This document shows, in pieces, positions 1 through 64,000 of a stretch of 64,000 nucleotides of DNA. This DNA comes from a virus, in the IMG/VR virus record IMGVR_UViG_3300008113_000071, positions 1 to 64,000 of that record; one strand, written 5' to 3'. Below the pieces are notes generated by a model. It made no database searches. It saw only the letters and a program-made list of their open reading frames with translations, and was not told the origin of the DNA. Position 1 is the stretch's first letter; each line of letters starts with the position of its first letter. The translations under genes were made by a program, and so were the position numbers.

Positions 1-156
1 GGCAATTAATATATTAGAATTAGCTGGCAGCTTTTCTAATGCATTGATTGTTGTATAGATTTTACCAAACCTAGGACATAGATTTAATATACCAAACTTT
101 CCATGGTTAAGCCATACTTTTGCAAATTCTTTTTGTCTTTTATCTCTTAAACTCAT
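1..156 (-). CDS. SF2-type DNA helicase, N-terminal fragment (cut by window edge)
   Basis: Only the first 52 codons are in the window; the gene continues past base 1. The start ATG (156-154) overlaps the preceding TGA stop as ATGA, which fixes the start. The protein opens MSLRDKRQKEFAKVW and then has GILNLCPRFGKIYTTINAL, the layout of the Q-like and motif I region of superfamily 2 helicases (UvsW or restriction-type helicases), which unwind DNA with ATP during replication or repair. The P-loop Thr after Lys is Ile here (GKI rather than GKT/S), a single-base difference. It is the last visible gene of the minus-strand replication arm, downstream of the DnaB-like helicase. The family call rests on a short stretch, so confidence is moderate. 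Confidence 0.6.
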   Translation of the reverse strand, partial: MSLRDKRQKEFAKVWLNHGKFGILNLCPRFGKIYTTINALEKLPANSNILIA

Positions 157-398
157 ATAAATCTTACTAGTTTACCATCTTTGTCAAATAGCTTGTTAAT
201 ACCAAGCTTCTGTTCATAATGTTTGCATGCTGCTTCAAAAGCTGTGGGCATCATTCCTGACATTTGTATGTACATCATGAACTCATTAGGCTGTAACAAG
301 GGACCATGTTTCTTTTCATCAAACTTCTCTATATACATGTTGTATAATAGCTGTCCTTGATTGTGTTGTACATTATGAAAATACTGTTCCTTTGTCAT
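153..398 (-). CDS. Hypothetical protein, 81 aa
   Basis: An 81-residue soluble protein with no signal peptide or membrane segment and no motif I recognise. It starts 2 bases after the helicase gene upstream ends and overlaps the next gene by the ATGA of its stop, so it is translated as part of the same operon between two helicase genes. A replication-accessory role would be an inference from position only. Confidence 0.6.
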   Translation of the reverse strand: MTKEQYFHNVQHNQGQLLYNMYIEKFDEKKHGPLLQPNEFMMYIQMSGMMPTAFEAACKHYEQKLGINKLFDKDGKLVRFI

Positions 399-400
399 AG

Positions 401-1468
401 CTATTTATCTAAGAAAAACGTTTTGTTAACTACTCTATCATAATCATCATCAGTCATATCCTTTCTTCTTGGTAGCTCCTTGAACATACCAATCTGACCT
501 AGGAAACCAAGACCAATTCTAATATCATCCTCACCATAACTGTTTTTGATTAGTCTGAGACTTCTGAAATACTTAGCACCATACTCATCTTTTAACTTAT
601 CTAAGTTATAACCTGATGGGTCTGCCACTTTGTATCTAAGAGGATCAAATAAAGCCATAACAATATCAGCATCATTCTGTGTAGAACTTGATTCTGCAAA
701 GTCTTCTAGCTGTGGTTCTACATCACCATTCTTAATCCTCATAGGATTAGAAATAGATCTGTTGAACTGGCTAACCACCACTGGTGTATAACCATAGAAA
801 TCTCTTGCATATCTCAACTCATCTGACATCTTATCAATTGCTTCCTTTTTAGTAGGTTGATCCTTGGTTGTTTTCAATAAACCAATGTGATCAATCACTA
901 CAATAGTAACTTCATTCTCATGATTAGGAACATAGATCTTATTGAAATCATCAAGCTTCTCTATTGTACCATTCTCTAATGCATGGGCTTTCAGCTCTTT
1001 TGCAATACCTACAGGATTCTCAGGACCATCAATGATTGTAACACATTCATTTAGTTCTCCCATATAGTCTCTATATGTTAAGAACAAATCGTGCTCATCT
1101 TTAGTCATCTTTTCTTTCTGCCAGCCTAACATTTTACTAACAGGAATAATCATACCATAATCAAGGAATATTCTACGACTAACCCATTTGGCAAACTTAT
1201 ATGTTCTACTACGCTCCATAGAACGATAGATGATTTTAAGTTTTATATCTTGCCTATTCTGGACTGATCTATACCAATCAAAAGGATTAAGAACAAACGC
1301 ATCATCTATAAAGCTAGTCTTACCAGAACCAGTAAGACCACCTACAAGAAAGTACATGCTCTTTCTAATTCCTACATAACGATTCAATCTATCGAATCCC
1401 ATAGGTATACCATTGTTTCTATCTGATAGACCCAACTCCACTTCTTTTGCTAAATGTTCAAAACTCAT
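401..1468 (-). CDS. DnaB-like replicative helicase (RecA-fold ATPase)
   Basis: Predicted hexameric 5'-3' replicative helicase that opens the phage replication fork. Residues 21-28 (IPMGFDRL) match the DnaB linker/C-domain entry. Walker A is GGLTGSGKT (43-51), Walker B is TIVVIDHIG (188-196), and SQFNR (233-237) matches the DnaB SQLNR motif, followed by an ESSSTQNDAD segment typical of the nucleotide-sensing region. At 355 residues it lacks the DnaB N-terminal primase-interacting domain, so it resembles the C-terminal domain only, as in several phage helicases. It lies next to the SF2 helicase and not far from PolB. The ATPase family is clear; assignment as the main fork helicase is inferred. 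Confidence 0.85.
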   Translation of the reverse strand: MSFEHLAKEVELGLSDRNNGIPMGFDRLNRYVGIRKSMYFLVGGLTGSGKTSFIDDAFVLNPFDWYRSVQNRQDIKLKIIYRSMERSRTYKFAKWVSRRIFLDYGMIIPVSKMLGWQKEKMTKDEHDLFLTYRDYMGELNECVTIIDGPENPVGIAKELKAHALENGTIEKLDDFNKIYVPNHENEVTIVVIDHIGLLKTTKDQPTKKEAIDKMSDELRYARDFYGYTPVVVSQFNRSISNPMRIKNGDVEPQLEDFAESSSTQNDADIVMALFDPLRYKVADPSGYNLDKLKDEYGAKYFRSLRLIKNSYGEDDIRIGLGFLGQIGMFKELPRRKDMTDDDYDRVVNKTFFLDK

Positions 1469-1479
1469 AATTTATTGGT

Positions 1480-1653
1480 TTAATATTCTTTTTCACTTTC
1501 ATCTCGCATACCATCTAGATAACCTTCATAGTTAGCTGCCTCTAGTTGTTCTCTTTCCATTTCTTTAGCTTGTTCTAAAATTTTAGGTAATTCTGATCCA
1601 GGTGTTATCCATACATTTTCAAATAACCACTCTACTGCTGTTTGTTGTTTCAT
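1480..1653 (-). CDS. Small hypothetical protein, 57 aa (MKQQTAVEWLFE family)
   Basis: A 57-residue acidic, helical protein beginning MKQQTAVEWLFENVW and ending GYLDGMRDESEKEY. Small proteins of this shape (TAVEWL near the start, a KEMEREQ helix, then a Y.EGY.DG motif) recur in Bacteroidota phages and prophages as far as I recall; their function is unknown. The start ATG overlaps the TGA stop of the upstream gene (ATGA), which supports translation. Confidence 0.7.
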   Translation of the reverse strand: MKQQTAVEWLFENVWITPGSELPKILEQAKEMEREQLEAANYEGYLDGMRDESEKEY

Positions 1654-1880
1654 AACTTTTCTATTTCTTGTTTAAGTTGTGCTAGTTCTTTCTGATGTTT
1701 GTAATTGTACACTCCTAATTTATTACAGTATTCTATAACTTTACTTAACGCTAGTAGTGCAAGCTTCTTACCATTTTCTTTCTCAATGGCTGGACTGAAT
1801 CTATCATCCTCACTATCAGTTCCATCAGCATAATATCTGAATTCAGTAACCCATTGTTCTGCTTCTTGTTTCTTTGTCAT
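1650..1880 (-). CDS. Hypothetical protein, 76 aa
   Basis: A 76-residue protein with an acidic middle and a helical C-terminus rich in Lys, Glu and Gln (KELAQLKQEIEKL), probably a short coiled coil. It overlaps the upstream gene by 4 bases (1877-1880) and the downstream gene by ATGA, so it is embedded in the replication operon. No domain recognised. Confidence 0.65.
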   Translation of the reverse strand: MTKKQEAEQWVTEFRYYADGTDSEDDRFSPAIEKENGKKLALLALSKVIEYCNKLGVYNYKHQKELAQLKQEIEKL

Positions 1881-2503
1881 ATGTCTGTGCTCCCTGAGAC
1901 TGGTGTATCAATCTCTTGTTTATGTCCTTCTCTAATTAATTCTATGAATGGTTCGAATGTACGTTGATTTAGATAGGTGAGACTATTCTGCATAAAGCTC
2001 ATCTTATTCACACCAGTCTTGATTGAGTTGTTCACCTTTTGGTTAATCTCAAACTCTAATGCTTCAATTAGTTCTTTAATAGTATACTCTCCCTCATCTA
2101 ATATCTTATTCAACTTCGCCTTACATTCATCTTTCTTATTTCTTAAGCTTCTAGTGCCTGTGAAACTCTTTCCATTAATCTTAAATGTATCAGTTCCTGG
2201 ATAAGCTTTCCACCATAGTTCGAAATCATCAGATGTTTTCCTCTTCTTAACAAACTTAGTAGTCTCTTCTGCTGTTGTTAGAAACTCTAACACAGATTTG
2301 CCTGTTAATGTAAGTTTGTCTTCCACTGAAATAAGTCCTTTTCTATAAATGCCTTGGTAAAGAGCCTCCAATTTAGGAGATCCATTACAAAAGCTTTCAA
2401 GACATTCTTCTTCTTCAGCTAGTTTAAGCAAGAAAACCATATCTAATGAATAACCATTCTCTATGATTTGCTTAAAATGGGAGGTATGTAGGTTCAGATT
2501 CAT
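1877..2503 (-). CDS. Possible replisome organiser / helicase-loader-like protein
   Basis: A 208-residue protein. The N-terminal half (about 1-85) reads like a winged-helix region. The C-terminal half starts with DDFELWWKAYPG (about 92-103), followed by conserved-looking Lys-rich helices and a SFMQNSLTYLNQRTFEPF segment. An F.LWW..YP motif followed by such helices is reminiscent of the C-terminal region of phage replication-initiation proteins of the DnaD/replisome-organiser type, which help load the helicase. The gene is just upstream of the DnaB-like helicase in the same operon, which fits. There is no catalytic motif, so this is a weak family call; a structure prediction would settle it. 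Confidence 0.45.
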   Translation of the reverse strand: MNLNLHTSHFKQIIENGYSLDMVFLLKLAEEEECLESFCNGSPKLEALYQGIYRKGLISVEDKLTLTGKSVLEFLTTAEETTKFVKKRKTSDDFELWWKAYPGTDTFKINGKSFTGTRSLRNKKDECKAKLNKILDEGEYTIKELIEALEFEINQKVNNSIKTGVNKMSFMQNSLTYLNQRTFEPFIELIREGHKQEIDTPVSGSTDI

Positions 2504-2666
2504 CTTTTTTCTTTCTTTTGCGTTTATCTACTACCACTACTTGTGCAGGCTGTCTACCATATAGTTCTTCCTGCTCTGCTCTCTTTTGTTCTTCAAGCAA
2601 ATATACGAAATCTTTCTGCCATTCCCTTTCCCAATCTTCAGTTAATAGTTCTTTTGTGCGTCCCAT
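2472..2666 (-). CDS. Small charged hypothetical protein, 64 aa
   Basis: A 64-residue, strongly charged protein with a helical N-terminal part (WEREWQKDFVYLLEEQKRA) and a basic stretch (KRKRKKK) close to the C-terminus, which could bind nucleic acid. It overlaps the next gene by 32 bases. The leader just before its start carries ACACACACA. Function unknown. Confidence 0.55.
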   Translation of the reverse strand: MGRTKELLTEDWEREWQKDFVYLLEEQKRAEQEELYGRQPAQVVVVDKRKRKKKDESEPTYLPF

Positions 2667-2683
2667 GATGTGTGTGTTTTAAG

Positions 2684-2950
2684 TTATTTTAATAGTTTTA
2701 TTAGTTCTTCTTTAGCAATTAAGCTTTGCATTCTTGTATCTGTGCCTATATGAAATTCAATGAGTTGATTAGGACCTATTGGTGCATATTCTTTCCAATC
2801 ATATACAAATGCCTCAAAGTCCTGCACTTGAAATGAGAAATCATAGTTTGATTTATCTTCTCCTGAGTTATTTTCCCACATTGGTTCACCTATTGCTTCA
2901 ATAAGCTTGTTAACTGTTGTTATTACTGTTTGTCCATGAAATGAGCTCAT
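2684..2950 (-). CDS. Hypothetical protein, 88 aa
   Basis: An 88-residue acidic protein (for example GEPMWENNSGEDKSNYDFSF) with no signal peptide, transmembrane segment or known motif. It is the first gene after a terminator hairpin at 2973-2999 and probably opens the operon that runs through both helicases. Function unknown. Confidence 0.6.
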   Translation of the reverse strand: MSSFHGQTVITTVNKLIEAIGEPMWENNSGEDKSNYDFSFQVQDFEAFVYDWKEYAPIGPNQLIEFHIGTDTRMQSLIAKEELIKLLK

Positions 2951-2972
2951 AATAATTAAATTTGTTAGTAAA

Positions 2973-2999
2973 TAAAAAAGGGCTCCTTGTGAGAGCCCT
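2973..2999 (-). terminator. Rho-independent terminator
   Basis: Read on the minus strand, a 6-7 bp stem GGGCTC/GAGCCC with a 7-base loop is followed directly by six T and ATTTAC. It lies 23 bases after the stop of the gene at 3023-3271 and 23 bases before the start of the next gene. Confidence 0.85.
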
Positions 3000-3022
3000 G
3001 TTAATAATCAATTTGATTAGAA

Positions 3023-3271
3023 TTATAATACCTGTAATCCAAACTGCATCATGAACCATTCAAATGTGTCTTTTGCTTTGTTTGTATTACATTTAAAAAC
3101 CTTTTTAAGCAAGGGAATAGCATATGCTCTGAATTGTGCATATTGATCTGGTGTTAATGACCAACCCACAATCCATGTTTCATCCATAATAGCATCCATC
3201 TTAGTCTTTCCAATTAGATTCAATTGGTATTCTAATAGGTGTTCTCCTATATTTAAACGATTTATCTTCAT
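3023..3271 (-). CDS. Hypothetical protein, 82 aa
   Basis: An 82-residue protein with a mixed helical composition (LLEYQLNLIGKTKMDAIMDE, then KKVFKCNTNKAKDTFEWF). No domain recognised. It overlaps the upstream gene by 4 bases and is the last gene before the terminator at 2973-2999. Confidence 0.6.
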   Translation of the reverse strand: MKINRLNIGEHLLEYQLNLIGKTKMDAIMDETWIVGWSLTPDQYAQFRAYAIPLLKKVFKCNTNKAKDTFEWFMMQFGLQVL

Positions 3272-3471
3272 AGTGATTGCATAGCTTGCTTAATCTCGAA
3301 CCAATGTCTAAGCTCATCAGGATGTAGATCTGGTGTACTTAATCTTTGATCCAACATAGCCATAGCATATGTCTTAGCTGTGCTATATCTAGCACCATAA
3401 GTTTGGTTCATAAGATTATAGTAATCATCTATTATCTCTTTAGCTTGTTCTGCTGGTTCTGGTTTTTTCAT
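3268..3471 (-). CDS. Hypothetical protein, 67 aa
   Basis: A 67-residue helical protein (EQAKEIIDDYYNLMNQTYG, then HPDELRHWFEIKQAMQSL), coupled by a 4-base overlap to the gene downstream. No motif recognised. Confidence 0.6.
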   Translation of the reverse strand: MKKPEPAEQAKEIIDDYYNLMNQTYGARYSTAKTYAMAMLDQRLSTPDLHPDELRHWFEIKQAMQSL

Positions 3472-3472
3472 T

Positions 3473-3664
3473 TTATTTGTTTGATTTATGTTCTTTCCAA
3501 TCTAGATAGAATCCTGTAGCTACAAGTATATTCATTCCAAAGGATGCTATTATTTCTGTTAAATCATCATATACGTTTAATGATAAATGAACATGACCTA
3601 ACATCCAAAATGGAACAGTTAAATTATTAGCTATCCATCTTATTGCAAAGATGACGAATTTCAC
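3473..3664 (-). CDS. Small membrane protein, 63 aa
   Basis: A 63-residue protein with two hydrophobic segments (about 2-25 and 38-54) and a charged C-terminal tail (DWKEHKSNK), so a two-helix inner-membrane protein is likely. It sits 1 base downstream of another short hydrophobic gene. Two adjacent small membrane proteins beside polymerase and lysis genes could be holin-like or host-takeover proteins, but nothing in the sequence decides this. Confidence 0.6.
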   Translation of the reverse strand: MKFVIFAIRWIANNLTVPFWMLGHVHLSLNVYDDLTEIIASFGMNILVATGFYLDWKEHKSNK

Positions 3665-3665
3665 A

Positions 3666-3827
3666 CTATAATTCTTCTATGATACCAAAGATCTCTGCAA
3701 AGATGAGTAAACATCCTGCAAATACTATTTGATCGTTAATTAATGTAATGCCAGCCATAACTCTTACAGCTGATTTGATTATACTTGCTACAAAGTGCAA
3801 ATTTGTTTTTGATTCTTTCTTTTGCAT
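3666..3827 (-). CDS. Small membrane protein, 53 aa
   Basis: A 53-residue protein that starts MQKKESKTNLHF and then has a long hydrophobic region ending IFAEIFGIIEEL, giving one or two membrane helices. It fills the gap between PolB (stop to start only a few bases) and the next membrane-protein gene exactly, which supports it as a real gene. Its size and charge distribution would also suit a small holin, an unproven possibility. Confidence 0.6.
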   Translation of the reverse strand: MQKKESKTNLHFVASIIKSAVRVMAGITLINDQIVFAGCLLIFAEIFGIIEEL

Positions 3828-3829
3828 AA

Positions 3830-5788
3830 TTAAAATAATGACATTTGGTTAGGAATAACTACAACCTTACGCTTCTTGCCTTCTAGTTGTATCTTACTCA
3901 CAATTCTATTTGCTTTCTCTATGTAATAATCATAATTGATATTACTCATATCATGATCCTTGGTAAGATGATTACACACTGTACACAGCCACTCACCAGC
4001 CTCAACTTGACTTACAGCTGCAGCATTTGTTTCACAATCCTCATTCTTTATCTTCAGGAGCTTCTCTCCTGTGTTTGATACATAATATCTTATGAGTTTG
4101 TTGTATACATTTTTCTGACCAGTGGTTTTGTTGTGCCCTTCGTAGTGGAAGTTTTTACTCGCTTTTTGACGAATGGCGAAATCAAAGATGTTATCATGAC
4201 CTTTGATAGTAATATCAACAGGAACCCCATGAACATAGTACTGCTCCAAAGCAATCGAAACAATGCGACCAGACTTATTCTTATGCAATTCAAAATCTGT
4301 AAGAAAGTCACCTTTTTTCTTAATCTCTCCATCTGTCTTAATAGCTAAGTAATCATTCACTGTGCTAAATATAATCTTAGCATAGTCTGTACGTTCTAAC
4401 TCATATTGTGTTAGATCCATCCACCACTTATTGATGTCATGCATTTTTTGCACATCATCTTTGTGGATCATAATTGTTACACCATCAGTGTTAGCTGAAA
4501 TAACATGTAATCCTTGCATTTCATAAGCCTCGATAAGCATCATTAAACTTAGCTCACCAGTAATAGTAGTGAACATAGTTAATTGTCTGTCATAGATCCA
4601 AGATTGCATATCACTAGACTTACCATAAACAGAGTTTACAGCAAGCTTTAGTGCTCCTACAATACCTTTAATCTTCTTATCGTTCTTAGCTAATGGTTTG
4701 AGCTCCAATCGTTTCTCAAACATATGAGTGTAACCACGAAGGAACTCTTTACCCAAATGTGCAGGGTATTTACCATTGTTAATGATAATAGCTGGATAAT
4801 AAGAGCTCACATCCCAATCAATTATGAGATGATCTTCATCAGCTTCAAATACCTTAGGCTTGTTCTCTGTATGCAGACCACCTTTCATGAATGAATACAC
4901 ATTATCATAGAAGTGTATCTCTTCTTTAAAGTCATCCTGAAGTCCAAGCTTAAGCTTTCTCACTCTGGTATAGAACTCTTGTAGCTCTGGTGTCTGGAAT
5001 GCTACATAATGAGCAATACAATCTTTAACAGGTACTTCCTTGCGAAAGGTTCCTTTCTTGATTATATCTGAAGGCTGTATGTTCTTCTCCTGACAGTAGA
5101 ACTTCTTAATCATCTCATCACCAATCTTACTATCAGAATAGTTTAAGCATGGTATGCCAAACTCTTCTAATATATCAAGTCTTAGATCGATTTGATTATT
5201 ACCCTTGTATAATGGATGTTCTGTATCACCTGTAGTAATCTTATAGAACTCGAAGGTAGCCATAACATCATTCCTACAATAATCCTTAGTGAGTTGTATC
5301 TCTTCAGGAGTCATGTTGGTTTTGGAATGATGTATAGGCATCTCTTCAATGTTCTCAAGATCCATCTCAAACTCTAGTCTCTTCAGACTAACCATACGAT
5401 TCTTATTATCATAGTGGTTGATCTTGAATATATCTATTTGTTTGAGGGTGAGCCATTCTTCTCTATACTCAGGAAATATGTCATAGTTAGCATCATGTAT
5501 CACATCAGCTGCTTTCTGTGCAATCTTAGCACACACTTCTAATGCTGATAGCTCATGCCAATGTTCATGGTTCCTGAGTATCCATTCTACCACTTGACTA
5601 TCAAAGCGTAAGTTGTTGTAACCCACCCAATAATAGTCCTTATAAATTTCAGCAAATCTAACGAAAGCATCTAACTGATTTCTATCTCTACTCACCTCAA
5701 ACTCCTGGTATTTCTTGTTCTCTGGATTGTAGATACCAATTAGGAATAACTCCTGCATGGTTTCTATATCGTAAATTAGTGCTTCCAT
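3830..5788 (-). CDS. Family B DNA polymerase with 3'-5' exonuclease
   Basis: The replicative DNA polymerase of the phage. The proofreading domain shows Exo I YDIET (D7, E9), Exo II YNNLRFDSQ (D63) and Exo III YCRNDVMATFEFY (D174). The polymerase domain has motif A DWDVSSYYP (324-332, catalytic D326), motif B KLAVNSVYG (381-389) and motif C ANTDGVTI (D435 in place of the usual DTD). With 652 residues it is short for PolB, comparable to compact phage enzymes, and the exonuclease appears intact. It is downstream of the lysis and kinase genes on the early strand. The family is clear; motif C has Asn-Thr-Asp rather than Asp-Thr-Asp, which should be checked against relatives. Confidence 0.92.
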   Translation of the reverse strand: MEALIYDIETMQELFLIGIYNPENKKYQEFEVSRDRNQLDAFVRFAEIYKDYYWVGYNNLRFDSQVVEWILRNHEHWHELSALEVCAKIAQKAADVIHDANYDIFPEYREEWLTLKQIDIFKINHYDNKNRMVSLKRLEFEMDLENIEEMPIHHSKTNMTPEEIQLTKDYCRNDVMATFEFYKITTGDTEHPLYKGNNQIDLRLDILEEFGIPCLNYSDSKIGDEMIKKFYCQEKNIQPSDIIKKGTFRKEVPVKDCIAHYVAFQTPELQEFYTRVRKLKLGLQDDFKEEIHFYDNVYSFMKGGLHTENKPKVFEADEDHLIIDWDVSSYYPAIIINNGKYPAHLGKEFLRGYTHMFEKRLELKPLAKNDKKIKGIVGALKLAVNSVYGKSSDMQSWIYDRQLTMFTTITGELSLMMLIEAYEMQGLHVISANTDGVTIMIHKDDVQKMHDINKWWMDLTQYELERTDYAKIIFSTVNDYLAIKTDGEIKKKGDFLTDFELHKNKSGRIVSIALEQYYVHGVPVDITIKGHDNIFDFAIRQKASKNFHYEGHNKTTGQKNVYNKLIRYYVSNTGEKLLKIKNEDCETNAAAVSQVEAGEWLCTVCNHLTKDHDMSNINYDYYIEKANRIVSKIQLEGKKRKVVVIPNQMSLF

Positions 5789-5800
5789 TGGTTTCTAGTT

Positions 5801-6241
5801 TTAAATAATTTGTTTAATCTTATTAATGTAGTTCTTGTCTTCTGCGTAATTCCTTCTTAGATATTTGAGATAGGCACTTTTTGTTGGTGCTCTGTGAATC
5901 ATTTTATCTTGCCATAGTTTGTAATCCTTTATTGATTGGATCCAATTTGTGTATTTAGCATGATTTCTACTCTCTCCAACAGCTGTGGTTTGTCTTCTAT
6001 AAGGAAGCTTCATACCAAACATGTTGTTGTTCTCTCTAAATATCTTAGAGGTAAAGTTGCCTGTTTCTATTTTTGCTTGAGCTAGTACAACATCTGGATA
6101 GGCTACTCCTATTTTTACTAGTTGTTTGTAAACGTTTAGCTCTGAGAATGAAATAACTTGTGTGATTATTTCATAATTGTTTTGATTAGTCTTTGATAAC
6201 ACAATCAGTGATAGAAACACTGTTAACAATAATCTTTTCAT
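5801..6241 (-). CDS. Secreted GH73 peptidoglycan glucosaminidase (lysis enzyme)
   Basis: Cleaves N-acetylglucosaminyl linkages of peptidoglycan. Residues 1-16 (MKRLLLTVFLSLIVLS) are an export signal. The rest is a FlgJ/Bax-like glucosaminidase domain with QAKIETG (catalytic Glu59), NNNMFGMK and the Y..W..SI.DY motif. At 146 residues it is just the catalytic domain. A signal peptide means it can reach the periplasm by the host Sec route, without a holin pore for release. It is unusual that it is placed on the early strand between a nucleotide kinase gene and PolB rather than among late genes. It could be an endolysin or serve in another envelope step. Confidence 0.85.
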   Translation of the reverse strand: MKRLLLTVFLSLIVLSKTNQNNYEIITQVISFSELNVYKQLVKIGVAYPDVVLAQAKIETGNFTSKIFRENNNMFGMKLPYRRQTTAVGESRNHAKYTNWIQSIKDYKLWQDKMIHRAPTKSAYLKYLRRNYAEDKNYINKIKQII

Positions 6242-6261
6242 TATTCTAGGTTAAGTGAACA

Positions 6262-6741
6262 CTAGAAGTTTGGGTTTGTTATCATTAAGTCGTAATTAGT
6301 AAAACCATCATATTGCCTATCATCTGCGTACACACGCTGAGCAATATCCTTAAATGATACGTCCCTCTCCTTCATACGTTCCATTCTTATCTGTATATCT
6401 ATGTTTAGATATATGACAAAAAGAGAACTTCTGAACTCCTCAGACATGGTGTTAATCACTTCAACATTAAGAATTACACAATCACACGCATCATACGCTT
6501 TTTTAGTGATTCCATAATAATGTCCATTGAACTGCTGATGAAGGAGCATTTCACCTGTTCTGATAGCTTCGATAAATATCTCTTCACTAACAAAATGGTA
6601 ATCCTTTCCCTCTATCTCACCTTCCCTAGGAGCTCTTGATGTGGTAGACACACCAAATTTCATACCTCTTTTAATCATTTGTTTTCTTAAATGATCTTTA
6701 CCAGAGGCAGCTTTTCCTACGATAGCTATTTTGGTTTTCAT
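6262..6741 (-). CDS. Guanylate-kinase-like (d)NMP kinase
   Basis: Phosphorylates (d)GMP or a related nucleoside monophosphate to supply dNTP synthesis. The P-loop is GKAASGKD (9-16). The NMP-binding part VSTTSRAPREGEIEGKDYHF (30-49) followed by VSEEIF is nearly textbook guanylate kinase, and a lid-like Arg-rich helix (RMERMKERD) follows. At 159 residues it is slightly shorter than bacterial Gmk (about 200). It sits in the early operon 20 bases upstream of the lysis enzyme. Substrate choice (dGMP, a modified base or another) cannot be read from sequence. Confidence 0.85.
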   Translation of the reverse strand: MKTKIAIVGKAASGKDHLRKQMIKRGMKFGVSTTSRAPREGEIEGKDYHFVSEEIFIEAIRTGEMLLHQQFNGHYYGITKKAYDACDCVILNVEVINTMSEEFRSSLFVIYLNIDIQIRMERMKERDVSFKDIAQRVYADDRQYDGFTNYDLMITNPNF

Positions 6742-6746
6742 TGGTT

Positions 6747-6935
6747 TTACTTAATCTTAATAGCTAATGTACGATTAAAGAAACTAATTTCCAAATAAAT
6801 TTTATCATAACCACCTCTATATGCCTTATCGAAATAAAGTCTAATAGCAGGGATTATAAAAAAGTTGTTTGATTCTGTCAGCATTCTAAAGATTGCTGTT
6901 TTTCTTTTCTTGTAATAATTACTCGTTTTCTTCAT
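6747..6935 (-). CDS. Hypothetical basic protein, 62 aa
   Basis: I chose the internal ATG at 6935 (MKKTSNYYKKRKTAIF), because a start further upstream would add only a Met/Ile-rich stretch that lies entirely inside the preceding gene. From 6935 the overlap with that gene is 17 bases. The product is basic at its N-terminus and ends FFNRTLAIKIK. Function unknown; it lies directly upstream of the kinase gene. Confidence 0.5.
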   Translation of the reverse strand: MKKTSNYYKKRKTAIFRMLTESNNFFIIPAIRLYFDKAYRGGYDKIYLEISFFNRTLAIKIK

Positions 6936-7152
6936 AATAATCTTCATTTTGATCATGACCACAGCCATCATCATTCTTTTCTTTTACTTCATCCTTATCC
7001 CATTGTTCTAACATGTCACGAAATAATATCTCTCCATACACATGTTTAACATCATAATCAATCTCACCACCTAAATTATGCTCTTGAATGAGCTCCTTGA
7101 GCTGATCAACAGTCATCACACTGAGTGATTTCTTTTGTTGGTGCTGAGTCAT
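6919..7152 (-). CDS. Acidic hypothetical protein, 77 aa
   Basis: A 77-residue protein with a SAP-like N-terminal helix pair (MTVDQLKELIQEHNLGGEID) and a very acidic C-terminus (NEDYYEENE). It overlaps the preceding gene by one base (7152). The N-terminal motif recalls small phage proteins that act as protein-protein adaptors, but I cannot name a function. Confidence 0.6.
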   Translation of the reverse strand: MTQHQQKKSLSVMTVDQLKELIQEHNLGGEIDYDVKHVYGEILFRDMLEQWDKDEVKEKNDDGCGHDQNEDYYEENE

Positions 7153-7436
7153 TAGATGATCATTCCTATGATTGTACCTGTTAATATTCCACCAATAATA
7201 CCTAAGATTAATACTTTTTGATGAATACGTTCTTGCTCAAGTAGTTCATTTCTGTAACTCTCTTCAATGTCTTCACATACTACTGCCTGATCCTCATTGA
7301 TTTCCTTGATTTGTTTCTTTAACTTCTTACCATAAGCTGTCAATGCTTCAATTTTCTCCTTTTGAGCAGTGATGATTTGGTTAAGAGTGTCTTCTTTTGC
7401 AGATGCTAATACACCTATCTCTTTTTTCTTTGTCAT
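7152..7436 (-). CDS. Coiled-coil protein with C-terminal membrane anchor, 94 aa
   Basis: The first 70 residues are Lys/Glu-rich and heptad-like (EKIEALTAYGKKLKKQIKEI), and the last 20 (LILGIIGGILTGTIIGMII) form one glycine-rich transmembrane helix, giving a tail-anchored coiled coil. It is the first gene after the tmRNA terminator. Its leader contains CACACACACA. A spanin- or holin-related role beside the GH73 enzyme is possible, but the topology (anchor at the C-terminus) is not that of a classical i-spanin. Confidence 0.6.
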   Translation of the reverse strand: MTKKKEIGVLASAKEDTLNQIITAQKEKIEALTAYGKKLKKQIKEINEDQAVVCEDIEESYRNELLEQERIHQKVLILGIIGGILTGTIIGMII

Positions 7437-7458
7437 GATTTAATTAATTGTGTGTGTG

Positions 7459-7496
7459 AAAAAAATACACCAGAGACTTTTACATCCCTGGTGTAT
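7459..7496 (-). terminator. Rho-independent terminator downstream of tmRNA
   Basis: On the minus strand a 9-bp perfect stem ATACACCAG/CTGGTGTAT (arms 7488-7496 and 7465-7473) is followed by a run of seven T. It begins 42 bases after the 3' end of the tmRNA and ends 23 bases before the next gene, followed by a CACACACACA leader. Confidence 0.88.
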
Positions 7497-7537
7497 AACC
7501 TTTAAACTAATGAAAACAACTCCTTGACAAGTTGTTG

Positions 7538-7892
7538 TGGAGGTGAAGAGATTCGAACTCTTGTCCTGTTGCAGCAGTTAAATAACAATTTATTACAAGC
7601 TTAGATCTAAATGATCAGTGTGAGGGATAACCAGAGGTTATCGATTCCACCAGCTAGTTTATAGTTCTAGCAAACTCAACATTTGTAATGATTCTGTTCC
7701 TAGGTTCATTACAACCCAAATAGATTAAGCAGCTACTGCTAAATCTGCTCCTACGAAAGACATTGCATCTTCGAAAGAGAAAGTTGACTTATTGTCGTTT
7801 ATTGTTTGAATGTACATTTTATAGTGCTATACCATTCATTGCACTGCTTGTTGTTAATCACTTTTATTACCCAGTCAATTCCATACACCCCC
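7538..7892 (-). ncRNA. ssrA: Transfer-messenger RNA (tmRNA), one-piece
   Basis: A phage-encoded tmRNA that would rescue stalled ribosomes and add a degradation tag. The 5' end GGGGGTG (7892-7886) pairs with CACCTCC (7545-7539) as a 7-bp acceptor, with discriminator A at 7538 and no encoded CCA. GGAATTGACTGGG follows the 5' strand, the conserved tmRNA D-region. The T-arm is AAGAG-TTCGAAT-CTCTT. AGCAGT (7848-7843) pairs with ACTGCT (7579-7574) as helix 2. Further stems include TTGTAATG/CATTACAA, GCTAG/CTAGC and GATAACC/GGTTATC. The internal reading frame ends GADLAVAA then TAA (7725-7727). The gene is followed by a terminator. Length 355 is normal for tmRNA. The RNA class is near certain; function in the phage is inferred. 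Confidence 0.93.
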
Positions 7893-7896
7893 AATG

Positions 7897-8082
7897 TTAG
7901 ATTACTTCAAATTGATCTATATCAGGATCAATACATAAACCTTTCCCTTGTCTACGCTCCCACATTATATGCATTAAACCTACACCATCAATTCTCACAA
8001 CCTTTCCTGTAGTACCTGGTTTTACAGGATCATCATAGAACATTTTAATCAGCTTAATCTTCTTTCCTACTAAGTTTTCCAT
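7897..8082 (-). CDS. DUF4314-family small protein
   Basis: A 61-residue SH3-like beta protein. The order GKKIKLI, then DPVKPGTTGKVVRIDGVG, then LMHIMWERR, then IDPDIDQFEVI matches DUF4314, whose members share the pattern PpGT.G.V..vD..g..hv.WD...L.l.pg.D.fe. The biochemical role of the family is unknown. Its stop is only 4 bases before the 5' end of the tmRNA, so the tmRNA may be cut from the same transcript or have a promoter inside this gene. Confidence 0.75.
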   Translation of the reverse strand: MENLVGKKIKLIKMFYDDPVKPGTTGKVVRIDGVGLMHIMWERRQGKGLCIDPDIDQFEVI

Positions 8083-8239
8083 CTTTTAATTGATCAATAG
8101 TTAATAGTAATAAGAATAGAACTAATATACCAAATACATTCACTTCAAGTATGTGTATACGTAAGAATATAATTCTATACATAAACACTAAGCAATATAT
8201 TATGGATGTAATTCTTACAAAGTTAATAAACATTTTCAT
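8054..8239 (-). CDS. Small two-helix membrane protein, 61 aa
   Basis: A 61-residue hydrophobic protein with two predicted membrane segments (about 5-25 and 34-50) and a charged C-terminal tail (DQLKDGKLSRKED). It overlaps the DUF4314 gene by 29 bases and starts 35 bases after a hairpin at 8274-8296. Function unknown. Confidence 0.55.
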   Translation of the reverse strand: MKMFINFVRITSIIYCLVFMYRIIFLRIHILEVNVFGILVLFLLLLTIDQLKDGKLSRKED

Positions 8240-8273
8240 AATTTTCTAATTTTTGGTGAATAATTAAATAAAT

Positions 8274-8296
8274 GGGCTAACCATTACAGCTAGCCC
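8274..8296 (-). terminator. Terminator-like hairpin
   Basis: On the minus strand GGGCTA/TAGCCC (arms 8296-8291 and 8279-8274) forms a 6-bp stem with an 11-base loop that may pair further, followed by ATTTATTTAATTA. It lies 17 bases after the stop of the zinc-ribbon gene. The T-run is interrupted, so it is weaker than the others. Confidence 0.6.
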
Positions 8297-8313
8297 TTTA
8301 TTCTCACACATCA

Positions 8314-8853
8314 CTATTCTTTTGTTTCTTCTTCCCATCCACAATTATTGCAGATGATTTGGTCTGATGAATTATATACTACATCTGGTGAACCACATTC
8401 ATCACAAAAAATACCATAATCATCATAATCCTCAGGATCTGCATCAGTCCAATCAACAGTGATTATAACCTTGCCTTCTGCAAGTGTTGGTTCACCTGTT
8501 TCACCATCAACATCAATCAACACAAATCCTCCCTCATAGTTAATGATATAATTAAGATCATTTAGTGTTACATCTCTTAGCTCATCAGTATCTTCCCCTT
8601 CATCAAACCAACCAATTTCATCTGGTGTGGCTAGAATAGCTGGAATGCTACCATCCATATACTCTTCAACAATAAATGGCTTCACAGGATAACCATGAAA
8701 CGTTATAAATTTCTCTTCTTCCTCAGGAGAACGAAATACCTGATCTAACTCAAATATTTCCTTCTCCTCACTGAAAGTTCTAATAAACCACATGCCTTTC
8801 TTAAGACCATCTGGTACGTATGATTTAAATACGATTTGTGCTTGAAAATACAT
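8314..8853 (-). CDS. Acidic protein with C-terminal zinc ribbon, 179 aa
   Basis: Residues 1-150 are an acidic beta-rich region of unknown family. Residues about 151-174 are a zinc ribbon with two CxxC knuckles (CDECGSPDVV and ICNNCGWEE). Zinc ribbons of this kind bind nucleic acid or protein partners; which one applies here cannot be told. The gene is the last before the hairpin at 8274-8296 and overlaps its upstream neighbour by 1 base. Confidence 0.7.
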   Translation of the reverse strand: MYFQAQIVFKSYVPDGLKKGMWFIRTFSEEKEIFELDQVFRSPEEEEKFITFHGYPVKPFIVEEYMDGSIPAILATPDEIGWFDEGEDTDELRDVTLNDLNYIINYEGGFVLIDVDGETGEPTLAEGKVIITVDWTDADPEDYDDYGIFCDECGSPDVVYNSSDQIICNNCGWEEETKE

Positions 8854-8999
8854 TAATAACCTAAATAATCAAGAATCTTTGCATCTGCTTCCACAAATAC
8901 ATATCCACTTGCTATTGAGCATGTGAACATGATGTGAAACTTCTGTGCTAATTCTTTAAATAAATAAAATTCTGTTGCTGTGAGTGTGATTGTTTTCAT
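8853..8999 (-). CDS. Small hypothetical protein, 48 aa
   Basis: A 48-residue protein (begins MKTITLTATEFYLFKELAQ, ends ADAKILDYLGY) that fills the gap between two genes, with its TAA overlapping the next ATG by one base (TAATG). The tight packing and normal composition support it as real. Function unknown. Confidence 0.6.
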   Translation of the reverse strand: MKTITLTATEFYLFKELAQKFHIMFTCSIASGYVFVEADAKILDYLGY

Positions 9000-9001
9000 G
9001 G

Positions 9002-9364
9002 TTAATAGGATTTTTCTTCTACAAGAGTTGATCCTGTAGAAAGGTTAATTGATTTTTTAATTGATGCACGTTCATCATTTAGCTTGTACACTGATCGTGC
9101 TAGTGTAATAAAATAATCATCGAATCTTTCTTGCTGTTCACATAATCTAAGTTCATCTTCTACATCCCACAACTTCTCATTGACTGCTCTTAAAGCTAGA
9201 TGGGTCTTATATTTAAAACCTCTCATTCTTTCAATTGCTGTGGTTAATAAGGAAAGTTCTTTCTTTATGTTCTCTAGCTTTGATTCATCTGTTATTCTTT
9301 CTTTCTTAATGCAAAGAATAGTATACTTATCTACTATTTCTCCATTTGATACTTCTATTTGCAT
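9002..9364 (-). CDS. DUF6165-family protein
   Basis: A 120-residue helical protein. The opening IEVSNGEIVDKYTILCIKKE, the middle VNEKLWDVEDELR, and the end FITLARSVYKLNDERASIKK with LSTGSTLVEEKSY match DUF6165 along its whole length. In bacteria this family is often encoded among polysaccharide or LPS biosynthesis genes and it also occurs in phages; its biochemical role is not known to me. Presence in an early phage operon hints at interference with envelope sugars, which is inference only. Confidence 0.8.
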   Translation of the reverse strand: MQIEVSNGEIVDKYTILCIKKERITDESKLENIKKELSLLTTAIERMRGFKYKTHLALRAVNEKLWDVEDELRLCEQQERFDDYFITLARSVYKLNDERASIKKSINLSTGSTLVEEKSY

Positions 9365-9406
9365 AATGTGTAACGATTAACCTATACATCGTGAGGTTTT
9401 GATTTA

Positions 9407-9733
9407 TTAAGCTACGAAATATTGTTTGATTGTAACAACACGCATTCCATCAAATTTATGTGTTGATACAATAGATTCGTGAATAGGTGTTGAAACACTT
9501 ACTCTTTTCTGGTTCTTTGTATTTACACTTTTAAAGGATGTGCTGTTAACTGAAAAACCTTTAACTTTGGTTCTTAGACCACCATACCAAGCTTGACTAA
9601 CTGCTGATTGTGTTACGTTTAATTCATCAGCCACTCTTGAAAATGCTTCCTTAAGATTGTTTGGTGAATCTTGTACATGTCTTGATACTGTTTCAATTGC
9701 TTTTTTGCTTGACCATTTCATTAATTTTCTCAT
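9407..9733 (-). CDS. Helix-turn-helix DNA-binding protein, 108 aa
   Basis: Residues about 28-50 (LKEAFSRVADELNVTQSAVS) form a helix-turn-helix followed by QAWYGGLR. The C-terminal half is beta-like (KRVSVSTPIHESIVS). It is probably a small transcription regulator or replication-associated DNA-binding protein of the early arm. A start at the second Met (MKWSSKK) is also possible; the first was kept because no overlap argues against it. Confidence 0.6.
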   Translation of the reverse strand: MRKLMKWSSKKAIETVSRHVQDSPNNLKEAFSRVADELNVTQSAVSQAWYGGLRTKVKGFSVNSTSFKSVNTKNQKRVSVSTPIHESIVSTHKFDGMRVVTIKQYFVA

Positions 9734-9745
9734 GATTTCTAGTTT

Positions 9746-9997
9746 TTAAATTGTTTGTGAATTGTTTTTGTTTTTGATTCTGTTCATAATCTCTTGTTGT
9801 CTGTAGGACAAAGGAGTTGCTTGTTTCGAGATGCTCTTGAGAAAATCTTTTTCCCATTGAGTAAGAGGTTTAGAAACCTTGTTCTTATTCTTACCAATCT
9901 TCGATTTAGCTTTCTTTTGTTCTATCTGCTTACGAGATTTACCTTTTAGTGAGCCTGCTTTGAATAGAAAGATATCACTATTCCAAATGCTGCCCAT
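9746..9997 (-). CDS. Basic hypothetical protein, 83 aa
   Basis: An 83-residue, very Lys-rich protein (GKSRKQIEQKKAKSKIGKNK) with a disordered middle and a helical C-terminus (LSYRQQEIMNRIKNKN). The strong positive charge would suit nucleic-acid binding. No domain recognised. It ends 13 bases before the HTH gene starts, in the same operon. Confidence 0.55.
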   Translation of the reverse strand: MGSIWNSDIFLFKAGSLKGKSRKQIEQKKAKSKIGKNKNKVSKPLTQWEKDFLKSISKQATPLSYRQQEIMNRIKNKNNSQTI

Positions 9998-9999
9998 GA

Positions 10000-10215
10000 C
10001 TAATTGTTTCTTTGTTGTGTGAATCTAATTAGCATCACTGTATATAGAATACAGAATAGAATAAATCCTAATGCTATTTCCTTACTAAGTAAGGTTAATA
10101 GAATAGCAATAGCAAATACAATTGCTGTACCTATTAATGATGATGTTGCTGATGTGTAAGAACTCTTTTGCTCCTTGGCAATAATAGGCTCTTTAAATTT
10201 GTTCTGTGCTTTCAT
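10000..10215 (-). CDS. Small two-helix membrane protein, 71 aa
   Basis: A 71-residue protein with a soluble 25-residue N-terminus and two membrane helices (about 27-43 and 46-63), ending in a basic tail (RFTQQRNN). It overlaps the upstream gene by 23 bases. Function unknown. Confidence 0.6.
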   Translation of the reverse strand: MKAQNKFKEPIIAKEQKSSYTSATSSLIGTAIVFAIAILLTLLSKEIALGFILFCILYTVMLIRFTQQRNN

Positions 10216-10399
10216 TGTTTAATTGTTTTCTAATGTTCCATTCTAATTCTCTTTGGTGTTGTTCATTACAATCAGAACAAACCATAAGACCAATAATCTC
10301 ACCATATAATATCTCTGTAATAGGATATACATAATCAGTCTTACCATAACACATATCACAATGTGTAATACATGCTTTCTTTGTTTTTACTGCTTTCAT
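10193..10399 (-). CDS. Small zinc-finger-like protein, 68 aa
   Basis: The ATG at 10399 (MKAVKTKKACITHCDMCYGK) was chosen: a start at 10435 would overlap the lipoprotein gene, whereas 10399 lies just 5 bases after its stop. A HCDMC knuckle (about 14-18) and a CSDC knuckle (about 42-45) would bind one zinc. A charged helix follows. No named family; a host-protein-binding adaptor or nucleic-acid binder are both possible. Confidence 0.6.
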   Translation of the reverse strand: MKAVKTKKACITHCDMCYGKTDYVYPITEILYGEIIGLMVCSDCNEQHQRELEWNIRKQLNNESTEQI

Positions 10400-10403
10400 T
10401 GTT

Positions 10404-10520
10404 CTAACGTCTAAATGTTGTACATTGATTACCATAATTTGCTCTCATCTTTGTTGGATAACAAGATGTTGTAATACATGTAGCTACTACACATACCACT
10501 AATAATTTAATTGCTTTCAT
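10404..10520 (-). CDS. Tiny lipoprotein, 38 aa
   Basis: A 38-residue protein starting MKAIKLLVVCVVATCITTSC: basic N-region, hydrophobic core and a Ser-Cys cleavage site typical of Bacteroidota lipoproteins, although the -3 residue is Thr rather than Leu. The mature part would be only 19 residues (CYPTKMRANYGNQCTTFRR), anchored to the inner or outer membrane by its N-terminal Cys. Its start is 18 bases after a strong terminator and its leader has ACACACACA. Small early lipoproteins of phages (for example T5 Llp) block superinfection; such a role here is inference. Confidence 0.65.
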   Translation of the reverse strand: MKAIKLLVVCVVATCITTSCYPTKMRANYGNQCTTFRR

Positions 10521-10537
10521 TGTTTCTGTGTGTGTAA

Positions 10538-10572
10538 ATAAAAAAAGCACAGGGCTCACTACTTCCCTGTGC
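10538..10572 (-). terminator. Rho-independent terminator
   Basis: On the minus strand an 8-bp perfect stem GCACAGGG/CCCTGTGC (arms 10572-10565 and 10554-10547) is followed by seven T and ATTTAC. It ends the transcript of the genes at 10623-11124 and lies right before the lipoprotein gene. Confidence 0.9.
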
Positions 10573-10622
10573 ATTAACTAACCAATTATAAACTAACCAT
10601 CATCTAGCAACCCTTAGTAGAA

Positions 10623-10877
10623 TCAGCTAGACAATTTCTTCAAACGTGCTTTACGTTCTTCTTTCTGCTCATATAAATGAGGAAACTTTGTTTGTATAAT
10701 AGCAGTGAGTCTATTGTACACTGCTGTATTTAATCCTATTGTAGCACCCTTACTATATAATGTGTTCCATAGGAATACAGGATCGTTACTAATTAACCAT
10801 CCAACTCTTTTCCAAATAGTCTTGCCATTCTCATCAACAGAATAGGCAATCATTGTTAAATCATCATGTTTAGCCAT
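10623..10877 (-). CDS. Hypothetical protein, 84 aa
   Basis: An 84-residue soluble protein with a beta-like N-terminus (LTMIAYSVDENGKTIWKRVG) and a charged helical end (EQKEERKARLKKL). No motif recognised. It is the last gene before the terminator at 10538-10572. Confidence 0.6.
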   Translation of the reverse strand: MAKHDDLTMIAYSVDENGKTIWKRVGWLISNDPVFLWNTLYSKGATIGLNTAVYNRLTAIIQTKFPHLYEQKEERKARLKKLSS

Positions 10878-10884
10878 ATGCGTA

Positions 10885-11124
10885 TTAATCTTCTAATTCT
10901 TCTTCCTCTAATTGTTCTATCAGTTCTTTCAGAATATCAATCTGAGCTCTCACTTCATTATAAGATTCAACAGATTGTACATATTCATCAGCAGAAGCCC
11001 AAGAACCATTTTCAACATCTTCAATAATTCTATAATGTTTTGCATTTAGAAAACCTATACTTCCTACTTGATCTGTTTTAAGTTCTTCTATTTTAGCTTC
11101 TAAAACTTTAATAAACTTTTCCAT
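10885..11124 (-). CDS. Acidic helical protein, 79 aa
   Basis: A 79-residue protein made of two Glu/Leu-rich helices (IKVLEAKIEELKTDQ and QIDILKELIEQLEEEELED) joined by an Asn/Ser-rich turn, likely a helical hairpin or coiled coil. Function unknown. It precedes the gene at 10623 by 7 bases in the same operon. Confidence 0.6.
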   Translation of the reverse strand: MEKFIKVLEAKIEELKTDQVGSIGFLNAKHYRIIEDVENGSWASADEYVQSVESYNEVRAQIDILKELIEQLEEEELED

Positions 11125-11245
11125 ATTGTTGTTTTTTAATTATAATCAAGGCCTCTCACCTATTTGTATGTTTGTAGCTAACATATAAGCTCTATTAAAA
11201 TAAAAGCAGTTTGTATAGACATGCTTAGGTCTAACTTAAGTGTGT

Positions 11246-11458
11246 TTAAAATCCTAAATCCCATTTAAGCTGTATATACATCTCTCTTGCTGGAAGAATA
11301 GCTAACCACCAACCAAAGAACATACTATATACTGTTCTCCAACCATCGTTAGTTATAATCTGTGTATAAGGCTTAAATATAATACCCACCAAGGATATAA
11401 TATAGAATATACATATAAAGGATAATACATATATTGTTATTAATGCTAATGTTTTCAT
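11246..11458 (-). CDS. Small membrane protein, 70 aa
   Basis: A 70-residue protein with two hydrophobic segments (about 2-26 and 44-60) and a Trp-rich second segment (MFFGWWLAILPAREM). It probably spans the inner membrane twice. Bases 11125-11245 downstream hold no convincing gene. Confidence 0.55.
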   Translation of the reverse strand: MKTLALITIYVLSFICIFYIISLVGIIFKPYTQIITNDGWRTVYSMFFGWWLAILPAREMYIQLKWDLGF

Positions 11459-11489
11459 TGTTCTGTTTAGTTTAGTTTAAATTGATTTG

Positions 11490-11660
11490 TTATTTAATAT
11501 ACTTACATCTATTGAGCATATCTAAATGATCTTCCTCTGTACCAATAAAGAACCACTTATCTATCTTTCTATCAACTCTTGCTAATAGTTTAGTTCTCAA
11601 CACTGGTAATAGATAATTGTATTGTTCTCTTGTTATTTGAAATGAATAATCTCTTTGCAT
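11490..11660 (-). CDS. Small hypothetical protein, 56 aa
   Basis: A 56-residue soluble protein (starts MQRDYSFQITREQYNYLLP, has KIDKWFFIGTEEDHLDML) with a beta-hairpin-like middle. Its codons and amino-acid mix look like neighbouring small genes. Function unknown. Confidence 0.5.
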   Translation of the reverse strand: MQRDYSFQITREQYNYLLPVLRTKLLARVDRKIDKWFFIGTEEDHLDMLNRCKYIK

Positions 11661-11724
11661 GTTATTGTTATTTAATATAAGCCCTGTTCAAGCCCATAAT
11701 ATTAATACTCTATATATAGGAACA

Positions 11725-11832
11725 TTATTTAAATATACTATATATAATCTTCAATACCATAAAGAATAGTTTATATATAAATAATACTATAGGTATCATA
11801 AGTATTGCTAGTATCATCTCTATTATATTCAT
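11725..11832 (-). CDS. Very small membrane peptide, 35 aa
   Basis: MNIIEMILAILMIPIVLFIY followed by a second hydrophobic Phe/Ile/Tyr/Lys-rich stretch, ending YSIFK: essentially one long membrane helix. It follows the TACCAC repeat region, so it would be the first gene of its transcript. In AT-rich DNA such short hydrophobic frames also occur by chance, hence the low confidence. Confidence 0.35.
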   Translation of the reverse strand: MNIIEMILAILMIPIVLFIYKLFFMVLKIIYSIFK

Positions 11833-11880
11833 GTTGTTTAATTAATGCTATATATTTCGTTAAGTTTACCCATTTATAGC

Positions 11881-11910
11881 TACCACGTTTTACCACTATT
11901 TACCACTTAC
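11881..11910. repeat. Three phased TACCAC repeats (10-bp period)
   Basis: TACCAC occurs three times at exactly 10-bp spacing (11881, 11891, 11901); on the minus strand this reads as GTGGTA three times. One helical turn between copies places them on the same DNA face. They lie 49-78 bases upstream of the first gene (11725-11832) of a minus-strand transcript, so an operator or activator array is likely. Confidence 0.6.
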
Positions 11911-11941
11911 TGTCCCCACCTCACTTCTCATTTGTTCAACA

Positions 11942-11991
11942 AAAAAGTTTTTACGAGGGAGAAATAAACTTTTTCCTTATATATATAGGAA
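11942..11991. promoter_or_regulatory. Two adjacent inverted repeats in an early intergenic region
   Basis: AAAAAGTTT (11942-11950) and AAACTTTTT (11966-11974) form a 9-bp stem with a T-run on both strands, so it could act as a weak bidirectional terminator. It is followed by TTCCT...AGGAA (11973-11991) around a TATATATA core. The full stretch 11833-12049 has no gene; it holds these elements, the TACCAC repeats and a G-rich minus-strand segment (12010-12038). Confidence 0.4.
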
Positions 11992-12049
11992 GATTGTTGG
12001 ATTTAACTACCCACCCAAAGAAGGATCTTTCCCACCCTTATACATGTTT

Positions 12050-12074
12050 AATAAAAGGGGGCTGTTAAGCCCCC
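12050..12074 (-). terminator. Rho-independent terminator after the first early gene
   Basis: On the minus strand GGGGGCT (12074-12068) and AGCCCCC (12063-12057) form a GC-rich 7-bp stem with a 4-base loop, followed by TTTTATT. It begins 7 bases after the stop codon of the gene at 12081-12461 and makes that gene a single-gene transcript. Confidence 0.85.
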
Positions 12075-12080
12075 ATTAGA

Positions 12081-12461
12081 TTAAGCAATTAAGTCAGCAA
12101 AAGAAACAGCCTCAACTTTGTAGTCTGTAGCTTTCAAGTCTTTAACAGCAAACTCAATTAAACCACCACCTGGAAGGCTAATGAAAGGAATACCACTCTC
12201 ACCATAAAGAACTTCGAAGTTTAGTAAGTGATCAACCTTGATAGATTTATCACGTAAGCCATCACTAACCTTTTGTGAGCAAGTAACTCCTAAAGAAGTA
12301 CCATCTTCTTTCTTAAGGATAAGCTTAACTCGAACGCTCTCGTTCTTTAAGTTGCTTGGGATAAAAGCTACTGTACCATTTGGACCAATAGCTTTGCCCA
12401 CTGTGCCTAATGAGGTTAGAGTTGACTCTACTGCCTGATAATTTTCGAATACTAATTCCAT
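12081..12461 (-). CDS. First early gene, hypothetical beta-rich protein, 126 aa
   Basis: A 126-residue protein with alternating hydrophobic residues suggesting a beta fold (VRVKLILKKEDGTSLGVTCS, FISLPGGGLIEFAVKDL) and Gly-rich turns. There is no signal peptide. It is the first gene of the minus-strand arm next to the divergent region and has its own terminator, an arrangement often used for abundant early proteins. I do not recognise the family; an OB-like single-strand-binding role is conceivable but unsupported by a motif. Confidence 0.65.
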   Translation of the reverse strand: MELVFENYQAVESTLTSLGTVGKAIGPNGTVAFIPSNLKNESVRVKLILKKEDGTSLGVTCSQKVSDGLRDKSIKVDHLLNFEVLYGESGIPFISLPGGGLIEFAVKDLKATDYKVEAVSFADLIA

Positions 12462-12735
12462 TTTGTTTTTGTTTATAAGATTAATAAATTGCTGGGGGGT
12501 ATCCCCAACTTGTCAAATTATGGGTGGGGTAGCAATTGGAGTTAGTCTCCCCTCCCATACATACAAGGCATTGGGGGTATTTAGAAAAAAATTTTTTTCT
12601 CTGGCTCAAACGTCCCACCAGCTATCACACACCCACCAGAGATACACGCTAATTGTTCTCGCCCAATTCTGCAATTGATAGGGCTCATCAGGAAAAATAA
12701 TTCAGCTCATCCTCAGACACTTAAAGCATCAATGT

Positions 12736-12772
12736 GTTAAATGTGAAAACTGTTGTTTGTTAAATGTGAAAA
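12736..12772 (+). repeat. 14-bp direct repeat overlapping the late promoter
   Basis: GTTAAATGTGAAAA occurs at 12736-12749 and again at 12759-12772, start to start 23 bp. The second copy fills the spacer of the TTTG-N21-TATCTTTG promoter and the first lies just upstream of it, a position suited to a repressor or activator site. Confidence 0.65.
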
Positions 12773-12788
12773 AAATGTTTTATCTTTG
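12756..12788 (+). promoter_or_regulatory. Bacteroidota-type promoter for the late arm
   Basis: TTTG (12756-12759), a 21-base spacer and TATCTTTG (12781-12788) match the known Bacteroidota primary-sigma consensus TTTG / TAnnTTTG. It points to the membrane-protein gene at 12856 and the downstream late genes. A G-rich segment follows directly. Confidence 0.7.
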
Positions 12789-12855
12789 GGGGTGGGTGGG
12801 GATGTGGCATGAGAGAACACATTCCTGAATAGCACATGATATTAACAAGAACAAT

Positions 12856-13098
12856 ATGCTTTATTTATTATTAATACTCCTAGCTCTATTGATTATGTCT
12901 TTAGTGTATGGATTTAGAAAACATCTAGGGATAGATTTGGTATTTGAGGTTAATCAATTCTCTAGTCCTTATCACCATTTTGGTATATCATTCTTTGGAG
13001 AAGATGATGAGAGAGGGTTCTTAGCTGAGAAGTTAGTTATAGGGCTAGTGTTTGTTAATGTTGTAATAGTGTTCTACAAGCATAAAGATGAGATTTAA
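12856..13098 (+). CDS. Small membrane protein, 80 aa
   Basis: An 80-residue protein with an N-terminal hydrophobic helix (MLYLLLILLALLIMSLVYGF), a polar middle and a second hydrophobic segment (KLVIGLVFVNVVIVFY), ending in KHKDEI. It is probably a two-helix inner-membrane protein with both ends on the same side. It is the first gene of the plus-strand arm, behind the promoter at 12756. Function unknown. Confidence 0.6.
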   Translation: MLYLLLILLALLIMSLVYGFRKHLGIDLVFEVNQFSSPYHHFGISFFGEDDERGFLAEKLVIGLVFVNVVIVFYKHKDEI

Positions 13099-13124
13099 TG
13101 CATAATATAGCTTTAGTTAAAATA

Positions 13125-13161
13125 TTTGTATTGTACAATATAATTTAACTGTCTATCTTTG
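13125..13161 (+). promoter_or_regulatory. Probable promoter before the regulator/IHF/terminase genes
   Basis: TATCTTTG (13154-13161) is a perfect -7 element identical to that at 12781. A TTTG lies at 13125-13128 (25-base spacing, long) and an ATTG at 13130-13133 (20-base spacing, normal). The first downstream gene starts at 13181. Confidence 0.55.
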
Positions 13162-13180
13162 TAATTAATTACGTAATAAA

Positions 13181-13534
13181 ATGGAACAACCAACAATAAT
13201 AGTCCAGAAGCTTAAGATACAACAGGAGGATGATTTCCTGTTAGCAGAAAAGTATTATTCTATTCTGTCTGTGCTTAATGATTTGAAGCTAACACATAGA
13301 GAGACACAACTCATTGCATTCACAGCTATTAAGGGGAACATTTCTTATAAGCATTTGAGAGAGGAGTTCTGTATTAAGTATAATACTAGCTCTCCTACGA
13401 TTAATAACATGATAAGTAAGCTGAAGAAGATGTCAGTGTTAGTGAAGGATAAGAGTAAGGTGAAGGTTAACCCTGTCATCATCCTTAAGTTTGCTAATGA
13501 TATTAAGCTTGATATAACGTTGTCACATGGATAA
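13181..13534 (+). CDS. Winged-helix DNA-binding protein, 117 aa
   Basis: A 117-residue protein. LTHRETQLIAFTAIKG (about 38-53), NISYKHLREEFCIKYNTSSP and TINNMISKLKKMSVLVKD follow the pattern of a winged-helix domain: a helix, then a recognition helix beginning SSPTINN. It is a likely transcription regulator or DNA-organising protein at the head of the late operon, directly before the IHF-like gene (8-base overlap). No enzyme motif is present. Confidence 0.6.
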   Translation: MEQPTIIVQKLKIQQEDDFLLAEKYYSILSVLNDLKLTHRETQLIAFTAIKGNISYKHLREEFCIKYNTSSPTINNMISKLKKMSVLVKDKSKVKVNPVIILKFANDIKLDITLSHG

Positions 13535-13931
13535 GCCAAGGAGTCTTTCGATAAAGGATTACATCATCAGAAAGATGTCGATTAAGCTAAACACCTCTGA
13601 GAAGATAATAGAATCAGTGGTTAATCACCAGTTCCAGTCAGCGACATTAGCATTCAACGATCAGAAGAGTGTAGAGCTTTCAGGCTTTGGTAAGTTTCTG
13701 TTCAATGAGAAGAAGGCAGTGAAGAAGATGGAGACAATGTTGATTCAGAAGCAGGTGCTAGAACAAACCATTGTAGACGAAACAGCTACAGACAGAAAAC
13801 GTAAAGCTGCAGAAGTAAAACTACAGTCCCTTTTACAGGCAATTGAGATATTAAAACCAAAAATAGATTATGAACCTAAGTCAGATATACGAGGGTTGGA
13901 GGAACAAGTTGATTCCTCCAGCAGCAATTAA
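13527..13931 (+). CDS. IHF/HU-like DNA-bending protein
   Basis: A DNA-bending histone-like protein of the kind conserved in crAss-like phages just before the packaging genes. Residues 8-63 carry the HU/IHF fold: DYIIRKMSIKLNTSEKIIE, then VVNHQFQSATLAFNDQKSVE and the signature LSGFGKFLFNEKKA. The C-terminal 70 residues form a helical, Lys/Glu-rich extension beyond the usual 90-residue length. It may bend DNA for packaging or replication. The next gene starts inside it with a 62-base overlap. Confidence 0.8.
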   Translation: MDKPRSLSIKDYIIRKMSIKLNTSEKIIESVVNHQFQSATLAFNDQKSVELSGFGKFLFNEKKAVKKMETMLIQKQVLEQTIVDETATDRKRKAAEVKLQSLLQAIEILKPKIDYEPKSDIRGLEEQVDSSSSN

Positions 13932-14181
13932 AGATATTATTCAAGAGACTAGTGAAGACAGAATGCTTGTATGCAATGCATGTCCTCACCATTCTAAGAA
14001 TCATAAGAGTGTTAGACCAGATGCACATTGCACATATTGTGGATGTACATTGTCAGCTAAAACAAAATGCTTATCTTGCAGCTGTCCCATAAAGAAATGG
14101 GAAGCTGTATTGACAGCAGAACAAGAGCAAGAGATTAAAGGTAATGGAGGAGAACAACAAAAAGAAGGAAGTGATTCTTAG
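13870..14181 (+). CDS. Cys-rich zinc-binding protein, 103 aa
   Basis: Three cysteine knuckles are visible: CNACPHHS, CTYCGC and CLSCSCP (residues about 35-75), which would hold two zinc ions, followed by a disordered Gly/Gln/Glu tail. The long N-terminus (IYEGWRNKLIPP) overlaps the IHF gene by 62 bases; I kept it because an EGW.N.l-type opening before the Cys region is shared by related phage proteins as I recall. Role unknown; nucleic-acid binding or a packaging accessory function would fit its position. Confidence 0.65.
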   Translation: MNLSQIYEGWRNKLIPPAAIKDIIQETSEDRMLVCNACPHHSKNHKSVRPDAHCTYCGCTLSAKTKCLSCSCPIKKWEAVLTAEQEQEIKGNGGEQQKEGSDS

Positions 14182-14431
14182 AAAGATAGCCCTTCAAAAG
14201 TTTATTGAAACATTAGTAGATGTATACAATTCAGGTGCTGATTATGTAGACATTATTGGAACCCCTGACGAGAATCAAGATACTATAGGTATTGTTGTTC
14301 ATGAGGAATATCTTTCTAAGGATGATATGCAGATTGAATTTATTGTTGATGATGAAGAGGATGAGGAAGAAGAATATATAGAACCAAATGATAAACCACT
14401 GTCTGATGAGGACATAAATGATTTGATATGA
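14144..14431 (+). CDS. Acidic hypothetical protein, 95 aa
   Basis: A 95-residue protein with a basic N-terminus (MEENNKKKEVILRKI) and a run of acidic residues (DDEEDEEEEYIE). It overlaps the zinc-binding gene by 38 bases and the next gene by ATGA. Function unknown. Confidence 0.6.
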   Translation: MEENNKKKEVILRKIALQKFIETLVDVYNSGADYVDIIGTPDENQDTIGIVVHEEYLSKDDMQIEFIVDDEEDEEEEYIEPNDKPLSDEDINDLI

Positions 14432-14700
14432 GCAGGAAACCATCAGATTTCAGCCAAATAATTACATTGCTGAATGAGCTACACAAAAGCTTTCCTAAGT
14501 ATAATATAGGAAGACACATATCAACAGCCCTAGATGGGTCTGATTTATGGGGAATATCAGACAAACAATTACTTGCTGCATTACAGAAGTATAGAGAGGA
14601 AAGAGAAATAGATAGTCCTTATACAAACGAAAGAGAGCTAGATGCCATTATAAGTGATGGTATGAATCTAGATCACTTGTTTGATGAAGACGAATACTAA
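14428..14700 (+). CDS. Hypothetical protein, 90 aa
   Basis: A 90-residue helical protein (FSQIITLLNELHKSFPKYNI, then QLLAALQKYREEREID) with an acidic end (LDHLFDEDEY). It overlaps the upstream gene by 4 bases in the operon leading to the terminase. Function unknown. Confidence 0.6.
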   Translation: MSRKPSDFSQIITLLNELHKSFPKYNIGRHISTALDGSDLWGISDKQLLAALQKYREEREIDSPYTNERELDAIISDGMNLDHLFDEDEY

Positions 14701-14712
14701 AACAACCATATA

Positions 14713-15045
14713 ATGGCAAAGAATACCAAAACTACATATATAAACACTGAGCTCGATTGGGCTGAGGAACAATTATCATCTTGGAAAGCATATGTTGATG
14801 CTAATCCAATGCATGAATTAAAAGATAGAATTGAATGGAAACCTACAGCTAAAGGAGGAATGTTACCAATGGTGATTGCTTCAATAGAATCACAGGGTAA
14901 ATTCATCCAGGAAACTATGAAGAACTACCTTGCTTTATTAGAAGTGGTAGATAAACTACGTAGTGTTGAAGAAGCTAAGGTGGAAGTGAGAGGTAAAGTG
15001 GAGATGTCTTCTATGGCAGAGAAGTGGATGAAGAATAGAAAATAA
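14713..15045 (+). CDS. Small protein before TerL, candidate small terminase
   Basis: A 110-residue soluble helical protein. Its stop overlaps the TerL start as TAATG, so translation of the two is coupled. A helical protein of about 110 residues directly upstream of the large terminase is where a small terminase subunit is usually found. The sequence (LDWAEEQLSSWKAYVDANPM, then SMAEKWMKNRK at the end) shows no recognisable helix-turn-helix, so the call rests on context only. Confidence 0.45.
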   Translation: MAKNTKTTYINTELDWAEEQLSSWKAYVDANPMHELKDRIEWKPTAKGGMLPMVIASIESQGKFIQETMKNYLALLEVVDKLRSVEEAKVEVRGKVEMSSMAEKWMKNRK

Positions 15046-17069
15046 TGGAGATACAACATATAGATTACTCAGACTGGTTCCTTAACCAGAAACGTATTCC
15101 AGATAAGGAGAGCGAAGAGTATGATATGTTCTTTGACTTTCATAGGGAACTATGTACAAATGGTGCAATGATGAATGGTGTATATATAAACCCATTCTTA
15201 TATTGGCATTTAAACATCTGGCATACAGAGGTGGATGTTATGGATGAGAGAGGTAGAATTGCACAGAAATATGCTAATCCTTTACTTAGAGATAATGAAT
15301 GGTTAGTAACCAATGAGATAGATAGGGCACATGCAGAGAAAAAAGGACTAGTAATCCTTGGTATTCGACGTTTTGCTAAGTCTGTTATTGAGGCTAGTTA
15401 TATAGGATGGGGAGCTACATTTGATGAGAACTCCCAGAACATTATTGCTGGTTTGAATGCACCAGATATAAAACTAATCACAGATAAGATTGATAAAGGA
15501 TTAAACTTCTTACCAGAAGCGTGGAGATGGCAAAGAATTGAGGATAACTGGAAGAACCAAGTGACACTTGGAATTAAGACTAAATCAGGAGAGAGAATAC
15601 CATTCTCTCAGATTCTTATACGTAACTTAGATGAAGGTAATAATGAAGAGGCTATCGCAGGTACTAAACCTAGAAAGCTAATCATTGATGAGATTGGTAA
15701 AGGTAATTTCTTAAGAGGTTTGCAAGCAGCAACACCAGGTTTTACAACACCATTTGGTTGGGGTTGTTCTCCTATTTTAACAGGAACTGGTGGTGATATG
15801 AAGAAGTTCATGGATGCAAAGAGCTTAATGTTTGATGTAAACAACTTTAACTTCCTAGAATATAACAACCAAAAGGATGAAAATAGAATACATGGCTTAT
15901 TCATTTCTGCTAAATACAGGATGGAAGCTAAAGAGGAATCTACACTTGGAGCTTATCTCAATGAGCCAGAGTCTAGTGATCTCAATAACGTACCAATGTT
16001 AGTTAGTAATGAAGAGAAAGCTATTCAACTAACTAATGATAACCTAGATAAACTCAAAAAAGCTGGTGATAGAATCGCCTATCTCAAAGAGAAAATGTAC
16101 TATCCACAAGAAGTGGATGATATATTCTTGAATGAAGATACCAATATATTTGATATTGAAGCAGCTAAACGTCAGAAGATCAGACTTTTACAACAAGAAC
16201 GCACAGGAACACCTGTAGTTTTGTATAGTGAAGATGGAACTATCAAACATGAGTTTACAGATAAACAACCAATAACCAACTTCCCATTAAAGAATTCAGA
16301 TCAAAAAGATGCTCCTGTAATTATATATGAGTTTCCTATTGAGAATCCTCCTTATGGGTTATATGTTGCTGGAGTCGATCCATATAGACAAGGAAAATCT
16401 GAATATAGCTCATCATTAGGATCTGTATACATATATAAACGTATGCATGAAATCACTGGTGAGAAGTATCAAGATATGTTTGTAGCAAGTTATTGTGCTC
16501 GTCCTGATAAGAAAGAAACTTGGGAAGAACAAGCTCGCTATTTAATTAAATACTTTAATGCTAGAACTCTCGTGGAAAATGACGAGATTAGCTTTATTGA
16601 ATATATGAAATCTAAGGGAGATGCTCATTATTTAGAACGTCAACCACAATGGTTAATGGAAGTTGTTCCTAATACCACTGTAAGACGTGAGTATGGTATA
16701 CATAGATCCTCTGAGAAGATAAGAAACTATTTGCATAGCTGTCTTAAGAACTATATGGAGGAAGTGATATACACAGAAAAGGATGAAGAGGGTAATGTAA
16801 CTAAAGAGTTACAAGGTGTTGGTAAGATATTTGATCCTGTCCTATTAGAAGAGATTATACAATATAATGATTCTGGTAACTTTGATAGAATCATTGCTGC
16901 TGAGCTTGCAATAGCTCAAGCTTTGAAAATGAACCCTATCATGGGAAAAGTTGGTGGTAGTGGAGATGAAAGAATAGTATCAATGTTTAAACCAAACAAA
17001 AAGAATCAATTATTTACAGAGTCAAGAGGACTCTTTCATACAAAGAAAAAAAATAAACTGTTCACGTAA
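15045..17069 (+). CDS. terL: Terminase large subunit (TerL)
   Basis: The DNA-packaging motor ATPase and nuclease. The ATPase domain has a Walker A variant GIRRFAKS (106-113), Walker B KLIIDEIG (211-218, D215/E216) and a downstream coupling segment TGTGGDMKKF. The nuclease domain begins with YVAGVDPYRQG (about 440-450, D445), the RNase H-like first acidic strand. At 674 residues its length is typical for crAss-like TerL. Translation is coupled on both sides by TAATG overlaps with the upstream small protein and the portal gene. Confidence 0.92.
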   Translation: MEIQHIDYSDWFLNQKRIPDKESEEYDMFFDFHRELCTNGAMMNGVYINPFLYWHLNIWHTEVDVMDERGRIAQKYANPLLRDNEWLVTNEIDRAHAEKKGLVILGIRRFAKSVIEASYIGWGATFDENSQNIIAGLNAPDIKLITDKIDKGLNFLPEAWRWQRIEDNWKNQVTLGIKTKSGERIPFSQILIRNLDEGNNEEAIAGTKPRKLIIDEIGKGNFLRGLQAATPGFTTPFGWGCSPILTGTGGDMKKFMDAKSLMFDVNNFNFLEYNNQKDENRIHGLFISAKYRMEAKEESTLGAYLNEPESSDLNNVPMLVSNEEKAIQLTNDNLDKLKKAGDRIAYLKEKMYYPQEVDDIFLNEDTNIFDIEAAKRQKIRLLQQERTGTPVVLYSEDGTIKHEFTDKQPITNFPLKNSDQKDAPVIIYEFPIENPPYGLYVAGVDPYRQGKSEYSSSLGSVYIYKRMHEITGEKYQDMFVASYCARPDKKETWEEQARYLIKYFNARTLVENDEISFIEYMKSKGDAHYLERQPQWLMEVVPNTTVRREYGIHRSSEKIRNYLHSCLKNYMEEVIYTEKDEEGNVTKELQGVGKIFDPVLLEEIIQYNDSGNFDRIIAAELAIAQALKMNPIMGKVGGSGDERIVSMFKPNKKNQLFTESRGLFHTKKKNKLFT

Positions 17070-19654
17070 TGGCAATAATTAGATATACCAAAGATGCTAC
17101 CATACGTTATGCGTATCTAAACATCTTCCCTGATCAATTCAAAACTGATAGGGAAAAGCAGGATGAAAGCTGGATTAAGAATACAATGGACTACTTTGCA
17201 AACAAAGCTTATGCTGAGTATGTAAAGAACAGGGATACATTTGTAAAAAATTATGATTTGGTAAAAGGTATTCTTCGTATGGAGGATTTTTACCAAGAGC
17301 CTGAGGTTAAGAGTTTTACAGATATGCTTACAGCAGATCTTGCTCTTCCTGCATACGTTAAACATTATTCTATCCTAACCACTCCTATTAATGAGTTAGT
17401 TGGTGAGATATCTAAACGTCCAGATACATTTAGAGTGAAAGCTTTTGATGATGATTCTAAAGCAGAAGAACTAGAGTTTAAAACTGGTATTCTTCAGGAA
17501 TATGTTATTCAACAAGCTAAACAAAAGATATTAGAACAAGCATCTTTGTCTGGACAAGAGATTGATGAAGAACAACTTCAACAAATGACAGCAGAAGATG
17601 TTAAGGATGAATTAGATAGCTACACATCTATTGCTGAGAAGTGGGCTAATCACGTTCTTACATGTCAAAAAGCTGAGTTTAATATAAAAGAAAAATCAGA
17701 AGATTCATTCAGAGATATGCTCATCTCTGCTCGTGAGTTCTATCATATCTATGAGGATAACTCTAAAACAGGATTTAACGTAGAGGTTGCTAACCCTAAG
17801 AACACTTGGTTCCTTACTACACCAGATAGAAAATATATATCAGATCCTACAGGTAGAGCACAGGGTGCATATGCTGCAGGTATGGTGAATGTAATGGAGT
17901 TATCTGAGATTATTGAAACATTCCCTGATATTACTAAAGAGGAAATAGATCACCTTAGATCTTCTCTTCAGGATTATGGTTTGATCAACGTGAGAGAATC
18001 TAATCTTGGTAATGATGCAATTTCTCCAGGTATTGACTCTGTTCAATATGATACATTTGATCCATTAGTGTTACAAACAAGAATGATGATTGAAGGTGAG
18101 ATGAAAGAAAATAATGATGGTCTTCAGGATTTCTTAGGCTTAACTTCTAACGTATCTTCTTTTGGTTATAAATATGTTGTTGTTCGTGCGTATTGGATTT
18201 CTAAGAAAAAGATTGGTAAACTAATCTATACAGATGAAATGGGTAATGAACAATCAATCCTTGTAGATGAGAATTACAAATCAGGAACTATTCCTACACA
18301 AATCTCATTAGAATGGGGATGGATTAACCAATGGTATCAAGGTATAAAGATTGGACCAGACATCTATCACATTAAACCTTATAAGCTTCTTAATTATTGT
18401 CCTATCATTGGTATAACCCACGAGGTTAAAAATACAGAAGCAAAATCATTAGTAGATCTAATGAAACCTTTCCAAGTAATCTATAATGTTTGTATGAATC
18501 AATTATACAAATTATTAGAGAAAGAAGTTGGTAAGGTGCAATTAATGTCTATTAGACATATTCCTATTCCTAAAGATGGAGATGCACAAGATGCATTGGA
18601 TGTATGGGAAATGGAAGCACGTAACAGAGGTGTTGTGTTTATTGATGATTCTCCTGAGAACTTGAAGAGTCCATCTAGCTTTAATCAATTTACAAGCTTA
18701 GACCTTACACGTACACAAGAGATTCAAGCTAGATATACATTAGCACAACAAATTAAGAATGAGTGTTGGGAACTTATAGGTATGTCTAGACAGCGTATGG
18801 GATCTATCTCAGCGTCTGAATCTGCTACAGGTACACAAACTGCTATTCAACAATCATACTCTCAGACAGAGCCTCTATTCGTGGCACACGAGTATGTATT
18901 AGGTCAGTTATACCAAGCAATCATCGATGCTGCATTATATGTTGAAAGTGCTAAACCACAATCAACCCTAAGTTACATCACTTCTGAAGGAGAATCTGCA
19001 TTCGTACAAGTGAATGGTTCTGATTTGAAATTCAGAGATTTGAAAGTGTTCTTGACTAATCGTCCTGAGGATACACAAATGTTTAATGAGCTTCGTCAAT
19101 TGGCACAACCTTTGATGCAGAATGGTGGAAGCTTGTATGATGTTATTGAATTATATTCTACCAAGTCTATGAGACAAATGAAGAAAACCTTCAAAACTCT
19201 TAGAGATAAACAAGAAGCAATGCAACAACAGCAAATTCAACAACAGCAACAACAAATTGAACAATCTGGTAAAATTGCTCAGGCTCAATTAGCACAAGCT
19301 GAACAAATGAAACAGCAAGATATTGCTCATGAGGATTACCAAAATGAGTTAGATAGAATCAATAAGAAAGAAATTGCTCTTATTAATGCTGAATCTAAAT
19401 CAGGTCCTCTATCTGATATTGACATGAGTGGAACTCCTGATGTATTAGAATTAAATAAGCTTGCTAGTGATCAATCTAAAGCAATGAAAGATTATGAGAT
19501 GAAGATGGCTCAGATTAACTCTCAGAATCAACAAGCTGTTAATAAATTAGAAATAGAAAGAGAAAAATTAAAGGTTGCTAGAGAGAATCAAGCAAACGAT
19601 TTAGCAGTGGCTAAAGAGAATGCAAAGGGTAGAGCAAACAAAAAATCAAAATAG
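17069..19654 (+). CDS. Portal protein
   Basis: The dodecameric portal through which DNA enters and leaves the capsid. At 861 residues it directly follows TerL and precedes the scaffold and capsid genes. The sequence carries typical portal features: YSILTTPINELVGEISKRPD near the start, a long mixed core with ELIGMSRQRMGS.S.SESATG, and a Gln-rich helical C-terminus (QQQQIQQQQQQIEQ) that would form the barrel or internal tunnel helix. The role is assigned from order and length, backed by resemblance to crAss-like portals. It ends with TAG. Confidence 0.85.
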   Translation: MAIIRYTKDATIRYAYLNIFPDQFKTDREKQDESWIKNTMDYFANKAYAEYVKNRDTFVKNYDLVKGILRMEDFYQEPEVKSFTDMLTADLALPAYVKHYSILTTPINELVGEISKRPDTFRVKAFDDDSKAEELEFKTGILQEYVIQQAKQKILEQASLSGQEIDEEQLQQMTAEDVKDELDSYTSIAEKWANHVLTCQKAEFNIKEKSEDSFRDMLISAREFYHIYEDNSKTGFNVEVANPKNTWFLTTPDRKYISDPTGRAQGAYAAGMVNVMELSEIIETFPDITKEEIDHLRSSLQDYGLINVRESNLGNDAISPGIDSVQYDTFDPLVLQTRMMIEGEMKENNDGLQDFLGLTSNVSSFGYKYVVVRAYWISKKKIGKLIYTDEMGNEQSILVDENYKSGTIPTQISLEWGWINQWYQGIKIGPDIYHIKPYKLLNYCPIIGITHEVKNTEAKSLVDLMKPFQVIYNVCMNQLYKLLEKEVGKVQLMSIRHIPIPKDGDAQDALDVWEMEARNRGVVFIDDSPENLKSPSSFNQFTSLDLTRTQEIQARYTLAQQIKNECWELIGMSRQRMGSISASESATGTQTAIQQSYSQTEPLFVAHEYVLGQLYQAIIDAALYVESAKPQSTLSYITSEGESAFVQVNGSDLKFRDLKVFLTNRPEDTQMFNELRQLAQPLMQNGGSLYDVIELYSTKSMRQMKKTFKTLRDKQEAMQQQQIQQQQQQIEQSGKIAQAQLAQAEQMKQQDIAHEDYQNELDRINKKEIALINAESKSGPLSDIDMSGTPDVLELNKLASDQSKAMKDYEMKMAQINSQNQQAVNKLEIEREKLKVARENQANDLAVAKENAKGRANKKSK

Positions 19655-19792
19655 GTTAACCTTTTTGATTAGAAGAAAAAATATTAATGCTATATTATTT
19701 TGAAAATATAAGCAGAAGTATATATAACTCTTTGTTATTCAACTAATCTTGCATAATTTTACATTACAAACCAAAATAAAAAAGAACTACAT

Positions 19793-21058
19793 ATGGCTGA
19801 AAACTTAGATAATCCTTCATTTGGAGGTAACTTTGGTATACAGGATACTATGGAAATGGGCTTAGGTAACGCAGAACTATTAAATGATTTGCTAGGACCT
19901 GACACCACAACTAGTAGTCCTGATGATCTTCAAGATATTGTTAAAGAGGTTGAAGATCCTGCACCAGCAAAAACAAAACCTGCTGCTGCTAAAACTATTG
20001 GAGATGATATTGTTGAGAAATCAACAGACAAATCTGATGAGGATAAAAAACAAGATCTGACAGATTTCTTATTAGGAGATCCTGAAGATGGAGAAGAAGA
20101 TACTGATGATGCTCCTGTTGCAAAACCTGCAGAAAAAGCTGAATCAGAAGAAGAAGATGTTGAGGATGTTGCATCAACTAAATTTGAAGCTTTAGCAAAT
20201 GACCTATTTAACTTAGGTGTATTTACTAAGGATGATGAAGATGAAGATATTGCTATCAACACTCCTGAAGAGTTTCTTGAAAGATTCCAAGCTGAAAAGA
20301 AAAAGGGTGCAATTGAAGTGGTTAATAACTTCATTGGACAATTTGGAGAAGATTATCAACAAGCATTTGATGCCATATTTGTAAAAGGGGTTGACCCTAA
20401 AGAGTACTTTGGTACTTATAATAATATTGCAAACTTCTCTGATATGGACCTTTCTCAGGAAGGTAATCAGGTTGCAGTTATAAAACAAGCATTGTCAGAT
20501 CAAGGTTTTGATCCTGAAGATGTTGAAACAGAAGTAGAGAGACTAAAGAATTATGGTGATCTTGAAACTGTAGCAACTAAACACCATAAAGTGTTAGTTA
20601 AAAAGGAAGCTCAAAAGCTTGCTCAATTAGAACAAAAGGCTGAAGTTGAATTACAACAGAAAGCTGCAATTAAAAACCAATACATACAAAACGTTCAGAC
20701 TATCCTACAAGATAAGCTGAAAGCTAAAGAGTTTGATGGTATTCCATTAAATCCTAAAATAGCTGGTGAACTACAAGACTTCCTTTTGGTAGATAAGTAC
20801 AAAACAAATTCTGGTGAAACATTAACAGACTTTGATCGTACTATTCTAGAGTTAAAGAGACCTGAGAACCATGCTATGAAGGTTAAACTTGGATTACTCT
20901 TAAAGATCTTAGAAAAAGATCCAACACTCTCTACAATTCAAAAGACTGGTGTAACAAAAAAATCAAATGAATTATTTGGTCAGGTTGCTAGACAGGTTGA
21001 GAAAAGTGCTACAAAAGGAAATAAGTCAAGTGGTAACCCAACATCCTGGTTCCAATAA
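19793..21058 (+). CDS. Putative capsid scaffolding protein
   Basis: A 421-residue, strongly acidic protein between portal and major capsid genes, the usual place of scaffold. The first 125 residues are low-complexity (AKTKPAAAKT, EDGEEDTDDAP, SEEEDVEDV). The rest is helical and Gln/Glu/Lys-rich (KKEAQKLAQLEQKAEVELQQ) with a Ser/Gly-rich C-terminus. It probably supports procapsid assembly and is then removed; no protease motif is visible. The 138 bases upstream hold no gene. Confidence 0.65.
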   Translation: MAENLDNPSFGGNFGIQDTMEMGLGNAELLNDLLGPDTTTSSPDDLQDIVKEVEDPAPAKTKPAAAKTIGDDIVEKSTDKSDEDKKQDLTDFLLGDPEDGEEDTDDAPVAKPAEKAESEEEDVEDVASTKFEALANDLFNLGVFTKDDEDEDIAINTPEEFLERFQAEKKKGAIEVVNNFIGQFGEDYQQAFDAIFVKGVDPKEYFGTYNNIANFSDMDLSQEGNQVAVIKQALSDQGFDPEDVETEVERLKNYGDLETVATKHHKVLVKKEAQKLAQLEQKAEVELQQKAAIKNQYIQNVQTILQDKLKAKEFDGIPLNPKIAGELQDFLLVDKYKTNSGETLTDFDRTILELKRPENHAMKVKLGLLLKILEKDPTLSTIQKTGVTKKSNELFGQVARQVEKSATKGNKSSGNPTSWFQ

Positions 21059-21091
21059 TTTTTTAAACAATAATCTAAAAAGAATAACAAA

Positions 21092-22654
21092 ATGGCAATT
21101 CAAACAATCCCAGGTCTAACTGGTTTTACTTATGCTCGTGTTGCGTCTATGGACAAACGTGCTGTTGGTAAACTAACTGACTCAAATCACTTGGAGTCTT
21201 TCCACTCCACTGAGCCTGCTGATTATGACAAAAAGATCATCTCTTTGTATACTCAGAGCTCATTGTACAGTAATGATTTCTTGGACATGATCAACAAGAG
21301 CACACCTTATTACATTGATAATAACAGTGATGCTTGGAAATGGCAAGTTCAGGTTCCTTACAAATTCCCTAAAATCATTGACATCACTGATTCAACTGCA
21401 GCTTTAATCCTTGCAGGTAAAACAGGTATCGATGGCCAAGAGTTCACTTTAGTATTAGATACTAATGAGTTCTCTAAAAATGCTATCGTTTCTGTAGGTA
21501 CTCGTCAATATGGTCCACGTTTCTACGTGATCAAAGATCCTCAACCATTCAACATTGGTTACTTGTACACCTTCACTTTGGTTACTGATAACCCAACTGT
21601 AGATTTCGTTAATCCAGTGTTCTTACAAGCTGGTGTGGAATTAGAGTTAGTTGATGCTGCTATTGGTGAGTTTGATCAAGACTTATTAGGTCTTCCTCGT
21701 TTAGGTGAGCAAATCACTATGTTCGAATCTTTAGGTTCTGCATATGGTTTTGAGCACAAAATCACTGAGTGGGCTGATGACAAGATGATGCGTGATGCTT
21801 CTGGTAAGCCACTTGACATTTTAGTTTATGCTCCTCAACGTCGTAACCAATTACCTTTAACTCGTAATGATGTTAAATGGGAACCATTCATTGAGTTCTG
21901 GATGCGTAAATCTATGTTAGAATTAAAAGTTAAACGTATGATCTGGTCTAAACCAGGTACTGTTAAAACTAATGGTTCTAAACAAGAGTTAAAACGTACT
22001 TCAGCTGGTGTTTACCACAGAATGCGTAACAATGGTAACTTAGTACAGTACAATCGTGGAGAGTTCTCTGCAAACTTAATTCGTGCTGTCTTTGGAGATT
22101 TGTTCTATCGTCGTGTGGATGTTAAAGATCGTCGTGTTAAAATGTACACTAACGAGGCTGGTTTTGACGTATTCCAACAAGCTTTAAAAACTGACGCTTT
22201 AAATTCAGGTTTAACTTTCATGGCTGATTCTGGTAATCGCTACATGCAAGGAGAAGGTCAACACATCACTTACAACTTTGCATTCGATGCAATGGTTACT
22301 CGTGAGACTGGTCGTGTTGAATTGATCCACTTGAAAGAATTAGATTTACCACAATCTAACTTAGAATTTGGTCAGAACAAAAAATCTACTCCAGTATTCA
22401 TGGTATTTGATGTATCTCCAATGAGCGATGGTTCTATGGTGAACAACATTCGTGAAGTACGTATGAAGGGTGCTCCTTCTATGACTTGGGGTTATATCGA
22501 TGGAACTCGTCATCACTTAGGTTTTGCTAAATCTCAAGGTATGAGCTCTGCGAATAAATTCCCAGGATACGAAATCTGGATGAAAGATCGTTGCGATGTA
22601 TTCATTGAGGACTTGTCTCGTACAGTTCTTATTGAGGAAATCCCACAATTCTAA
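21092..22654 (+). CDS. Major capsid protein (HK97-fold, crAss-like)
   Basis: The main shell protein, 520 residues, located after the scaffold gene. Its opening (MAIQTIPGLTGFTYARVASM), the SLYSNDFLDMINKSTPYYID region and LEFGQNKKSTPVFMVFDVSP are characteristic of crAss-like capsid proteins as I know them. Arginine is almost always CGT here (one AGA seen), unlike most neighbouring genes that prefer AGA, which fits very high expression. It is followed by a structured region with no gene (22655-22829). Confidence 0.88.
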   Translation: MAIQTIPGLTGFTYARVASMDKRAVGKLTDSNHLESFHSTEPADYDKKIISLYTQSSLYSNDFLDMINKSTPYYIDNNSDAWKWQVQVPYKFPKIIDITDSTAALILAGKTGIDGQEFTLVLDTNEFSKNAIVSVGTRQYGPRFYVIKDPQPFNIGYLYTFTLVTDNPTVDFVNPVFLQAGVELELVDAAIGEFDQDLLGLPRLGEQITMFESLGSAYGFEHKITEWADDKMMRDASGKPLDILVYAPQRRNQLPLTRNDVKWEPFIEFWMRKSMLELKVKRMIWSKPGTVKTNGSKQELKRTSAGVYHRMRNNGNLVQYNRGEFSANLIRAVFGDLFYRRVDVKDRRVKMYTNEAGFDVFQQALKTDALNSGLTFMADSGNRYMQGEGQHITYNFAFDAMVTRETGRVELIHLKELDLPQSNLEFGQNKKSTPVFMVFDVSPMSDGSMVNNIREVRMKGAPSMTWGYIDGTRHHLGFAKSQGMSSANKFPGYEIWMKDRCDVFIEDLSRTVLIEEIPQF

Positions 22655-22661
22655 TCCCCTC

Positions 22662-22797
22662 TAAGGATAGTATCCTTAGACAATACTGAGAAGAACGCTC
22701 CCCTCATCCTGTCCCACCTGGAGGGGAGCACTTCTCAAACTACAGAGTGATGAATGAATCAAATGTTCATTGCATACCCTTCGATGGGAACACTCTG
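22662..22797 (+). ncRNA. Structured RNA region downstream of the capsid gene
   Basis: Three successive structures lie between the capsid stop and the next start. (1) TAAGGATA and TATCCTTA around one base (22662-22678). (2) A long hairpin with arms GAGAAG/CTTCTC and GCTCCCCTC/GAGGGGAGC (22688-22736), very stable. (3) A three-way junction closed by CAGAGTG/CACTCTG (22743-22749 with 22791-22797), holding AATGAA/TTCATT and CCC/GGG hairpins. No T-run follows, so simple termination is not indicated; mRNA stabilisation, processing or partial attenuation are possible. Confidence 0.6.
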
Positions 22798-22829
22798 CAA
22801 ATATAAACCAAACAATAATTAAACTACAT

Positions 22830-23798
22830 ATGGGTAAGATAGGAAAAATCTCAACTTTAAAAAGAGAGTATAATAGCTCTCAGTTGCAAACAATGCAAGC
22901 TGGACTTGCTGCTGTAGGTATGACAAGGATTCCTGGAACAGGAGTTTTTAAATATCCTTACAAAGAACTTGATGGTCAGTATAGAACAGGACTAGATCCT
23001 AATGCTGCTTACATCAGACGCATTGGTGATTCTCTAGAAAGAGAAATGGAAATTGAACGTGTTACAGCTCTTAAGGCTAAGCTTGAACTTGCTTTAGGTG
23101 ATATTGACTTAGGTCCTCGTTCACAGTTCTGGAACTATGGTTTGTCTACATCAACAGAAGATACTCTTCACGTACAAGCTGTTAAATTGCTTGATAGTGA
23201 TAACTTCTTTGATTTAAGCAATCCTTTTCAAGAGTTAGCTTTTGCTTGGTTACGTGTTCATCCAACCATCGCTTCTAGCTATCAAGCTTGGGAACGTGGT
23301 GAATATCCAGCAGATACACAATTCTATGTAGCTGATGATGAAATTGAAAATGCTGTTATCTATAAGAAGAAACAGTTAATTAACAAAGCTATTGTGAAGT
23401 TTGATGCTATGACTCCTGAGAAGAAACGCAAGGTTGCTCGTCAATTAGGACTTCCAATCACTGATGATACTAGGGAAGAAGTTGTTTACAATCAAGTGGA
23501 TAACATTCTTAAACAAACAGAAATGAAAGGTGGAAACTTCCAAGGACTAAGTCCTATTGAAGTGTTCAACAGATTTGCTGACATGAAGGAAAACTTACTC
23601 CATATTAAAGATTTAATTAAACAAGCTACAACGCACTCAATCTATAGAATCAAAGCTAATGGCAGAATCTATGAAGGAGAGTTTGAAGTTGCTAAAGATG
23701 AAGAAGAATTAATTAGATTCTTATCTGATGATGATAATCAAGACGAACTAATTACTCTAGAACAAAAATTGAAAACTAAGAAACTTGCCTCTGTATGA
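22830..23798 (+). CDS. crAss-like structural protein following the capsid gene, 322 aa
   Basis: A 322-residue protein. I chose ATG 22830 (MGKIGKISTLKREYNSSQ): a TTG 60 bases upstream lies inside the structured RNA and adds an unrelated peptide. The A-rich leader AAACTACAT before the start resembles that before the scaffold gene. The composition is helical, with FQELAFAWLRVHPTIASSYQ and MTPEKKRKVARQLGLPITDD, plus an acidic C-terminus. Position between the capsid protein and connector genes suggests a capsid-associated or connector protein. No domain recognised; overlap of 4 bases with the next gene. Confidence 0.65.
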   Translation: MGKIGKISTLKREYNSSQLQTMQAGLAAVGMTRIPGTGVFKYPYKELDGQYRTGLDPNAAYIRRIGDSLEREMEIERVTALKAKLELALGDIDLGPRSQFWNYGLSTSTEDTLHVQAVKLLDSDNFFDLSNPFQELAFAWLRVHPTIASSYQAWERGEYPADTQFYVADDEIENAVIYKKKQLINKAIVKFDAMTPEKKRKVARQLGLPITDDTREEVVYNQVDNILKQTEMKGGNFQGLSPIEVFNRFADMKENLLHIKDLIKQATTHSIYRIKANGRIYEGEFEVAKDEEELIRFLSDDDNQDELITLEQKLKTKKLASV

Positions 23799-24526
23799 TC
23801 CCTGTAGATAGTTTATTATATAAAATTGACCAAAAACTAAATAAACTATCAACAAACGAGCATCAACAAATTCAGCTAGAGGATAAAATCCTTGCACTAA
23901 ATGAAGCTCAGATTAAGTTAATCAAGCAGAAGGTTGATGGTTTTAGTACAATTAGTGGTCTTGGTCTTGATGCTTTTAAGAAACGTTATCAAGATTTACA
24001 AAGTTTAGTAATTAACTATGGTAATGGTAAATTACCATTAGTTTTAAAAAATGAAGAATTAAATCAGTGGTGTGGAAACATCCATAATTTAACTCCTAAG
24101 TATATGTTCTATATAGATAGTTATATACTTGCTGATAAAGGAAGATGTAAGGATAGAAAAATCTGGATTAATCAAGACCTTGCTAAACATGGTGATCTAT
24201 CATTGTTGTTAAACAACACACATTATAGACCATCATTTGAATACCAAGAAACATTCAACTTCATCTCATCAGATGAAATAAGTATATTCACAGATGGTAC
24301 ATTTACACCTAATGATGTTTATATTTCATATATGAGATATCCTGTATATATAAATAAAGAAGGATATATAATGTTAGATGGGAAACCATCATATAACCAG
24401 GATTGCGAACTAGAGACTTACCTAGAGGATGAATTGTTAGACTTAACAGTTCAGAACCTAGCAATGTACACTGAGAACCAATCTGCTGTACAGAGTGCAC
24501 AGTTTAGAATCCAAACAAACGAGTAA
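23795..24526 (+). CDS. Putative connector/ring structural protein, 243 aa
   Basis: A 243-residue protein with a helical N-terminus (LLYKIDQKLNKL, then LEDKILALNEAQIKLIKQ), a central beta region (FNFISSDEISIFTDGTFTPN, YMRYPVYINKEGYIMLDG) and a helical end (LEDELLDLTVQNLAMYTE). Its end pattern, LxDLTxQxL followed by Q.R.Q.NE, resembles that of the protein at 30112-30840 (YLEKQVLDLTSQKLL), so the two may be related ring or adaptor subunits below the portal. Function assigned from position and pattern only. Confidence 0.55.
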   Translation: MIPVDSLLYKIDQKLNKLSTNEHQQIQLEDKILALNEAQIKLIKQKVDGFSTISGLGLDAFKKRYQDLQSLVINYGNGKLPLVLKNEELNQWCGNIHNLTPKYMFYIDSYILADKGRCKDRKIWINQDLAKHGDLSLLLNNTHYRPSFEYQETFNFISSDEISIFTDGTFTPNDVYISYMRYPVYINKEGYIMLDGKPSYNQDCELETYLEDELLDLTVQNLAMYTENQSAVQSAQFRIQTNE

Positions 24527-24551
24527 TTATTCACAATTAAATAAATAAAAA

Positions 24552-25727
24552 ATGGCTGATTTTTCATTAACCACGTTATTCGTGGTGCCAGTAGGACAAA
24601 CAACTGTTCCTAGCTCTGGTTCAACACAAGACTTGACTGCTGGTCAGGTTGGTATTTTCTTAAATGATTATAGCGCAGCAACTGCAGTTAATATTGCAGC
24701 AGCTCCCTATTTTTATGTAGCTCAAGGTAGACAAAACACCTATCTTCAAGGCTCAAAACGCTCTGATAAAATTAAAGGTTGCCCATCTGGTTCAGGTTGC
24801 AACTCTAACGTAACTGAGTGGTACAAAGTAACTGGTTGCCCAACTGCAGCAAACCAAGTAACTGAAGTGGGTGGCTGGAATGTTAAATGTGGCGATATCG
24901 TTACTTTAACTCTTCGTGGTTTCTCTAGCTACATTAACACTTTGTATTTCAATGGTTTCACTCGTTCAGTAACTGTACAAGCTCCTTGCTGCGATTGTGG
25001 TGGTGATCCTTGTGATACTGTTGATGTTCCAGCATTGATCGACCAATTCATTCTTAAGTTAAGAGCTCAAGCTCCAGGTAACAACCCTGACAACATTAGC
25101 TTCAACACTTTCTACGATTTCCAACGTGTAGGTAATGATGCAAATGCTTTGTTAGTTATTACTGGTAAACCTCTAACTGTTTATGGTCAACCATGTGATG
25201 TTGCTGCATTCCCTTACGAATATGACAGATTCTACTTCAGAACTTTCGTATACTCTGGTCCTGCAACCACTGCTGACTTTATTGTTGCTGATAACTGTAA
25301 CATTGTTGCTGATTCTGTAATCACTCAACGTTCTTCTTTCCCAACTGGACAATCTGCAGAGATTCAACAATTAGAGAAAAACTATTACAGCTACCAAGCA
25401 GGTTACTTAAAACACCTTTACAGAATGGTTGGATACAACGAGAACTTCGAGTCTTATGTATCTACTGGTGTAACTTATGATACTTACTACATTCGTTTCA
25501 ACGAATATAACAAATCTGAGTATCAGTGGGGTGATTACATTATGGAAGATAGCACTGTTATCATTGCTGCTCCAAATGCTGATGTTAGTGGTATTGCTGC
25601 TGCATTAGAAACAATTTTAGAAGCTGCTTTAGGTACTGTAGGAGGTGATACTGTTTGTATTACTACAACTTCAACCACCACTACTATCTGGCCTACAACT
25701 AGCACCACTTCAACTAATATCCCATAA
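24552..25727 (+). CDS. Beta-rich structural (decoration?) protein with Thr-rich tail, 391 aa
   Basis: A 391-residue protein with beta-sandwich-like character, Cys clusters (PCCDCGGDPC near 150) and a C-terminal helix (VSGIAAALETILEAAL). It ends in a Thr/Ser-rich tail TTTSTTTTIWPTTSTTSTNIP (final 21 residues, one break). CGT arginine is common, hinting at high expression. The gene ends the capsid/connector transcript at a strong terminator. An auxiliary capsid or head-decoration protein is the likeliest role given crAss-like order, not proven. Confidence 0.6.
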   Translation: MADFSLTTLFVVPVGQTTVPSSGSTQDLTAGQVGIFLNDYSAATAVNIAAAPYFYVAQGRQNTYLQGSKRSDKIKGCPSGSGCNSNVTEWYKVTGCPTAANQVTEVGGWNVKCGDIVTLTLRGFSSYINTLYFNGFTRSVTVQAPCCDCGGDPCDTVDVPALIDQFILKLRAQAPGNNPDNISFNTFYDFQRVGNDANALLVITGKPLTVYGQPCDVAAFPYEYDRFYFRTFVYSGPATTADFIVADNCNIVADSVITQRSSFPTGQSAEIQQLEKNYYSYQAGYLKHLYRMVGYNENFESYVSTGVTYDTYYIRFNEYNKSEYQWGDYIMEDSTVIIAAPNADVSGIAAALETILEAALGTVGGDTVCITTTSTTTTIWPTTSTTSTNIP

Positions 25728-25765
25728 TCTAGGGCTATAGTAGAAACAATTAAATAACATAACCT

Positions 25766-25814
25766 ATGCCAGAGGGTGAGAGGATCTTTCTCAAAATCCT
25801 CTGGCATTTTTTTT
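25766..25814 (+). terminator. Strong rho-independent terminator
   Basis: A perfect 10-bp stem ATGCCAGAGG/CCTCTGGCAT (25766-25775 with 25798-25807) encloses a smaller GAGA...TCTC stem and is followed by eight T. It closes the capsid/connector transcription unit 38 bases after the gene at 24552-25727. Confidence 0.92.
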
Positions 25815-25823
25815 AAGTGTAAG

Positions 25824-26390
25824 ATGGCAGATTTAAAACTAGACATATTAGTAATTCCAACATACAACGTACTTACATTAGGTATTGCTGATGCTTCAAC
25901 ATACCCTACTGATCCCCCTGTTGTATCTTCTCCAACATTAAATGTAACTGTCCCTGGATTTGGGGAAACTAGTTTACCTTTCACTGTTAACGATTTCAAC
26001 ATCCTCACTTCATCTAACTTAGGAATAACACCTGTAGGTGATCCTTTGTTACCATTGCCTGATGGTATTTGGAAGTTTAAATACACAGTTACTCCTGCAT
26101 ATATTAATTTCGTAGAGAAAACTTTCATGCGCACTGAAATAATCCAGGAGAAATTTGATACAGCTTTCATGAAACTTGATATGATGGAATGTGATAGAGC
26201 TATTAGAACTCAAGCTAAAGTTGATCTAAACTCTATTTATTTCTTTATTCAAGGATCTATTGCTGCTGCAAATAAGTGTGCTGTTGATGAATCAAATAGA
26301 TTATACAATCAGGCAGACATGATGTTAAATAACTTTATTAGAAACAATTGTGGTTGTTCAGGAAACAACTACATTAATAACTTCTATTAA
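25824..26390 (+). CDS. Hypothetical structural protein, 188 aa
   Basis: ATG at 25824 (MADLKLDILVIPTYNVLTLG) is chosen; an earlier in-frame start would lie inside the terminator hairpin. The N-terminal 85 residues look like a beta domain with Pro/Thr turns (PTDPPVVSSPTLNVTVPGFG), and the C-terminal half is helical with a Cys pair (NNCGCSGNN). It precedes a small zinc-ribbon gene and the tail collar gene, so a tail/fibre-related role is likely. No transcription start is visible right after the terminator, so read-through is possible. Confidence 0.6.
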   Translation: MADLKLDILVIPTYNVLTLGIADASTYPTDPPVVSSPTLNVTVPGFGETSLPFTVNDFNILTSSNLGITPVGDPLLPLPDGIWKFKYTVTPAYINFVEKTFMRTEIIQEKFDTAFMKLDMMECDRAIRTQAKVDLNSIYFFIQGSIAAANKCAVDESNRLYNQADMMLNNFIRNNCGCSGNNYINNFY

Positions 26391-26391
26391 T

Positions 26392-26526
26392 ATGGCACAG
26401 TGCTCTAAATGTGGTGCAAAGGTTGGATGTAGCTGTCAGCTAATCAAAGGTCTTTGTACTTATTGTAGTAAAGCTGCTCAGAAGGCAGCACAAAACTCTA
26501 AATATGTTGCAGTCAAGCTTAACTAA
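26392..26526 (+). CDS. Tiny zinc-ribbon protein, 44 aa
   Basis: A 44-residue protein starting MAQCSKCGAKVGCSCQLIKG, then LCTYC and a helical Ala/Lys/Gln end. Six Cys in the arrangement CxxC, CxC, CxxC would bind zinc. The ATG follows the previous stop by 1 base. Compact Cys-rich proteins like this occur among structural genes of Bacteroidota phages as far as I recall; function unknown. The next gene starts within it (23-base overlap). Confidence 0.7.
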   Translation: MAQCSKCGAKVGCSCQLIKGLCTYCSKAAQKAAQNSKYVAVKLN

Positions 26527-26770
26527 TTGTGTTGAATGTACCACTATCCCAGTGTTACTAGAGGATATAGAATGCAAGATTAAGGAATTAGCTGGCAATC
26601 TATACAATAATACTATATACTCATTAAACCTTCCAGTTAATGGTACTGTGTTTTTGGACTTATTAAACTATAAGCGTATTCTAACTTATAAGTTTTGTAA
26701 CCCAGATTATGGATTACCATTCACTGTTGATATGATTGCGAGTAGAGTAAAACTTTTAATATATAAATAA
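26504..26770 (+). CDS. Hypothetical protein, 88 aa
   Basis: An 88-residue protein with two N-terminal Cys (NCVEC) and a helical first half (IECKIKELAGNLYNN) before a hydrophobic beta-like end. It overlaps the zinc-ribbon gene by 23 bases and is followed by the tail collar gene after 7 bases. Function unknown. Confidence 0.55.
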   Translation: MLQSSLTNCVECTTIPVLLEDIECKIKELAGNLYNNTIYSLNLPVNGTVFLDLLNYKRILTYKFCNPDYGLPFTVDMIASRVKLLIYK

Positions 26771-26777
26771 AACAGAC

Positions 26778-27887
26778 ATGTCATTACAAAATTGCTCAAA
26801 TTGTTATAATGGATGCACAGAGATAGTATCAGATAAGTGCGTCAGATATACAGGAATTGATGTTCCTGTTTTGGGAATTCAAACTGGGGACTCTCTTTCT
26901 TATGTTGAGCAGGCTCTAATTACATTCCTCACCTCTACCTTAGATGGTACAGGTATTAAAATAGATCTTGATCCAGCAACTCTTTGTGAGTTTGTTAGCC
27001 TTAGATTACCTACTTGTGGAGATATTACATTAGTTGATGTATTAAATGCTCTTACAGATGCTGTATGTTTCTTAAAAGATGAAGTGACAGCTCTTAATGC
27101 TAAGTTCTCTGAATTAGAACAAGGCTATCAAATTGAGTGCTTAGAAGGATCTCCTGATCCAACTAGTACATATGAAGTGCTACAAGCTACAATTAATAAA
27201 CTTTGTCAATTACAAATTGATTTAACAGCTCTTGCTTTAGATGTAGATACTAACTATGTTAAACTTGCTGATCTAAACGCATTAATTCAAGCCTACCTAA
27301 ATAGTCAATCTACTTCTGAGAATTACTCTAATAGAATGGTTCCTTACACTGTAGTTGAATACTATGGTTCATTAGCTAACTTTGATGCTTCTGGTGCAGG
27401 TTTAGGTACTTGGGCAAATATTTATTTATGTAATGGTCAGAATGGAACTCCTGATAAACGTGGTAGAATACCAGTTGGTGCTATCCAAGGAGTTCCTGGT
27501 CTTGGTTTAAATCCTATTGTAGATCCAACAGTTCCTGGTAATCCAAACTATGCTATTTATACTACAAGTGGAGCAAACACTGTAACCCTTACAACAAATC
27601 AAATTCCTTCACATACACATAATAATACAGTAAGTCTTATTGATCCACAACACACACATAATTGGGGATATGGAAGAGAAGGAGATGATAATGCTAGTGG
27701 TAACTCTTATGATGAGTTTACATTAACTCCTGGATTAAATGGTGGTCTAGGAACTTCTCCAGTTTTACCAAATTCTACAGGTATAACTGTTAGTATATCA
27801 AATGCTGCTCAAGGTGGTGGACAATCTCATAATAACATTCCTCCTGTGTTAGCTTGTTATTACATTATGTATATCCCTGCTCCTTAA
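26778..27887 (+). CDS. Tail collar-domain fibre protein, 369 aa
   Basis: The N-terminal part has a Cys-rich start and the attachment-like motif GIDVPVLGIQTGDSLSYV (about 26-43). Helices follow (coiled-coil-like ALNAKFSELEQGYQ). The C-terminal half is a phage tail collar domain: WANIYLCNGQNGTPDKRGRI, PVGAIQGVPG, TLTTNQIPSHTHNNTV, SHNNIPPVLACYYIMYIP. Such domains form trimeric, metal-binding fibre tips or collars. The motif shared with the next gene suggests both attach to the same baseplate or muzzle site. Confidence 0.8.
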   Translation: MSLQNCSNCYNGCTEIVSDKCVRYTGIDVPVLGIQTGDSLSYVEQALITFLTSTLDGTGIKIDLDPATLCEFVSLRLPTCGDITLVDVLNALTDAVCFLKDEVTALNAKFSELEQGYQIECLEGSPDPTSTYEVLQATINKLCQLQIDLTALALDVDTNYVKLADLNALIQAYLNSQSTSENYSNRMVPYTVVEYYGSLANFDASGAGLGTWANIYLCNGQNGTPDKRGRIPVGAIQGVPGLGLNPIVDPTVPGNPNYAIYTTSGANTVTLTTNQIPSHTHNNTVSLIDPQHTHNWGYGREGDDNASGNSYDEFTLTPGLNGGLGTSPVLPNSTGITVSISNAAQGGGQSHNNIPPVLACYYIMYIPAP

Positions 27888-27899
27888 TAATAAAAACCT

Positions 27900-28217
27900 A
27901 TGGCTTGTTTACCTGGAATGCCCTGTTATGGGGAATTAGTAACGATTGTATATCCTAAAAATTGCGATCCATGTTTATATTTTAAATTTCCATCTTCTAA
28001 AGTTAATTATGATGGACCAAATCTATCATGCTCAGGAGTACAAACTGGAGATTGTTTAAATACAGTTTTAGAAAAGATTGATACAAAGATCTGTTCTGAA
28101 GAACTTGTTGCACAGATTATTCAGACAATTGAAACTAACGATGTATTGAAAGCTTATTTCTGTCAATTAGTTTCTTCTTGTTCTCCAACAACCACAACCA
28201 CAACAACAATTCCATAA
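27900..28217 (+). CDS. Short fibre-anchor protein ending in poly-Thr, 105 aa
   Basis: A 105-residue protein with a Cys/Pro-rich start (LPGMPCYGELVTIVYPKNCD), the motif VNYDGPNLSCSGVQTGDCLN, which aligns with the GIQTGDSLSYV motif of the collar protein upstream, and a helix (CSEELVAQIIQTIETND). It ends CSPTTTTTTTIP, seven Thr then Ile-Pro and stop, which looks like a poly-Thr linker with nothing after it. Probably a tail fibre anchor or minor fibre. Confidence 0.65.
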   Translation: MACLPGMPCYGELVTIVYPKNCDPCLYFKFPSSKVNYDGPNLSCSGVQTGDCLNTVLEKIDTKICSEELVAQIIQTIETNDVLKAYFCQLVSSCSPTTTTTTTIP

Positions 28218-28229
28218 ACCAAATAAAAT

Positions 28230-28721
28230 ATGACTGTATTAATAACATTAACAATTGCTGGAGCTGACACAGGACCATTCAATCTATATTCAAATGTGGA
28301 TGGTTATGTAACTCCTTTTGAATCCAGTGTAGCTAAATCAGCTCTATTAGCTGGATATGTGTCAGTACTCGTTCCTGATGGAACCACTATAATTAGAGTG
28401 CGATCTCAAGGAGAGTGTACAAATTATCTTGATATAGTAATTGGTGGAACTACCACTACATCTTCTACATCAACTACAACAACAACAACAACAGTTGCAA
28501 CTCCTACTAGTTGGGTGTTAATTGATTGTATTAATGGTTTTCCATATAGTATTCCATATAATCCTTCATTTGGTGTTGGTGAAGTTTATCAATTTTCATC
28601 AGGTGATGGACCACATTGTGGAACAATAGCATATTCTGATTCAGGAACTCCTGATTCAACATTATCTAGTCCACTACAACGTTCATGTGATGATAGTGTA
28701 CACTGTCCACAACCTGTTTAA
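28230..28721 (+). CDS. Two-domain fibre-like protein with poly-Thr linker, 163 aa
   Basis: Residues 1-72 are a beta domain (LITLTIAGADTGPFNLYSNV, LLAGYVSVLVPDGTTIIRVR) that also occurs at the N-terminus of the protein at 39773-40639. A linker GTTTTSSTSTTTTTTTVATP follows (about 73-92), then a second domain (WVLIDCINGFPYSIPYNPSF ...) with Cys residues. The design matches the linker-domain units of the large adhesin. It is the last gene before a strong terminator. Confidence 0.65.
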   Translation: MTVLITLTIAGADTGPFNLYSNVDGYVTPFESSVAKSALLAGYVSVLVPDGTTIIRVRSQGECTNYLDIVIGGTTTTSSTSTTTTTTTVATPTSWVLIDCINGFPYSIPYNPSFGVGEVYQFSSGDGPHCGTIAYSDSGTPDSTLSSPLQRSCDDSVHCPQPV

Positions 28722-28757
28722 AATTTAAAAATCCTGTTTTGTTGGTTTTACAGGGTT

Positions 28758-28788
28758 CTCCCAGAGCTTAGGTTCTGGGAGTTTTTTT
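28758..28788 (+). terminator. Rho-independent terminator
   Basis: An 8-bp perfect stem CTCCCAGA/TCTGGGAG (28758-28765 with 28774-28781), 8-base loop, then seven T. It ends the fibre-gene unit 36 bases after the stop of the gene at 28230-28721. Confidence 0.92.
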
Positions 28789-28837
28789 ATTTTATAACTA
28801 ATTTGATTAGTATCAATAACATCTCTAATTAAAAAGA

Positions 28838-28870
28838 TTTGGTTTTTTAAAAAAGAATTTTGTATCTTTA
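28838..28870 (+). promoter_or_regulatory. Bacteroidota-type promoter
   Basis: TTTG (28838-28841), a 21-base spacer and TATCTTTA (28863-28870), one base off the TAnnTTTG consensus. The spacing equals that at 12756-12788. It lies 50 bases after the terminator at 28758 and 29 bases before the phosphoesterase gene. Confidence 0.65.
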
Positions 28871-28898
28871 CAGTAATTTTAACTAAAATCGACCAAGT

Positions 28899-30107
28899 AT
28901 GTCTGAAAATCAAACACTTTTGCAACAGTTGGGACAGTTGTTGCGACAAAAAAAGAGTAAAAAATTCTATGCTGAGAAGCTTGGAATTACAGAAGATGAA
29001 GTGAGTGAGTTATTACTAGAACTAAAAAATAAAGATATTGAACCAATGCCCCTTTTTGAAAACATTAAAAAGGTAAACATTGAAAAAGGAACTGTTGAGA
29101 GTACATTAGTTCTTGACTTTGAACCTAAGGATGATATTGAATTAGCTAAACTACACAAGATTAACTTAGACAAATACGTTATTACTAACTACTGGTCTAA
29201 GCTCCTACCTTCAGGAAAGTTTAGTTCTTCTGTGTTTTCTAAATTAAAACAACCTAAAGATTATACACCAGAAGACTTTGCTAAGTTTCTACAAAACTAC
29301 AAAAGCACATTCATTACACAACCTGTAATGGTTGATGAGGATAAGGAAACAGTTGATATTGAATTATCATTATCAGACTTTCACTTAGCTAAAAGAATTG
29401 TGAATGGTGATAATAGTATTGAGAATAGAAAAGCAACCTACATGAGTGTTCTTGTAGATCTATTAGCAAAGGTGTTACGTAATTACAATGTACGTACAGT
29501 CGTATTCCCTATATCAAATGATTTCTTCCACACAGATAACTATCAAAACCAAACTACAGCAGGAACTCCTCAGGATGTGATTGTTGAATATGGTGAGGAA
29601 TATGAGCATGGATTTGATCTTCTTGTTAAAGCAATTGAGCTTCTTTACAAACATTGTGAGAATGTAGAAGTGTTACTTGTTCAAGGTAATCATGATAAAA
29701 CTAAATCATTCTATCTAGCACATGCATTACAAGTGTATTTTAATAATGCAACTGGTATAACATTTGATAGAAGAGAGAGTGAATTAAAAGCTACAATATT
29801 AGGAAACACATTTATTGGTTATCATCATGGTAACTGTAAGTTAGATGATCTTCCATTATTGTTTGCAACGCATCCACAATATGGATCAGCATTTGGTAAT
29901 GCTACATATCGTGAGATACATACAGGAGATAAACACCACTACATGGCTAAAGAAGTTAAAGGTGTTAGAATCCAACAAATGCCTAGTTTGTCTGGTACAG
30001 ATAGATGGCATAGAGATAATAACTTTGTACATAGTATAAGAGCTGCTCTTGTTTTAATTTACAATACAGAACATGGTAAAATAGGAGAGTTCGAAAGCAG
30101 AATTTAA
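28899..30107 (+). CDS. Calcineurin-like metallophosphoesterase with N-terminal HTH
   Basis: A two-metal phosphoesterase of the SbcD/Mre11/calcineurin type. Residues about 8-45 look like a helix-turn-helix (KKFYAEKLGITEDEVSELL). The phosphoesterase core shows LSDFHL (D160, H162), PISNDFFHTD, the signature VQGNHD (GNHD 263-266), GYHHGN (about 308-313) and HTGDKHH (341-347). At 402 residues it resembles phage DNA-repair-exonuclease-like phosphoesterases. It is placed among tail genes and has its own promoter. Whether it acts on DNA or on another phosphoester is open. Confidence 0.82.
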   Translation: MSENQTLLQQLGQLLRQKKSKKFYAEKLGITEDEVSELLLELKNKDIEPMPLFENIKKVNIEKGTVESTLVLDFEPKDDIELAKLHKINLDKYVITNYWSKLLPSGKFSSSVFSKLKQPKDYTPEDFAKFLQNYKSTFITQPVMVDEDKETVDIELSLSDFHLAKRIVNGDNSIENRKATYMSVLVDLLAKVLRNYNVRTVVFPISNDFFHTDNYQNQTTAGTPQDVIVEYGEEYEHGFDLLVKAIELLYKHCENVEVLLVQGNHDKTKSFYLAHALQVYFNNATGITFDRRESELKATILGNTFIGYHHGNCKLDDLPLLFATHPQYGSAFGNATYREIHTGDKHHYMAKEVKGVRIQQMPSLSGTDRWHRDNNFVHSIRAALVLIYNTEHGKIGEFESRI

Positions 30108-30111
30108 AAAT

Positions 30112-30840
30112 ATGGCAACATTAAGAAAATTAGTTTCAGATGTACGTGCATCTCATAAATTGTTATCAACAGATTCGTTGATTACAGATAGAGCTATTGC
30201 ATCTGAAATTAGAAACAATAGTATTCTCTTAATTAAAAGAGAGACCAATCTTAGAAAGCTTTGGGCTACTGATACTTTGTTTACAACTATTCCTTGTTTA
30301 GAAATGGTTCAAGTTCCTATTTCTGAATGTTGCGATTACCAAGATCCTTGCACTGTTGCAAGAACAAAATATAAAATCCCTCGTATATCTGAAGGAAACT
30401 ATCAGTATTTAATACAGGGTGTCTATTCAATTAATGCTATGAGTGGACAAGGTAAGAAGCTTAAGGAAATCACTATCAATAGATATTTAAATCTCCTTAA
30501 GCTTCCTATCATTAAGAATCAAGAATACTATTGGATTGTCAATAATTATTTATATGTAAATAATCCTTTACTACAAGCTATTAGACTTGCTGCTTGTTTT
30601 GAAGAAGATGTTCCAAATGAAATAATGTATCCTGAATCTGGATGTGGAGGTTGTGGACCAACTGATGAAGATTGGTGCATGAATCCCCTAGATAAACCAT
30701 TCTCTTTACCAGGATACTTAGAAAAACAAGTGTTAGACCTTACATCACAAAAACTATTACAGACATACTTCCAGCTTAAAACTGATATGACAGAAGATGG
30801 TATTGATGGACAAGCACCTAACTCAGCACCAACTAGATAA
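30112..30840 (+). CDS. Putative tail connector/ring protein, 242 aa
   Basis: A 242-residue protein with a helical N-terminus, a central beta region with Cys clusters (SECCDYQDPC), a Gly/Cys-rich loop (ESGCGGCGPTDEDWC) and a helical end (YLEKQVLDLTSQKLLQTYFQ). The end pattern resembles that of the protein at 23795-24526. The position, before the 329-residue and muzzle genes, fits one of the rings of the short crAss-like tail. No known motif decides the role. Confidence 0.55.
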   Translation: MATLRKLVSDVRASHKLLSTDSLITDRAIASEIRNNSILLIKRETNLRKLWATDTLFTTIPCLEMVQVPISECCDYQDPCTVARTKYKIPRISEGNYQYLIQGVYSINAMSGQGKKLKEITINRYLNLLKLPIIKNQEYYWIVNNYLYVNNPLLQAIRLAACFEEDVPNEIMYPESGCGGCGPTDEDWCMNPLDKPFSLPGYLEKQVLDLTSQKLLQTYFQLKTDMTEDGIDGQAPNSAPTR

Positions 30841-30845
30841 TATTT

Positions 30846-31322
30846 ATGCGTATAAAGGTAGATTGGAGAAGTGGGAGCAGAGATAGTTATAATAGTTTCT
30901 GCAAAAGATATCCATCAATTAAACTATCCTTTGATGAATGGAGAAATATTCTTTATTCATACAATGAGCAGTTCAAAGAATACATTCTAGAAACTGGTGA
31001 AAGAGCTAAACTACCATTTGGATTTGGTGAGTTCTCTATCAATAAAAAGAAGAGAAAGAAAATCAAACAAAACAATGGTAAAGAATTTATCAATCTTCCT
31101 ATAGATTGGCAAAAGACAAAAGAAAAAGGAAAAGTTATCTACAACTTTAACTACCATACAGAAGGATACTTCTTTGGATGGATGTGGTTTAAAGACACTG
31201 CTAGATTTAGAAATCTAGATTTATGGTATTTTAAACCATCACGCACAACCTCAAGACTACTTTCCCATTACATTAAAACCAACGAAAAATATCAATATAT
31301 TTATCAAGAATGGAAAAAATAA
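30846..31322 (+). CDS. Conserved-looking basic protein of the tail gene cluster, 158 aa
   Basis: A 158-residue basic protein with many aromatic residues (IDWQKTKEKGKVIYNFNYHT, GYFFGWMWFKDTARFRNLDL). A Lys-rich segment (INKKKRKKIKQNN) sits in the middle. It is encoded between two predicted tail connector genes with 5-6 base gaps, so it is likely part of the virion or its assembly; a DNA- or membrane-contacting part is possible. Family not identified. Confidence 0.55.
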   Translation: MRIKVDWRSGSRDSYNSFCKRYPSIKLSFDEWRNILYSYNEQFKEYILETGERAKLPFGFGEFSINKKKRKKIKQNNGKEFINLPIDWQKTKEKGKVIYNFNYHTEGYFFGWMWFKDTARFRNLDLWYFKPSRTTSRLLSHYIKTNEKYQYIYQEWKK

Positions 31323-31328
31323 TTTAAC

Positions 31329-32318
31329 ATGTCATACTACTATAAATATAATTTCATTTCCCCTGAGCCTGTATATGCCACTGTAAAAGAAGAATTAAAA
31401 AGCTACTTTGATACAGGTGCAGTAGATGATCTATTGTTCCCAACCTATCTTGACAAATGTTTAAAGAAGTTGGGCAGAACAACTTATGTTATTTCTCAGG
31501 AGATATTACACATTTCTGATTTTGAAGCTAGGCTCCCAGATAACTTTTATGCTGTAAGAGAAGCTTGGATGTGTTCTGAGATTCCTCAACGTCCTTATCA
31601 AACTGCTAACTCATTCTATTCACAAGCTGCAACACAAACAACTATTCAAATTGCTCCCCTCACTGTAGGTGGTGTGAATTGTGATAACCCTGCTTGTGCT
31701 GATCCAGGTTGTAATGGTCAATGTATGCCTTTGTTAATTCAAGCTGTATATAAAACTAATCAAGAGGTTGCTAGATCATACAGACAAGAATACTTACTTA
31801 AACCAGGTAACATCTCTGCTAGAGCTAATTGTGGTGTAAACTATACAAATAACTGGTCATTTGATGCACCAATTGTACAAGGACAAGGTGGTGTTGCTGG
31901 TAACTTTACTCCTGGTCAAGCTGGAATAGATTCATTTGATGTTAGAGATAATAAGTTTGTAACCAACTTCAGAAATGGTATTGTACATTTATTATTCTAT
32001 GCCACTGAATATGATGATATAGGTAATCAATTAATCCCTGATAACTATCGTATTAGAGAGTTTGTTGAAGCATTCATTAAATATAAAGTGTTTGAAACTC
32101 TTACGAATCAAACTAATGATGAAACCTTCAATCAGCTTCAACAAAAGATGCTATATTACAAACAGCTACATGATGAAACATACATCCTAGCTGATATTGA
32201 AATTAAGAAACAAGATGCATGGACTAAACAGAGAAGAATTAAAAATGATCTGAATAGGTTCAATATGTACGAACTACCAAACAGAACCAATAGATATGGT
32301 AGAAGACGTAATAATTAA
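31329..32318 (+). CDS. Putative tail connector/stabilisation protein, 329 aa
   Basis: A 329-residue protein. The helical N-terminal part (LLFPTYLDKCLKKLGRTTYV) and the LPDNFYAVREAWMCSE segment recall head-completion/tail adaptor proteins of podoviruses such as P22 gp4, but this is only a pattern impression. A Cys-rich loop (CDNPACADPGCNGQC) may bind metal, and the C-terminus is helical and basic. It lies directly before the muzzle gene, consistent with a tail-barrel or ring protein. Confidence 0.55.
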   Translation: MSYYYKYNFISPEPVYATVKEELKSYFDTGAVDDLLFPTYLDKCLKKLGRTTYVISQEILHISDFEARLPDNFYAVREAWMCSEIPQRPYQTANSFYSQAATQTTIQIAPLTVGGVNCDNPACADPGCNGQCMPLLIQAVYKTNQEVARSYRQEYLLKPGNISARANCGVNYTNNWSFDAPIVQGQGGVAGNFTPGQAGIDSFDVRDNKFVTNFRNGIVHLLFYATEYDDIGNQLIPDNYRIREFVEAFIKYKVFETLTNQTNDETFNQLQQKMLYYKQLHDETYILADIEIKKQDAWTKQRRIKNDLNRFNMYELPNRTNRYGRRRNN

Positions 32319-32323
32319 TAATC

Positions 32324-35300
32324 ATGGCAGACGAGTTAGATAAGATAAAAAAAATTCTTGGTGGTGATCAGAGTAATGTTGTTCCAGAATTTAACACTGC
32401 TAATACAGGTTTAAACCTTGATTTAACAGTTAATCAAATTCCTAAAGGAACTCTTACTTATGCATTAAATGCATCTTTGGAGAACTTTGATGCTAGTTCT
32501 GTTAATTATCAGAACGAGCCTGGGAATGAGCTATGCTTAAATTTCCCTGAAGGATACCAACTTATTGGTGAACACTCTATCTACGAAAAGAACAAACATA
32601 TATTCTTCTTAGCTAATCCTGTTACAGGAGGATCTGAGATTGGATATATGGATAATAATGATTGTGTATATCACACTCTTGTTAATGCTGCATGTTTAAA
32701 TTTTAACATCAATTATCCAATTCATAAAGCTGTACATAAGATTACTAATTGTACAACAGAAATCTATTGGACAGATGGGTTCAATGCTAGAAGATATTTA
32801 GATATTGATAATGTCCCTTATGTTGAATCAGCAACATCAGAGCCTTGTGATGAAAGATTTACAAATGACTTAGATTGTAATGCAATTAAACTGCAACCAA
32901 ACTTCTCTATTCCTCAATTAGAAATTATTGGAGTTAATAATGGTGGTGACTTAATTGCTGGTACATATCAATTTGCTGTACAATATTCTGATGCTACTGG
33001 TAATGGATATTCTTCATATTACTCAGTAACCAATCCAACTCCTATTGCTGATACTCAGATTACAACTCTTAACTTTAATTATCCTGTTGGTAGATCTATA
33101 GATGTTCAAATATCTAATATTGATACAAGAGGACAGTGGGAGTATTTTAATTTAGCTGTAATCAAAACAATAAATGCTATCACATCTGTAGAGTTAGTAG
33201 GAACATATTTTATTGATGAAGCAGTAAAACAGATTACATACACTGGACAAAATCAAACATTAATTAGACTAACAGTTGATGATATCTTTGAGAAGTTTCC
33301 TTATTATGAGATTGCTCAAGATTTAACTGCTGTACGTGATGTTCTTGTATGGGATCAATTAACATCTATTGATCAGATTAACTTTCAAAAGATTGCTAAT
33401 CAAATCACTCTTCAATGGCAGACATATAAACTTCCTGCTACTGAGAACTATGCTGATGAATTAAATGCAACTAACCTTCGTGGATATCTACGTGATGAGG
33501 TGTATGCATTTGAGATTGTATTCTTATTAAAGAATGGTAAACAAACAGATGGTTTCCACATTCCTGGTAGAGTAGCTAATGCAAATGATTTAAAAATAAT
33601 CTATCCTACAAATCAAGATTTTATTGGTGAACCTGATCCCATAACAGGAGGAAGTCCAACTTGGAAAATATATAACACTGCAACTGTTACTGGAGCTGGA
33701 GTGGGTGATAATATTAATAATGCCACTCCATATGAATATGGAGATTTTGCATACTGGGAATCTACTGAAACTTATCCATGTAATACAGAAGTTTGGGGAG
33801 ATCTTGTTAATCAACCTATAAGACACCACAAATTCCCTGATGTTCTTGTAAGTCCAATCTTTGAAACAAGATTATATAGAGGAATTAATGAGATGGTTAT
33901 GGGTAATAACTCTGTATTCCCTATTGGTGTAAAAGTTGATATTTCTCAAATCCTACAATTAATCTCATCTTCTGAATTAACTTTAGAACAAAGAAATGAT
34001 ATTCAAGGATTCAAAATTGTTCGTGGTGATAGAAGTACAAACAGATCAGTTGTAGCTAAAGGTATATTAAGGAATGTTGGAAAGTACACTAGAGAAAATC
34101 AAGAATTTTATTTCCCTAACTATCCATACAATGATTTAACTGAAGATCCATTCATTAATGAAAATAATAATGCATGGAGTCAGATATGTGAGACTTATAA
34201 TGTAAATATTACAGCACTACAAGTAGATCCTGATGGTGGTCCTCCATTTGCAGAATTAGAATATACAGACTGTAACTCTAATAAAACACAAAGAAAAAAA
34301 TATTACACAACTGGTTCTTTTGAGTTTTGTTCAATTTCACAACCCATAATTCTTCCACCAGCTGCAGGTGTAACAGGTGAAGCAACATATAATGTTTGGA
34401 GAATTGCTTCGACAGGAGGTTTTCAACTTTGTGGAGGATGGAGAGCTGAATGGATTGATCCATCAGGAGTAAGTCAAACTACTTATATAAATGGATGGCC
34501 TACTTATGAAAGTAGAATAATTAATGTTAAATTTGGAACTGTTCCTGCTTGTATAGAATATTGTGATCGTTGTGGAATAGTAATAGAATTTTTATATAAA
34601 GTGACTGCTTCAACAGATTGTAAAGTAGAAGTTCCACAACCACCAATCACATCTGATCCAGAAGGAAAATACAGACAGATATTTAACTCACCTGAAACAT
34701 CATTTGGTCAACCATTCTTAGGAGATGTTCTTAAGTTAGAAAGTGTAATTTTTGGTAAAGGATTGGGTCACTTTGTTCAAGTTAAAAGTAATGCTAAGTA
34801 TAAACTATTAACAGAAGAGGCTCAACAAGATGCATTAAACTCATCTAGAGAATTAGGAGATTTAACACCTGATTTTAATGCAGGAGCAATGTTTGCTGCA
34901 TATCAAGCTTATTTAACTATCTATACAAATGGTATCACAAGAAAGAATTATGCATACTCATTTAATTCTATTGCTGATTACAATTATACAAATGGTGTTC
35001 CAAATGATTTAGGAGTTAAACAAAGAGAACTTGACATTGCTCAATATTTAATTCCTGGAGTTCAATCTGTTGGAAATGATGATCTAAATATTAATAACTT
35101 CCAAAGAGAATCTTCAGTGTTCTTAAGAACTGTTGGATCAGATGGTTCTATAGCTTCTCTACCTTTCCCAGATAGAAGTCCATATATGTTAGAAGGTAGT
35201 GCTAGTATTATTACAGATAATTCTAGATTTACCATCTCAGAAATTGGTAATTGTGCAACTCCTGCAAAAGAAGTACCAATTCAGGTGGTATCTTATTATG

Positions 35301-38300
35301 CATCTGTAAAAAATATATTTATTAATCAATGGGGACAAATTTATTCTTATGATACAATTGATACTGGATTTCAGTATGTATTAGGAAGTAATGAAAGTTT
35401 AATAGCCACTGTATTTGGTGGTGATACTTTCATCAGTAGATTTGCATTTAAAACTAAACTTCCTTTCTTCATTGATAATAGAGTTAATGCTCCTGATGAT
35501 TCAGATGTATTCTATGATGAGATTGGTAATATTGCATATCCTAAATACTGGCATTCAGCTAGATCTATTTTACAAGATTATAGTTGTGATACAGGAGGAA
35601 CATTACCAACTGTTCTCTCAAATATTATTTCATACAAAGCACACAACTTTGATTGTCCAAATAGTCAAGCATTAGCTCCTGGTGCAGCAGCTGATAGTAA
35701 TCCTAATAGAACATTCTATGATGGATACTTTTATTTGTTTGCATATGGAATCCCTAACTTCTATTGTGAAACATCTTATAACGTAGATCTTCGTCAAGCA
35801 TTTAATAATAAAGAAGGTGACTTCTGGCCTCATGTAAGTACAAGTATTCCTGATGATTGGGTTCAAGAAGATTATGTATCTATCAATTTTGATAATACCT
35901 ATTATTACAATGTTACCTTCTCTAAACAAAATAAAGAAAATTTCTTTAGTCACTTACCTATAGATTATACTATAGATTTATGTGCTACTAATTTCCCATT
36001 TAGAGCAATCTATTCTGAAGCACAAACAGCTGATGCTGATAACACTGTAAACAATTGGTTAATATATAGAGCTGTATCTAAATTTGATTTTCCTCAGAAC
36101 TATGGTAAGCTTACATCTTTAGATGGTATTCAGAATAAAGCTACATTAGCTAGATTTGAGAATAAGTCTTTATTGTATGGTACATTATTAACAATTAATA
36201 CAAGTAATCCACAAGCTGCATATCTTGGAAATCCATCATTATTTGAGTCTGCTCCTCCTGTTGATTTTGCAGAAACTGATCTTGGTTTTGTTGGTTCTCA
36301 AAATAAAATGTTATTAAAGATTCCTCAAGGGCAAATAAGTATTGATGCTAAAAGAGGTCAAGTTTTCTTAATTCAAGGAACCCAAGTTAAAGATATTTCT
36401 CAGTTTGGTTCTGGTATGAACAGGTTCTTTACAGAACATTTAGCATTTGAGATTCTTAAATACTTCCCAGAAGTAGATACAGATAACCATTTTACTGGTA
36501 TTGGATTACATGGAACATTTGATAGTAAGTATGATAGAGTGTTGATCACTAAACTTGACTATGTTCCTAAAACAAAAGATGTTAAATATGATCCTGTAAC
36601 TAAAGAGTTTTATATTGAACACATCTATCCAGGAAACTGTGGTGGTAATACAACAACTACAACTTCTAGTTCTACTAGTACAAGTAGTTCTACAAGTACC
36701 ACTACAAGTACTACAACATCAGGTGGTGGTCCAACTACAACTACCACAACCACTACAGTTACTTGTAATGAATACGAACTTCCTGGTGGTGAAACAGGAT
36801 ATACATACAATTTTACTAATTGTTTAGGAAATCCTCAAACTGTTGTAGTTCCTGCTGGAGATCAATATGGAGAATGTGCTTTAGGTTTCCCTGGTGGCCC
36901 AGCAATATTAGTTGGTCCTTGTACACCAACTACAACAACCACTACAACATCTATTCCTGACATAAGTTGTTTCACATTAACTTACTTAAGTCCTTATGGT
37001 GCACCTACAACTTGCTTAGGTGAAGAGTTAGAGATATTTGGTGGATATTATAGAATTGCATATACTGGTGGACCTTATGTTACTGCAGATGTAACTATAA
37101 CATATGATATAACTAATGTTGATGGTTGTGATAGTTCAACAACTTATACAACTGGATCTCAAACAATCACTGCATTTACATCATATGTAGACTTTTTATT
37201 TATAGAGTCAACTCCTCAAGATTGTCCTCCTGACACTCCTTGTAGAACTTACGTTTCATCAATAGGAGCAATTGTTGGTTCAAGTATACCTTGTTCTGAA
37301 TTTACAACAACCACTACTACTACCACTCTTGTTTCTCCACCAATGATGTTTAATAGTATTTCAGAAGGGGCTCCTAGATTGTTAACAGTTCAAACAACTA
37401 CAACTTGTCCTCCAATTATTATTAGAGAAGTTGTTTATCTTACTGATTTAAATTACTTCTGTAATAAATCTTGGAGTTTATCTTACAACTTAAATACAAA
37501 CAGCTGGATTAGTTTCCACAGTTACATTCCTAATTTCTATGTAGCTGAAAACAATTTCTTCTATTCAGGATTAAATGATTGCTGTTCTGTAATTGATGCT
37601 ATTGTTGCTGAGGTGTTACCTGAACCAACTACTACTAGTACAACAACTTCTAGTACAACAACCACATCTAGTACATCTACAACATCTACAACCACTACAA
37701 GATTTGCTGGTTGTGATTTAGCAGGTGAAGCAGAAACTCTTGATTGTACTTTACAAGGTGTTGCTATTGATATTACACCAACAACTACTACAACAACAAC
37801 AGTTCGTCCTGAGATTGCTGCAGTACTTCTATTTGTAGATGAAGAATTACTTTGTAGTGCAGATAATACAACAACTCCTACAGCAATTATCTACTTGCCA
37901 GTTACATCTCCTTGGTTTGTATTAAATGGATCTAGTGAGTTAGTACTTGATAACACATGTCCAATTTCTTCATTCCTAAGTGAATATGTAATTACACCTG
38001 CATCATTTGCTAGTTACACTGTAAGTTCTCAATCTGTTTCTACTGATCCTCCATTATATATTGAGAATATAAATTTTGTTGTAAATGAAGCAAGTTTATT
38101 AGATTCAGCAAGTGAAAACATTATAGTAACAGTAGTTAGTGGTCTTGCATCAGCTATAGGTTGTCCATGTCCTACAACTACAACAACAACTAGTAGCACC
38201 AGTAGTAGTACCACTACAACAACCACTACAGCAATTCCAAGCATGTCTTGGGTGATGGGAAATGGTGGAACTGGAAGTGGTAGCAGTGGAGCTGCTTGTG

Positions 38301-39520
38301 GAACATCTATTGGTGGCCCATTATTATATTCAGGAATCCCTTACACAGGAACTGGTAGCATATTCTATACAGATGCTTCATTAACCACTCCATTTAATGG
38401 AGGTAGTTTATGGTATAAACTTTATAATACTGCTGGTGGATATGAAGTGATTGTACAAATTAATTCTTCTGGTGTAGTGATAGATAGTACTGGTTGTACA
38501 ACAACTACTACTACCACAGGTGCACCAACAACCACCACAACTACCACTCTACAAATAGTAGATTTATGTTGCTCAATTGATGGATCTCCAGAATCAGCAT
38601 GCTTTACACAAGCAGCATTTTCAGGAGAAACATGTGCTGATTTTGGTTACTTTGATTGCACCACTCCAGGTGGATGTGATCCAACCACCACTACCACCAC
38701 TACAACTGCAACTCCTACAACAACCACTACAACTAGCAGCACAAGCACAACTACCACTACAACTACAACATTAGCACCAATAGAGTTATGTTGTTCAATT
38801 GATCCATCTCCAGAGACACCATGTTTTACACAAGGTGCAACAGTAGGACAAAGTTGTTCTGATTTTGGGTATTTTGATTGTACTAATCCAAGTGGTTGTA
38901 CACCACCATTTACAACAACAACTACTACCACTACTATTGGTTTTGATTATTATCTAGCAGATAGATATACATGTGATGGTTGTACAGTTAATAGTGCATC
39001 AACTGGAGTTTGTTTTCCAACAGGTACTAGTGTAACTATTGGTAAGTTTTATGATTCTTCATCTTATTATGGATTGTATACTTATCAAATTACTGCATTA
39101 AATCCAGGTGGTACAGGTATGGATGTCATATTAGAACCACTTGAATATAATACATGTTTATTAGGTTGTGTAATAGATCCACCACCAACAACAACAACTA
39201 CCACAACTGTAGCTCCTACAACAACAACTACAACTACAGCAGGACCTACAACCACAACAACTACAACTGTTGCACCTACAACCACAACAACAACTACAAC
39301 ATGTCTTCCTGCAGGAACATTTATAAATCAATTCTGTGTAGATTGTGCATTATATTATACTTTAGCAAATGGAACTTGTGGTACATATGATGAACTTCAA
39401 TCAATTGATTCATCTGAATGTGGACCAGGTTGTGGACCAACTCCAGGAGTATGTTGTGATTGTGGATATGGATGTGAGTGTGGGTATATAACATGTGATT
39501 TTGGATGTTTCCCTTGCTAA
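32324..39520 (+). CDS. Giant tail muzzle / modular poly-Thr adhesin, 2398 aa
   Basis: Residues 1 to about 1440 resemble the crAss-like muzzle / P22 gp10-like tail protein: repeated beta segments with propeller-like character (NLDLTVNQIPKGTLTYALNA, KAVHKITNCTTEIYWTDG, KNKHIFFLANP). This part would close the tail end. From about 1441 the protein becomes a chain of roughly ten poly-Thr or Thr/Ser linkers separating short Cys- or beta-rich modules, two of which are tandem copies of one Cys-rich domain, and ends in a Cys-dense tail (CCDCGYGCECGYITCDFGC). The chain is probably the host-binding arm. Thr runs may be O-glycosylated or simply stiff spacers. The boundary at 1440 is my estimate. Confidence 0.75.
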   Translation: MADELDKIKKILGGDQSNVVPEFNTANTGLNLDLTVNQIPKGTLTYALNASLENFDASSVNYQNEPGNELCLNFPEGYQLIGEHSIYEKNKHIFFLANPVTGGSEIGYMDNNDCVYHTLVNAACLNFNINYPIHKAVHKITNCTTEIYWTDGFNARRYLDIDNVPYVESATSEPCDERFTNDLDCNAIKLQPNFSIPQLEIIGVNNGGDLIAGTYQFAVQYSDATGNGYSSYYSVTNPTPIADTQITTLNFNYPVGRSIDVQISNIDTRGQWEYFNLAVIKTINAITSVELVGTYFIDEAVKQITYTGQNQTLIRLTVDDIFEKFPYYEIAQDLTAVRDVLVWDQLTSIDQINFQKIANQITLQWQTYKLPATENYADELNATNLRGYLRDEVYAFEIVFLLKNGKQTDGFHIPGRVANANDLKIIYPTNQDFIGEPDPITGGSPTWKIYNTATVTGAGVGDNINNATPYEYGDFAYWESTETYPCNTEVWGDLVNQPIRHHKFPDVLVSPIFETRLYRGINEMVMGNNSVFPIGVKVDISQILQLISSSELTLEQRNDIQGFKIVRGDRSTNRSVVAKGILRNVGKYTRENQEFYFPNYPYNDLTEDPFINENNNAWSQICETYNVNITALQVDPDGGPPFAELEYTDCNSNKTQRKKYYTTGSFEFCSISQPIILPPAAGVTGEATYNVWRIASTGGFQLCGGWRAEWIDPSGVSQTTYINGWPTYESRIINVKFGTVPACIEYCDRCGIVIEFLYKVTASTDCKVEVPQPPITSDPEGKYRQIFNSPETSFGQPFLGDVLKLESVIFGKGLGHFVQVKSNAKYKLLTEEAQQDALNSSRELGDLTPDFNAGAMFAAYQAYLTIYTNGITRKNYAYSFNSIADYNYTNGVPNDLGVKQRELDIAQYLIPGVQSVGNDDLNINNFQRESSVFLRTVGSDGSIASLPFPDRSPYMLEGSASIITDNSRFTISEIGNCATPAKEVPIQVVSYYASVKNIFINQWGQIYSYDTIDTGFQYVLGSNESLIATVFGGDTFISRFAFKTKLPFFIDNRVNAPDDSDVFYDEIGNIAYPKYWHSARSILQDYSCDTGGTLPTVLSNIISYKAHNFDCPNSQALAPGAAADSNPNRTFYDGYFYLFAYGIPNFYCETSYNVDLRQAFNNKEGDFWPHVSTSIPDDWVQEDYVSINFDNTYYYNVTFSKQNKENFFSHLPIDYTIDLCATNFPFRAIYSEAQTADADNTVNNWLIYRAVSKFDFPQNYGKLTSLDGIQNKATLARFENKSLLYGTLLTINTSNPQAAYLGNPSLFESAPPVDFAETDLGFVGSQNKMLLKIPQGQISIDAKRGQVFLIQGTQVKDISQFGSGMNRFFTEHLAFEILKYFPEVDTDNHFTGIGLHGTFDSKYDRVLITKLDYVPKTKDVKYDPVTKEFYIEHIYPGNCGGNTTTTTSSSTSTSSSTSTTTSTTTSGGGPTTTTTTTTVTCNEYELPGGETGYTYNFTNCLGNPQTVVVPAGDQYGECALGFPGGPAILVGPCTPTTTTTTTSIPDISCFTLTYLSPYGAPTTCLGEELEIFGGYYRIAYTGGPYVTADVTITYDITNVDGCDSSTTYTTGSQTITAFTSYVDFLFIESTPQDCPPDTPCRTYVSSIGAIVGSSIPCSEFTTTTTTTTLVSPPMMFNSISEGAPRLLTVQTTTTCPPIIIREVVYLTDLNYFCNKSWSLSYNLNTNSWISFHSYIPNFYVAENNFFYSGLNDCCSVIDAIVAEVLPEPTTTSTTTSSTTTTSSTSTTSTTTTRFAGCDLAGEAETLDCTLQGVAIDITPTTTTTTTVRPEIAAVLLFVDEELLCSADNTTTPTAIIYLPVTSPWFVLNGSSELVLDNTCPISSFLSEYVITPASFASYTVSSQSVSTDPPLYIENINFVVNEASLLDSASENIIVTVVSGLASAIGCPCPTTTTTTSSTSSSTTTTTTTAIPSMSWVMGNGGTGSGSSGAACGTSIGGPLLYSGIPYTGTGSIFYTDASLTTPFNGGSLWYKLYNTAGGYEVIVQINSSGVVIDSTGCTTTTTTTGAPTTTTTTTLQIVDLCCSIDGSPESACFTQAAFSGETCADFGYFDCTTPGGCDPTTTTTTTTATPTTTTTTSSTSTTTTTTTTLAPIELCCSIDPSPETPCFTQGATVGQSCSDFGYFDCTNPSGCTPPFTTTTTTTTIGFDYYLADRYTCDGCTVNSASTGVCFPTGTSVTIGKFYDSSSYYGLYTYQITALNPGGTGMDVILEPLEYNTCLLGCVIDPPPTTTTTTTVAPTTTTTTTAGPTTTTTTTVAPTTTTTTTTCLPAGTFINQFCVDCALYYTLANGTCGTYDELQSIDSSECGPGCGPTPGVCCDCGYGCECGYITCDFGCFPC
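36646..39303 (+). repeat. Poly-threonine linker repeats in the adhesin
   Basis: About ten runs of 6-8 Thr, often with Ser (near 36646-36760, 36927, 37303, 37624, 37777, 38171, 38500, 38680, 38911, 39187), made of mixed ACA/ACT/ACC codons and no ACG that I saw. The last block (39187-39303) is four near-repeats of a 10-residue unit of seven or eight Thr plus a V/A-P or A-G-P step. Coding-strand composition is C/A-rich. Confidence 0.85.
38564..38902 (+). repeat. Tandem Cys-rich module (two copies, 222 bp apart)
   Basis: Copy one starts at residue 2081 (38564) and copy two at residue 2155 (38786). Both follow LCCSID.SPE..CFTQ, then G..C.DFGYFDC and P.GC, about 40 residues with six Cys at matching positions. 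They are separated by a Thr-rich linker. The DNA copies are clearly similar but diverged, so the duplication is not recent. Confidence 0.85.
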
Positions 39521-39542
39521 CTTTTGATTAAAATAATAAATT

Positions 39543-39770
39543 ATGATAAAATATTTAAAAAACGAAAATGCAGTAATTAAGGTTGATGATGAAAACCAAT
39601 CTTTAACTCTAGTAACTATTAGAGAAGGGTCTTTCATGTTAAGACATGATTACGATAACTCACCATTGTTTAATGATATAACAGTCACTAAATATAATGA
39701 AGGTAAATTTGTAGATGCTACAGAGGAAGAATTTATTGCATTTAAAACCCAGTGTTTAAATCATATATAA
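39543..39770 (+). CDS. Hypothetical protein, 75 aa
   Basis: A 75-residue beta-rich protein (AVIKVDDENQSLTLVTIREG) with a helical end (EEEFIAFKTQCLNHI). It follows the adhesin after 22 bases, which would suit a fibre chaperone or minor virion protein. Function unknown. Confidence 0.55.
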   Translation: MIKYLKNENAVIKVDDENQSLTLVTIREGSFMLRHDYDNSPLFNDITVTKYNEGKFVDATEEEFIAFKTQCLNHI

Positions 39771-39772
39771 TA

Positions 39773-40639
39773 ATGTCAAAAACAATAGTCATAAAGTTAA
39801 CAGAGTCTTCATTAAGAAGTGGACCATTTAATATTACTGATCAATTTGGTAATGTTATAGCTATTGGTGTGTCTAGAAATGAACTCATTGCTGGTATTGC
39901 ATACAGTGTTGCTGATGATGTTACATTAATTACTATAGAATCTTTTGGTAAATGTAAAAATAAACGTACATTTGCAATAGGAACTATTATTCCAAGTGAG
40001 TTAGCTGCTGCTACATACACTCCATCAAACAATGCATGTTTATGGACACACTTGAAAAATCCTGTATTATATAATACATTCTATGGAAACATTGAACCTT
40101 ATATAATTGAATATCCTTTTTCATATCAGTTTAATGATGAAATCTTACAGAACGTAAAAGATTATACAAAAGCATACAAGTATCTTCCTGATACTGATTT
40201 TGTATCTGATGAGTGTGATAAGATTGAAACAAACGATAGATGGTTCAATAAAGCTGTGTTATACAATGGTCAACAATCAACTGGTATATTAGAACTAGTT
40301 CCTAAACCATTGCACAACTTAAATGCTTATTTAAAATATCCAATATATAACGCTGAGAGCAAAACTATTACATTTACTAAGAGCGATAACTTCTACCAGT
40401 ACAATACATTCTGGTCAGTAATTAAAGATAGACAAGAACCATTATTCCTAAGAAGCTGTGAATCATTATCAATCGATAAGATTGTAAATCAAGCTAATAT
40501 GAACTATGGAACAATGTCCTTTAGAAAGGATCCTCTTAGAGCAAAAGATTTAAAGGTGAGACACATTCTTGACAATAGATCTGATGCACATTTAGTTAGT
40601 CAATTCATTACAACTCCTGCACAAATTTCTTACAAATAA
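39773..40639 (+). CDS. Virion protein sharing an N-terminal domain with a fibre protein, 288 aa
   Basis: ATG 39773 (MSKTIVIKLTESSLRSGPFN) is preferred over an upstream start inside the previous gene. Residues 1-70 align with those of the protein at 28230-28721: GPFN, then a hydrophobic ...ELIAGIAYSV / ...ALLAGYVSVL stretch, then TIES.G.C / IRVRSQGEC. The remaining 215 residues are a different, beta-rich domain (PYIIEYPFSYQFNDEILQNV ...). It is encoded between adhesin and cargo genes. Domain shuffling of an attachment module is likely. Confidence 0.6.
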   Translation: MSKTIVIKLTESSLRSGPFNITDQFGNVIAIGVSRNELIAGIAYSVADDVTLITIESFGKCKNKRTFAIGTIIPSELAAATYTPSNNACLWTHLKNPVLYNTFYGNIEPYIIEYPFSYQFNDEILQNVKDYTKAYKYLPDTDFVSDECDKIETNDRWFNKAVLYNGQQSTGILELVPKPLHNLNAYLKYPIYNAESKTITFTKSDNFYQYNTFWSVIKDRQEPLFLRSCESLSIDKIVNQANMNYGTMSFRKDPLRAKDLKVRHILDNRSDAHLVSQFITTPAQISYK

Positions 40640-42927
40640 TGGCTAGTTGGTTAGATAAATATAACGATGATGTTCCTAATGCTCAGAATGGTATTGAGGG
40701 CACTATGGGTGGTTTAACAGACCAAGGCTTTAACTATAATGGTGCATGGGGTGGAACAATGGCTATGGGTGGTTCTCTTCCTGGTGCTGTAGGATTCACA
40801 TATGCACGTACACAATCTCCTGCTCCTTCTAATGGTAAGTATGCTAAGAAAACAAAAGCTTCTGCACAGAATGGACAAGAGATGAAGTTCTATCAAGAAG
40901 GACTTGATTGGAAACCAAAGAATATTAGTAGAGATGGTGGGTGGTTAAGTAAATATGAAGAGGGTGGAATCATTGAAGATCCTATGGGACAATGGGCTCA
41001 TCCAGGAGAGATAACTCGCATTCCTTCAAACGAAATAACTATGCAGGGTGTAGACTATCCTGTACTAGGTATATCTGACACAGGAGACACTAAAATGATG
41101 CAGCCTGGTAAAGACTACAAGTTTAAAGGAAAGTCTGTTACAGAGATCCCTATGGCTCAGAGAGGAAAAGTTGTTCCATTAAGAGATTTATTAAAACAAG
41201 AGGATGAGAAGTTAAAAGGTAAAGCTGATAACACTAAACTTGTTCAACCAGTTAGACAACAGCCTAAAGTTTTAATTGATCCTCTCACTGGTAAACCACC
41301 AACTGCCAATAGAGAAAATGTTGTAAGAGCTGCAGCTAATCCTAGAAATCAAGGAACTATCCAAACTCCTTATAAGAGAAGTTTTAGAGAACAAGCAATT
41401 GCAGATCTTAATATAATGGATAGACGTGGTGATAATGCTGTAGCTAGTATTGTAACTGCTCCAATTAAAGCTGGTTTAAATTTATTAAGACCAGATAAAT
41501 ATTTTGAAGATGTAAATAGTACCTCAAGTCTTGGAGATGCATTTACATCTTTAGCACTTGATGCATTAACAGCTATTCCTGCTGTTGAAATGGCATCAGA
41601 AGCATCTAGATATTTGGGAGTTCCAAGAAGACTTGGTGTATTAGCTAGTGATGCTAAAGAACTAGGTTCAAACTTTCTTGGAATAAATCCTGCATCTATC
41701 CCTTTAGCAGAACAAGAGCTTATTAATACATTTAGAAATGTTGGACATATTGCTAAGAAAACAGGAGCATCTGCTAAGGCTGAACAATTTGAAGCTTTAT
41801 TAAAACAAGGAGAATCTTTAAGTGATGAAATGTTCTTTAACTTAACAGGTTACAATAGATCTGATGTTATTAATAAAATTGGTACATTAAAACAAACTGA
41901 ATCTTCAGGATTAAAAAACTTCCTTGCTGATCCAAATGATAGATATGCAGCTCAGTTAGATAGAGATGCTGCAAGATTAAATAGAGCTAATGCTATTGAA
42001 CGAGCTTCTACAGGAGGACCAAGTGCTGCAGAAATGAGATCAGCATTTCAGCAAAATTATAATCCTAGTTCACAAGAACAAATAGTAGCTAGTCTTACTG
42101 ATGATCTTGTAAATGGAAGAATAACACAAACACAGTTTCAAAACAATCTTGAAGCACAAGGTATAGACATGGTAGCGTACTTACGAGGAGCTTCAGTTGA
42201 TGATGCAACTAATTATGCACAACAAGCAAGAGGTTCTCAACTTGGTAATATTCCAAGAAGTGAAAATATGCAATTTTTAGATGATCTTAGTGCACAGGTT
42301 AGTAATGGAACAATTACTGAAGCAGAATACATGGATCTTATGGAAGAACATATACGTAATAGACCTCCTTCACCTTCATATTTTGATAGAGATCCAGTAA
42401 AAAATAGTAGTTTATCTATGTATGAAAATGCAACACGATCACCTATAGGAAGATTAAATGATAAATTCTTTGGAAATAAATATATTCCAAAAACAGAATT
42501 AGCAGACAATACAGATGATTTGTTTATTGGATTATATACAAATCAATATAATAATCCAGGACTTGAAATGAGAAGTGCATATAACAAAGTAGCTGCTTCC
42601 CCAAAAGGATCTTCTTTCTTACCTGCTAAATCTTTATCAAGTGATAGCTATCCTATGTCATTAAGATTAACTAATAGGGGACTTAAGTCAGGTATTGTTG
42701 ATGTAAACTATCATGGATTGTTTCCATTAAATTCATCTGGATTTACTCAGGCTGCAGGAATGCCAATGGATATAAATTTAAAAGAGATCAACACTTTAAT
42801 TAAAGGTCTAAATACACAATTACCAAAATCTCTACCTTATGCAAAAATAGAAGGTGGACAATTAATGTATCCTAATTTTTCTGTAACAAGAAAGAAAAAT
42901 GGTGGATGGTTAAATAAATACGAATAA
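40639..42927 (+). CDS. Virion cargo-type protein with repeated GGWLxKYE motif, 762 aa
   Basis: A 762-residue Gly-rich protein. The motif (GG)WLxKYE appears near the start (MASWLDKYND), at about residue 100 (GGWLSKYEEGG) and as the last residues (NGGWLNKYE). Between lie a Gly/Met-rich N-terminal region, a hydrophobic segment (TAIPAVEMASEASRYLGV) and a helical, Asn/Ala-rich part. The start overlaps the previous gene's stop (TAATG). Such proteins in crAss-like phages are carried in the virion and injected; assigned by position and style. Confidence 0.6.
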   Translation: MASWLDKYNDDVPNAQNGIEGTMGGLTDQGFNYNGAWGGTMAMGGSLPGAVGFTYARTQSPAPSNGKYAKKTKASAQNGQEMKFYQEGLDWKPKNISRDGGWLSKYEEGGIIEDPMGQWAHPGEITRIPSNEITMQGVDYPVLGISDTGDTKMMQPGKDYKFKGKSVTEIPMAQRGKVVPLRDLLKQEDEKLKGKADNTKLVQPVRQQPKVLIDPLTGKPPTANRENVVRAAANPRNQGTIQTPYKRSFREQAIADLNIMDRRGDNAVASIVTAPIKAGLNLLRPDKYFEDVNSTSSLGDAFTSLALDALTAIPAVEMASEASRYLGVPRRLGVLASDAKELGSNFLGINPASIPLAEQELINTFRNVGHIAKKTGASAKAEQFEALLKQGESLSDEMFFNLTGYNRSDVINKIGTLKQTESSGLKNFLADPNDRYAAQLDRDAARLNRANAIERASTGGPSAAEMRSAFQQNYNPSSQEQIVASLTDDLVNGRITQTQFQNNLEAQGIDMVAYLRGASVDDATNYAQQARGSQLGNIPRSENMQFLDDLSAQVSNGTITEAEYMDLMEEHIRNRPPSPSYFDRDPVKNSSLSMYENATRSPIGRLNDKFFGNKYIPKTELADNTDDLFIGLYTNQYNNPGLEMRSAYNKVAASPKGSSFLPAKSLSSDSYPMSLRLTNRGLKSGIVDVNYHGLFPLNSSGFTQAAGMPMDINLKEINTLIKGLNTQLPKSLPYAKIEGGQLMYPNFSVTRKKNGGWLNKYE

Positions 42928-42946
42928 AAATTATTACCTTAGATAT

Positions 42947-45900
42947 ATGAAATCACAATTCTTAAAAATTGCAGGTGTTAAGTCAGAGAAAGCTTTTTAC
43001 AAAAAGTATCCTACTGAAGCAGCGTTCTTTAAAGCACATCCAGAAGCTAAGAAAATGGCTAATGGTGGTGAACAAGACAAGGGTCAGATTAAAAAGCTCC
43101 AACAGCTAACTGACTTTGGTAATCCTCCTATGGCTCAGTTTGGTCTTAATCTTCCTGATCCATTTAGTTTTGGTCAGACTAATCCAAGTTTAAATACTAA
43201 AGGATTAACTGGACTAGGTGCACAACAGCCAACAGGGTTTGGACAATATGTAGCTGGCATGGGTCAAAGCAACAAAGCACTTAAAAGAAATTATAGCCAA
43301 ATGTTTGGTAATTTCCAAACAGGTCAAAACATATCATCAGGTATACCAAGCACTCTTGGTGCTACAGGTGCTACTAAGGGAGCAGGTTTTATGGCTGGAT
43401 TAAATAAGTTTGCTGATAAAGCTGCTCCATATGTTGATTCTGCAATGGATGTTGTTGAAGGTATTGGTATGATTAAGCAACAAAAAGAAGCTAAGCGTCA
43501 AGCTAAACAACAAGCTCAACTTACTGGACTATTCTCTCAAGCAGCAAATACAAGACCTGAACAGATTGAAAGAAAGTATGTTCGTCCTGAAGATATGATG
43601 ATTCAGCCAGAACAACTATTCCCTTCTTATGGTGTAGGTACAAATGTTCTTGCACAAGATGGTGCTATGATTGGTGGTAATCCAACTGAGATTATGAACA
43701 CCTTTGCTCCTGATACTATTTACACTGATTCAGGATATGAACCATTAAATGATACAAGTAGATTAAAAGCTTACTATCATGGTGGTAAAATGAGAAAAGC
43801 TCAAGGTGGTTTATCAGCTGCATTAAACTCAGGTGGCTTTGGTGAGTTCATGACTGAAAAAGGTGGAGAAGATATATTGGGAAGCTTAACTAGTCTTACA
43901 CAGGGTAGAGGTGGTCCAAGTGCTGGTAATAAAATTGGTAGTGGTGTATTAGGTGGAATTGGTACAGCATTTGGTGGACCAGTTGGTGGTATGATTGGTA
44001 AAGCTCTTGGTTCAGTTGTAGGTGGATTATTTGATAACACTGGACAACAGATTCGTAGATACAATGAACAATCAGATAGAAACATCTCCAATGTTATTGC
44101 ACAACAAACTGGTATGGGCATTCAAAATAAATACAGTAGCTATTTAGAAGATGGTGGTGCTATTGATGATGAACATGCATGGGTTAGCCATTCTTGGCAA
44201 CCACAAGTGATTGCTACATTTGGTGAGCATAAACTAGAAGATTTATTACAACCTCCCAATGATGCAGACATGTTAAGAGCTGGTGGTCATTTAAGAAGTT
44301 ACACTCCTCCTAGTGCACAAGCTATGTATACAGGAAGAGAGCAATTTGCTATGGGTGGTGATTTAAAAGTTCATCGTGGTGAAGCTGAGACTATGTCATA
44401 TAATCCTTATTTACCAGAAGGTGGAGAAACTATTATGTTCAGAGGACCTTCTCATGAAGATGGTGGTATGCCTATTGAATATGGATCTAGTCCTGTAGAA
44501 GTTGAAGGTGGTGAACCTGCTGTTAAACTTCAAGATGGAACATCTGGAGATAGTAGTTTAGTTGTATATGGTAACTTGGTTAATCCTAAAACTGGTAAGA
44601 AGTTTAAGAAAGATGCTGAGGAAATATCTAAGAACGAAGCTAAACAAAACAAAAAGATTGATAAAGCATCTACAGGATTAGATAATCTAAATGTAAATTC
44701 ATCATTTGATAAACTAGGACTAGATACTTATAATGCAATCATCACTGGTGCTAATATGAAATTAAAACAATATGCTGAAGACAAAATGGATTTAGCTGCA
44801 TTACAAAGTGCAATTAATGACACAGCTGAAGAGTATGGATTAATTGCTGATGATCTAGCTAAAGGTAAAGTTAAACCTGATACATCAAAAGATGCTACAG
44901 CTAAATATGGTACTAGTTTACCAAAAGCTCAAGATGGTATTATAGCTAAAAAGTTTGCTGCTGCAAAAGCTGAAGCTGAAGCTGCATTAAAAGCCTTATA
45001 TCCAGGTAAAAAGGTAGAAATTAAATATGGTAGTGAAGATAGACCTATTGCTGGTGGTGGTAACAAACCATCACAGAGAGGATTAAAAGGATCTGGTGCA
45101 TCTAAGACAGATGTATCTATTCACAATATTGGTGGTGCAAAAGATTTCTTAATCTATGTTGATGGTAAAGTAGTTAATGATGCAAATGTTTACAAACAAA
45201 CATTACATCCTGCTGCACAAAAACAAGGATTATTTACTATTGGTGATTGGGATCCAGGACACGTTACTATAGTTAAAGAAGGTGTTGGTAATCCTTTTGC
45301 AACTGCACTTCAACAATATCCAGAATTAAAAAACTCTAAAGTATATAAAGATACTGTTACTTTCTTAGAGAAACAAGTTAATAGTAAACAAGCTAGTCCT
45401 AGTGAGTTAAGAGCATATTCTCAATTAACTGGTAAATCTGTAAAAGGAACTCCTGCATACACTCCTGATTATGCAGCAATTGCTAAACAGGAAAATGCTC
45501 CTACACAAGAGTGGCAAGATATTCCACCATTCTATGTACCTCCTGCACCAAACATTCCTCCAACTACAGATACAACAACAACATTGCCTATTGGTGCAAC
45601 TCCTCCTAAATTAACTCCACCTTGGAGTGGATTGATTAACTCTATTATTCCTCGATTAAGACCTAGTGATGCAGAGGCTTTTGATACAGCACAGATAACT
45701 CCTGAACTGTATGCAATGATTAGTAATAATTTAGAACCTGTACAAGCTCAGAAGTATATTCCTCAATTGTTAAATCCTTATGATATATCTCTTCAGGATC
45801 AATTGAATGCTAACCAAGCAGACTTTAATGCTATGGCAAGAATGACAGGAGGAGATGCTTCTGCATTAGCTCCTTTAGCTGCTCAGAAGTATGCTGCTAA

Positions 45901-46408
45901 CTCTAGAGTGTTAGGAGAACAAATGAGAATCAATCAAGCTAATAAAGCTGGCATTTATAATGCTAACATTAATACAATGAATGATGCTCAATTAAAAAAC
46001 TTAAGCATTCTTGACAGACAGTATGAAAGACAAGAGATGGCTAAGAGTAATACAAAAGCTACAAACTTGGAAGCATTAAAATCTATTACAGATAAATATG
46101 CTCAGAATAAACTATCTAATAGAACTCTTGCTACATATGAGAACTTGTACAACTATAGATATGACCCAAGCTTCAGAGCTCAGAATATGAATCCTTTGGC
46201 TAAATTCAATATACCAACAGTTACAACTAAACTTCCTATTTATGATAACAGTGGTAATATTGTTGGATTTCAACAAGCTGATGGTAGTAGTGCACCAGCT
46301 GGAGCAACTCCTCCATATGTAGCTCCTGGTAGTAGGAAGACAGAAGAGAAACCTAAATCAGCTGTTGCAAGAAATGGTTCAATCGTTAAAGCACTTAAAA
46401 ATTTATAA
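42947..46408 (+). CDS. Large Gly-rich virion cargo protein, 1153 aa
   Basis: A 1153-residue protein of alternating Gly-rich and helical parts. It opens MKSQFLKIAGVKSEKAFYKK, has many NGG/DGG/AGG turns (MANGGEQDKG, EDGGAIDDEH, AGGHLRSY), and a segment SHEDGGMPIEYGSSPVEVEG about residues 503-525 whose G(I/M)...Y....VEVEGGE pattern recurs in crAss-like structural proteins. A glycine-zipper stretch (about 340-360, GSGVLGGIGTAFGGPVGG) could enter membranes. A short Thr run (TTDTTTT) lies near 870. Likely injected cargo or internal virion protein. Confidence 0.6.
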   Translation: MKSQFLKIAGVKSEKAFYKKYPTEAAFFKAHPEAKKMANGGEQDKGQIKKLQQLTDFGNPPMAQFGLNLPDPFSFGQTNPSLNTKGLTGLGAQQPTGFGQYVAGMGQSNKALKRNYSQMFGNFQTGQNISSGIPSTLGATGATKGAGFMAGLNKFADKAAPYVDSAMDVVEGIGMIKQQKEAKRQAKQQAQLTGLFSQAANTRPEQIERKYVRPEDMMIQPEQLFPSYGVGTNVLAQDGAMIGGNPTEIMNTFAPDTIYTDSGYEPLNDTSRLKAYYHGGKMRKAQGGLSAALNSGGFGEFMTEKGGEDILGSLTSLTQGRGGPSAGNKIGSGVLGGIGTAFGGPVGGMIGKALGSVVGGLFDNTGQQIRRYNEQSDRNISNVIAQQTGMGIQNKYSSYLEDGGAIDDEHAWVSHSWQPQVIATFGEHKLEDLLQPPNDADMLRAGGHLRSYTPPSAQAMYTGREQFAMGGDLKVHRGEAETMSYNPYLPEGGETIMFRGPSHEDGGMPIEYGSSPVEVEGGEPAVKLQDGTSGDSSLVVYGNLVNPKTGKKFKKDAEEISKNEAKQNKKIDKASTGLDNLNVNSSFDKLGLDTYNAIITGANMKLKQYAEDKMDLAALQSAINDTAEEYGLIADDLAKGKVKPDTSKDATAKYGTSLPKAQDGIIAKKFAAAKAEAEAALKALYPGKKVEIKYGSEDRPIAGGGNKPSQRGLKGSGASKTDVSIHNIGGAKDFLIYVDGKVVNDANVYKQTLHPAAQKQGLFTIGDWDPGHVTIVKEGVGNPFATALQQYPELKNSKVYKDTVTFLEKQVNSKQASPSELRAYSQLTGKSVKGTPAYTPDYAAIAKQENAPTQEWQDIPPFYVPPAPNIPPTTDTTTTLPIGATPPKLTPPWSGLINSIIPRLRPSDAEAFDTAQITPELYAMISNNLEPVQAQKYIPQLLNPYDISLQDQLNANQADFNAMARMTGGDASALAPLAAQKYAANSRVLGEQMRINQANKAGIYNANINTMNDAQLKNLSILDRQYERQEMAKSNTKATNLEALKSITDKYAQNKLSNRTLATYENLYNYRYDPSFRAQNMNPLAKFNIPTVTTKLPIYDNSGNIVGFQQADGSSAPAGATPPYVAPGSRKTEEKPKSAVARNGSIVKALKNL

Positions 46409-46448
46409 TTAAAACAGTTATAGCGAATTAACAAAAACGCTTATAACA

Positions 46449-46480
46449 CTTGGAAAATATAATGTTTTCCATTACATTTG
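46449..46480 (+). promoter_or_regulatory. Probable Bacteroidota-type promoter
   Basis: CTTG (46449-46452), a 20-base spacer and TACATTTG (46473-46480), which fits TAnnTTTG exactly and the upstream element with one mismatch. A GGAAAA/TTTTCC inverted repeat (46452-46470) lies in the spacer. The next gene starts at 46497. The 88-base gap has no gene. Confidence 0.5.
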
Positions 46481-46496
46481 TTAAATTAATACAAAC

Positions 46497-48863
46497 ATGG
46501 CTTCATTCACAGATAAAATACCACAGTTTAATCCCTACGTTCAACAATTGCCTGTTCAGGCGATGGTTGAAGTTGGTATGGAAAAACAACGTCGTTATGA
46601 TGAGGGTGTTCAAAAAATACAAGCAAGTATTGATAACGTTGCTGGATTAGATATTATTAACGAAACACAAAAAGTATATCTACAGTCTACACTCAATCAA
46701 TTAGGATCTAATCTAAAGATGGTTGCTGCTGGTGATTTCTCTAATTATCAATTAGTTAATTCTGTTTCAGGAATGTCTACACAAATTATTAAAGATCCAG
46801 TTATTCAAAATGCTGTAGCTTCAACTGCTAGATATAAAAAAGGAATTGCTGATAGAGAAGCATATAAGAAAGAAGGTAAAGATTCTCCTTCTAATGATTT
46901 TATATTTAATCGTGCAGCAAGTCAATTTATAAATAGTAAAGATGTTAATGCACAATTCTCAGCTAGCTATGATCCTTATGTTAATTGGAAGAAGAATAGC
47001 TTAGAGGTTATTAAAGCCTTAGCTAATGATTCAACTATTACAGATGATGCTTTTACAACTGATGCTAATGGAAACTTAGTTATCACTGATGCTCTTGTTC
47101 GTAAAAAGATGTCTGGTATCTCTCCTGAGAAAATTCAACAAGCTCTTCTTTCTACACTAACTCCTGCTGACTTTAAACAGATGCAGACAGATGCTATTTA
47201 TAATTACTCTAATCAGGATGCTGATCAGTTTAAAATTAGTATAAATAACTCTTATACAGATAAGTTACAAGGTTATTCTCAACAGATATCAACATTACAA
47301 AACTCTAAACTATCTACTACATCAAACGTAGAGAAACAAAAAATAGATCTACAAATAGCATCTCTTAGTAAAACAGTAGCTAATCTTACTAAGGAACAGA
47401 GCAACTTAATTGGAATGATTGATTCTGATAACTTAGATGGAGCTAAAGCTCAATTTGGTACATTCAATTCTATCAATGGAATAGCTAAATCTTTTTCTCA
47501 TTTAGAAGTTTCTCAAACTTATGAAAGTAGTCCTCTTGCTGATATGCAAATGCGAAGAGAGATTAAAGAACAAGCTCATCAAGAATGGCTAGATAAGTTT
47601 AATCAAGATGAAAGATTCCATGCTGATGATCTTGCTGAAAAAAGAGAAGCTAATAGAATAGCTAAACTTGCAACAGAAGGATATGGAGCTCTTCCAGCAG
47701 AAGTTGAACAAACTGATCCTAAAGTTGTTCTTGCTGATGTTGTTACAAGTATTGAAGTTGGAGATAAAGAATTAGGAACTTATAAGAATCAATTCTTAAA
47801 AGAGCAAGGTAAAGATCAGAAATGGTTAGACCAACAACAACTTGCTTGGGAGAAAAATCCAAATGGAGTTGATGCCACTGTTTCAAAATACTTTAATGCT
47901 GTAGCAGATAAACAAAGAACGATTGATGCTAATAAAACCATGCTTAGTAACATTAATGCAGAAGCTGATGAAAAATTTGGATCACTTGATGATTTTATTC
48001 CTAAGAATGCACCAAATGTAATATACGCTACAAAGAGTGGACTTAGAGAAGTTTATACTCCAAAAGACTTTGTTGATTTTAATGCTAAGTTTAGTAGATA
48101 CGTTGATTATAGTTTACCAGCAGGAAAAGCTGCTAATCGAACAAAAGTTTATTTAGATGATAAAGCTAAAGCTGAACTATCTCCAAAGGAGTATAGATTA
48201 TATGAGATCTTAAAGAATCCAGCAGCAGCTGAAAAAATGGTAGGAAATAAAACGCTATTAGATAATTTAATTAATTATGGTAAAGTTATAAATCCAACTT
48301 ATCAAAAAGTTGTTAAAGAAAGAAACGATTTTACAGCTCAACAGGTTGCTGATAGATTAACTGGAAGTCAAGGTGCATATTATACAATTCCAACAGCAAG
48401 TGCTGAACAAAGAGATTCTATGGCTGGTTTGATAAATTCATATATTTCAAGAGCAGCAAAACAAACAGGTGGTGTTGCAATATCTCCTGAATGGGATAGT
48501 GAAATAGCTAAAGCATTAATTCTTGATCCAAAAGCAAAATTTCTTATTAAATTAGTAGAAGGAACAGAAGCAAGACCTGTTAAATATGAAATTGTTGGAG
48601 CTGGTGATGCAGGTAGAATTAGGTTTAATATGACAGCACAAGAAAAGATTGCTGTGTTTGAAAATAGATTTGAAGCTAGTCCTGCTGTTAGAATGATTAG
48701 ACCATATATTCCTTATCCTAGAAATAAGTTTCTTAGTGAAGAAGCAGTTGCTCCAGCACTTATTACAATGACTGATGCAGCAATCTATGAATTACTAAAT
48801 GATGTTCCTCCTTCAGCAGCAGAATTACAAAAATTAAAACAAGCTAATAAAAAACCTTTATAA
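46497..48863 (+). CDS. Virion cargo protein, 788 aa
   Basis: A 788-residue, mainly helical protein with Lys/Gln/Asp/Asn-rich composition and coiled-coil-like stretches (LQGYSQQISTLQNSKLSTTS, KQKIDLQIASLSKTVANL). There is no signal peptide or catalytic motif that I recognise. Its stop overlaps the start of the giant RNA-polymerase gene (TAATG), so the two are made together. In crAss-like phages the gene next to the polymerase encodes a virion protein ejected with it, and this is the likely role. Confidence 0.6.
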   Translation: MASFTDKIPQFNPYVQQLPVQAMVEVGMEKQRRYDEGVQKIQASIDNVAGLDIINETQKVYLQSTLNQLGSNLKMVAAGDFSNYQLVNSVSGMSTQIIKDPVIQNAVASTARYKKGIADREAYKKEGKDSPSNDFIFNRAASQFINSKDVNAQFSASYDPYVNWKKNSLEVIKALANDSTITDDAFTTDANGNLVITDALVRKKMSGISPEKIQQALLSTLTPADFKQMQTDAIYNYSNQDADQFKISINNSYTDKLQGYSQQISTLQNSKLSTTSNVEKQKIDLQIASLSKTVANLTKEQSNLIGMIDSDNLDGAKAQFGTFNSINGIAKSFSHLEVSQTYESSPLADMQMRREIKEQAHQEWLDKFNQDERFHADDLAEKREANRIAKLATEGYGALPAEVEQTDPKVVLADVVTSIEVGDKELGTYKNQFLKEQGKDQKWLDQQQLAWEKNPNGVDATVSKYFNAVADKQRTIDANKTMLSNINAEADEKFGSLDDFIPKNAPNVIYATKSGLREVYTPKDFVDFNAKFSRYVDYSLPAGKAANRTKVYLDDKAKAELSPKEYRLYEILKNPAAAEKMVGNKTLLDNLINYGKVINPTYQKVVKERNDFTAQQVADRLTGSQGAYYTIPTASAEQRDSMAGLINSYISRAAKQTGGVAISPEWDSEIAKALILDPKAKFLIKLVEGTEARPVKYEIVGAGDAGRIRFNMTAQEKIAVFENRFEASPAVRMIRPYIPYPRNKFLSEEAVAPALITMTDAAIYELLNDVPPSAAELQKLKQANKKPL

Positions 48864-51800
48864 TGGCTGATAATACTCCTATCCCCCCTTTAGTTGACAG
48901 AACAGCATTAGAAGATGCATTTGGTGGTTACGAACCACAAGGTGCTCCTGCTGATTTACCCAATGTAGCATTCAGAGGATTAGATAAGTCTAGTGCTACT
49001 GCAGGCACAGGAGAACCTGTATCTATATTAGATGCTCTAGAGAATAGTCTTACATCTATGCCTAGCAGTGTTAAGCTAACAGGTGGTGGTATTCCTAGAA
49101 GTATTGCTGAATTAACTTCTTCTAGATACAAAGCATATGTTCCTGGTGATTATAATAACGAGGATGCATATGCTCAAGGACAGGGATGGACTGAGAAAAT
49201 GGTTAATAGTGTTGGTAAAGGATTACTACTTGCTGGTGGTACATTTTTACAAGGCACTGTTGGTTTAGTTAATGGTGTTGGTAGAGCTGCTATTGATGGT
49301 AGAGCTGCATCATTCTATGATAATCCTGAGAACAGAGCATTAGATGATTTATATAAATGGTCTGAAGATTTTGCTCCTGTATTTCAAACTGATGCTTATA
49401 AAAATTTAAACTGGTATAGTCCTTCTAAATTATTTTCAGCAAACTTCCTATGGGATGGTATTGTTAAGAACTTAGGATTTGCTGCTGGTGCTTATTTATC
49501 AGGAGGTGTATATGCAGCTGGATTAAAAGCATTACCATTAACAGCTAGATTATTCTCTGTTGGAAAAGCAGCAGAAGCTCTTGCAGCTACAGAACAAGGA
49601 TTACTTGGTGCTAATAAAGTTGCAGATACATTTGGTAAAATTAAAACATTATCTGATAGATTTTTAACATCATATAAACTTTCAAGTGTTGGTGGTAGAG
49701 CATTAGTTGCAGGACTTTCTACAACTGGTGAAGCAGGATTTGAAGCTGCTGCAAACCTGAATGCATTTAGAGATAAAAAAATTCAAGAGTATGTAAGTAC
49801 ATATGGTGCAGAACCAGATGGAGAAGCTCTTGCTCAAATTAATAGAGAAGCTGAAGCAGTAGGTAATACATCATTCTTATTGAATGTTGGTTTATTAACT
49901 GCTACCAACTATATTCAATTCCCTAAGATTCTTGGTTCTTCATATAAAGCTGAACGAGGAATGGTTAACAATTTAACCAAAGAGATTGGAGAACTTACTA
50001 CAGATGAAGCTGGTAAATATATTGCAGCTCCTAGTAGATTAGGAAAAGTATTAGGAACTCTAAACAAAGCAAGACCTTATATCTTCTCTGCTTCAGAAGG
50101 ATTTGAAGAAGGTTCACAATATGCAATCCAAATTGGAACACAAGATTACTATAACAAGAAAAGTAATAACGAACCAACTACTTTCTTAGATAGTTTAAGT
50201 GAGGGTATTACTCAAACCTTAGGAACTAACGAGGGTATGGAGAATGTTCTTATTGGTGGTTTGTCTGGTGCTATAATGCAAGCAAGAGGTAAGTTCTCTC
50301 AAGGAAGAGAAATAACTAAAAACACAGCTGCTGCAATTGAACAATTTAGTAAATTTAAACTATCTGACTTTAGTAAGGATACAATTGATTCTGTAAACAG
50401 AGGAACAACTATCCAAGAAGAAAGAGAACAACAGTTAAAAGAAGGTAATGTTGCTAACAGTAAAGATCTTGAAGCTGATTACATTATCAACTATTTAACT
50501 CCTCGTATTAAGTATGGTAGATTTGATCTTGTAAGAGCAGAGATTGATGATTACAGAGCACTAGCTTTAACTGATGCTGGCTTTGCACAATTACAAGCTG
50601 AAGGTAAAGCTCTTGCTACAGATACAAAAGAACAGTATTTAGAAAGATTAAATGGCTTAGAAGCTACAGCTAATAATGTTAAATCATTATACCAATCACT
50701 AAACCTTCGTTATGGTGGTATGGTTAACTCTAAAGGTGAAGAAATTTATTCATCAGATGTGATGGATAAGATGGTTTATGCTGCATCTAAAGTGGCTGAC
50801 TATGATAAACGTATTCCTCAATTAACTAGTCAATTAACTGACACTAGTATTGATGTAATGGGTATTGTTGATGAACTTGTTAATGATAAGAAGTCTGATA
50901 AGTTTGATGCTGCAATAGTTGAATTAGAACAAGGAAAAGCAATCACTGCAGAAGAAGATATTCAAACATTACAAGATATTGGAAAACTTTCTCTTCGTAG
51001 AGATTTATTCTTAAATGAATATAGTGAGTTAAAGAAAAGTCCTGAGAAGTTTAAGGAACCAGAACCTCTTGCAGAAACTGCTAAAGTTCCTGGAGCACCT
51101 GTAGAAACTGTTACCATCAAAACAAAAGATGGTGATGAAGATATTGAGGTGGGCACAGAATACTTCCTAGGTAAAGTTACTGAATATAGTGCTGAAGGAA
51201 GTGAGGTTTATCGTTTTCCTACACTAACTATTGTTGGAGAAAATGAAGATGGTACAGTTCAAATTAAAACCTCTACAGGTGAGATTAGAAATGTATCTAA
51301 AGATGTATTAGCTGATTACAAACTTGGAAAGGTTAGTGATACGCTAAACAATAAGAAAGCTAAATACTTCATGGACAACATCAATACCATGTTTGAACAC
51401 TATGGTATTAAAGATAAAGATGGTAAACCTGAAGTTGGTAGATTAGAATACTCTCTAAAGAAAGATAAACTTGTATTTGTATACAAAGATGATAGTGGTA
51501 AGATTGTAAGAAGAGAAGTATTGAACACTATGTTCAAAGCTGCTGAAGGTTACAGAGATGCAATGGTTCGTGAGATTGGTAAGCTTACAGCTACTCAAAC
51601 AGAATCTAAGAAAGCTTTTGTTGAAGACACTACTACAATGTCTGACAAGCTTAGAGTTAGAAACCAGATTGTTACTGACTTATATGAGAACAGTGTTAAA
51701 CGTGTTCAAGAGATTGAAGATAAATTAACAAAGAATAGAGAGAAGTTAAATGAGATAGCTGATTCTTTAGATGCTGCTAGCAAAACTAAAGATGGTAAAG

Positions 51801-54800
51801 ATCGTAAGAGAATTACTAAAACTTTAAAGAAATCTATTAATGAACTATCTTCTTTACGTAACAATATTGAGAAAGAGAACAATGCACTATTAGGTGAGAA
51901 GAATGAATTGGAAGTTAACATTCCATTATTCAAAAACTTTATTGATGAGTTAGCTTCTCTTCCTGAAGATAGTAAAGAGTTTGTTGCTCAGTTAAAAGAT
52001 GATGTTTCTACTTTTGAAGATTTAATTGACATTACTAACGATGCTATTAAATCTAATAACACTTTATTACAGGACATAGACAAAACATTATCTGATGCTC
52101 TATCTGTCTTTACTGATTACATCAAACGTTTAAGAGAAGAGAATCCTGGTATTCCTTTGTTCATGGATGAATTGGTTGCTAAGCTTGAGAAGTATCAAGG
52201 TGAAGAAGGAGCAAAACAATTTATTGCTGAACGATTAGGGTTTACTGATTTAGTTGCAGATCTAGAATCTGATATAAATGATTTCTCAGCAGAACTTAAA
52301 CTTCCTGAGCTAACAGCTAAAGCAGATAAACTATCTAATGATATCAAGGAACTAAGAAAAGGTCTTGATGATTTAGTTACTCAACAGATTGCTAGAAGAA
52401 ACATTCTAGATGCATTTGAAGAGTTTGTAGAAAAACAAAAACAAATTAAGCTTGAAGAAAATAAAATACAAGCTGATAAACAATTACTAGCACAGTTCTT
52501 AGGAACTATGGATAACAGTGTTCAGAATAATCCTGAACCAACTAAAGGTTATGAAGCTGCTAGCAAGAAACCTTGGCAATCTGTTGTAGGTGGAACTGTT
52601 GCTCCTGGATATAAAGATGCTGAAAAGTCTTTCAATAAAAGAGCTAATAACTTTGGATTTAAGTTTAATAGTTTAGAGAACAAAGATTCTATTCGTGGTG
52701 TAGTTGTAACTAATGCTACACAGGATCAAATCATTCCTGGATTAACAGAACACTTAATTGGTGAGTCTGGTTTAGATCCTAAGACTGTTATTGCTTTAGT
52801 AATGGTTCAGGAGAACAAAGATGGTTCTTATACATTAGTAGATGAGAATGGTGTAGCTATTCCTGAAGGAGCTGACTTACTTAACACTGCTATCTTCCAA
52901 GTGTTTCCAACTGAAAAGTTAGAAGCTACTTATGATGGTAAGAAAGAAAGTATGTTCAGAGAAACAACTCCTGAATATGTAGAAGCTTCTTTAAGAGAAC
53001 AATATACTGGTTGGAGAGAGAATGAATTAAAACAAACTCAATTAGGTCAGCCACAAGGTATCACTGCTTCTTTTGGTATTCCTCAATATGTAACTAGATT
53101 AAATGAAAAAGGAATAGAAGAAAGAAACTATGATGCTAGAGTTTCTGCAGAAGAAGCTGGTTTAGTTGATTCTGAAATGTTAACAGAAGAACCAGTAATC
53201 GCTGTAGCTACAAATAATACCTCTATAACAAATGGTTCTGTTACATTCACTACACCTCTTGGACGTGTGTTCTTACAGATTCCTGGAGGCTTAGCTAAGT
53301 TATTTAATAGAAAGTTTAATAGCAAAGAAGCTAATACTATCTATGATGTAATTCTTCAGTTGACTAAGAATGCTGTTACAGATGGTGATATTAAAACTGA
53401 AAAATCTCAACGATTAATCAATTGGTTAAAGTCTACAGTTTATTGGGGTATTGCTAAAAATCAAGCTGGTGAAAGAATACCTGCTGGATATAATAACGTA
53501 TGGTTTGAAGAAGTTAATGATGAAGATGGTAAACCTGTAACTAAGTTATATATTTCAGGTAAGGGTGAAGGATTTGAATTTACTCCAACATCATTGGAAG
53601 AAAACAAAGGTGAGATTGTTACATTGTTACAAAACATGTATAACAATACTAATGCTACAATGGTTAATCAAAATGCATGGAACAATCCATACTTTGAAAT
53701 AACTGGTATTGATAGCAATGGTGAACCTATAACTAAGAAGTGGGACAACTACCAAACATACTTATTATCTTCTGAAGGAAGAACTAATGAAGAGATTCCA
53801 TTAGCTACACAATTCAAACCAATCACTGATACAGCTCCTGTAAATAGAGTGGGTATTTATTTTACATTAGATACAACAGTTGATGATTATGTAGTTCCTC
53901 AGAGTGCTCCTGTTGTAACACCAATGGAAGAAGCTCCTAAAGCTCCTGAACTTCCTACAGAATTTTTTCTTGCTCCTAAAACTCAACCTGAAGCTAAATC
54001 AGTAGAAGCTCCTAAACAAGAAGGATTTGTATTAGATGGTGTTAAAGAAAATACTGTTCAACTAGGAACATTTGGTGCTGTTACATTTACATTAGATGGT
54101 AAATTGTACAATGAAACTAATGGTGATAAAGGATTTAATCCTACCATTCCTGCATCTGTAACAGAGGCTGTAATGAAAGCTAAAGATGTTACTGAAGAAA
54201 AAGCACAACAAATTATTGCTGCATCTGTTATTGCTAAGGTGGCTCCACAATTAGAATCAATGAAGCTTCCTGTTGTTGAACCTATTGTAGAGTTTACAGA
54301 AGAAGAGAATGATGAGTGGAATAACTCTGCTCCTAATACACCAGATGATACAGCTTATCGTTTACAATTAGTAAAAGAAGCTAAACAGTTTGACACTGAA
54401 ATCTGGCCTAAGGTAGAAGAGTTCTTGAGAACTAAATTCCCAATGCTTCCTATATACAGAGTGAAGAATGTTATTCAGGCTACTAATGGTAGACAAGCTT
54501 TTGGTATGCTTCATAATGCTGCTATCTACTTACAAGAGAATGCTCAGGTAGGTACAGTTTATCATGAAGTGTTTGAAGCTGTATGGAAGATGTTTGCTAC
54601 TCCTGAAGAAAAGACTGCTTTAATTAAAGAGTTTAGAAACAGAGAAGGAAGTTACACTGATAGATTTACAGGTGAGGAGATTAAATACTCTGAAGCTACA
54701 GAAGCTCAATTAAAAGAAGAGATTGCTGAAGAGTACAGAGACTTTGAATTATTTGGTAAAGCTCCAGATAGATCTAATGGTAAATCTTTAATCTCTAGAT

Positions 54801-57800
54801 TATTCTCTGATATAGTTAACTTCTTCAAAACATTCTTCACTGGAAAGAATGCAGCTAATAACACAGAAGAGTTATTTAAAAAGATGAGCAGTGGATATTA
54901 TGCAGAAAACTATAATCCATACATTGCTCCATTATCTTTTGCTAACGTTGGTGTAATTGATATACAAGATGCTTTTGGTGGTCCTGATGCAGAATATAGA
55001 TTAGAAACCATTCCTGCTACACAGGTTAATGAGATCATGCAACAAATGACTTATAGCACTCTTACTGATTTAATTAAAACAGATAAGAGCTTATTCACTA
55101 TTGCTTCTGTCAACAAGAAAGAACTATATGAGAAACTTCAGAAGGAACTTCTTGAAATAGTTAGATGGAAAGGATCACAATATGAAAGTGCTGCAGCTAA
55201 AGGTGAATTAACTAATGAGGAAGCAGCTCGTGAGGTGGGTAACTTAAAAACTCTTTACAAGAATATCAAAGCTGATTGGAATGATATTATTGCTAAACAT
55301 CAAGAATACTTAAAGACTTATTCTATTGAGTTTGATGAGAACGATAATAGTATTCTTACTGATGAGAATAACTCAGGTAAATCTGATTACCAAGCTGCTA
55401 ACAAAATTGATTCATTCAGAAGAGCTAATAGCGCAATTAAAATCTTATTAGCAACTCTTCCTGTAACTGAAGTTACTAATGAAGGTGTTAAGATTAAACG
55501 CTCATCTATTGGTGGTGCTGTATTAATGCCTTCTGATCAAGTGTTTATTAACTTGATGAATCAATTACATGATTCAACTAATGTTGATGATATGTTTGAT
55601 AGATTAAGAACTATGGCTTTGGGTAATCCAAACTATGCTTCTCTATACAAACGCTTAACTAAACTTGCTCCATCTGAACAAGTTGATTTTAGTAAACTTG
55701 ATGATACTGGATTGCAATTAGTTTCTGCATTCTGGAAATCATTCAAGAGACAAAATGCTGATGTTATATCTGTGTTTGTTCTTCCTGAAGGAGATATTGT
55801 TATTAGTGATTCAACCTTATCATCTGCAGCTAAACAATCTAAACGTGATATGACTGCTAACTTGATTAATACAATCAAGGGTGATAACAAGTATGTTAAA
55901 TATGATCCAAAGACATTTAAGTATAATGCATTAGGAGCTATTAATAATGTACAGTTTACTGGTTCTCAATTAAATGGATACACTGACTTCTTAAAGAATC
56001 TAGGAATTGAATTTGATATTAAGGCTGTAAGAAAGCTTAATGATGATCAATTAAAAATGTTTAGAAAAGCTGTAGAAGGATTAAAAACAAGTATTTCTCA
56101 AATAGAAGATGTAGCAACTCTTTCTACAAAAACTTTAAACATTGATGGTCGTATGTTAGAGCTTGGTACTATTCAAGCTATAATTGAAAACCCTACATTT
56201 GAATCTACATATTTTAATATCAATGGTGAACGTACACAGAACTTCATTGGTACAAATGCATTAAGTGGTTTATACGATGTTCTTTCTAAGATAGATAACA
56301 TTAATGATCTAGCAGGTACAGAATATGCTTTCCTACTTACTGATGTATTTAGTAAAGGTAATTCTAGTGTGATGTTAAACAAGATGTTTAATATTGCTAA
56401 GTCTGGTGGACGCATTAAAGGTAGTGAAGAATTTATGAAACCTGTATACATTGATGGTACAATCAATGAACAAAAAGGTAAGAGTAAAGAATCTTCTAAA
56501 CTTAATTACAAAGAACGTCTCATCCAAGAGATCAATCTTAACTTATCAGGATTCTATCTTAATCTTGTTCCTGGAGATGCATCTATGGAATGGGCTATTA
56601 AAATGCACAAAGAGGAATCTCCTTTTGTAACTGAAGAATCTTATTTAACAAAAGACTATCTTAACATATTCAAGAACTACTTCATCTCTGAGGTGGAACT
56701 TGCTAGAGATGGTCGTAAGACAGTTAAACCAGAAAACAGTAAAGACTTACGTTTCTTCAAAGCTATTCTTGGTGATGCTTTACACAAGCAAATCATGACC
56801 AAGGCTAATCTTAAACTTTCTCCTGAGGAAGTATATGAGAATAACAAGAAAGAAATTAATGCTGCTGTAGAAGAGTTTATTAAAAATGATGCCCAAGATA
56901 CTCGTGAACTACTTGCAGGTTATGGAGCTATTGGGTATGATGAAGATGGTTTGTATGTAGAGAACCTTGCATTTGGTGATAACATCACTGAGCAATCATT
57001 GAACACTAAATTACAATTGCTTTCTGTTAACTACATGATTGCAAACATTGAAATGCATAAGCTTGTTTATTCTGATCCATACCAGTATTCAGATGAGTTG
57101 AAGCGTATTAAGAACTTTAACTCTCCAAGACAACCTCTTGTGTATGGTTCTAAAAAGATTAACGCTGCATTTAATAAACAATATAACAAAGGATACTCTA
57201 AAGATGATATTGGTTACACTGATATGAATAGAGATGTATTCAGATCATCTGTAATCAGTGATGTATTTACAGTTGGTAGTCTTCCTGGATATGAAATTCC
57301 ATTTGAAGAAACTGATGGTGGTGGTTACATCTCATCAAAAGCTAATCGTATTTTTGGTATTCGTTCTGGTGAATGGACTGAGGATAATGAAAAACAATAC
57401 AGATATGATGTAGCTTGGGAGAAACGTGATAAAGGATTTGATTTATCTAAAGATGAACAACTTCTTTTAGCACAAGGTAATCCTAATGTAAGAAGTACTT
57501 ACACTCCAAGAAAACCTATTGTATCTGGAAGTAAAGCTGATGGTAAAAACTATAATGATATTGTTCTTGATAAGTTTGCATTAGTTCCTCTATCATATCG
57601 TCTTCTAAAAGAAATCAATGCTGATTCAAATGCAATTAAGTTGTATGAGAAAATGCAAAGAGACGATGTTGATTATGTAGTTTACAACACTGGTAGAAAA
57701 GTTGGAGCTGGTATAACTACTCCATTATATAATGAAGATGGTTCATTTAATAATAATCCTTTCGAAGAAATAAACAATATTCCATTTGCTATCATGGGTG

Positions 57801-60800
57801 TACAAACAGAGGTGCCTTCTAAAGATACTCCTCTTGTTACTCGTGGTTCTCAAATCACTAAGCTTGTTACACTTGACTTCTTAGAAGCTGGTATGCCTAC
57901 TGACTTTGAAGCTGATGGAGATTTTGATTCTCGTTTTGCTAAATGGATCACTCTTGATGAAAATAAAAAATTAGAGTCTTCTGAGATTTATAAATTAATC
58001 AAAGAGAACCAAGATTTATTAGTTGCTAAAACTGAAGCAGATTACCAAACTCTTATTAAGAAACTTGGCATTCAACAAACTGTTGTAAATGGTAAGAAAG
58101 CATTTGTATTAGGAGATGTAGATAAATTAATTGATACATTACGTGATGAGATATTAAAGAGAGAGGTAAATGAAAATATTACTGATGCTCTTAATGGATT
58201 TAAACAAGGTGATGTTGTATTAGAAGCTACTCCTGCATACCAACAAATCAGAAACATCTTATATTCGATTGCAGATAAAACTGTAGTTCGTCCTAAGATC
58301 TCTGGTGGTTTGAAAGTTCAAATTCCTTCTACACTATTAGAATCAACTCGTGTTAAAGGTAAAGAGTTTACTGATAAAAATGGTAATGTTAAATACTCTT
58401 ATGAGTCTAATAATTTAAAATTCTATACTAACAAAGAAGGAAAACGTATTTGTGAGATTATGGTTGGTAGATGGTTCAAGTCAGATAAGACTGATGCAGA
58501 ACTTCTTAAATACTTTAATGATACTCCTGAAGGACAAAAGGTTCTAGAAGGAATTGGATTTCGTATTCCTACACAAAAACAAAACTCTATTGATTCATTT
58601 GTTATTAAACAATTCCTTCCAGAAGAATTTGGTGACTCAGTAGTTATTCCTTCTGAACTTGTAAGAAAAGTGGGATCTGACTTTGACATAGATAAACTTT
58701 CTATCTACTTGAAAAATATTTATGTAGATGGTAAAGGTGATATTAAAGCTGTTCCATATTTTGGTATTGGTGAACAAGCAAAAGCTAAGTTTGCTGATAT
58801 GTTTGATAGAGGTGAGTTCTTAACTGAAGAACAAGTTAAACAACTAGACAGATATATTAATGAAGAGAGAGAAAGAGAATTTGATTTAAATTCTCCTGAA
58901 GCTAAATTGATTAGAGATATATTCCCAGAAGCATTTACTGATGAAGCATTTGCAAAAGAGTTTATAGCTGATCTTGCTAAGAAGGGAATGAAAGAAGGTA
59001 TTGTTGATAACATGTATGTTAAGTCATTAGAGAATCAATACATCCAATCTTTACAAAACCTAGTATCTCATGAGTCAAACTTTGATAACTTAATCAAACC
59101 AAACTCTGCAGACCAATTAAAAGATCTTGCAAAAGACATTAACAAAAAACTTGGAAGAGAAGAAATCGATTACTCTTCTGTAGGAAACATGTTACATAGA
59201 TCATTCATGTCTAGACTAAGACAAGATTTTGTTAGTGGTAAATACGCTATTGGTATTGCAGCTGTTTCTCAAACAAACCATGCTCAGAATCAACGTGCTG
59301 TTATGTACATTGATACTGATAGATTAAAAACTAAGAACATCAGTGAAGCAGATAAAAAATGGTTAGGTGATGGTCAAATTAAATTAAAAGAATACAATTC
59401 AATATTTGCTAAAGATAAAAAGAGACCTACACTTTCTATGATTAAGAATGCTGCAGGTGAATACATCTCTGATATCATTGGTCAATTCATTGATGGTTAT
59501 GTGGATATATCTAAAGGTCCTTGGATCATGGAACTTGGTGCTACACCTAATGTTGCATCTACATGGTTGTTCTTAACTAAAATTGGTGTTCCCATTAAGA
59601 CCACTGCGTATTTCATGAACCAACCAATTGTTCGTGACTACTTACGTACAGTGGAAAGTGCTGGTTACTCATGGTTATTCATTGACAACTTTGTTGATGA
59701 CATGATGGAAATCTACACTCCTCAAGAAGATATAACAGTTACAGAACTTCCTAATGAGGCTGGACTTGGTGAAATGATTGGTAAGAAAACTAGTCAGCTA
59801 AGTAATACTCAAAAGGCACAACAACAATTAATTCTAGAAGAGTTCTTGAAATATGCTAAGATGGCTGAGCATTTGTTCCAAGTGACGCAAGGTTCTAACT
59901 TTGACACTGCAACAATCAATGATCCATATTTGGTATTCAAGAAACAAATGCAATTGAAGAAAGCACAGAATACAATTATTTCTTCTGTTGATGACATTCT
60001 AGATAAATCATTCATTGGATCATTAAAAGATATTATCTATGATGTTAGAGATGCGTTCTCAACAATATTAATATCTGATAGAACATCTGATGATACAAGT
60101 AAGATTTCTGTAAGAGATGTTATGGAAGCTGTATTAGCACCATATACAGATCTTAGTGACAGAGACTTTGTTAAAGTGTCTCAGAAAGCTGTAGCTGACT
60201 TATTTGATTGGGCTGTACAAACAGATACAAAATTAAATAACTTTATAACTAATGCACTACTTGGAACTGACACTTATGAAAGTGCAGCTAAGAAGGTTAT
60301 TGAATACAGAGATAAAGTGCTAAAAGATGAAAGCCATCCTTTACATGATAACTTAATTATCAATTCAATTAAACTAGAACCTGGTTCTAAAAATGGAAAA
60401 CCTGATAACTTGTATATTGCAGGAAGAGATAATAAGGTGTATAATCAGAACCAGACTATAGCTGCATTTCGTGAGCTAAGAGAGCAGTTAAAAGCTGAAG
60501 GTAGTGATTTGTATGGTAGACTAGTTAGACTTGCTGTAATCCAATCTGGTACAACTACATCGCCTATATCTTTTACATCTATTCTTCCTTATGAAGATTT
60601 TAAAGCATATTATAATAAAACTTTGTCAGAGTTAGAAAATTTACCTAACTTAGATGAATTTTATAATCTTCATGTACTTGAGAGAAACAATTGGAATAAT
60701 ACAGACATAGTTCCATTCAAACCATATACATTAATTAAAAATAAAAAGGGAGAATTATTTAATCCAAATATGGCATTTGTTGCTAAGAGATTAGTAGGAG

Positions 60801-61300
60801 CAATGAATAGAAAAGAAATTCCTAAAGTGATTAATATTTCTACACTTTCAAGAGAAGGATCATCTGACTTTGTTGTTTACACTTGGGAGAATAGAATTTC
60901 TAAAGCTGATAAAGCCAAAGCTAAAAGAAAAGGTGATAGATCATATATCAATAAAGGATTATTCCAAAAGGTGTATTACATTAATGAAGATGGACTGAGA
61001 GTACCATTAGTGCAAGTTTCTGAATACAACAATAAGATTTATAAAAACTTTGTATACAAACATGTTAATGCTTGGGGTGATTCATTCAGAGCTAATGAGT
61101 TCTATAACTTTATCAGACCATCTGTATTAGATAATGATTTTATTAAAGTGGAAGAGAAGTTTAACGATGAGACTAGTGTGAAGATTTCTTCAGCTGAGGT
61201 GGCAGATGATGTAATTGCAAACATATATCTTGCAGGAACTAAAACTGAACCAAAGATTGAAACAGGAACAGAATTGAAAACTGATGATTTTAAATGCTAA
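48863..61300 (+). CDS. Giant virion RNA polymerase cargo protein, 4145 aa
   Basis: A 4145-residue protein of the class that crAss-like phages package and inject to transcribe early genes. The C-terminal third holds a single-chain RNA polymerase of the double-psi-barrel type: GFRIPTQKQNS (compare the beta-prime R.PT motif), then KVGSDFDIDKLSIY with catalytic D3273, D3275, D3277. The N-terminal part has Gly/Ala-rich possible membrane segments (about 110-150, 200-225); the middle has coiled coils (about 940-1200). Near 1895-1960 VYHEVFEAVW ... EEIAEEYRDF resembles a zincin metallopeptidase, but the second His ligand is Glu. One uninterrupted frame of 12.4 kb. Confidence 0.85.
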   Translation: MADNTPIPPLVDRTALEDAFGGYEPQGAPADLPNVAFRGLDKSSATAGTGEPVSILDALENSLTSMPSSVKLTGGGIPRSIAELTSSRYKAYVPGDYNNEDAYAQGQGWTEKMVNSVGKGLLLAGGTFLQGTVGLVNGVGRAAIDGRAASFYDNPENRALDDLYKWSEDFAPVFQTDAYKNLNWYSPSKLFSANFLWDGIVKNLGFAAGAYLSGGVYAAGLKALPLTARLFSVGKAAEALAATEQGLLGANKVADTFGKIKTLSDRFLTSYKLSSVGGRALVAGLSTTGEAGFEAAANLNAFRDKKIQEYVSTYGAEPDGEALAQINREAEAVGNTSFLLNVGLLTATNYIQFPKILGSSYKAERGMVNNLTKEIGELTTDEAGKYIAAPSRLGKVLGTLNKARPYIFSASEGFEEGSQYAIQIGTQDYYNKKSNNEPTTFLDSLSEGITQTLGTNEGMENVLIGGLSGAIMQARGKFSQGREITKNTAAAIEQFSKFKLSDFSKDTIDSVNRGTTIQEEREQQLKEGNVANSKDLEADYIINYLTPRIKYGRFDLVRAEIDDYRALALTDAGFAQLQAEGKALATDTKEQYLERLNGLEATANNVKSLYQSLNLRYGGMVNSKGEEIYSSDVMDKMVYAASKVADYDKRIPQLTSQLTDTSIDVMGIVDELVNDKKSDKFDAAIVELEQGKAITAEEDIQTLQDIGKLSLRRDLFLNEYSELKKSPEKFKEPEPLAETAKVPGAPVETVTIKTKDGDEDIEVGTEYFLGKVTEYSAEGSEVYRFPTLTIVGENEDGTVQIKTSTGEIRNVSKDVLADYKLGKVSDTLNNKKAKYFMDNINTMFEHYGIKDKDGKPEVGRLEYSLKKDKLVFVYKDDSGKIVRREVLNTMFKAAEGYRDAMVREIGKLTATQTESKKAFVEDTTTMSDKLRVRNQIVTDLYENSVKRVQEIEDKLTKNREKLNEIADSLDAASKTKDGKDRKRITKTLKKSINELSSLRNNIEKENNALLGEKNELEVNIPLFKNFIDELASLPEDSKEFVAQLKDDVSTFEDLIDITNDAIKSNNTLLQDIDKTLSDALSVFTDYIKRLREENPGIPLFMDELVAKLEKYQGEEGAKQFIAERLGFTDLVADLESDINDFSAELKLPELTAKADKLSNDIKELRKGLDDLVTQQIARRNILDAFEEFVEKQKQIKLEENKIQADKQLLAQFLGTMDNSVQNNPEPTKGYEAASKKPWQSVVGGTVAPGYKDAEKSFNKRANNFGFKFNSLENKDSIRGVVVTNATQDQIIPGLTEHLIGESGLDPKTVIALVMVQENKDGSYTLVDENGVAIPEGADLLNTAIFQVFPTEKLEATYDGKKESMFRETTPEYVEASLREQYTGWRENELKQTQLGQPQGITASFGIPQYVTRLNEKGIEERNYDARVSAEEAGLVDSEMLTEEPVIAVATNNTSITNGSVTFTTPLGRVFLQIPGGLAKLFNRKFNSKEANTIYDVILQLTKNAVTDGDIKTEKSQRLINWLKSTVYWGIAKNQAGERIPAGYNNVWFEEVNDEDGKPVTKLYISGKGEGFEFTPTSLEENKGEIVTLLQNMYNNTNATMVNQNAWNNPYFEITGIDSNGEPITKKWDNYQTYLLSSEGRTNEEIPLATQFKPITDTAPVNRVGIYFTLDTTVDDYVVPQSAPVVTPMEEAPKAPELPTEFFLAPKTQPEAKSVEAPKQEGFVLDGVKENTVQLGTFGAVTFTLDGKLYNETNGDKGFNPTIPASVTEAVMKAKDVTEEKAQQIIAASVIAKVAPQLESMKLPVVEPIVEFTEEENDEWNNSAPNTPDDTAYRLQLVKEAKQFDTEIWPKVEEFLRTKFPMLPIYRVKNVIQATNGRQAFGMLHNAAIYLQENAQVGTVYHEVFEAVWKMFATPEEKTALIKEFRNREGSYTDRFTGEEIKYSEATEAQLKEEIAEEYRDFELFGKAPDRSNGKSLISRLFSDIVNFFKTFFTGKNAANNTEELFKKMSSGYYAENYNPYIAPLSFANVGVIDIQDAFGGPDAEYRLETIPATQVNEIMQQMTYSTLTDLIKTDKSLFTIASVNKKELYEKLQKELLEIVRWKGSQYESAAAKGELTNEEAAREVGNLKTLYKNIKADWNDIIAKHQEYLKTYSIEFDENDNSILTDENNSGKSDYQAANKIDSFRRANSAIKILLATLPVTEVTNEGVKIKRSSIGGAVLMPSDQVFINLMNQLHDSTNVDDMFDRLRTMALGNPNYASLYKRLTKLAPSEQVDFSKLDDTGLQLVSAFWKSFKRQNADVISVFVLPEGDIVISDSTLSSAAKQSKRDMTANLINTIKGDNKYVKYDPKTFKYNALGAINNVQFTGSQLNGYTDFLKNLGIEFDIKAVRKLNDDQLKMFRKAVEGLKTSISQIEDVATLSTKTLNIDGRMLELGTIQAIIENPTFESTYFNINGERTQNFIGTNALSGLYDVLSKIDNINDLAGTEYAFLLTDVFSKGNSSVMLNKMFNIAKSGGRIKGSEEFMKPVYIDGTINEQKGKSKESSKLNYKERLIQEINLNLSGFYLNLVPGDASMEWAIKMHKEESPFVTEESYLTKDYLNIFKNYFISEVELARDGRKTVKPENSKDLRFFKAILGDALHKQIMTKANLKLSPEEVYENNKKEINAAVEEFIKNDAQDTRELLAGYGAIGYDEDGLYVENLAFGDNITEQSLNTKLQLLSVNYMIANIEMHKLVYSDPYQYSDELKRIKNFNSPRQPLVYGSKKINAAFNKQYNKGYSKDDIGYTDMNRDVFRSSVISDVFTVGSLPGYEIPFEETDGGGYISSKANRIFGIRSGEWTEDNEKQYRYDVAWEKRDKGFDLSKDEQLLLAQGNPNVRSTYTPRKPIVSGSKADGKNYNDIVLDKFALVPLSYRLLKEINADSNAIKLYEKMQRDDVDYVVYNTGRKVGAGITTPLYNEDGSFNNNPFEEINNIPFAIMGVQTEVPSKDTPLVTRGSQITKLVTLDFLEAGMPTDFEADGDFDSRFAKWITLDENKKLESSEIYKLIKENQDLLVAKTEADYQTLIKKLGIQQTVVNGKKAFVLGDVDKLIDTLRDEILKREVNENITDALNGFKQGDVVLEATPAYQQIRNILYSIADKTVVRPKISGGLKVQIPSTLLESTRVKGKEFTDKNGNVKYSYESNNLKFYTNKEGKRICEIMVGRWFKSDKTDAELLKYFNDTPEGQKVLEGIGFRIPTQKQNSIDSFVIKQFLPEEFGDSVVIPSELVRKVGSDFDIDKLSIYLKNIYVDGKGDIKAVPYFGIGEQAKAKFADMFDRGEFLTEEQVKQLDRYINEEREREFDLNSPEAKLIRDIFPEAFTDEAFAKEFIADLAKKGMKEGIVDNMYVKSLENQYIQSLQNLVSHESNFDNLIKPNSADQLKDLAKDINKKLGREEIDYSSVGNMLHRSFMSRLRQDFVSGKYAIGIAAVSQTNHAQNQRAVMYIDTDRLKTKNISEADKKWLGDGQIKLKEYNSIFAKDKKRPTLSMIKNAAGEYISDIIGQFIDGYVDISKGPWIMELGATPNVASTWLFLTKIGVPIKTTAYFMNQPIVRDYLRTVESAGYSWLFIDNFVDDMMEIYTPQEDITVTELPNEAGLGEMIGKKTSQLSNTQKAQQQLILEEFLKYAKMAEHLFQVTQGSNFDTATINDPYLVFKKQMQLKKAQNTIISSVDDILDKSFIGSLKDIIYDVRDAFSTILISDRTSDDTSKISVRDVMEAVLAPYTDLSDRDFVKVSQKAVADLFDWAVQTDTKLNNFITNALLGTDTYESAAKKVIEYRDKVLKDESHPLHDNLIINSIKLEPGSKNGKPDNLYIAGRDNKVYNQNQTIAAFRELREQLKAEGSDLYGRLVRLAVIQSGTTTSPISFTSILPYEDFKAYYNKTLSELENLPNLDEFYNLHVLERNNWNNTDIVPFKPYTLIKNKKGELFNPNMAFVAKRLVGAMNRKEIPKVINISTLSREGSSDFVVYTWENRISKADKAKAKRKGDRSYINKGLFQKVYYINEDGLRVPLVQVSEYNNKIYKNFVYKHVNAWGDSFRANEFYNFIRPSVLDNDFIKVEEKFNDETSVKISSAEVADDVIANIYLAGTKTEPKIETGTELKTDDFKC

Positions 61301-61304
61301 ATAA

Positions 61305-64000
61305 ATGAATACTTGTCAAGTAGGTATAAAGAGTACAGTTGAAAAATATGTAAGTGGTAAATCCTATTTAGGGTTTAATGGAAAAAACTTTATCCAGATT
61401 TTTACATCTGTTAAAGAGAAAGTTAATCCATCTAACTTTTATGGTGTTGCTACAAGTGTTGCAAACACTTTAAACAAAGCTATCAATTCTGATCTTGTAT
61501 TAGGAAGAGTATTTTATCCAACACAAACTCCTGGTGGAGTTGTTGGTGTTTCTATAAACCCAACAGCAGCTCAATTAAATCTATTGAATGCTAAAGAGGA
61601 AGCTGAGATTCAAGAAGCATTAGATATGCTTAATGCAGAAACTCCTGAACCTGATAGACTTGATATAGAAAATGACTTAGCGTTTGGAGTTGATGAGAGT
61701 GGAGATAGTTTCATTGCTTATCAAAATCAAGAAGTACCAGTTTCTAAAGCTAACTCTGAAACAGTTGCATTAGTAAAAGATGCTGCTGTTAAAATGGGCA
61801 TTGATATGCAAGCTCTGTCTGATTATGCTAAAGCTAATCCAGATGTAGATGTTAAAGATGTTAATGGTTTAGCTGATCTTACTAGAGGAGTTATTGCTAT
61901 TGCTACTGGTAAAGAAGATACTGCAATCACAGAAGAGGTTGTACATGTTGCTACAGCTATTCTTGAACAAACTAATCCACAACTAATCACTGCACTTATA
62001 TCTAAGATTGATAGGTTCAAAATCTACAAACAAGTCTTTGATTCTTATAGTAAACTTAAAGGCTATCAATTACCTAATGGTAAACCTGATATTCGTAAGA
62101 TTAAAAAGGAAGCTGTAGATAAATTAATAGCTGAAGCGATTGTTAATCAATCAGAAGGATCTACAGAGTTCCCTGAACTTATGCAGGAAGAAAATAGATC
62201 TATGATTAAACAATGGTGGGATACCATCAAAGATTATATCAAGGGTGTATATTCTAAAACAAACATTGATTTATTCCAAAAGGCTGGAGTATTAATTACT
62301 GAAGGTGAAGTTAATGGAACTGTATCTGATCTTGTAGAAGGTGGTGTATTCTTTCAAAGAATAGAGAATGCTATTCGTGATGAGTATTACGATAAGGTGA
62401 TAACTGAGAATAATAAGATGCAGTTAAATCCTAAGACACCAACTGATAAACGTCATTACACTTATGAAGGAGAACGTGTTACAAAATCTGTAACAGAAAA
62501 GGTTGATGAGGGTAAAAAAGAAATAGGTGGAGATGAGATTGATAAAATGATTTACGATCAGAAAAAAGACTTTGGTCTTGGAGGACATGATCTTATTGAA
62601 AATGAAATACTTACCAACTTAATTGATAAAGATGGTTTTGCAAAAAAAGAATTTACAAACACTCCAATTGCTAGTGACTTAAGTCCAGCAATACAAGAAA
62701 AGATAAAAGCATTTGCTAGAGAATTAATCCTATCATATCCAGAAGGAACTAGATTTCTTATTGAGAAGATGGTTATTAATACTAAAGAGAAAGGCATGCT
62801 TGCTTCTAAAGTAGATTTTAAAGCTATCATTCCTGTTATAAATAAAGAAGGACAACCTGATATTAAGGTGGACACTCTTGACTGGAAGTTTATTGGTATT
62901 GACAAAAACAAAACTGAAGATGTTCCTTGGTATAAAAGAAAGGATTGGATTGCTCAGATGCTTGAGTATGTGAAGATTGATCGTAACTATGGATTAAGAC
63001 CAGATCAAACTAGAAAATCTAGAATGGTCCCATTCATAGTTAATTATGAATATAACATTCCTGGAGTTCGTAAGAGTGGTGTATATGCTAAGTCTTTAGA
63101 GATTGGTAAATTAGATAGCACACAAGAAACAAACTTATACTTACTTCCTGTTCCTGTTATCAGTGAAACTACTGGAAACAAAGAAGTTGATAAATTAATT
63201 TTAGCTCTAAGAAAACAATGGGAGAAATTATATTCAAAACCAGTTACTCCAGAGAATAGAGATGCTAAGAACTTACAACTTAATGAGATTGATAAAGCTA
63301 TTCGTCACTTACATGTTAAGATTGACTTTGAACCTTTATACAATGTAGGTAAAACATTCTTAGATAGTGCAGCTACAACATTTAAATCTTTTGAGAATAT
63401 TGATTACTCAAACTTATCAGCAGAACAAATTCAAGAAAAACTTGGAGAACTATTATCATATCAAGCTAGTGCTCAAAAGTTTACAAACTTAGATCAAATC
63501 TTCCTATCTCATATTTCTAGAGAGGACATGAGTCCAGCAGATAAATTAATTCTTTCACGTTTAGAAGATGTTTCTAAAGCTACAGAAAGAATGATGGATA
63601 GAATTGAACAAATACAAAAAGATTATGTTGTTCAATTAGCTCTCAAAGAAGGATTTACAACAGAGACTGAGGGTGATTCTATATTAGATGCTGAGGTTGC
63701 AGTGACTGCATTTGCTAAAACATTTTTAGAAGCATCAAAACTTTCATCTAAGATTATTAATCTTGCTTCTAATTTATGGTTAAGAGCAAAAAGTTTAACT
63801 GACATTAGTGTATCTAATAAGATAGATGATTTTGAGAAGGTATTAACTCCTGCATTTAATGAAGCTAGAGCAAAAGGTAAAAGCGTATTTGATTTAATTG
63901 GTAGAGTTTATAATGGTGAGTTATCACTTAATAAAAAGATTGACTCTAAGTTCTTAACTGAAATTGATGCAGCAAAAGAAAAAGGAGATAAACAATTTTT
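61305..64000 (+). CDS. Large virion cargo protein, N-terminal part (cut by window edge)
   Basis: An open frame of 898 codons that runs off the right edge. ATG 61305 follows the polymerase stop by 4 bases. The protein begins MNTCQVGIKSTVEKYVSGKS and is acidic and helical. ITEEVVHVATAIL (about 208-220; E210, E211, H214), followed by KLIAEAIVNQ, resembles a degenerate zincin site in which the first His is Glu. Later parts (FKSFENIDYSNLSAEQIQEK ...) look coiled. It is likely ejected with the polymerase; it may also carry further polymerase-related parts outside the window. Confidence 0.7.
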   Translation, partial: MNTCQVGIKSTVEKYVSGKSYLGFNGKNFIQIFTSVKEKVNPSNFYGVATSVANTLNKAINSDLVLGRVFYPTQTPGGVVGVSINPTAAQLNLLNAKEEAEIQEALDMLNAETPEPDRLDIENDLAFGVDESGDSFIAYQNQEVPVSKANSETVALVKDAAVKMGIDMQALSDYAKANPDVDVKDVNGLADLTRGVIAIATGKEDTAITEEVVHVATAILEQTNPQLITALISKIDRFKIYKQVFDSYSKLKGYQLPNGKPDIRKIKKEAVDKLIAEAIVNQSEGSTEFPELMQEENRSMIKQWWDTIKDYIKGVYSKTNIDLFQKAGVLITEGEVNGTVSDLVEGGVFFQRIENAIRDEYYDKVITENNKMQLNPKTPTDKRHYTYEGERVTKSVTEKVDEGKKEIGGDEIDKMIYDQKKDFGLGGHDLIENEILTNLIDKDGFAKKEFTNTPIASDLSPAIQEKIKAFARELILSYPEGTRFLIEKMVINTKEKGMLASKVDFKAIIPVINKEGQPDIKVDTLDWKFIGIDKNKTEDVPWYKRKDWIAQMLEYVKIDRNYGLRPDQTRKSRMVPFIVNYEYNIPGVRKSGVYAKSLEIGKLDSTQETNLYLLPVPVISETTGNKEVDKLILALRKQWEKLYSKPVTPENRDAKNLQLNEIDKAIRHLHVKIDFEPLYNVGKTFLDSAATTFKSFENIDYSNLSAEQIQEKLGELLSYQASAQKFTNLDQIFLSHISREDMSPADKLILSRLEDVSKATERMMDRIEQIQKDYVVQLALKEGFTTETEGDSILDAEVAVTAFAKTFLEASKLSSKIINLASNLWLRAKSLTDISVSNKIDDFEKVLTPAFNEARAKGKSVFDLIGRVYNGELSLNKKIDSKFLTEIDAAKEKGDKQF

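Follow-up and report, generated by a model that had tools for sequence, protein, structure and literature searches.

The locus described here raises the question of why a crAss-like phage would maintain an ssrA (tmRNA) gene of its own. Phages of this kind are among the most abundant human gut viruses, and little is understood about how they take over translation. The gene lies in a virus record of 98,433 bp (IMGVR_UViG_3300008113_000071), the first 64 kb of which, a stretch of 64,000 nucleotides, were analysed and are referred to as the window. An initial annotation had described a complete one-piece tmRNA on the early strand of a crAss-like genome and had proposed that it reprograms ribosome rescue during infection.

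The tmRNA gene and its phage genome

Comparison of the window with all Rfam models using cmscan returned a single match: the minus strand at 7892-7535 fitted the tmRNA model RF00023. This significant covariance-model match extended over model positions 1-374 of 374, with a score of 72.9 bits (gathering threshold 47) and an E-value of 2e-26. In the searches of related and named phages, many weak RF00023 rows were discarded, as they covered only about 17 model positions (the T loop) and resembled tRNAs. ARAGORN, which had been recommended as a second check, found neither a tRNA nor a tmRNA anywhere in the genome, within the window or beyond it. The program recovered 8/8 bacterial tmRNAs used as a control, gave no match for the tmRNAs of the window, contigs G049 and G004, and the Flavobacterium phage, and began several long phage tags too late, so that they were shortened. 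Because clear relatives were missed and tags curtailed, its silence on the window is regarded as a problem of sensitivity. ARAGORN is the tmRNA finder in common phage annotation pipelines, and the frequency of such genes is therefore underestimated. Using blastn, the window tmRNA had no match in the phage records and no close match in 395 Bacteroidota genomes, where fragments of 25-39 nt were aligned.

The features of the locus, listed 5' to 3' along the minus strand, are as follows.

7897..8082, minus, upstream ORF of 61 aa with DUF4314 (PF14192, E=2.3e-9)
7535..7892, minus, tmRNA gene, one-piece form (RF00023 at full length; covariation)
7886..7892, minus, acceptor stem 5' strand GGGGGUG, including G3 (7/7 pairs with 7539-7545)
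7846..7851, minus, helix 2, inner 5' strand ACAAGC (complement of 7595-7600)
7807..7845, minus, pseudoknot 1 (H-type), AGUGC/GCACU and UGAAUG/CAUUCA (found by script)
7797..7801, minus, frame-setting sequence UAAAC, directly 5' of the resume codon (E. coli equivalent UAGUC)
7725..7796, minus, tag frame with resume codon GAC, peptide DNKSTFSFEDAMSFVGADLAVAA and stop UAA (codon-level constraint)
7685..7717, minus, pseudoknot 2, GGGUU/AACCU and GUAAUG/CAUUAC (stem order kept in relatives)
7626..7671, minus, 3' domain stems GCUAG/CUAGC and GAUAACC/GGUUAUC (sequence; predicted fold)
7595..7600, minus, helix 2, inner 3' strand GCUUGU (complement of 7846-7851)
7546..7562, minus, T arm AAGAG-UUCGAAU-CUCUU (5/5 pairs; compensated pairs across phages)
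7539..7545, minus, acceptor stem 3' strand CACCUCC (pairing; covariation)
7465..7496, minus, intrinsic terminator-like hairpin of 13 pairs followed by a U run, downstream of the tmRNA

Each element named in the initial annotation was present, namely the 7-bp acceptor, the D-region GGAAUUGACUGGG, the T-loop, helix 2, the internal stems, the tag frame and the terminator, and the reading as a complete one-piece gene was thereby upheld. The alanine identity pair G3-U70 was found in the window tmRNA, as in all 16 distinct phage tmRNAs compared, and helix 2 of the relatives reads ACAUGC/GCAUGU and similar. The two pseudoknots flank the tag frame and were identified, together with the changed pairs in relatives, by script and hand reading: pseudoknot 1 was returned by script for the window, G004 (AGUGG/CCACU) and G082, and pseudoknot 2 retains an identical stem order with changed pairs in G082, G011, G029, G074 and G087. 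Ahead of the tag, the A at 7800 corresponds to A86 of E. coli; the role of the five-nucleotide element preceding the resume codon has been described (PMC2481249). The tag comprises 23 codons (GAC AAU AAG ... GCU GCU UAA). Position 7538, at which the initial annotation had ended the gene, is the discriminator base A73 and the mature 3' end. The gene does not encode CCA, the next letters being ACAA, and many of the sampled Bacteroidota tmRNAs likewise lack it. Since the DUF4314 ORF stops 4 nt ahead of the tmRNA 5' end and the strong terminator-like hairpin lies downstream, the tmRNA is probably released by cleavage of a longer transcript, and the arrangement suggests a transcript shared with this ORF and cut by RNase P.

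The phage is crAss-like by homology of its muzzle, portal and terminase proteins, as had been proposed. A giant ORF at 32324-39520 (2398 aa) matched the crAss muzzle protein family PF25731 at its start (E=8.7e-33, best stretch residues 24-319), and a second giant ORF of 4145 aa occupies 48863-61300. The TerL and portal proteins shared 26-40% and 22-29% identity, respectively, with those of crAss-like phages and Leptolyngbya phage Lbo-JY46, and both assignments were also supported by PHROGs. The nearest terminase was that of Lbo-JY46 (40%), an unclassified member of the Caudoviricetes in which a search for RF00023 and RF04321 found no tmRNA, followed by that of Cellulophaga phage phi17:2 (31%). 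In the genome collection the DNA polymerase had a sole relative, encoded on a contig of 79 kb in a Lacinutrix MAG and matching at 31%.

tmRNA genes in related phages

A DNA-polymerase search provided 202 relatives, of which 80 were kept. Among the 16 kept relatives of at least 100 kb, eight carried a tmRNA, and in the other eight both the standard and the permuted form were absent; the gene, missing from half of the long relatives, is thus dispensable in this group. Where tmRNA and polymerase could both be placed (12 relatives, two of these placements assuming a circular genome), they were always on the same strand, with the tmRNA 1.2-8.8 kb upstream. Homologues in other crAss-like phages, for which the initial annotation had advised a search, therefore exist at a similar place, and the tmRNA strand is that of the replication genes.

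Named phages were searched as well. An identical tmRNA, named in none of the annotated records, is carried by Flavobacterium phage FPSV-S29 and by 28 further phage records of F. psychrophilum (FpV4-type). Cellulophaga phage phi14:2 (Crassvirales, Steigviridae) has an unannotated tmRNA at 46.0 bits, just below the cut-off of 47, beneath ORFs since removed by RefSeq. The Cellulophaga phages Calle_1, phi38:1 and phi40:1 (Pervagoviridae) have a one-piece tmRNA with a tag of 30 aa. The permuted tmRNA model RF04321 was matched in 7/8 named Suoliviridae tested (five above cut-off) and in 21/23 near-complete relatives of cr124_1, of Suoliviridae type (15 above cut-off); in cr272_1 and cr273_1 the gene is already annotated as SsrA in RefSeq. 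Searches with RF00023 and RF04321 found no tmRNA in three Intestiviridae or in crAss001, DAC15 and cr111_1, and the gut Steigviridae tested had none. The initial annotation did not know the tmRNA as a standard crAss-like gene; in view of the long relatives, phi14:2 and the Suoliviridae-type genomes it is not exceptional.

Several further observations were made on these genomes. On phage contig L006, whose tag is nearly identical to that of the window, a GOLLD RNA (RF02032, 250.6 bits, positions 8423-8844) lies beside the tmRNA and a tRNA array. In L091-L097, L111, L191, L192 and L235, which have NAQIEANM-type and related tags, a conserved CAGAGAGATAACTG...AAACTAAGGTGAA at tmRNA positions of about 40-85 replaces a recognisable pseudoknot 1, the exceptions being L093 and L096. 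The Suoliviridae L237-L243 and L325-L345 have the circularly permuted two-piece gene, and their presumed Bacteroidota hosts have the one-piece form. The cr124_1 terminase (L148) contains four in-frame stops in the standard code and reads through if TAG encodes an amino acid; the tmRNA tag of this phage terminates in TAA.

The contig is known from metagenomic data only, and an assembly artefact or bacterial contamination might be suspected. Such an origin is hardly credible, as contigs L010 (from nearly the same phage) and L011 share the flanking sequence and portions of this tmRNA with the window, the arrangement is common to independent relatives, and none of the 395 Bacteroidota genomes gave a close match. 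In L010, an exact 139-nt deletion (L010:1587-1898 compared with window 7674-7812) takes out the tag and pseudoknot 2 and retains the tRNA-like domain; with no clear microhomology at the junction, it may be a real variant or an assembly error.

A phylogenetic tree constructed without the tags, in which 40 host tmRNAs were included, is indicative only, as the alignment is short and partly open. In this tree the phage tmRNAs were not nested among those of the hosts. One group comprised 14 phage tmRNAs (support 87/81). Four more, of which at least one is from a myovirus, formed a separate group although they carry tags close to that of the window. Given that ssrA is a common integration site (PMC11915505), the gene could be a relic of a host ssrA acquired, for example, at such a site and now without function. 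This is very improbable, since the gene is intact, occurs at a similar place in half of the long relatives, does not nest, with the other phage tmRNAs, among the 40 host tmRNAs, and is under selection in both its stems and its tag.

Conservation of stems and tags, and the proposed role

Selection on the stems was apparent when 16 distinct phage tmRNAs were compared: the 12 pairs that make up the acceptor and T stems were 99.5% paired, with 33 double-sided changes. The covariation score was 0.511, against 0.144 for shuffled alignments, and was reached by 0/500 shuffles; when the pairing register was slid, covariation was lost and no register came near the true score. The compensatory changes that the initial annotation had looked to related phages to supply are thus found. 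The resume signal is likewise kept: 17/18 phage one-piece tmRNAs listed have UAA and two bases followed by a codon starting with G, the exception (x_G087) having CAAAU.

The constraint on the tag was computed among the six tags of the window type, which form 15 pairs. None of the 15 pairs had a second-position codon change, and pooled pN/pS was 0.21. Five of the six tags are from contigs outside the DNA-polymerase relatives, and one of those five, of the type represented by G084 and G088 and with the G081 tag, has a baseplate wedge and a terminase that are T4-like. The window tag is constrained as a peptide and evolves like coding sequence; it had no similarity to other frames of the phage genome.

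These results bear on the possibility that the RNA is a decoy that binds SmpB and blocks host trans-translation. Phage DS6A provides a precedent, an RNA with a tRNA-like domain only that was proposed as an SmpB decoy (PMC4131195), and the L010 variant, which has lost the tag and kept the tRNA-like domain, would be in line with it. The explanation is improbable for the window, which, unlike DS6A, has a conserved tag frame; full-length copies keep the tag frame, resume signal and stop under selection, and a decoy needs none of these.

The gene at 7892-7535 (minus) likely encodes a working phage tmRNA, judging from its sequence and that of its relatives, and its plainest role would be additional ribosome rescue and clean-up during host mRNA decay. 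Host RNase P would excise the tmRNA from a polycistronic transcript, a host enzyme would add CCA and host AlaRS would charge the RNA, and host SmpB and EF-Tu would bring it to ribosomes stalled on broken mRNAs during infection. Use of the host SmpB is presumed because a search of 20 phage records found none, save a 19-bit match riddled with stops. The stalled product would then receive (Ala)DNKSTFSFEDAMSFVGADLAVAA and be released at UAA. The -VAA end should remain a ClpXP-type degron, and the rest of the tag, which is long, conserved and unlike that of hosts, probably modulates the handling of tagged proteins.

Phage tags are unlike those of the sampled Bacteroidota, the likely host phylum. 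The phage one-piece tags have 23-45 residues, versus 9-10 in the sampled Bacteroidota, where those of Flavobacteriaceae are mostly GENNYALAA; across tmRNAs in general, a length of 10 is the most frequent (PMC11915505). A standard one-piece tmRNA scored above cut-off in 50/51 sampled genomes of this phylum, to which the isolate hosts belong; the assertion that host bacteria already have ssrA holds for this sample, in which it was checked. Three tag types recur among the phages, STF(S/T)FEDAMSFV.ADLAVAA, NAQ(I/V)EANM... and DYT. The FpV phage tag reads ...AFSLIREDVAVAA, and the permuted Suoliviridae tags, of 13-15 aa, share the DYT motif (e.g. GNINVVDYTGLQEAA, GNVNNIVDYTNVA). Most phage tags terminate in a hydrophobic residue and AA ([VILM]AA), from which degradation by ClpXP is likely, though not certain. 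Departures are found in phi14:2 (AMVA) and Calle (VGV), and as these lack the AA end, degradation may not be the common purpose.

With the window tag so far from those of hosts, the earlier proposal that the phage tags proteins differently is viable. In this reading, the main purpose of the gene is a different tag that moves tagged proteins out of their usual host handling, by engaging a different protease or adaptor, by slowing decay or by way of a phage partner. It is compatible with a working tmRNA and is quite possible, if short of probable. The length of the tags and their constraint as peptides argue for it, as do the near-identical tags of crAss-like phages and a myovirus (T4-like baseplate and terminase) whose tmRNA bodies occupy separate places in the tree, the NAQIEANM type common to crAss-like, FpV and Pervagoviridae phages, and the DYT type common to gut Suoliviridae. 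Against it, most tags keep the degron-like end, neither a partner protein nor an alternative protease is known, and RNA folding or translation efficiency could explain part of the constraint. As the reason for the long conserved tag, the data fit simple rescue capacity as well as tag reprogramming.

A broader reading, possible but less likely than not, is that Bacteroidota phages maintain a tmRNA family of their own, in which the long tags are phage peptides kept by selection and exchanged among unrelated phages. During infection, truncated proteins would then receive a C-terminal signal that the phage specifies and that carries a fate of its own, rather than a host degradation tag. That fate may be an altered protease or adaptor, localisation or regulation. 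The occurrence of tmRNA with non-host tags in many crAss-like phages offers a concrete, testable handle on why phages have ssrA, and isolates with such tmRNAs exist in the FpV4-type phages of Flavobacterium psychrophilum and in Cellulophaga phi14:2.

Comparison with known ssrA systems

The window gene resembles bacterial ssrA (RF00023) in its G3-U70 acceptor, T arm, helix 2, pseudoknots around the tag frame, UA-type signal 5 nt ahead of a resume codon starting with G, and stop codon. It differs in its 23-codon tag, which bears no resemblance to host tags of the GENNYALAA type, in its position within a phage gene block 4 nt after an ORF, and in a body diverged from the sampled Bacteroidota tmRNAs.

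About 2% of phage genomes are already known to carry a tmRNA, and the window gene is a further member of this class. Those of mycobacteriophages Bxz1 and Wildcat, Bacillus phage G, the pelagimyophages and Melnitz (PMC4131195, PMC9004378, PMC7474061) are phage-borne as in the window but belong to other lineages, and that of Melnitz is two-piece whereas the window gene is one-piece. In the literature searched on crAss-like and flavobacterial phages, no crAss tmRNA was described, co-mentions seeming incidental by title and term count; the frequent occurrence of tmRNA in crAss-like phages, in two gene forms and with conserved tags of their own, appears to be undescribed there. The Calle tmRNA was annotated previously (PMC8776804). 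Together with those of phi38:1 and phi40:1, the tmRNA of Calle_1 resembles that of the window in being one-piece, with a long tag, in a phage of Flavobacteriaceae, and clusters with crAss-like tmRNAs, but these phages are of another family and their tag ends in VGV. The permuted tmRNA of Suoliviridae (RF04321, e.g. cr273_1) is, as in the window, a crAss-like ssrA with its own conserved tag and an acceptor of the G3-U70 type; unlike the window gene, it is circularly permuted and two-piece, with a shorter tag of the DYT type.
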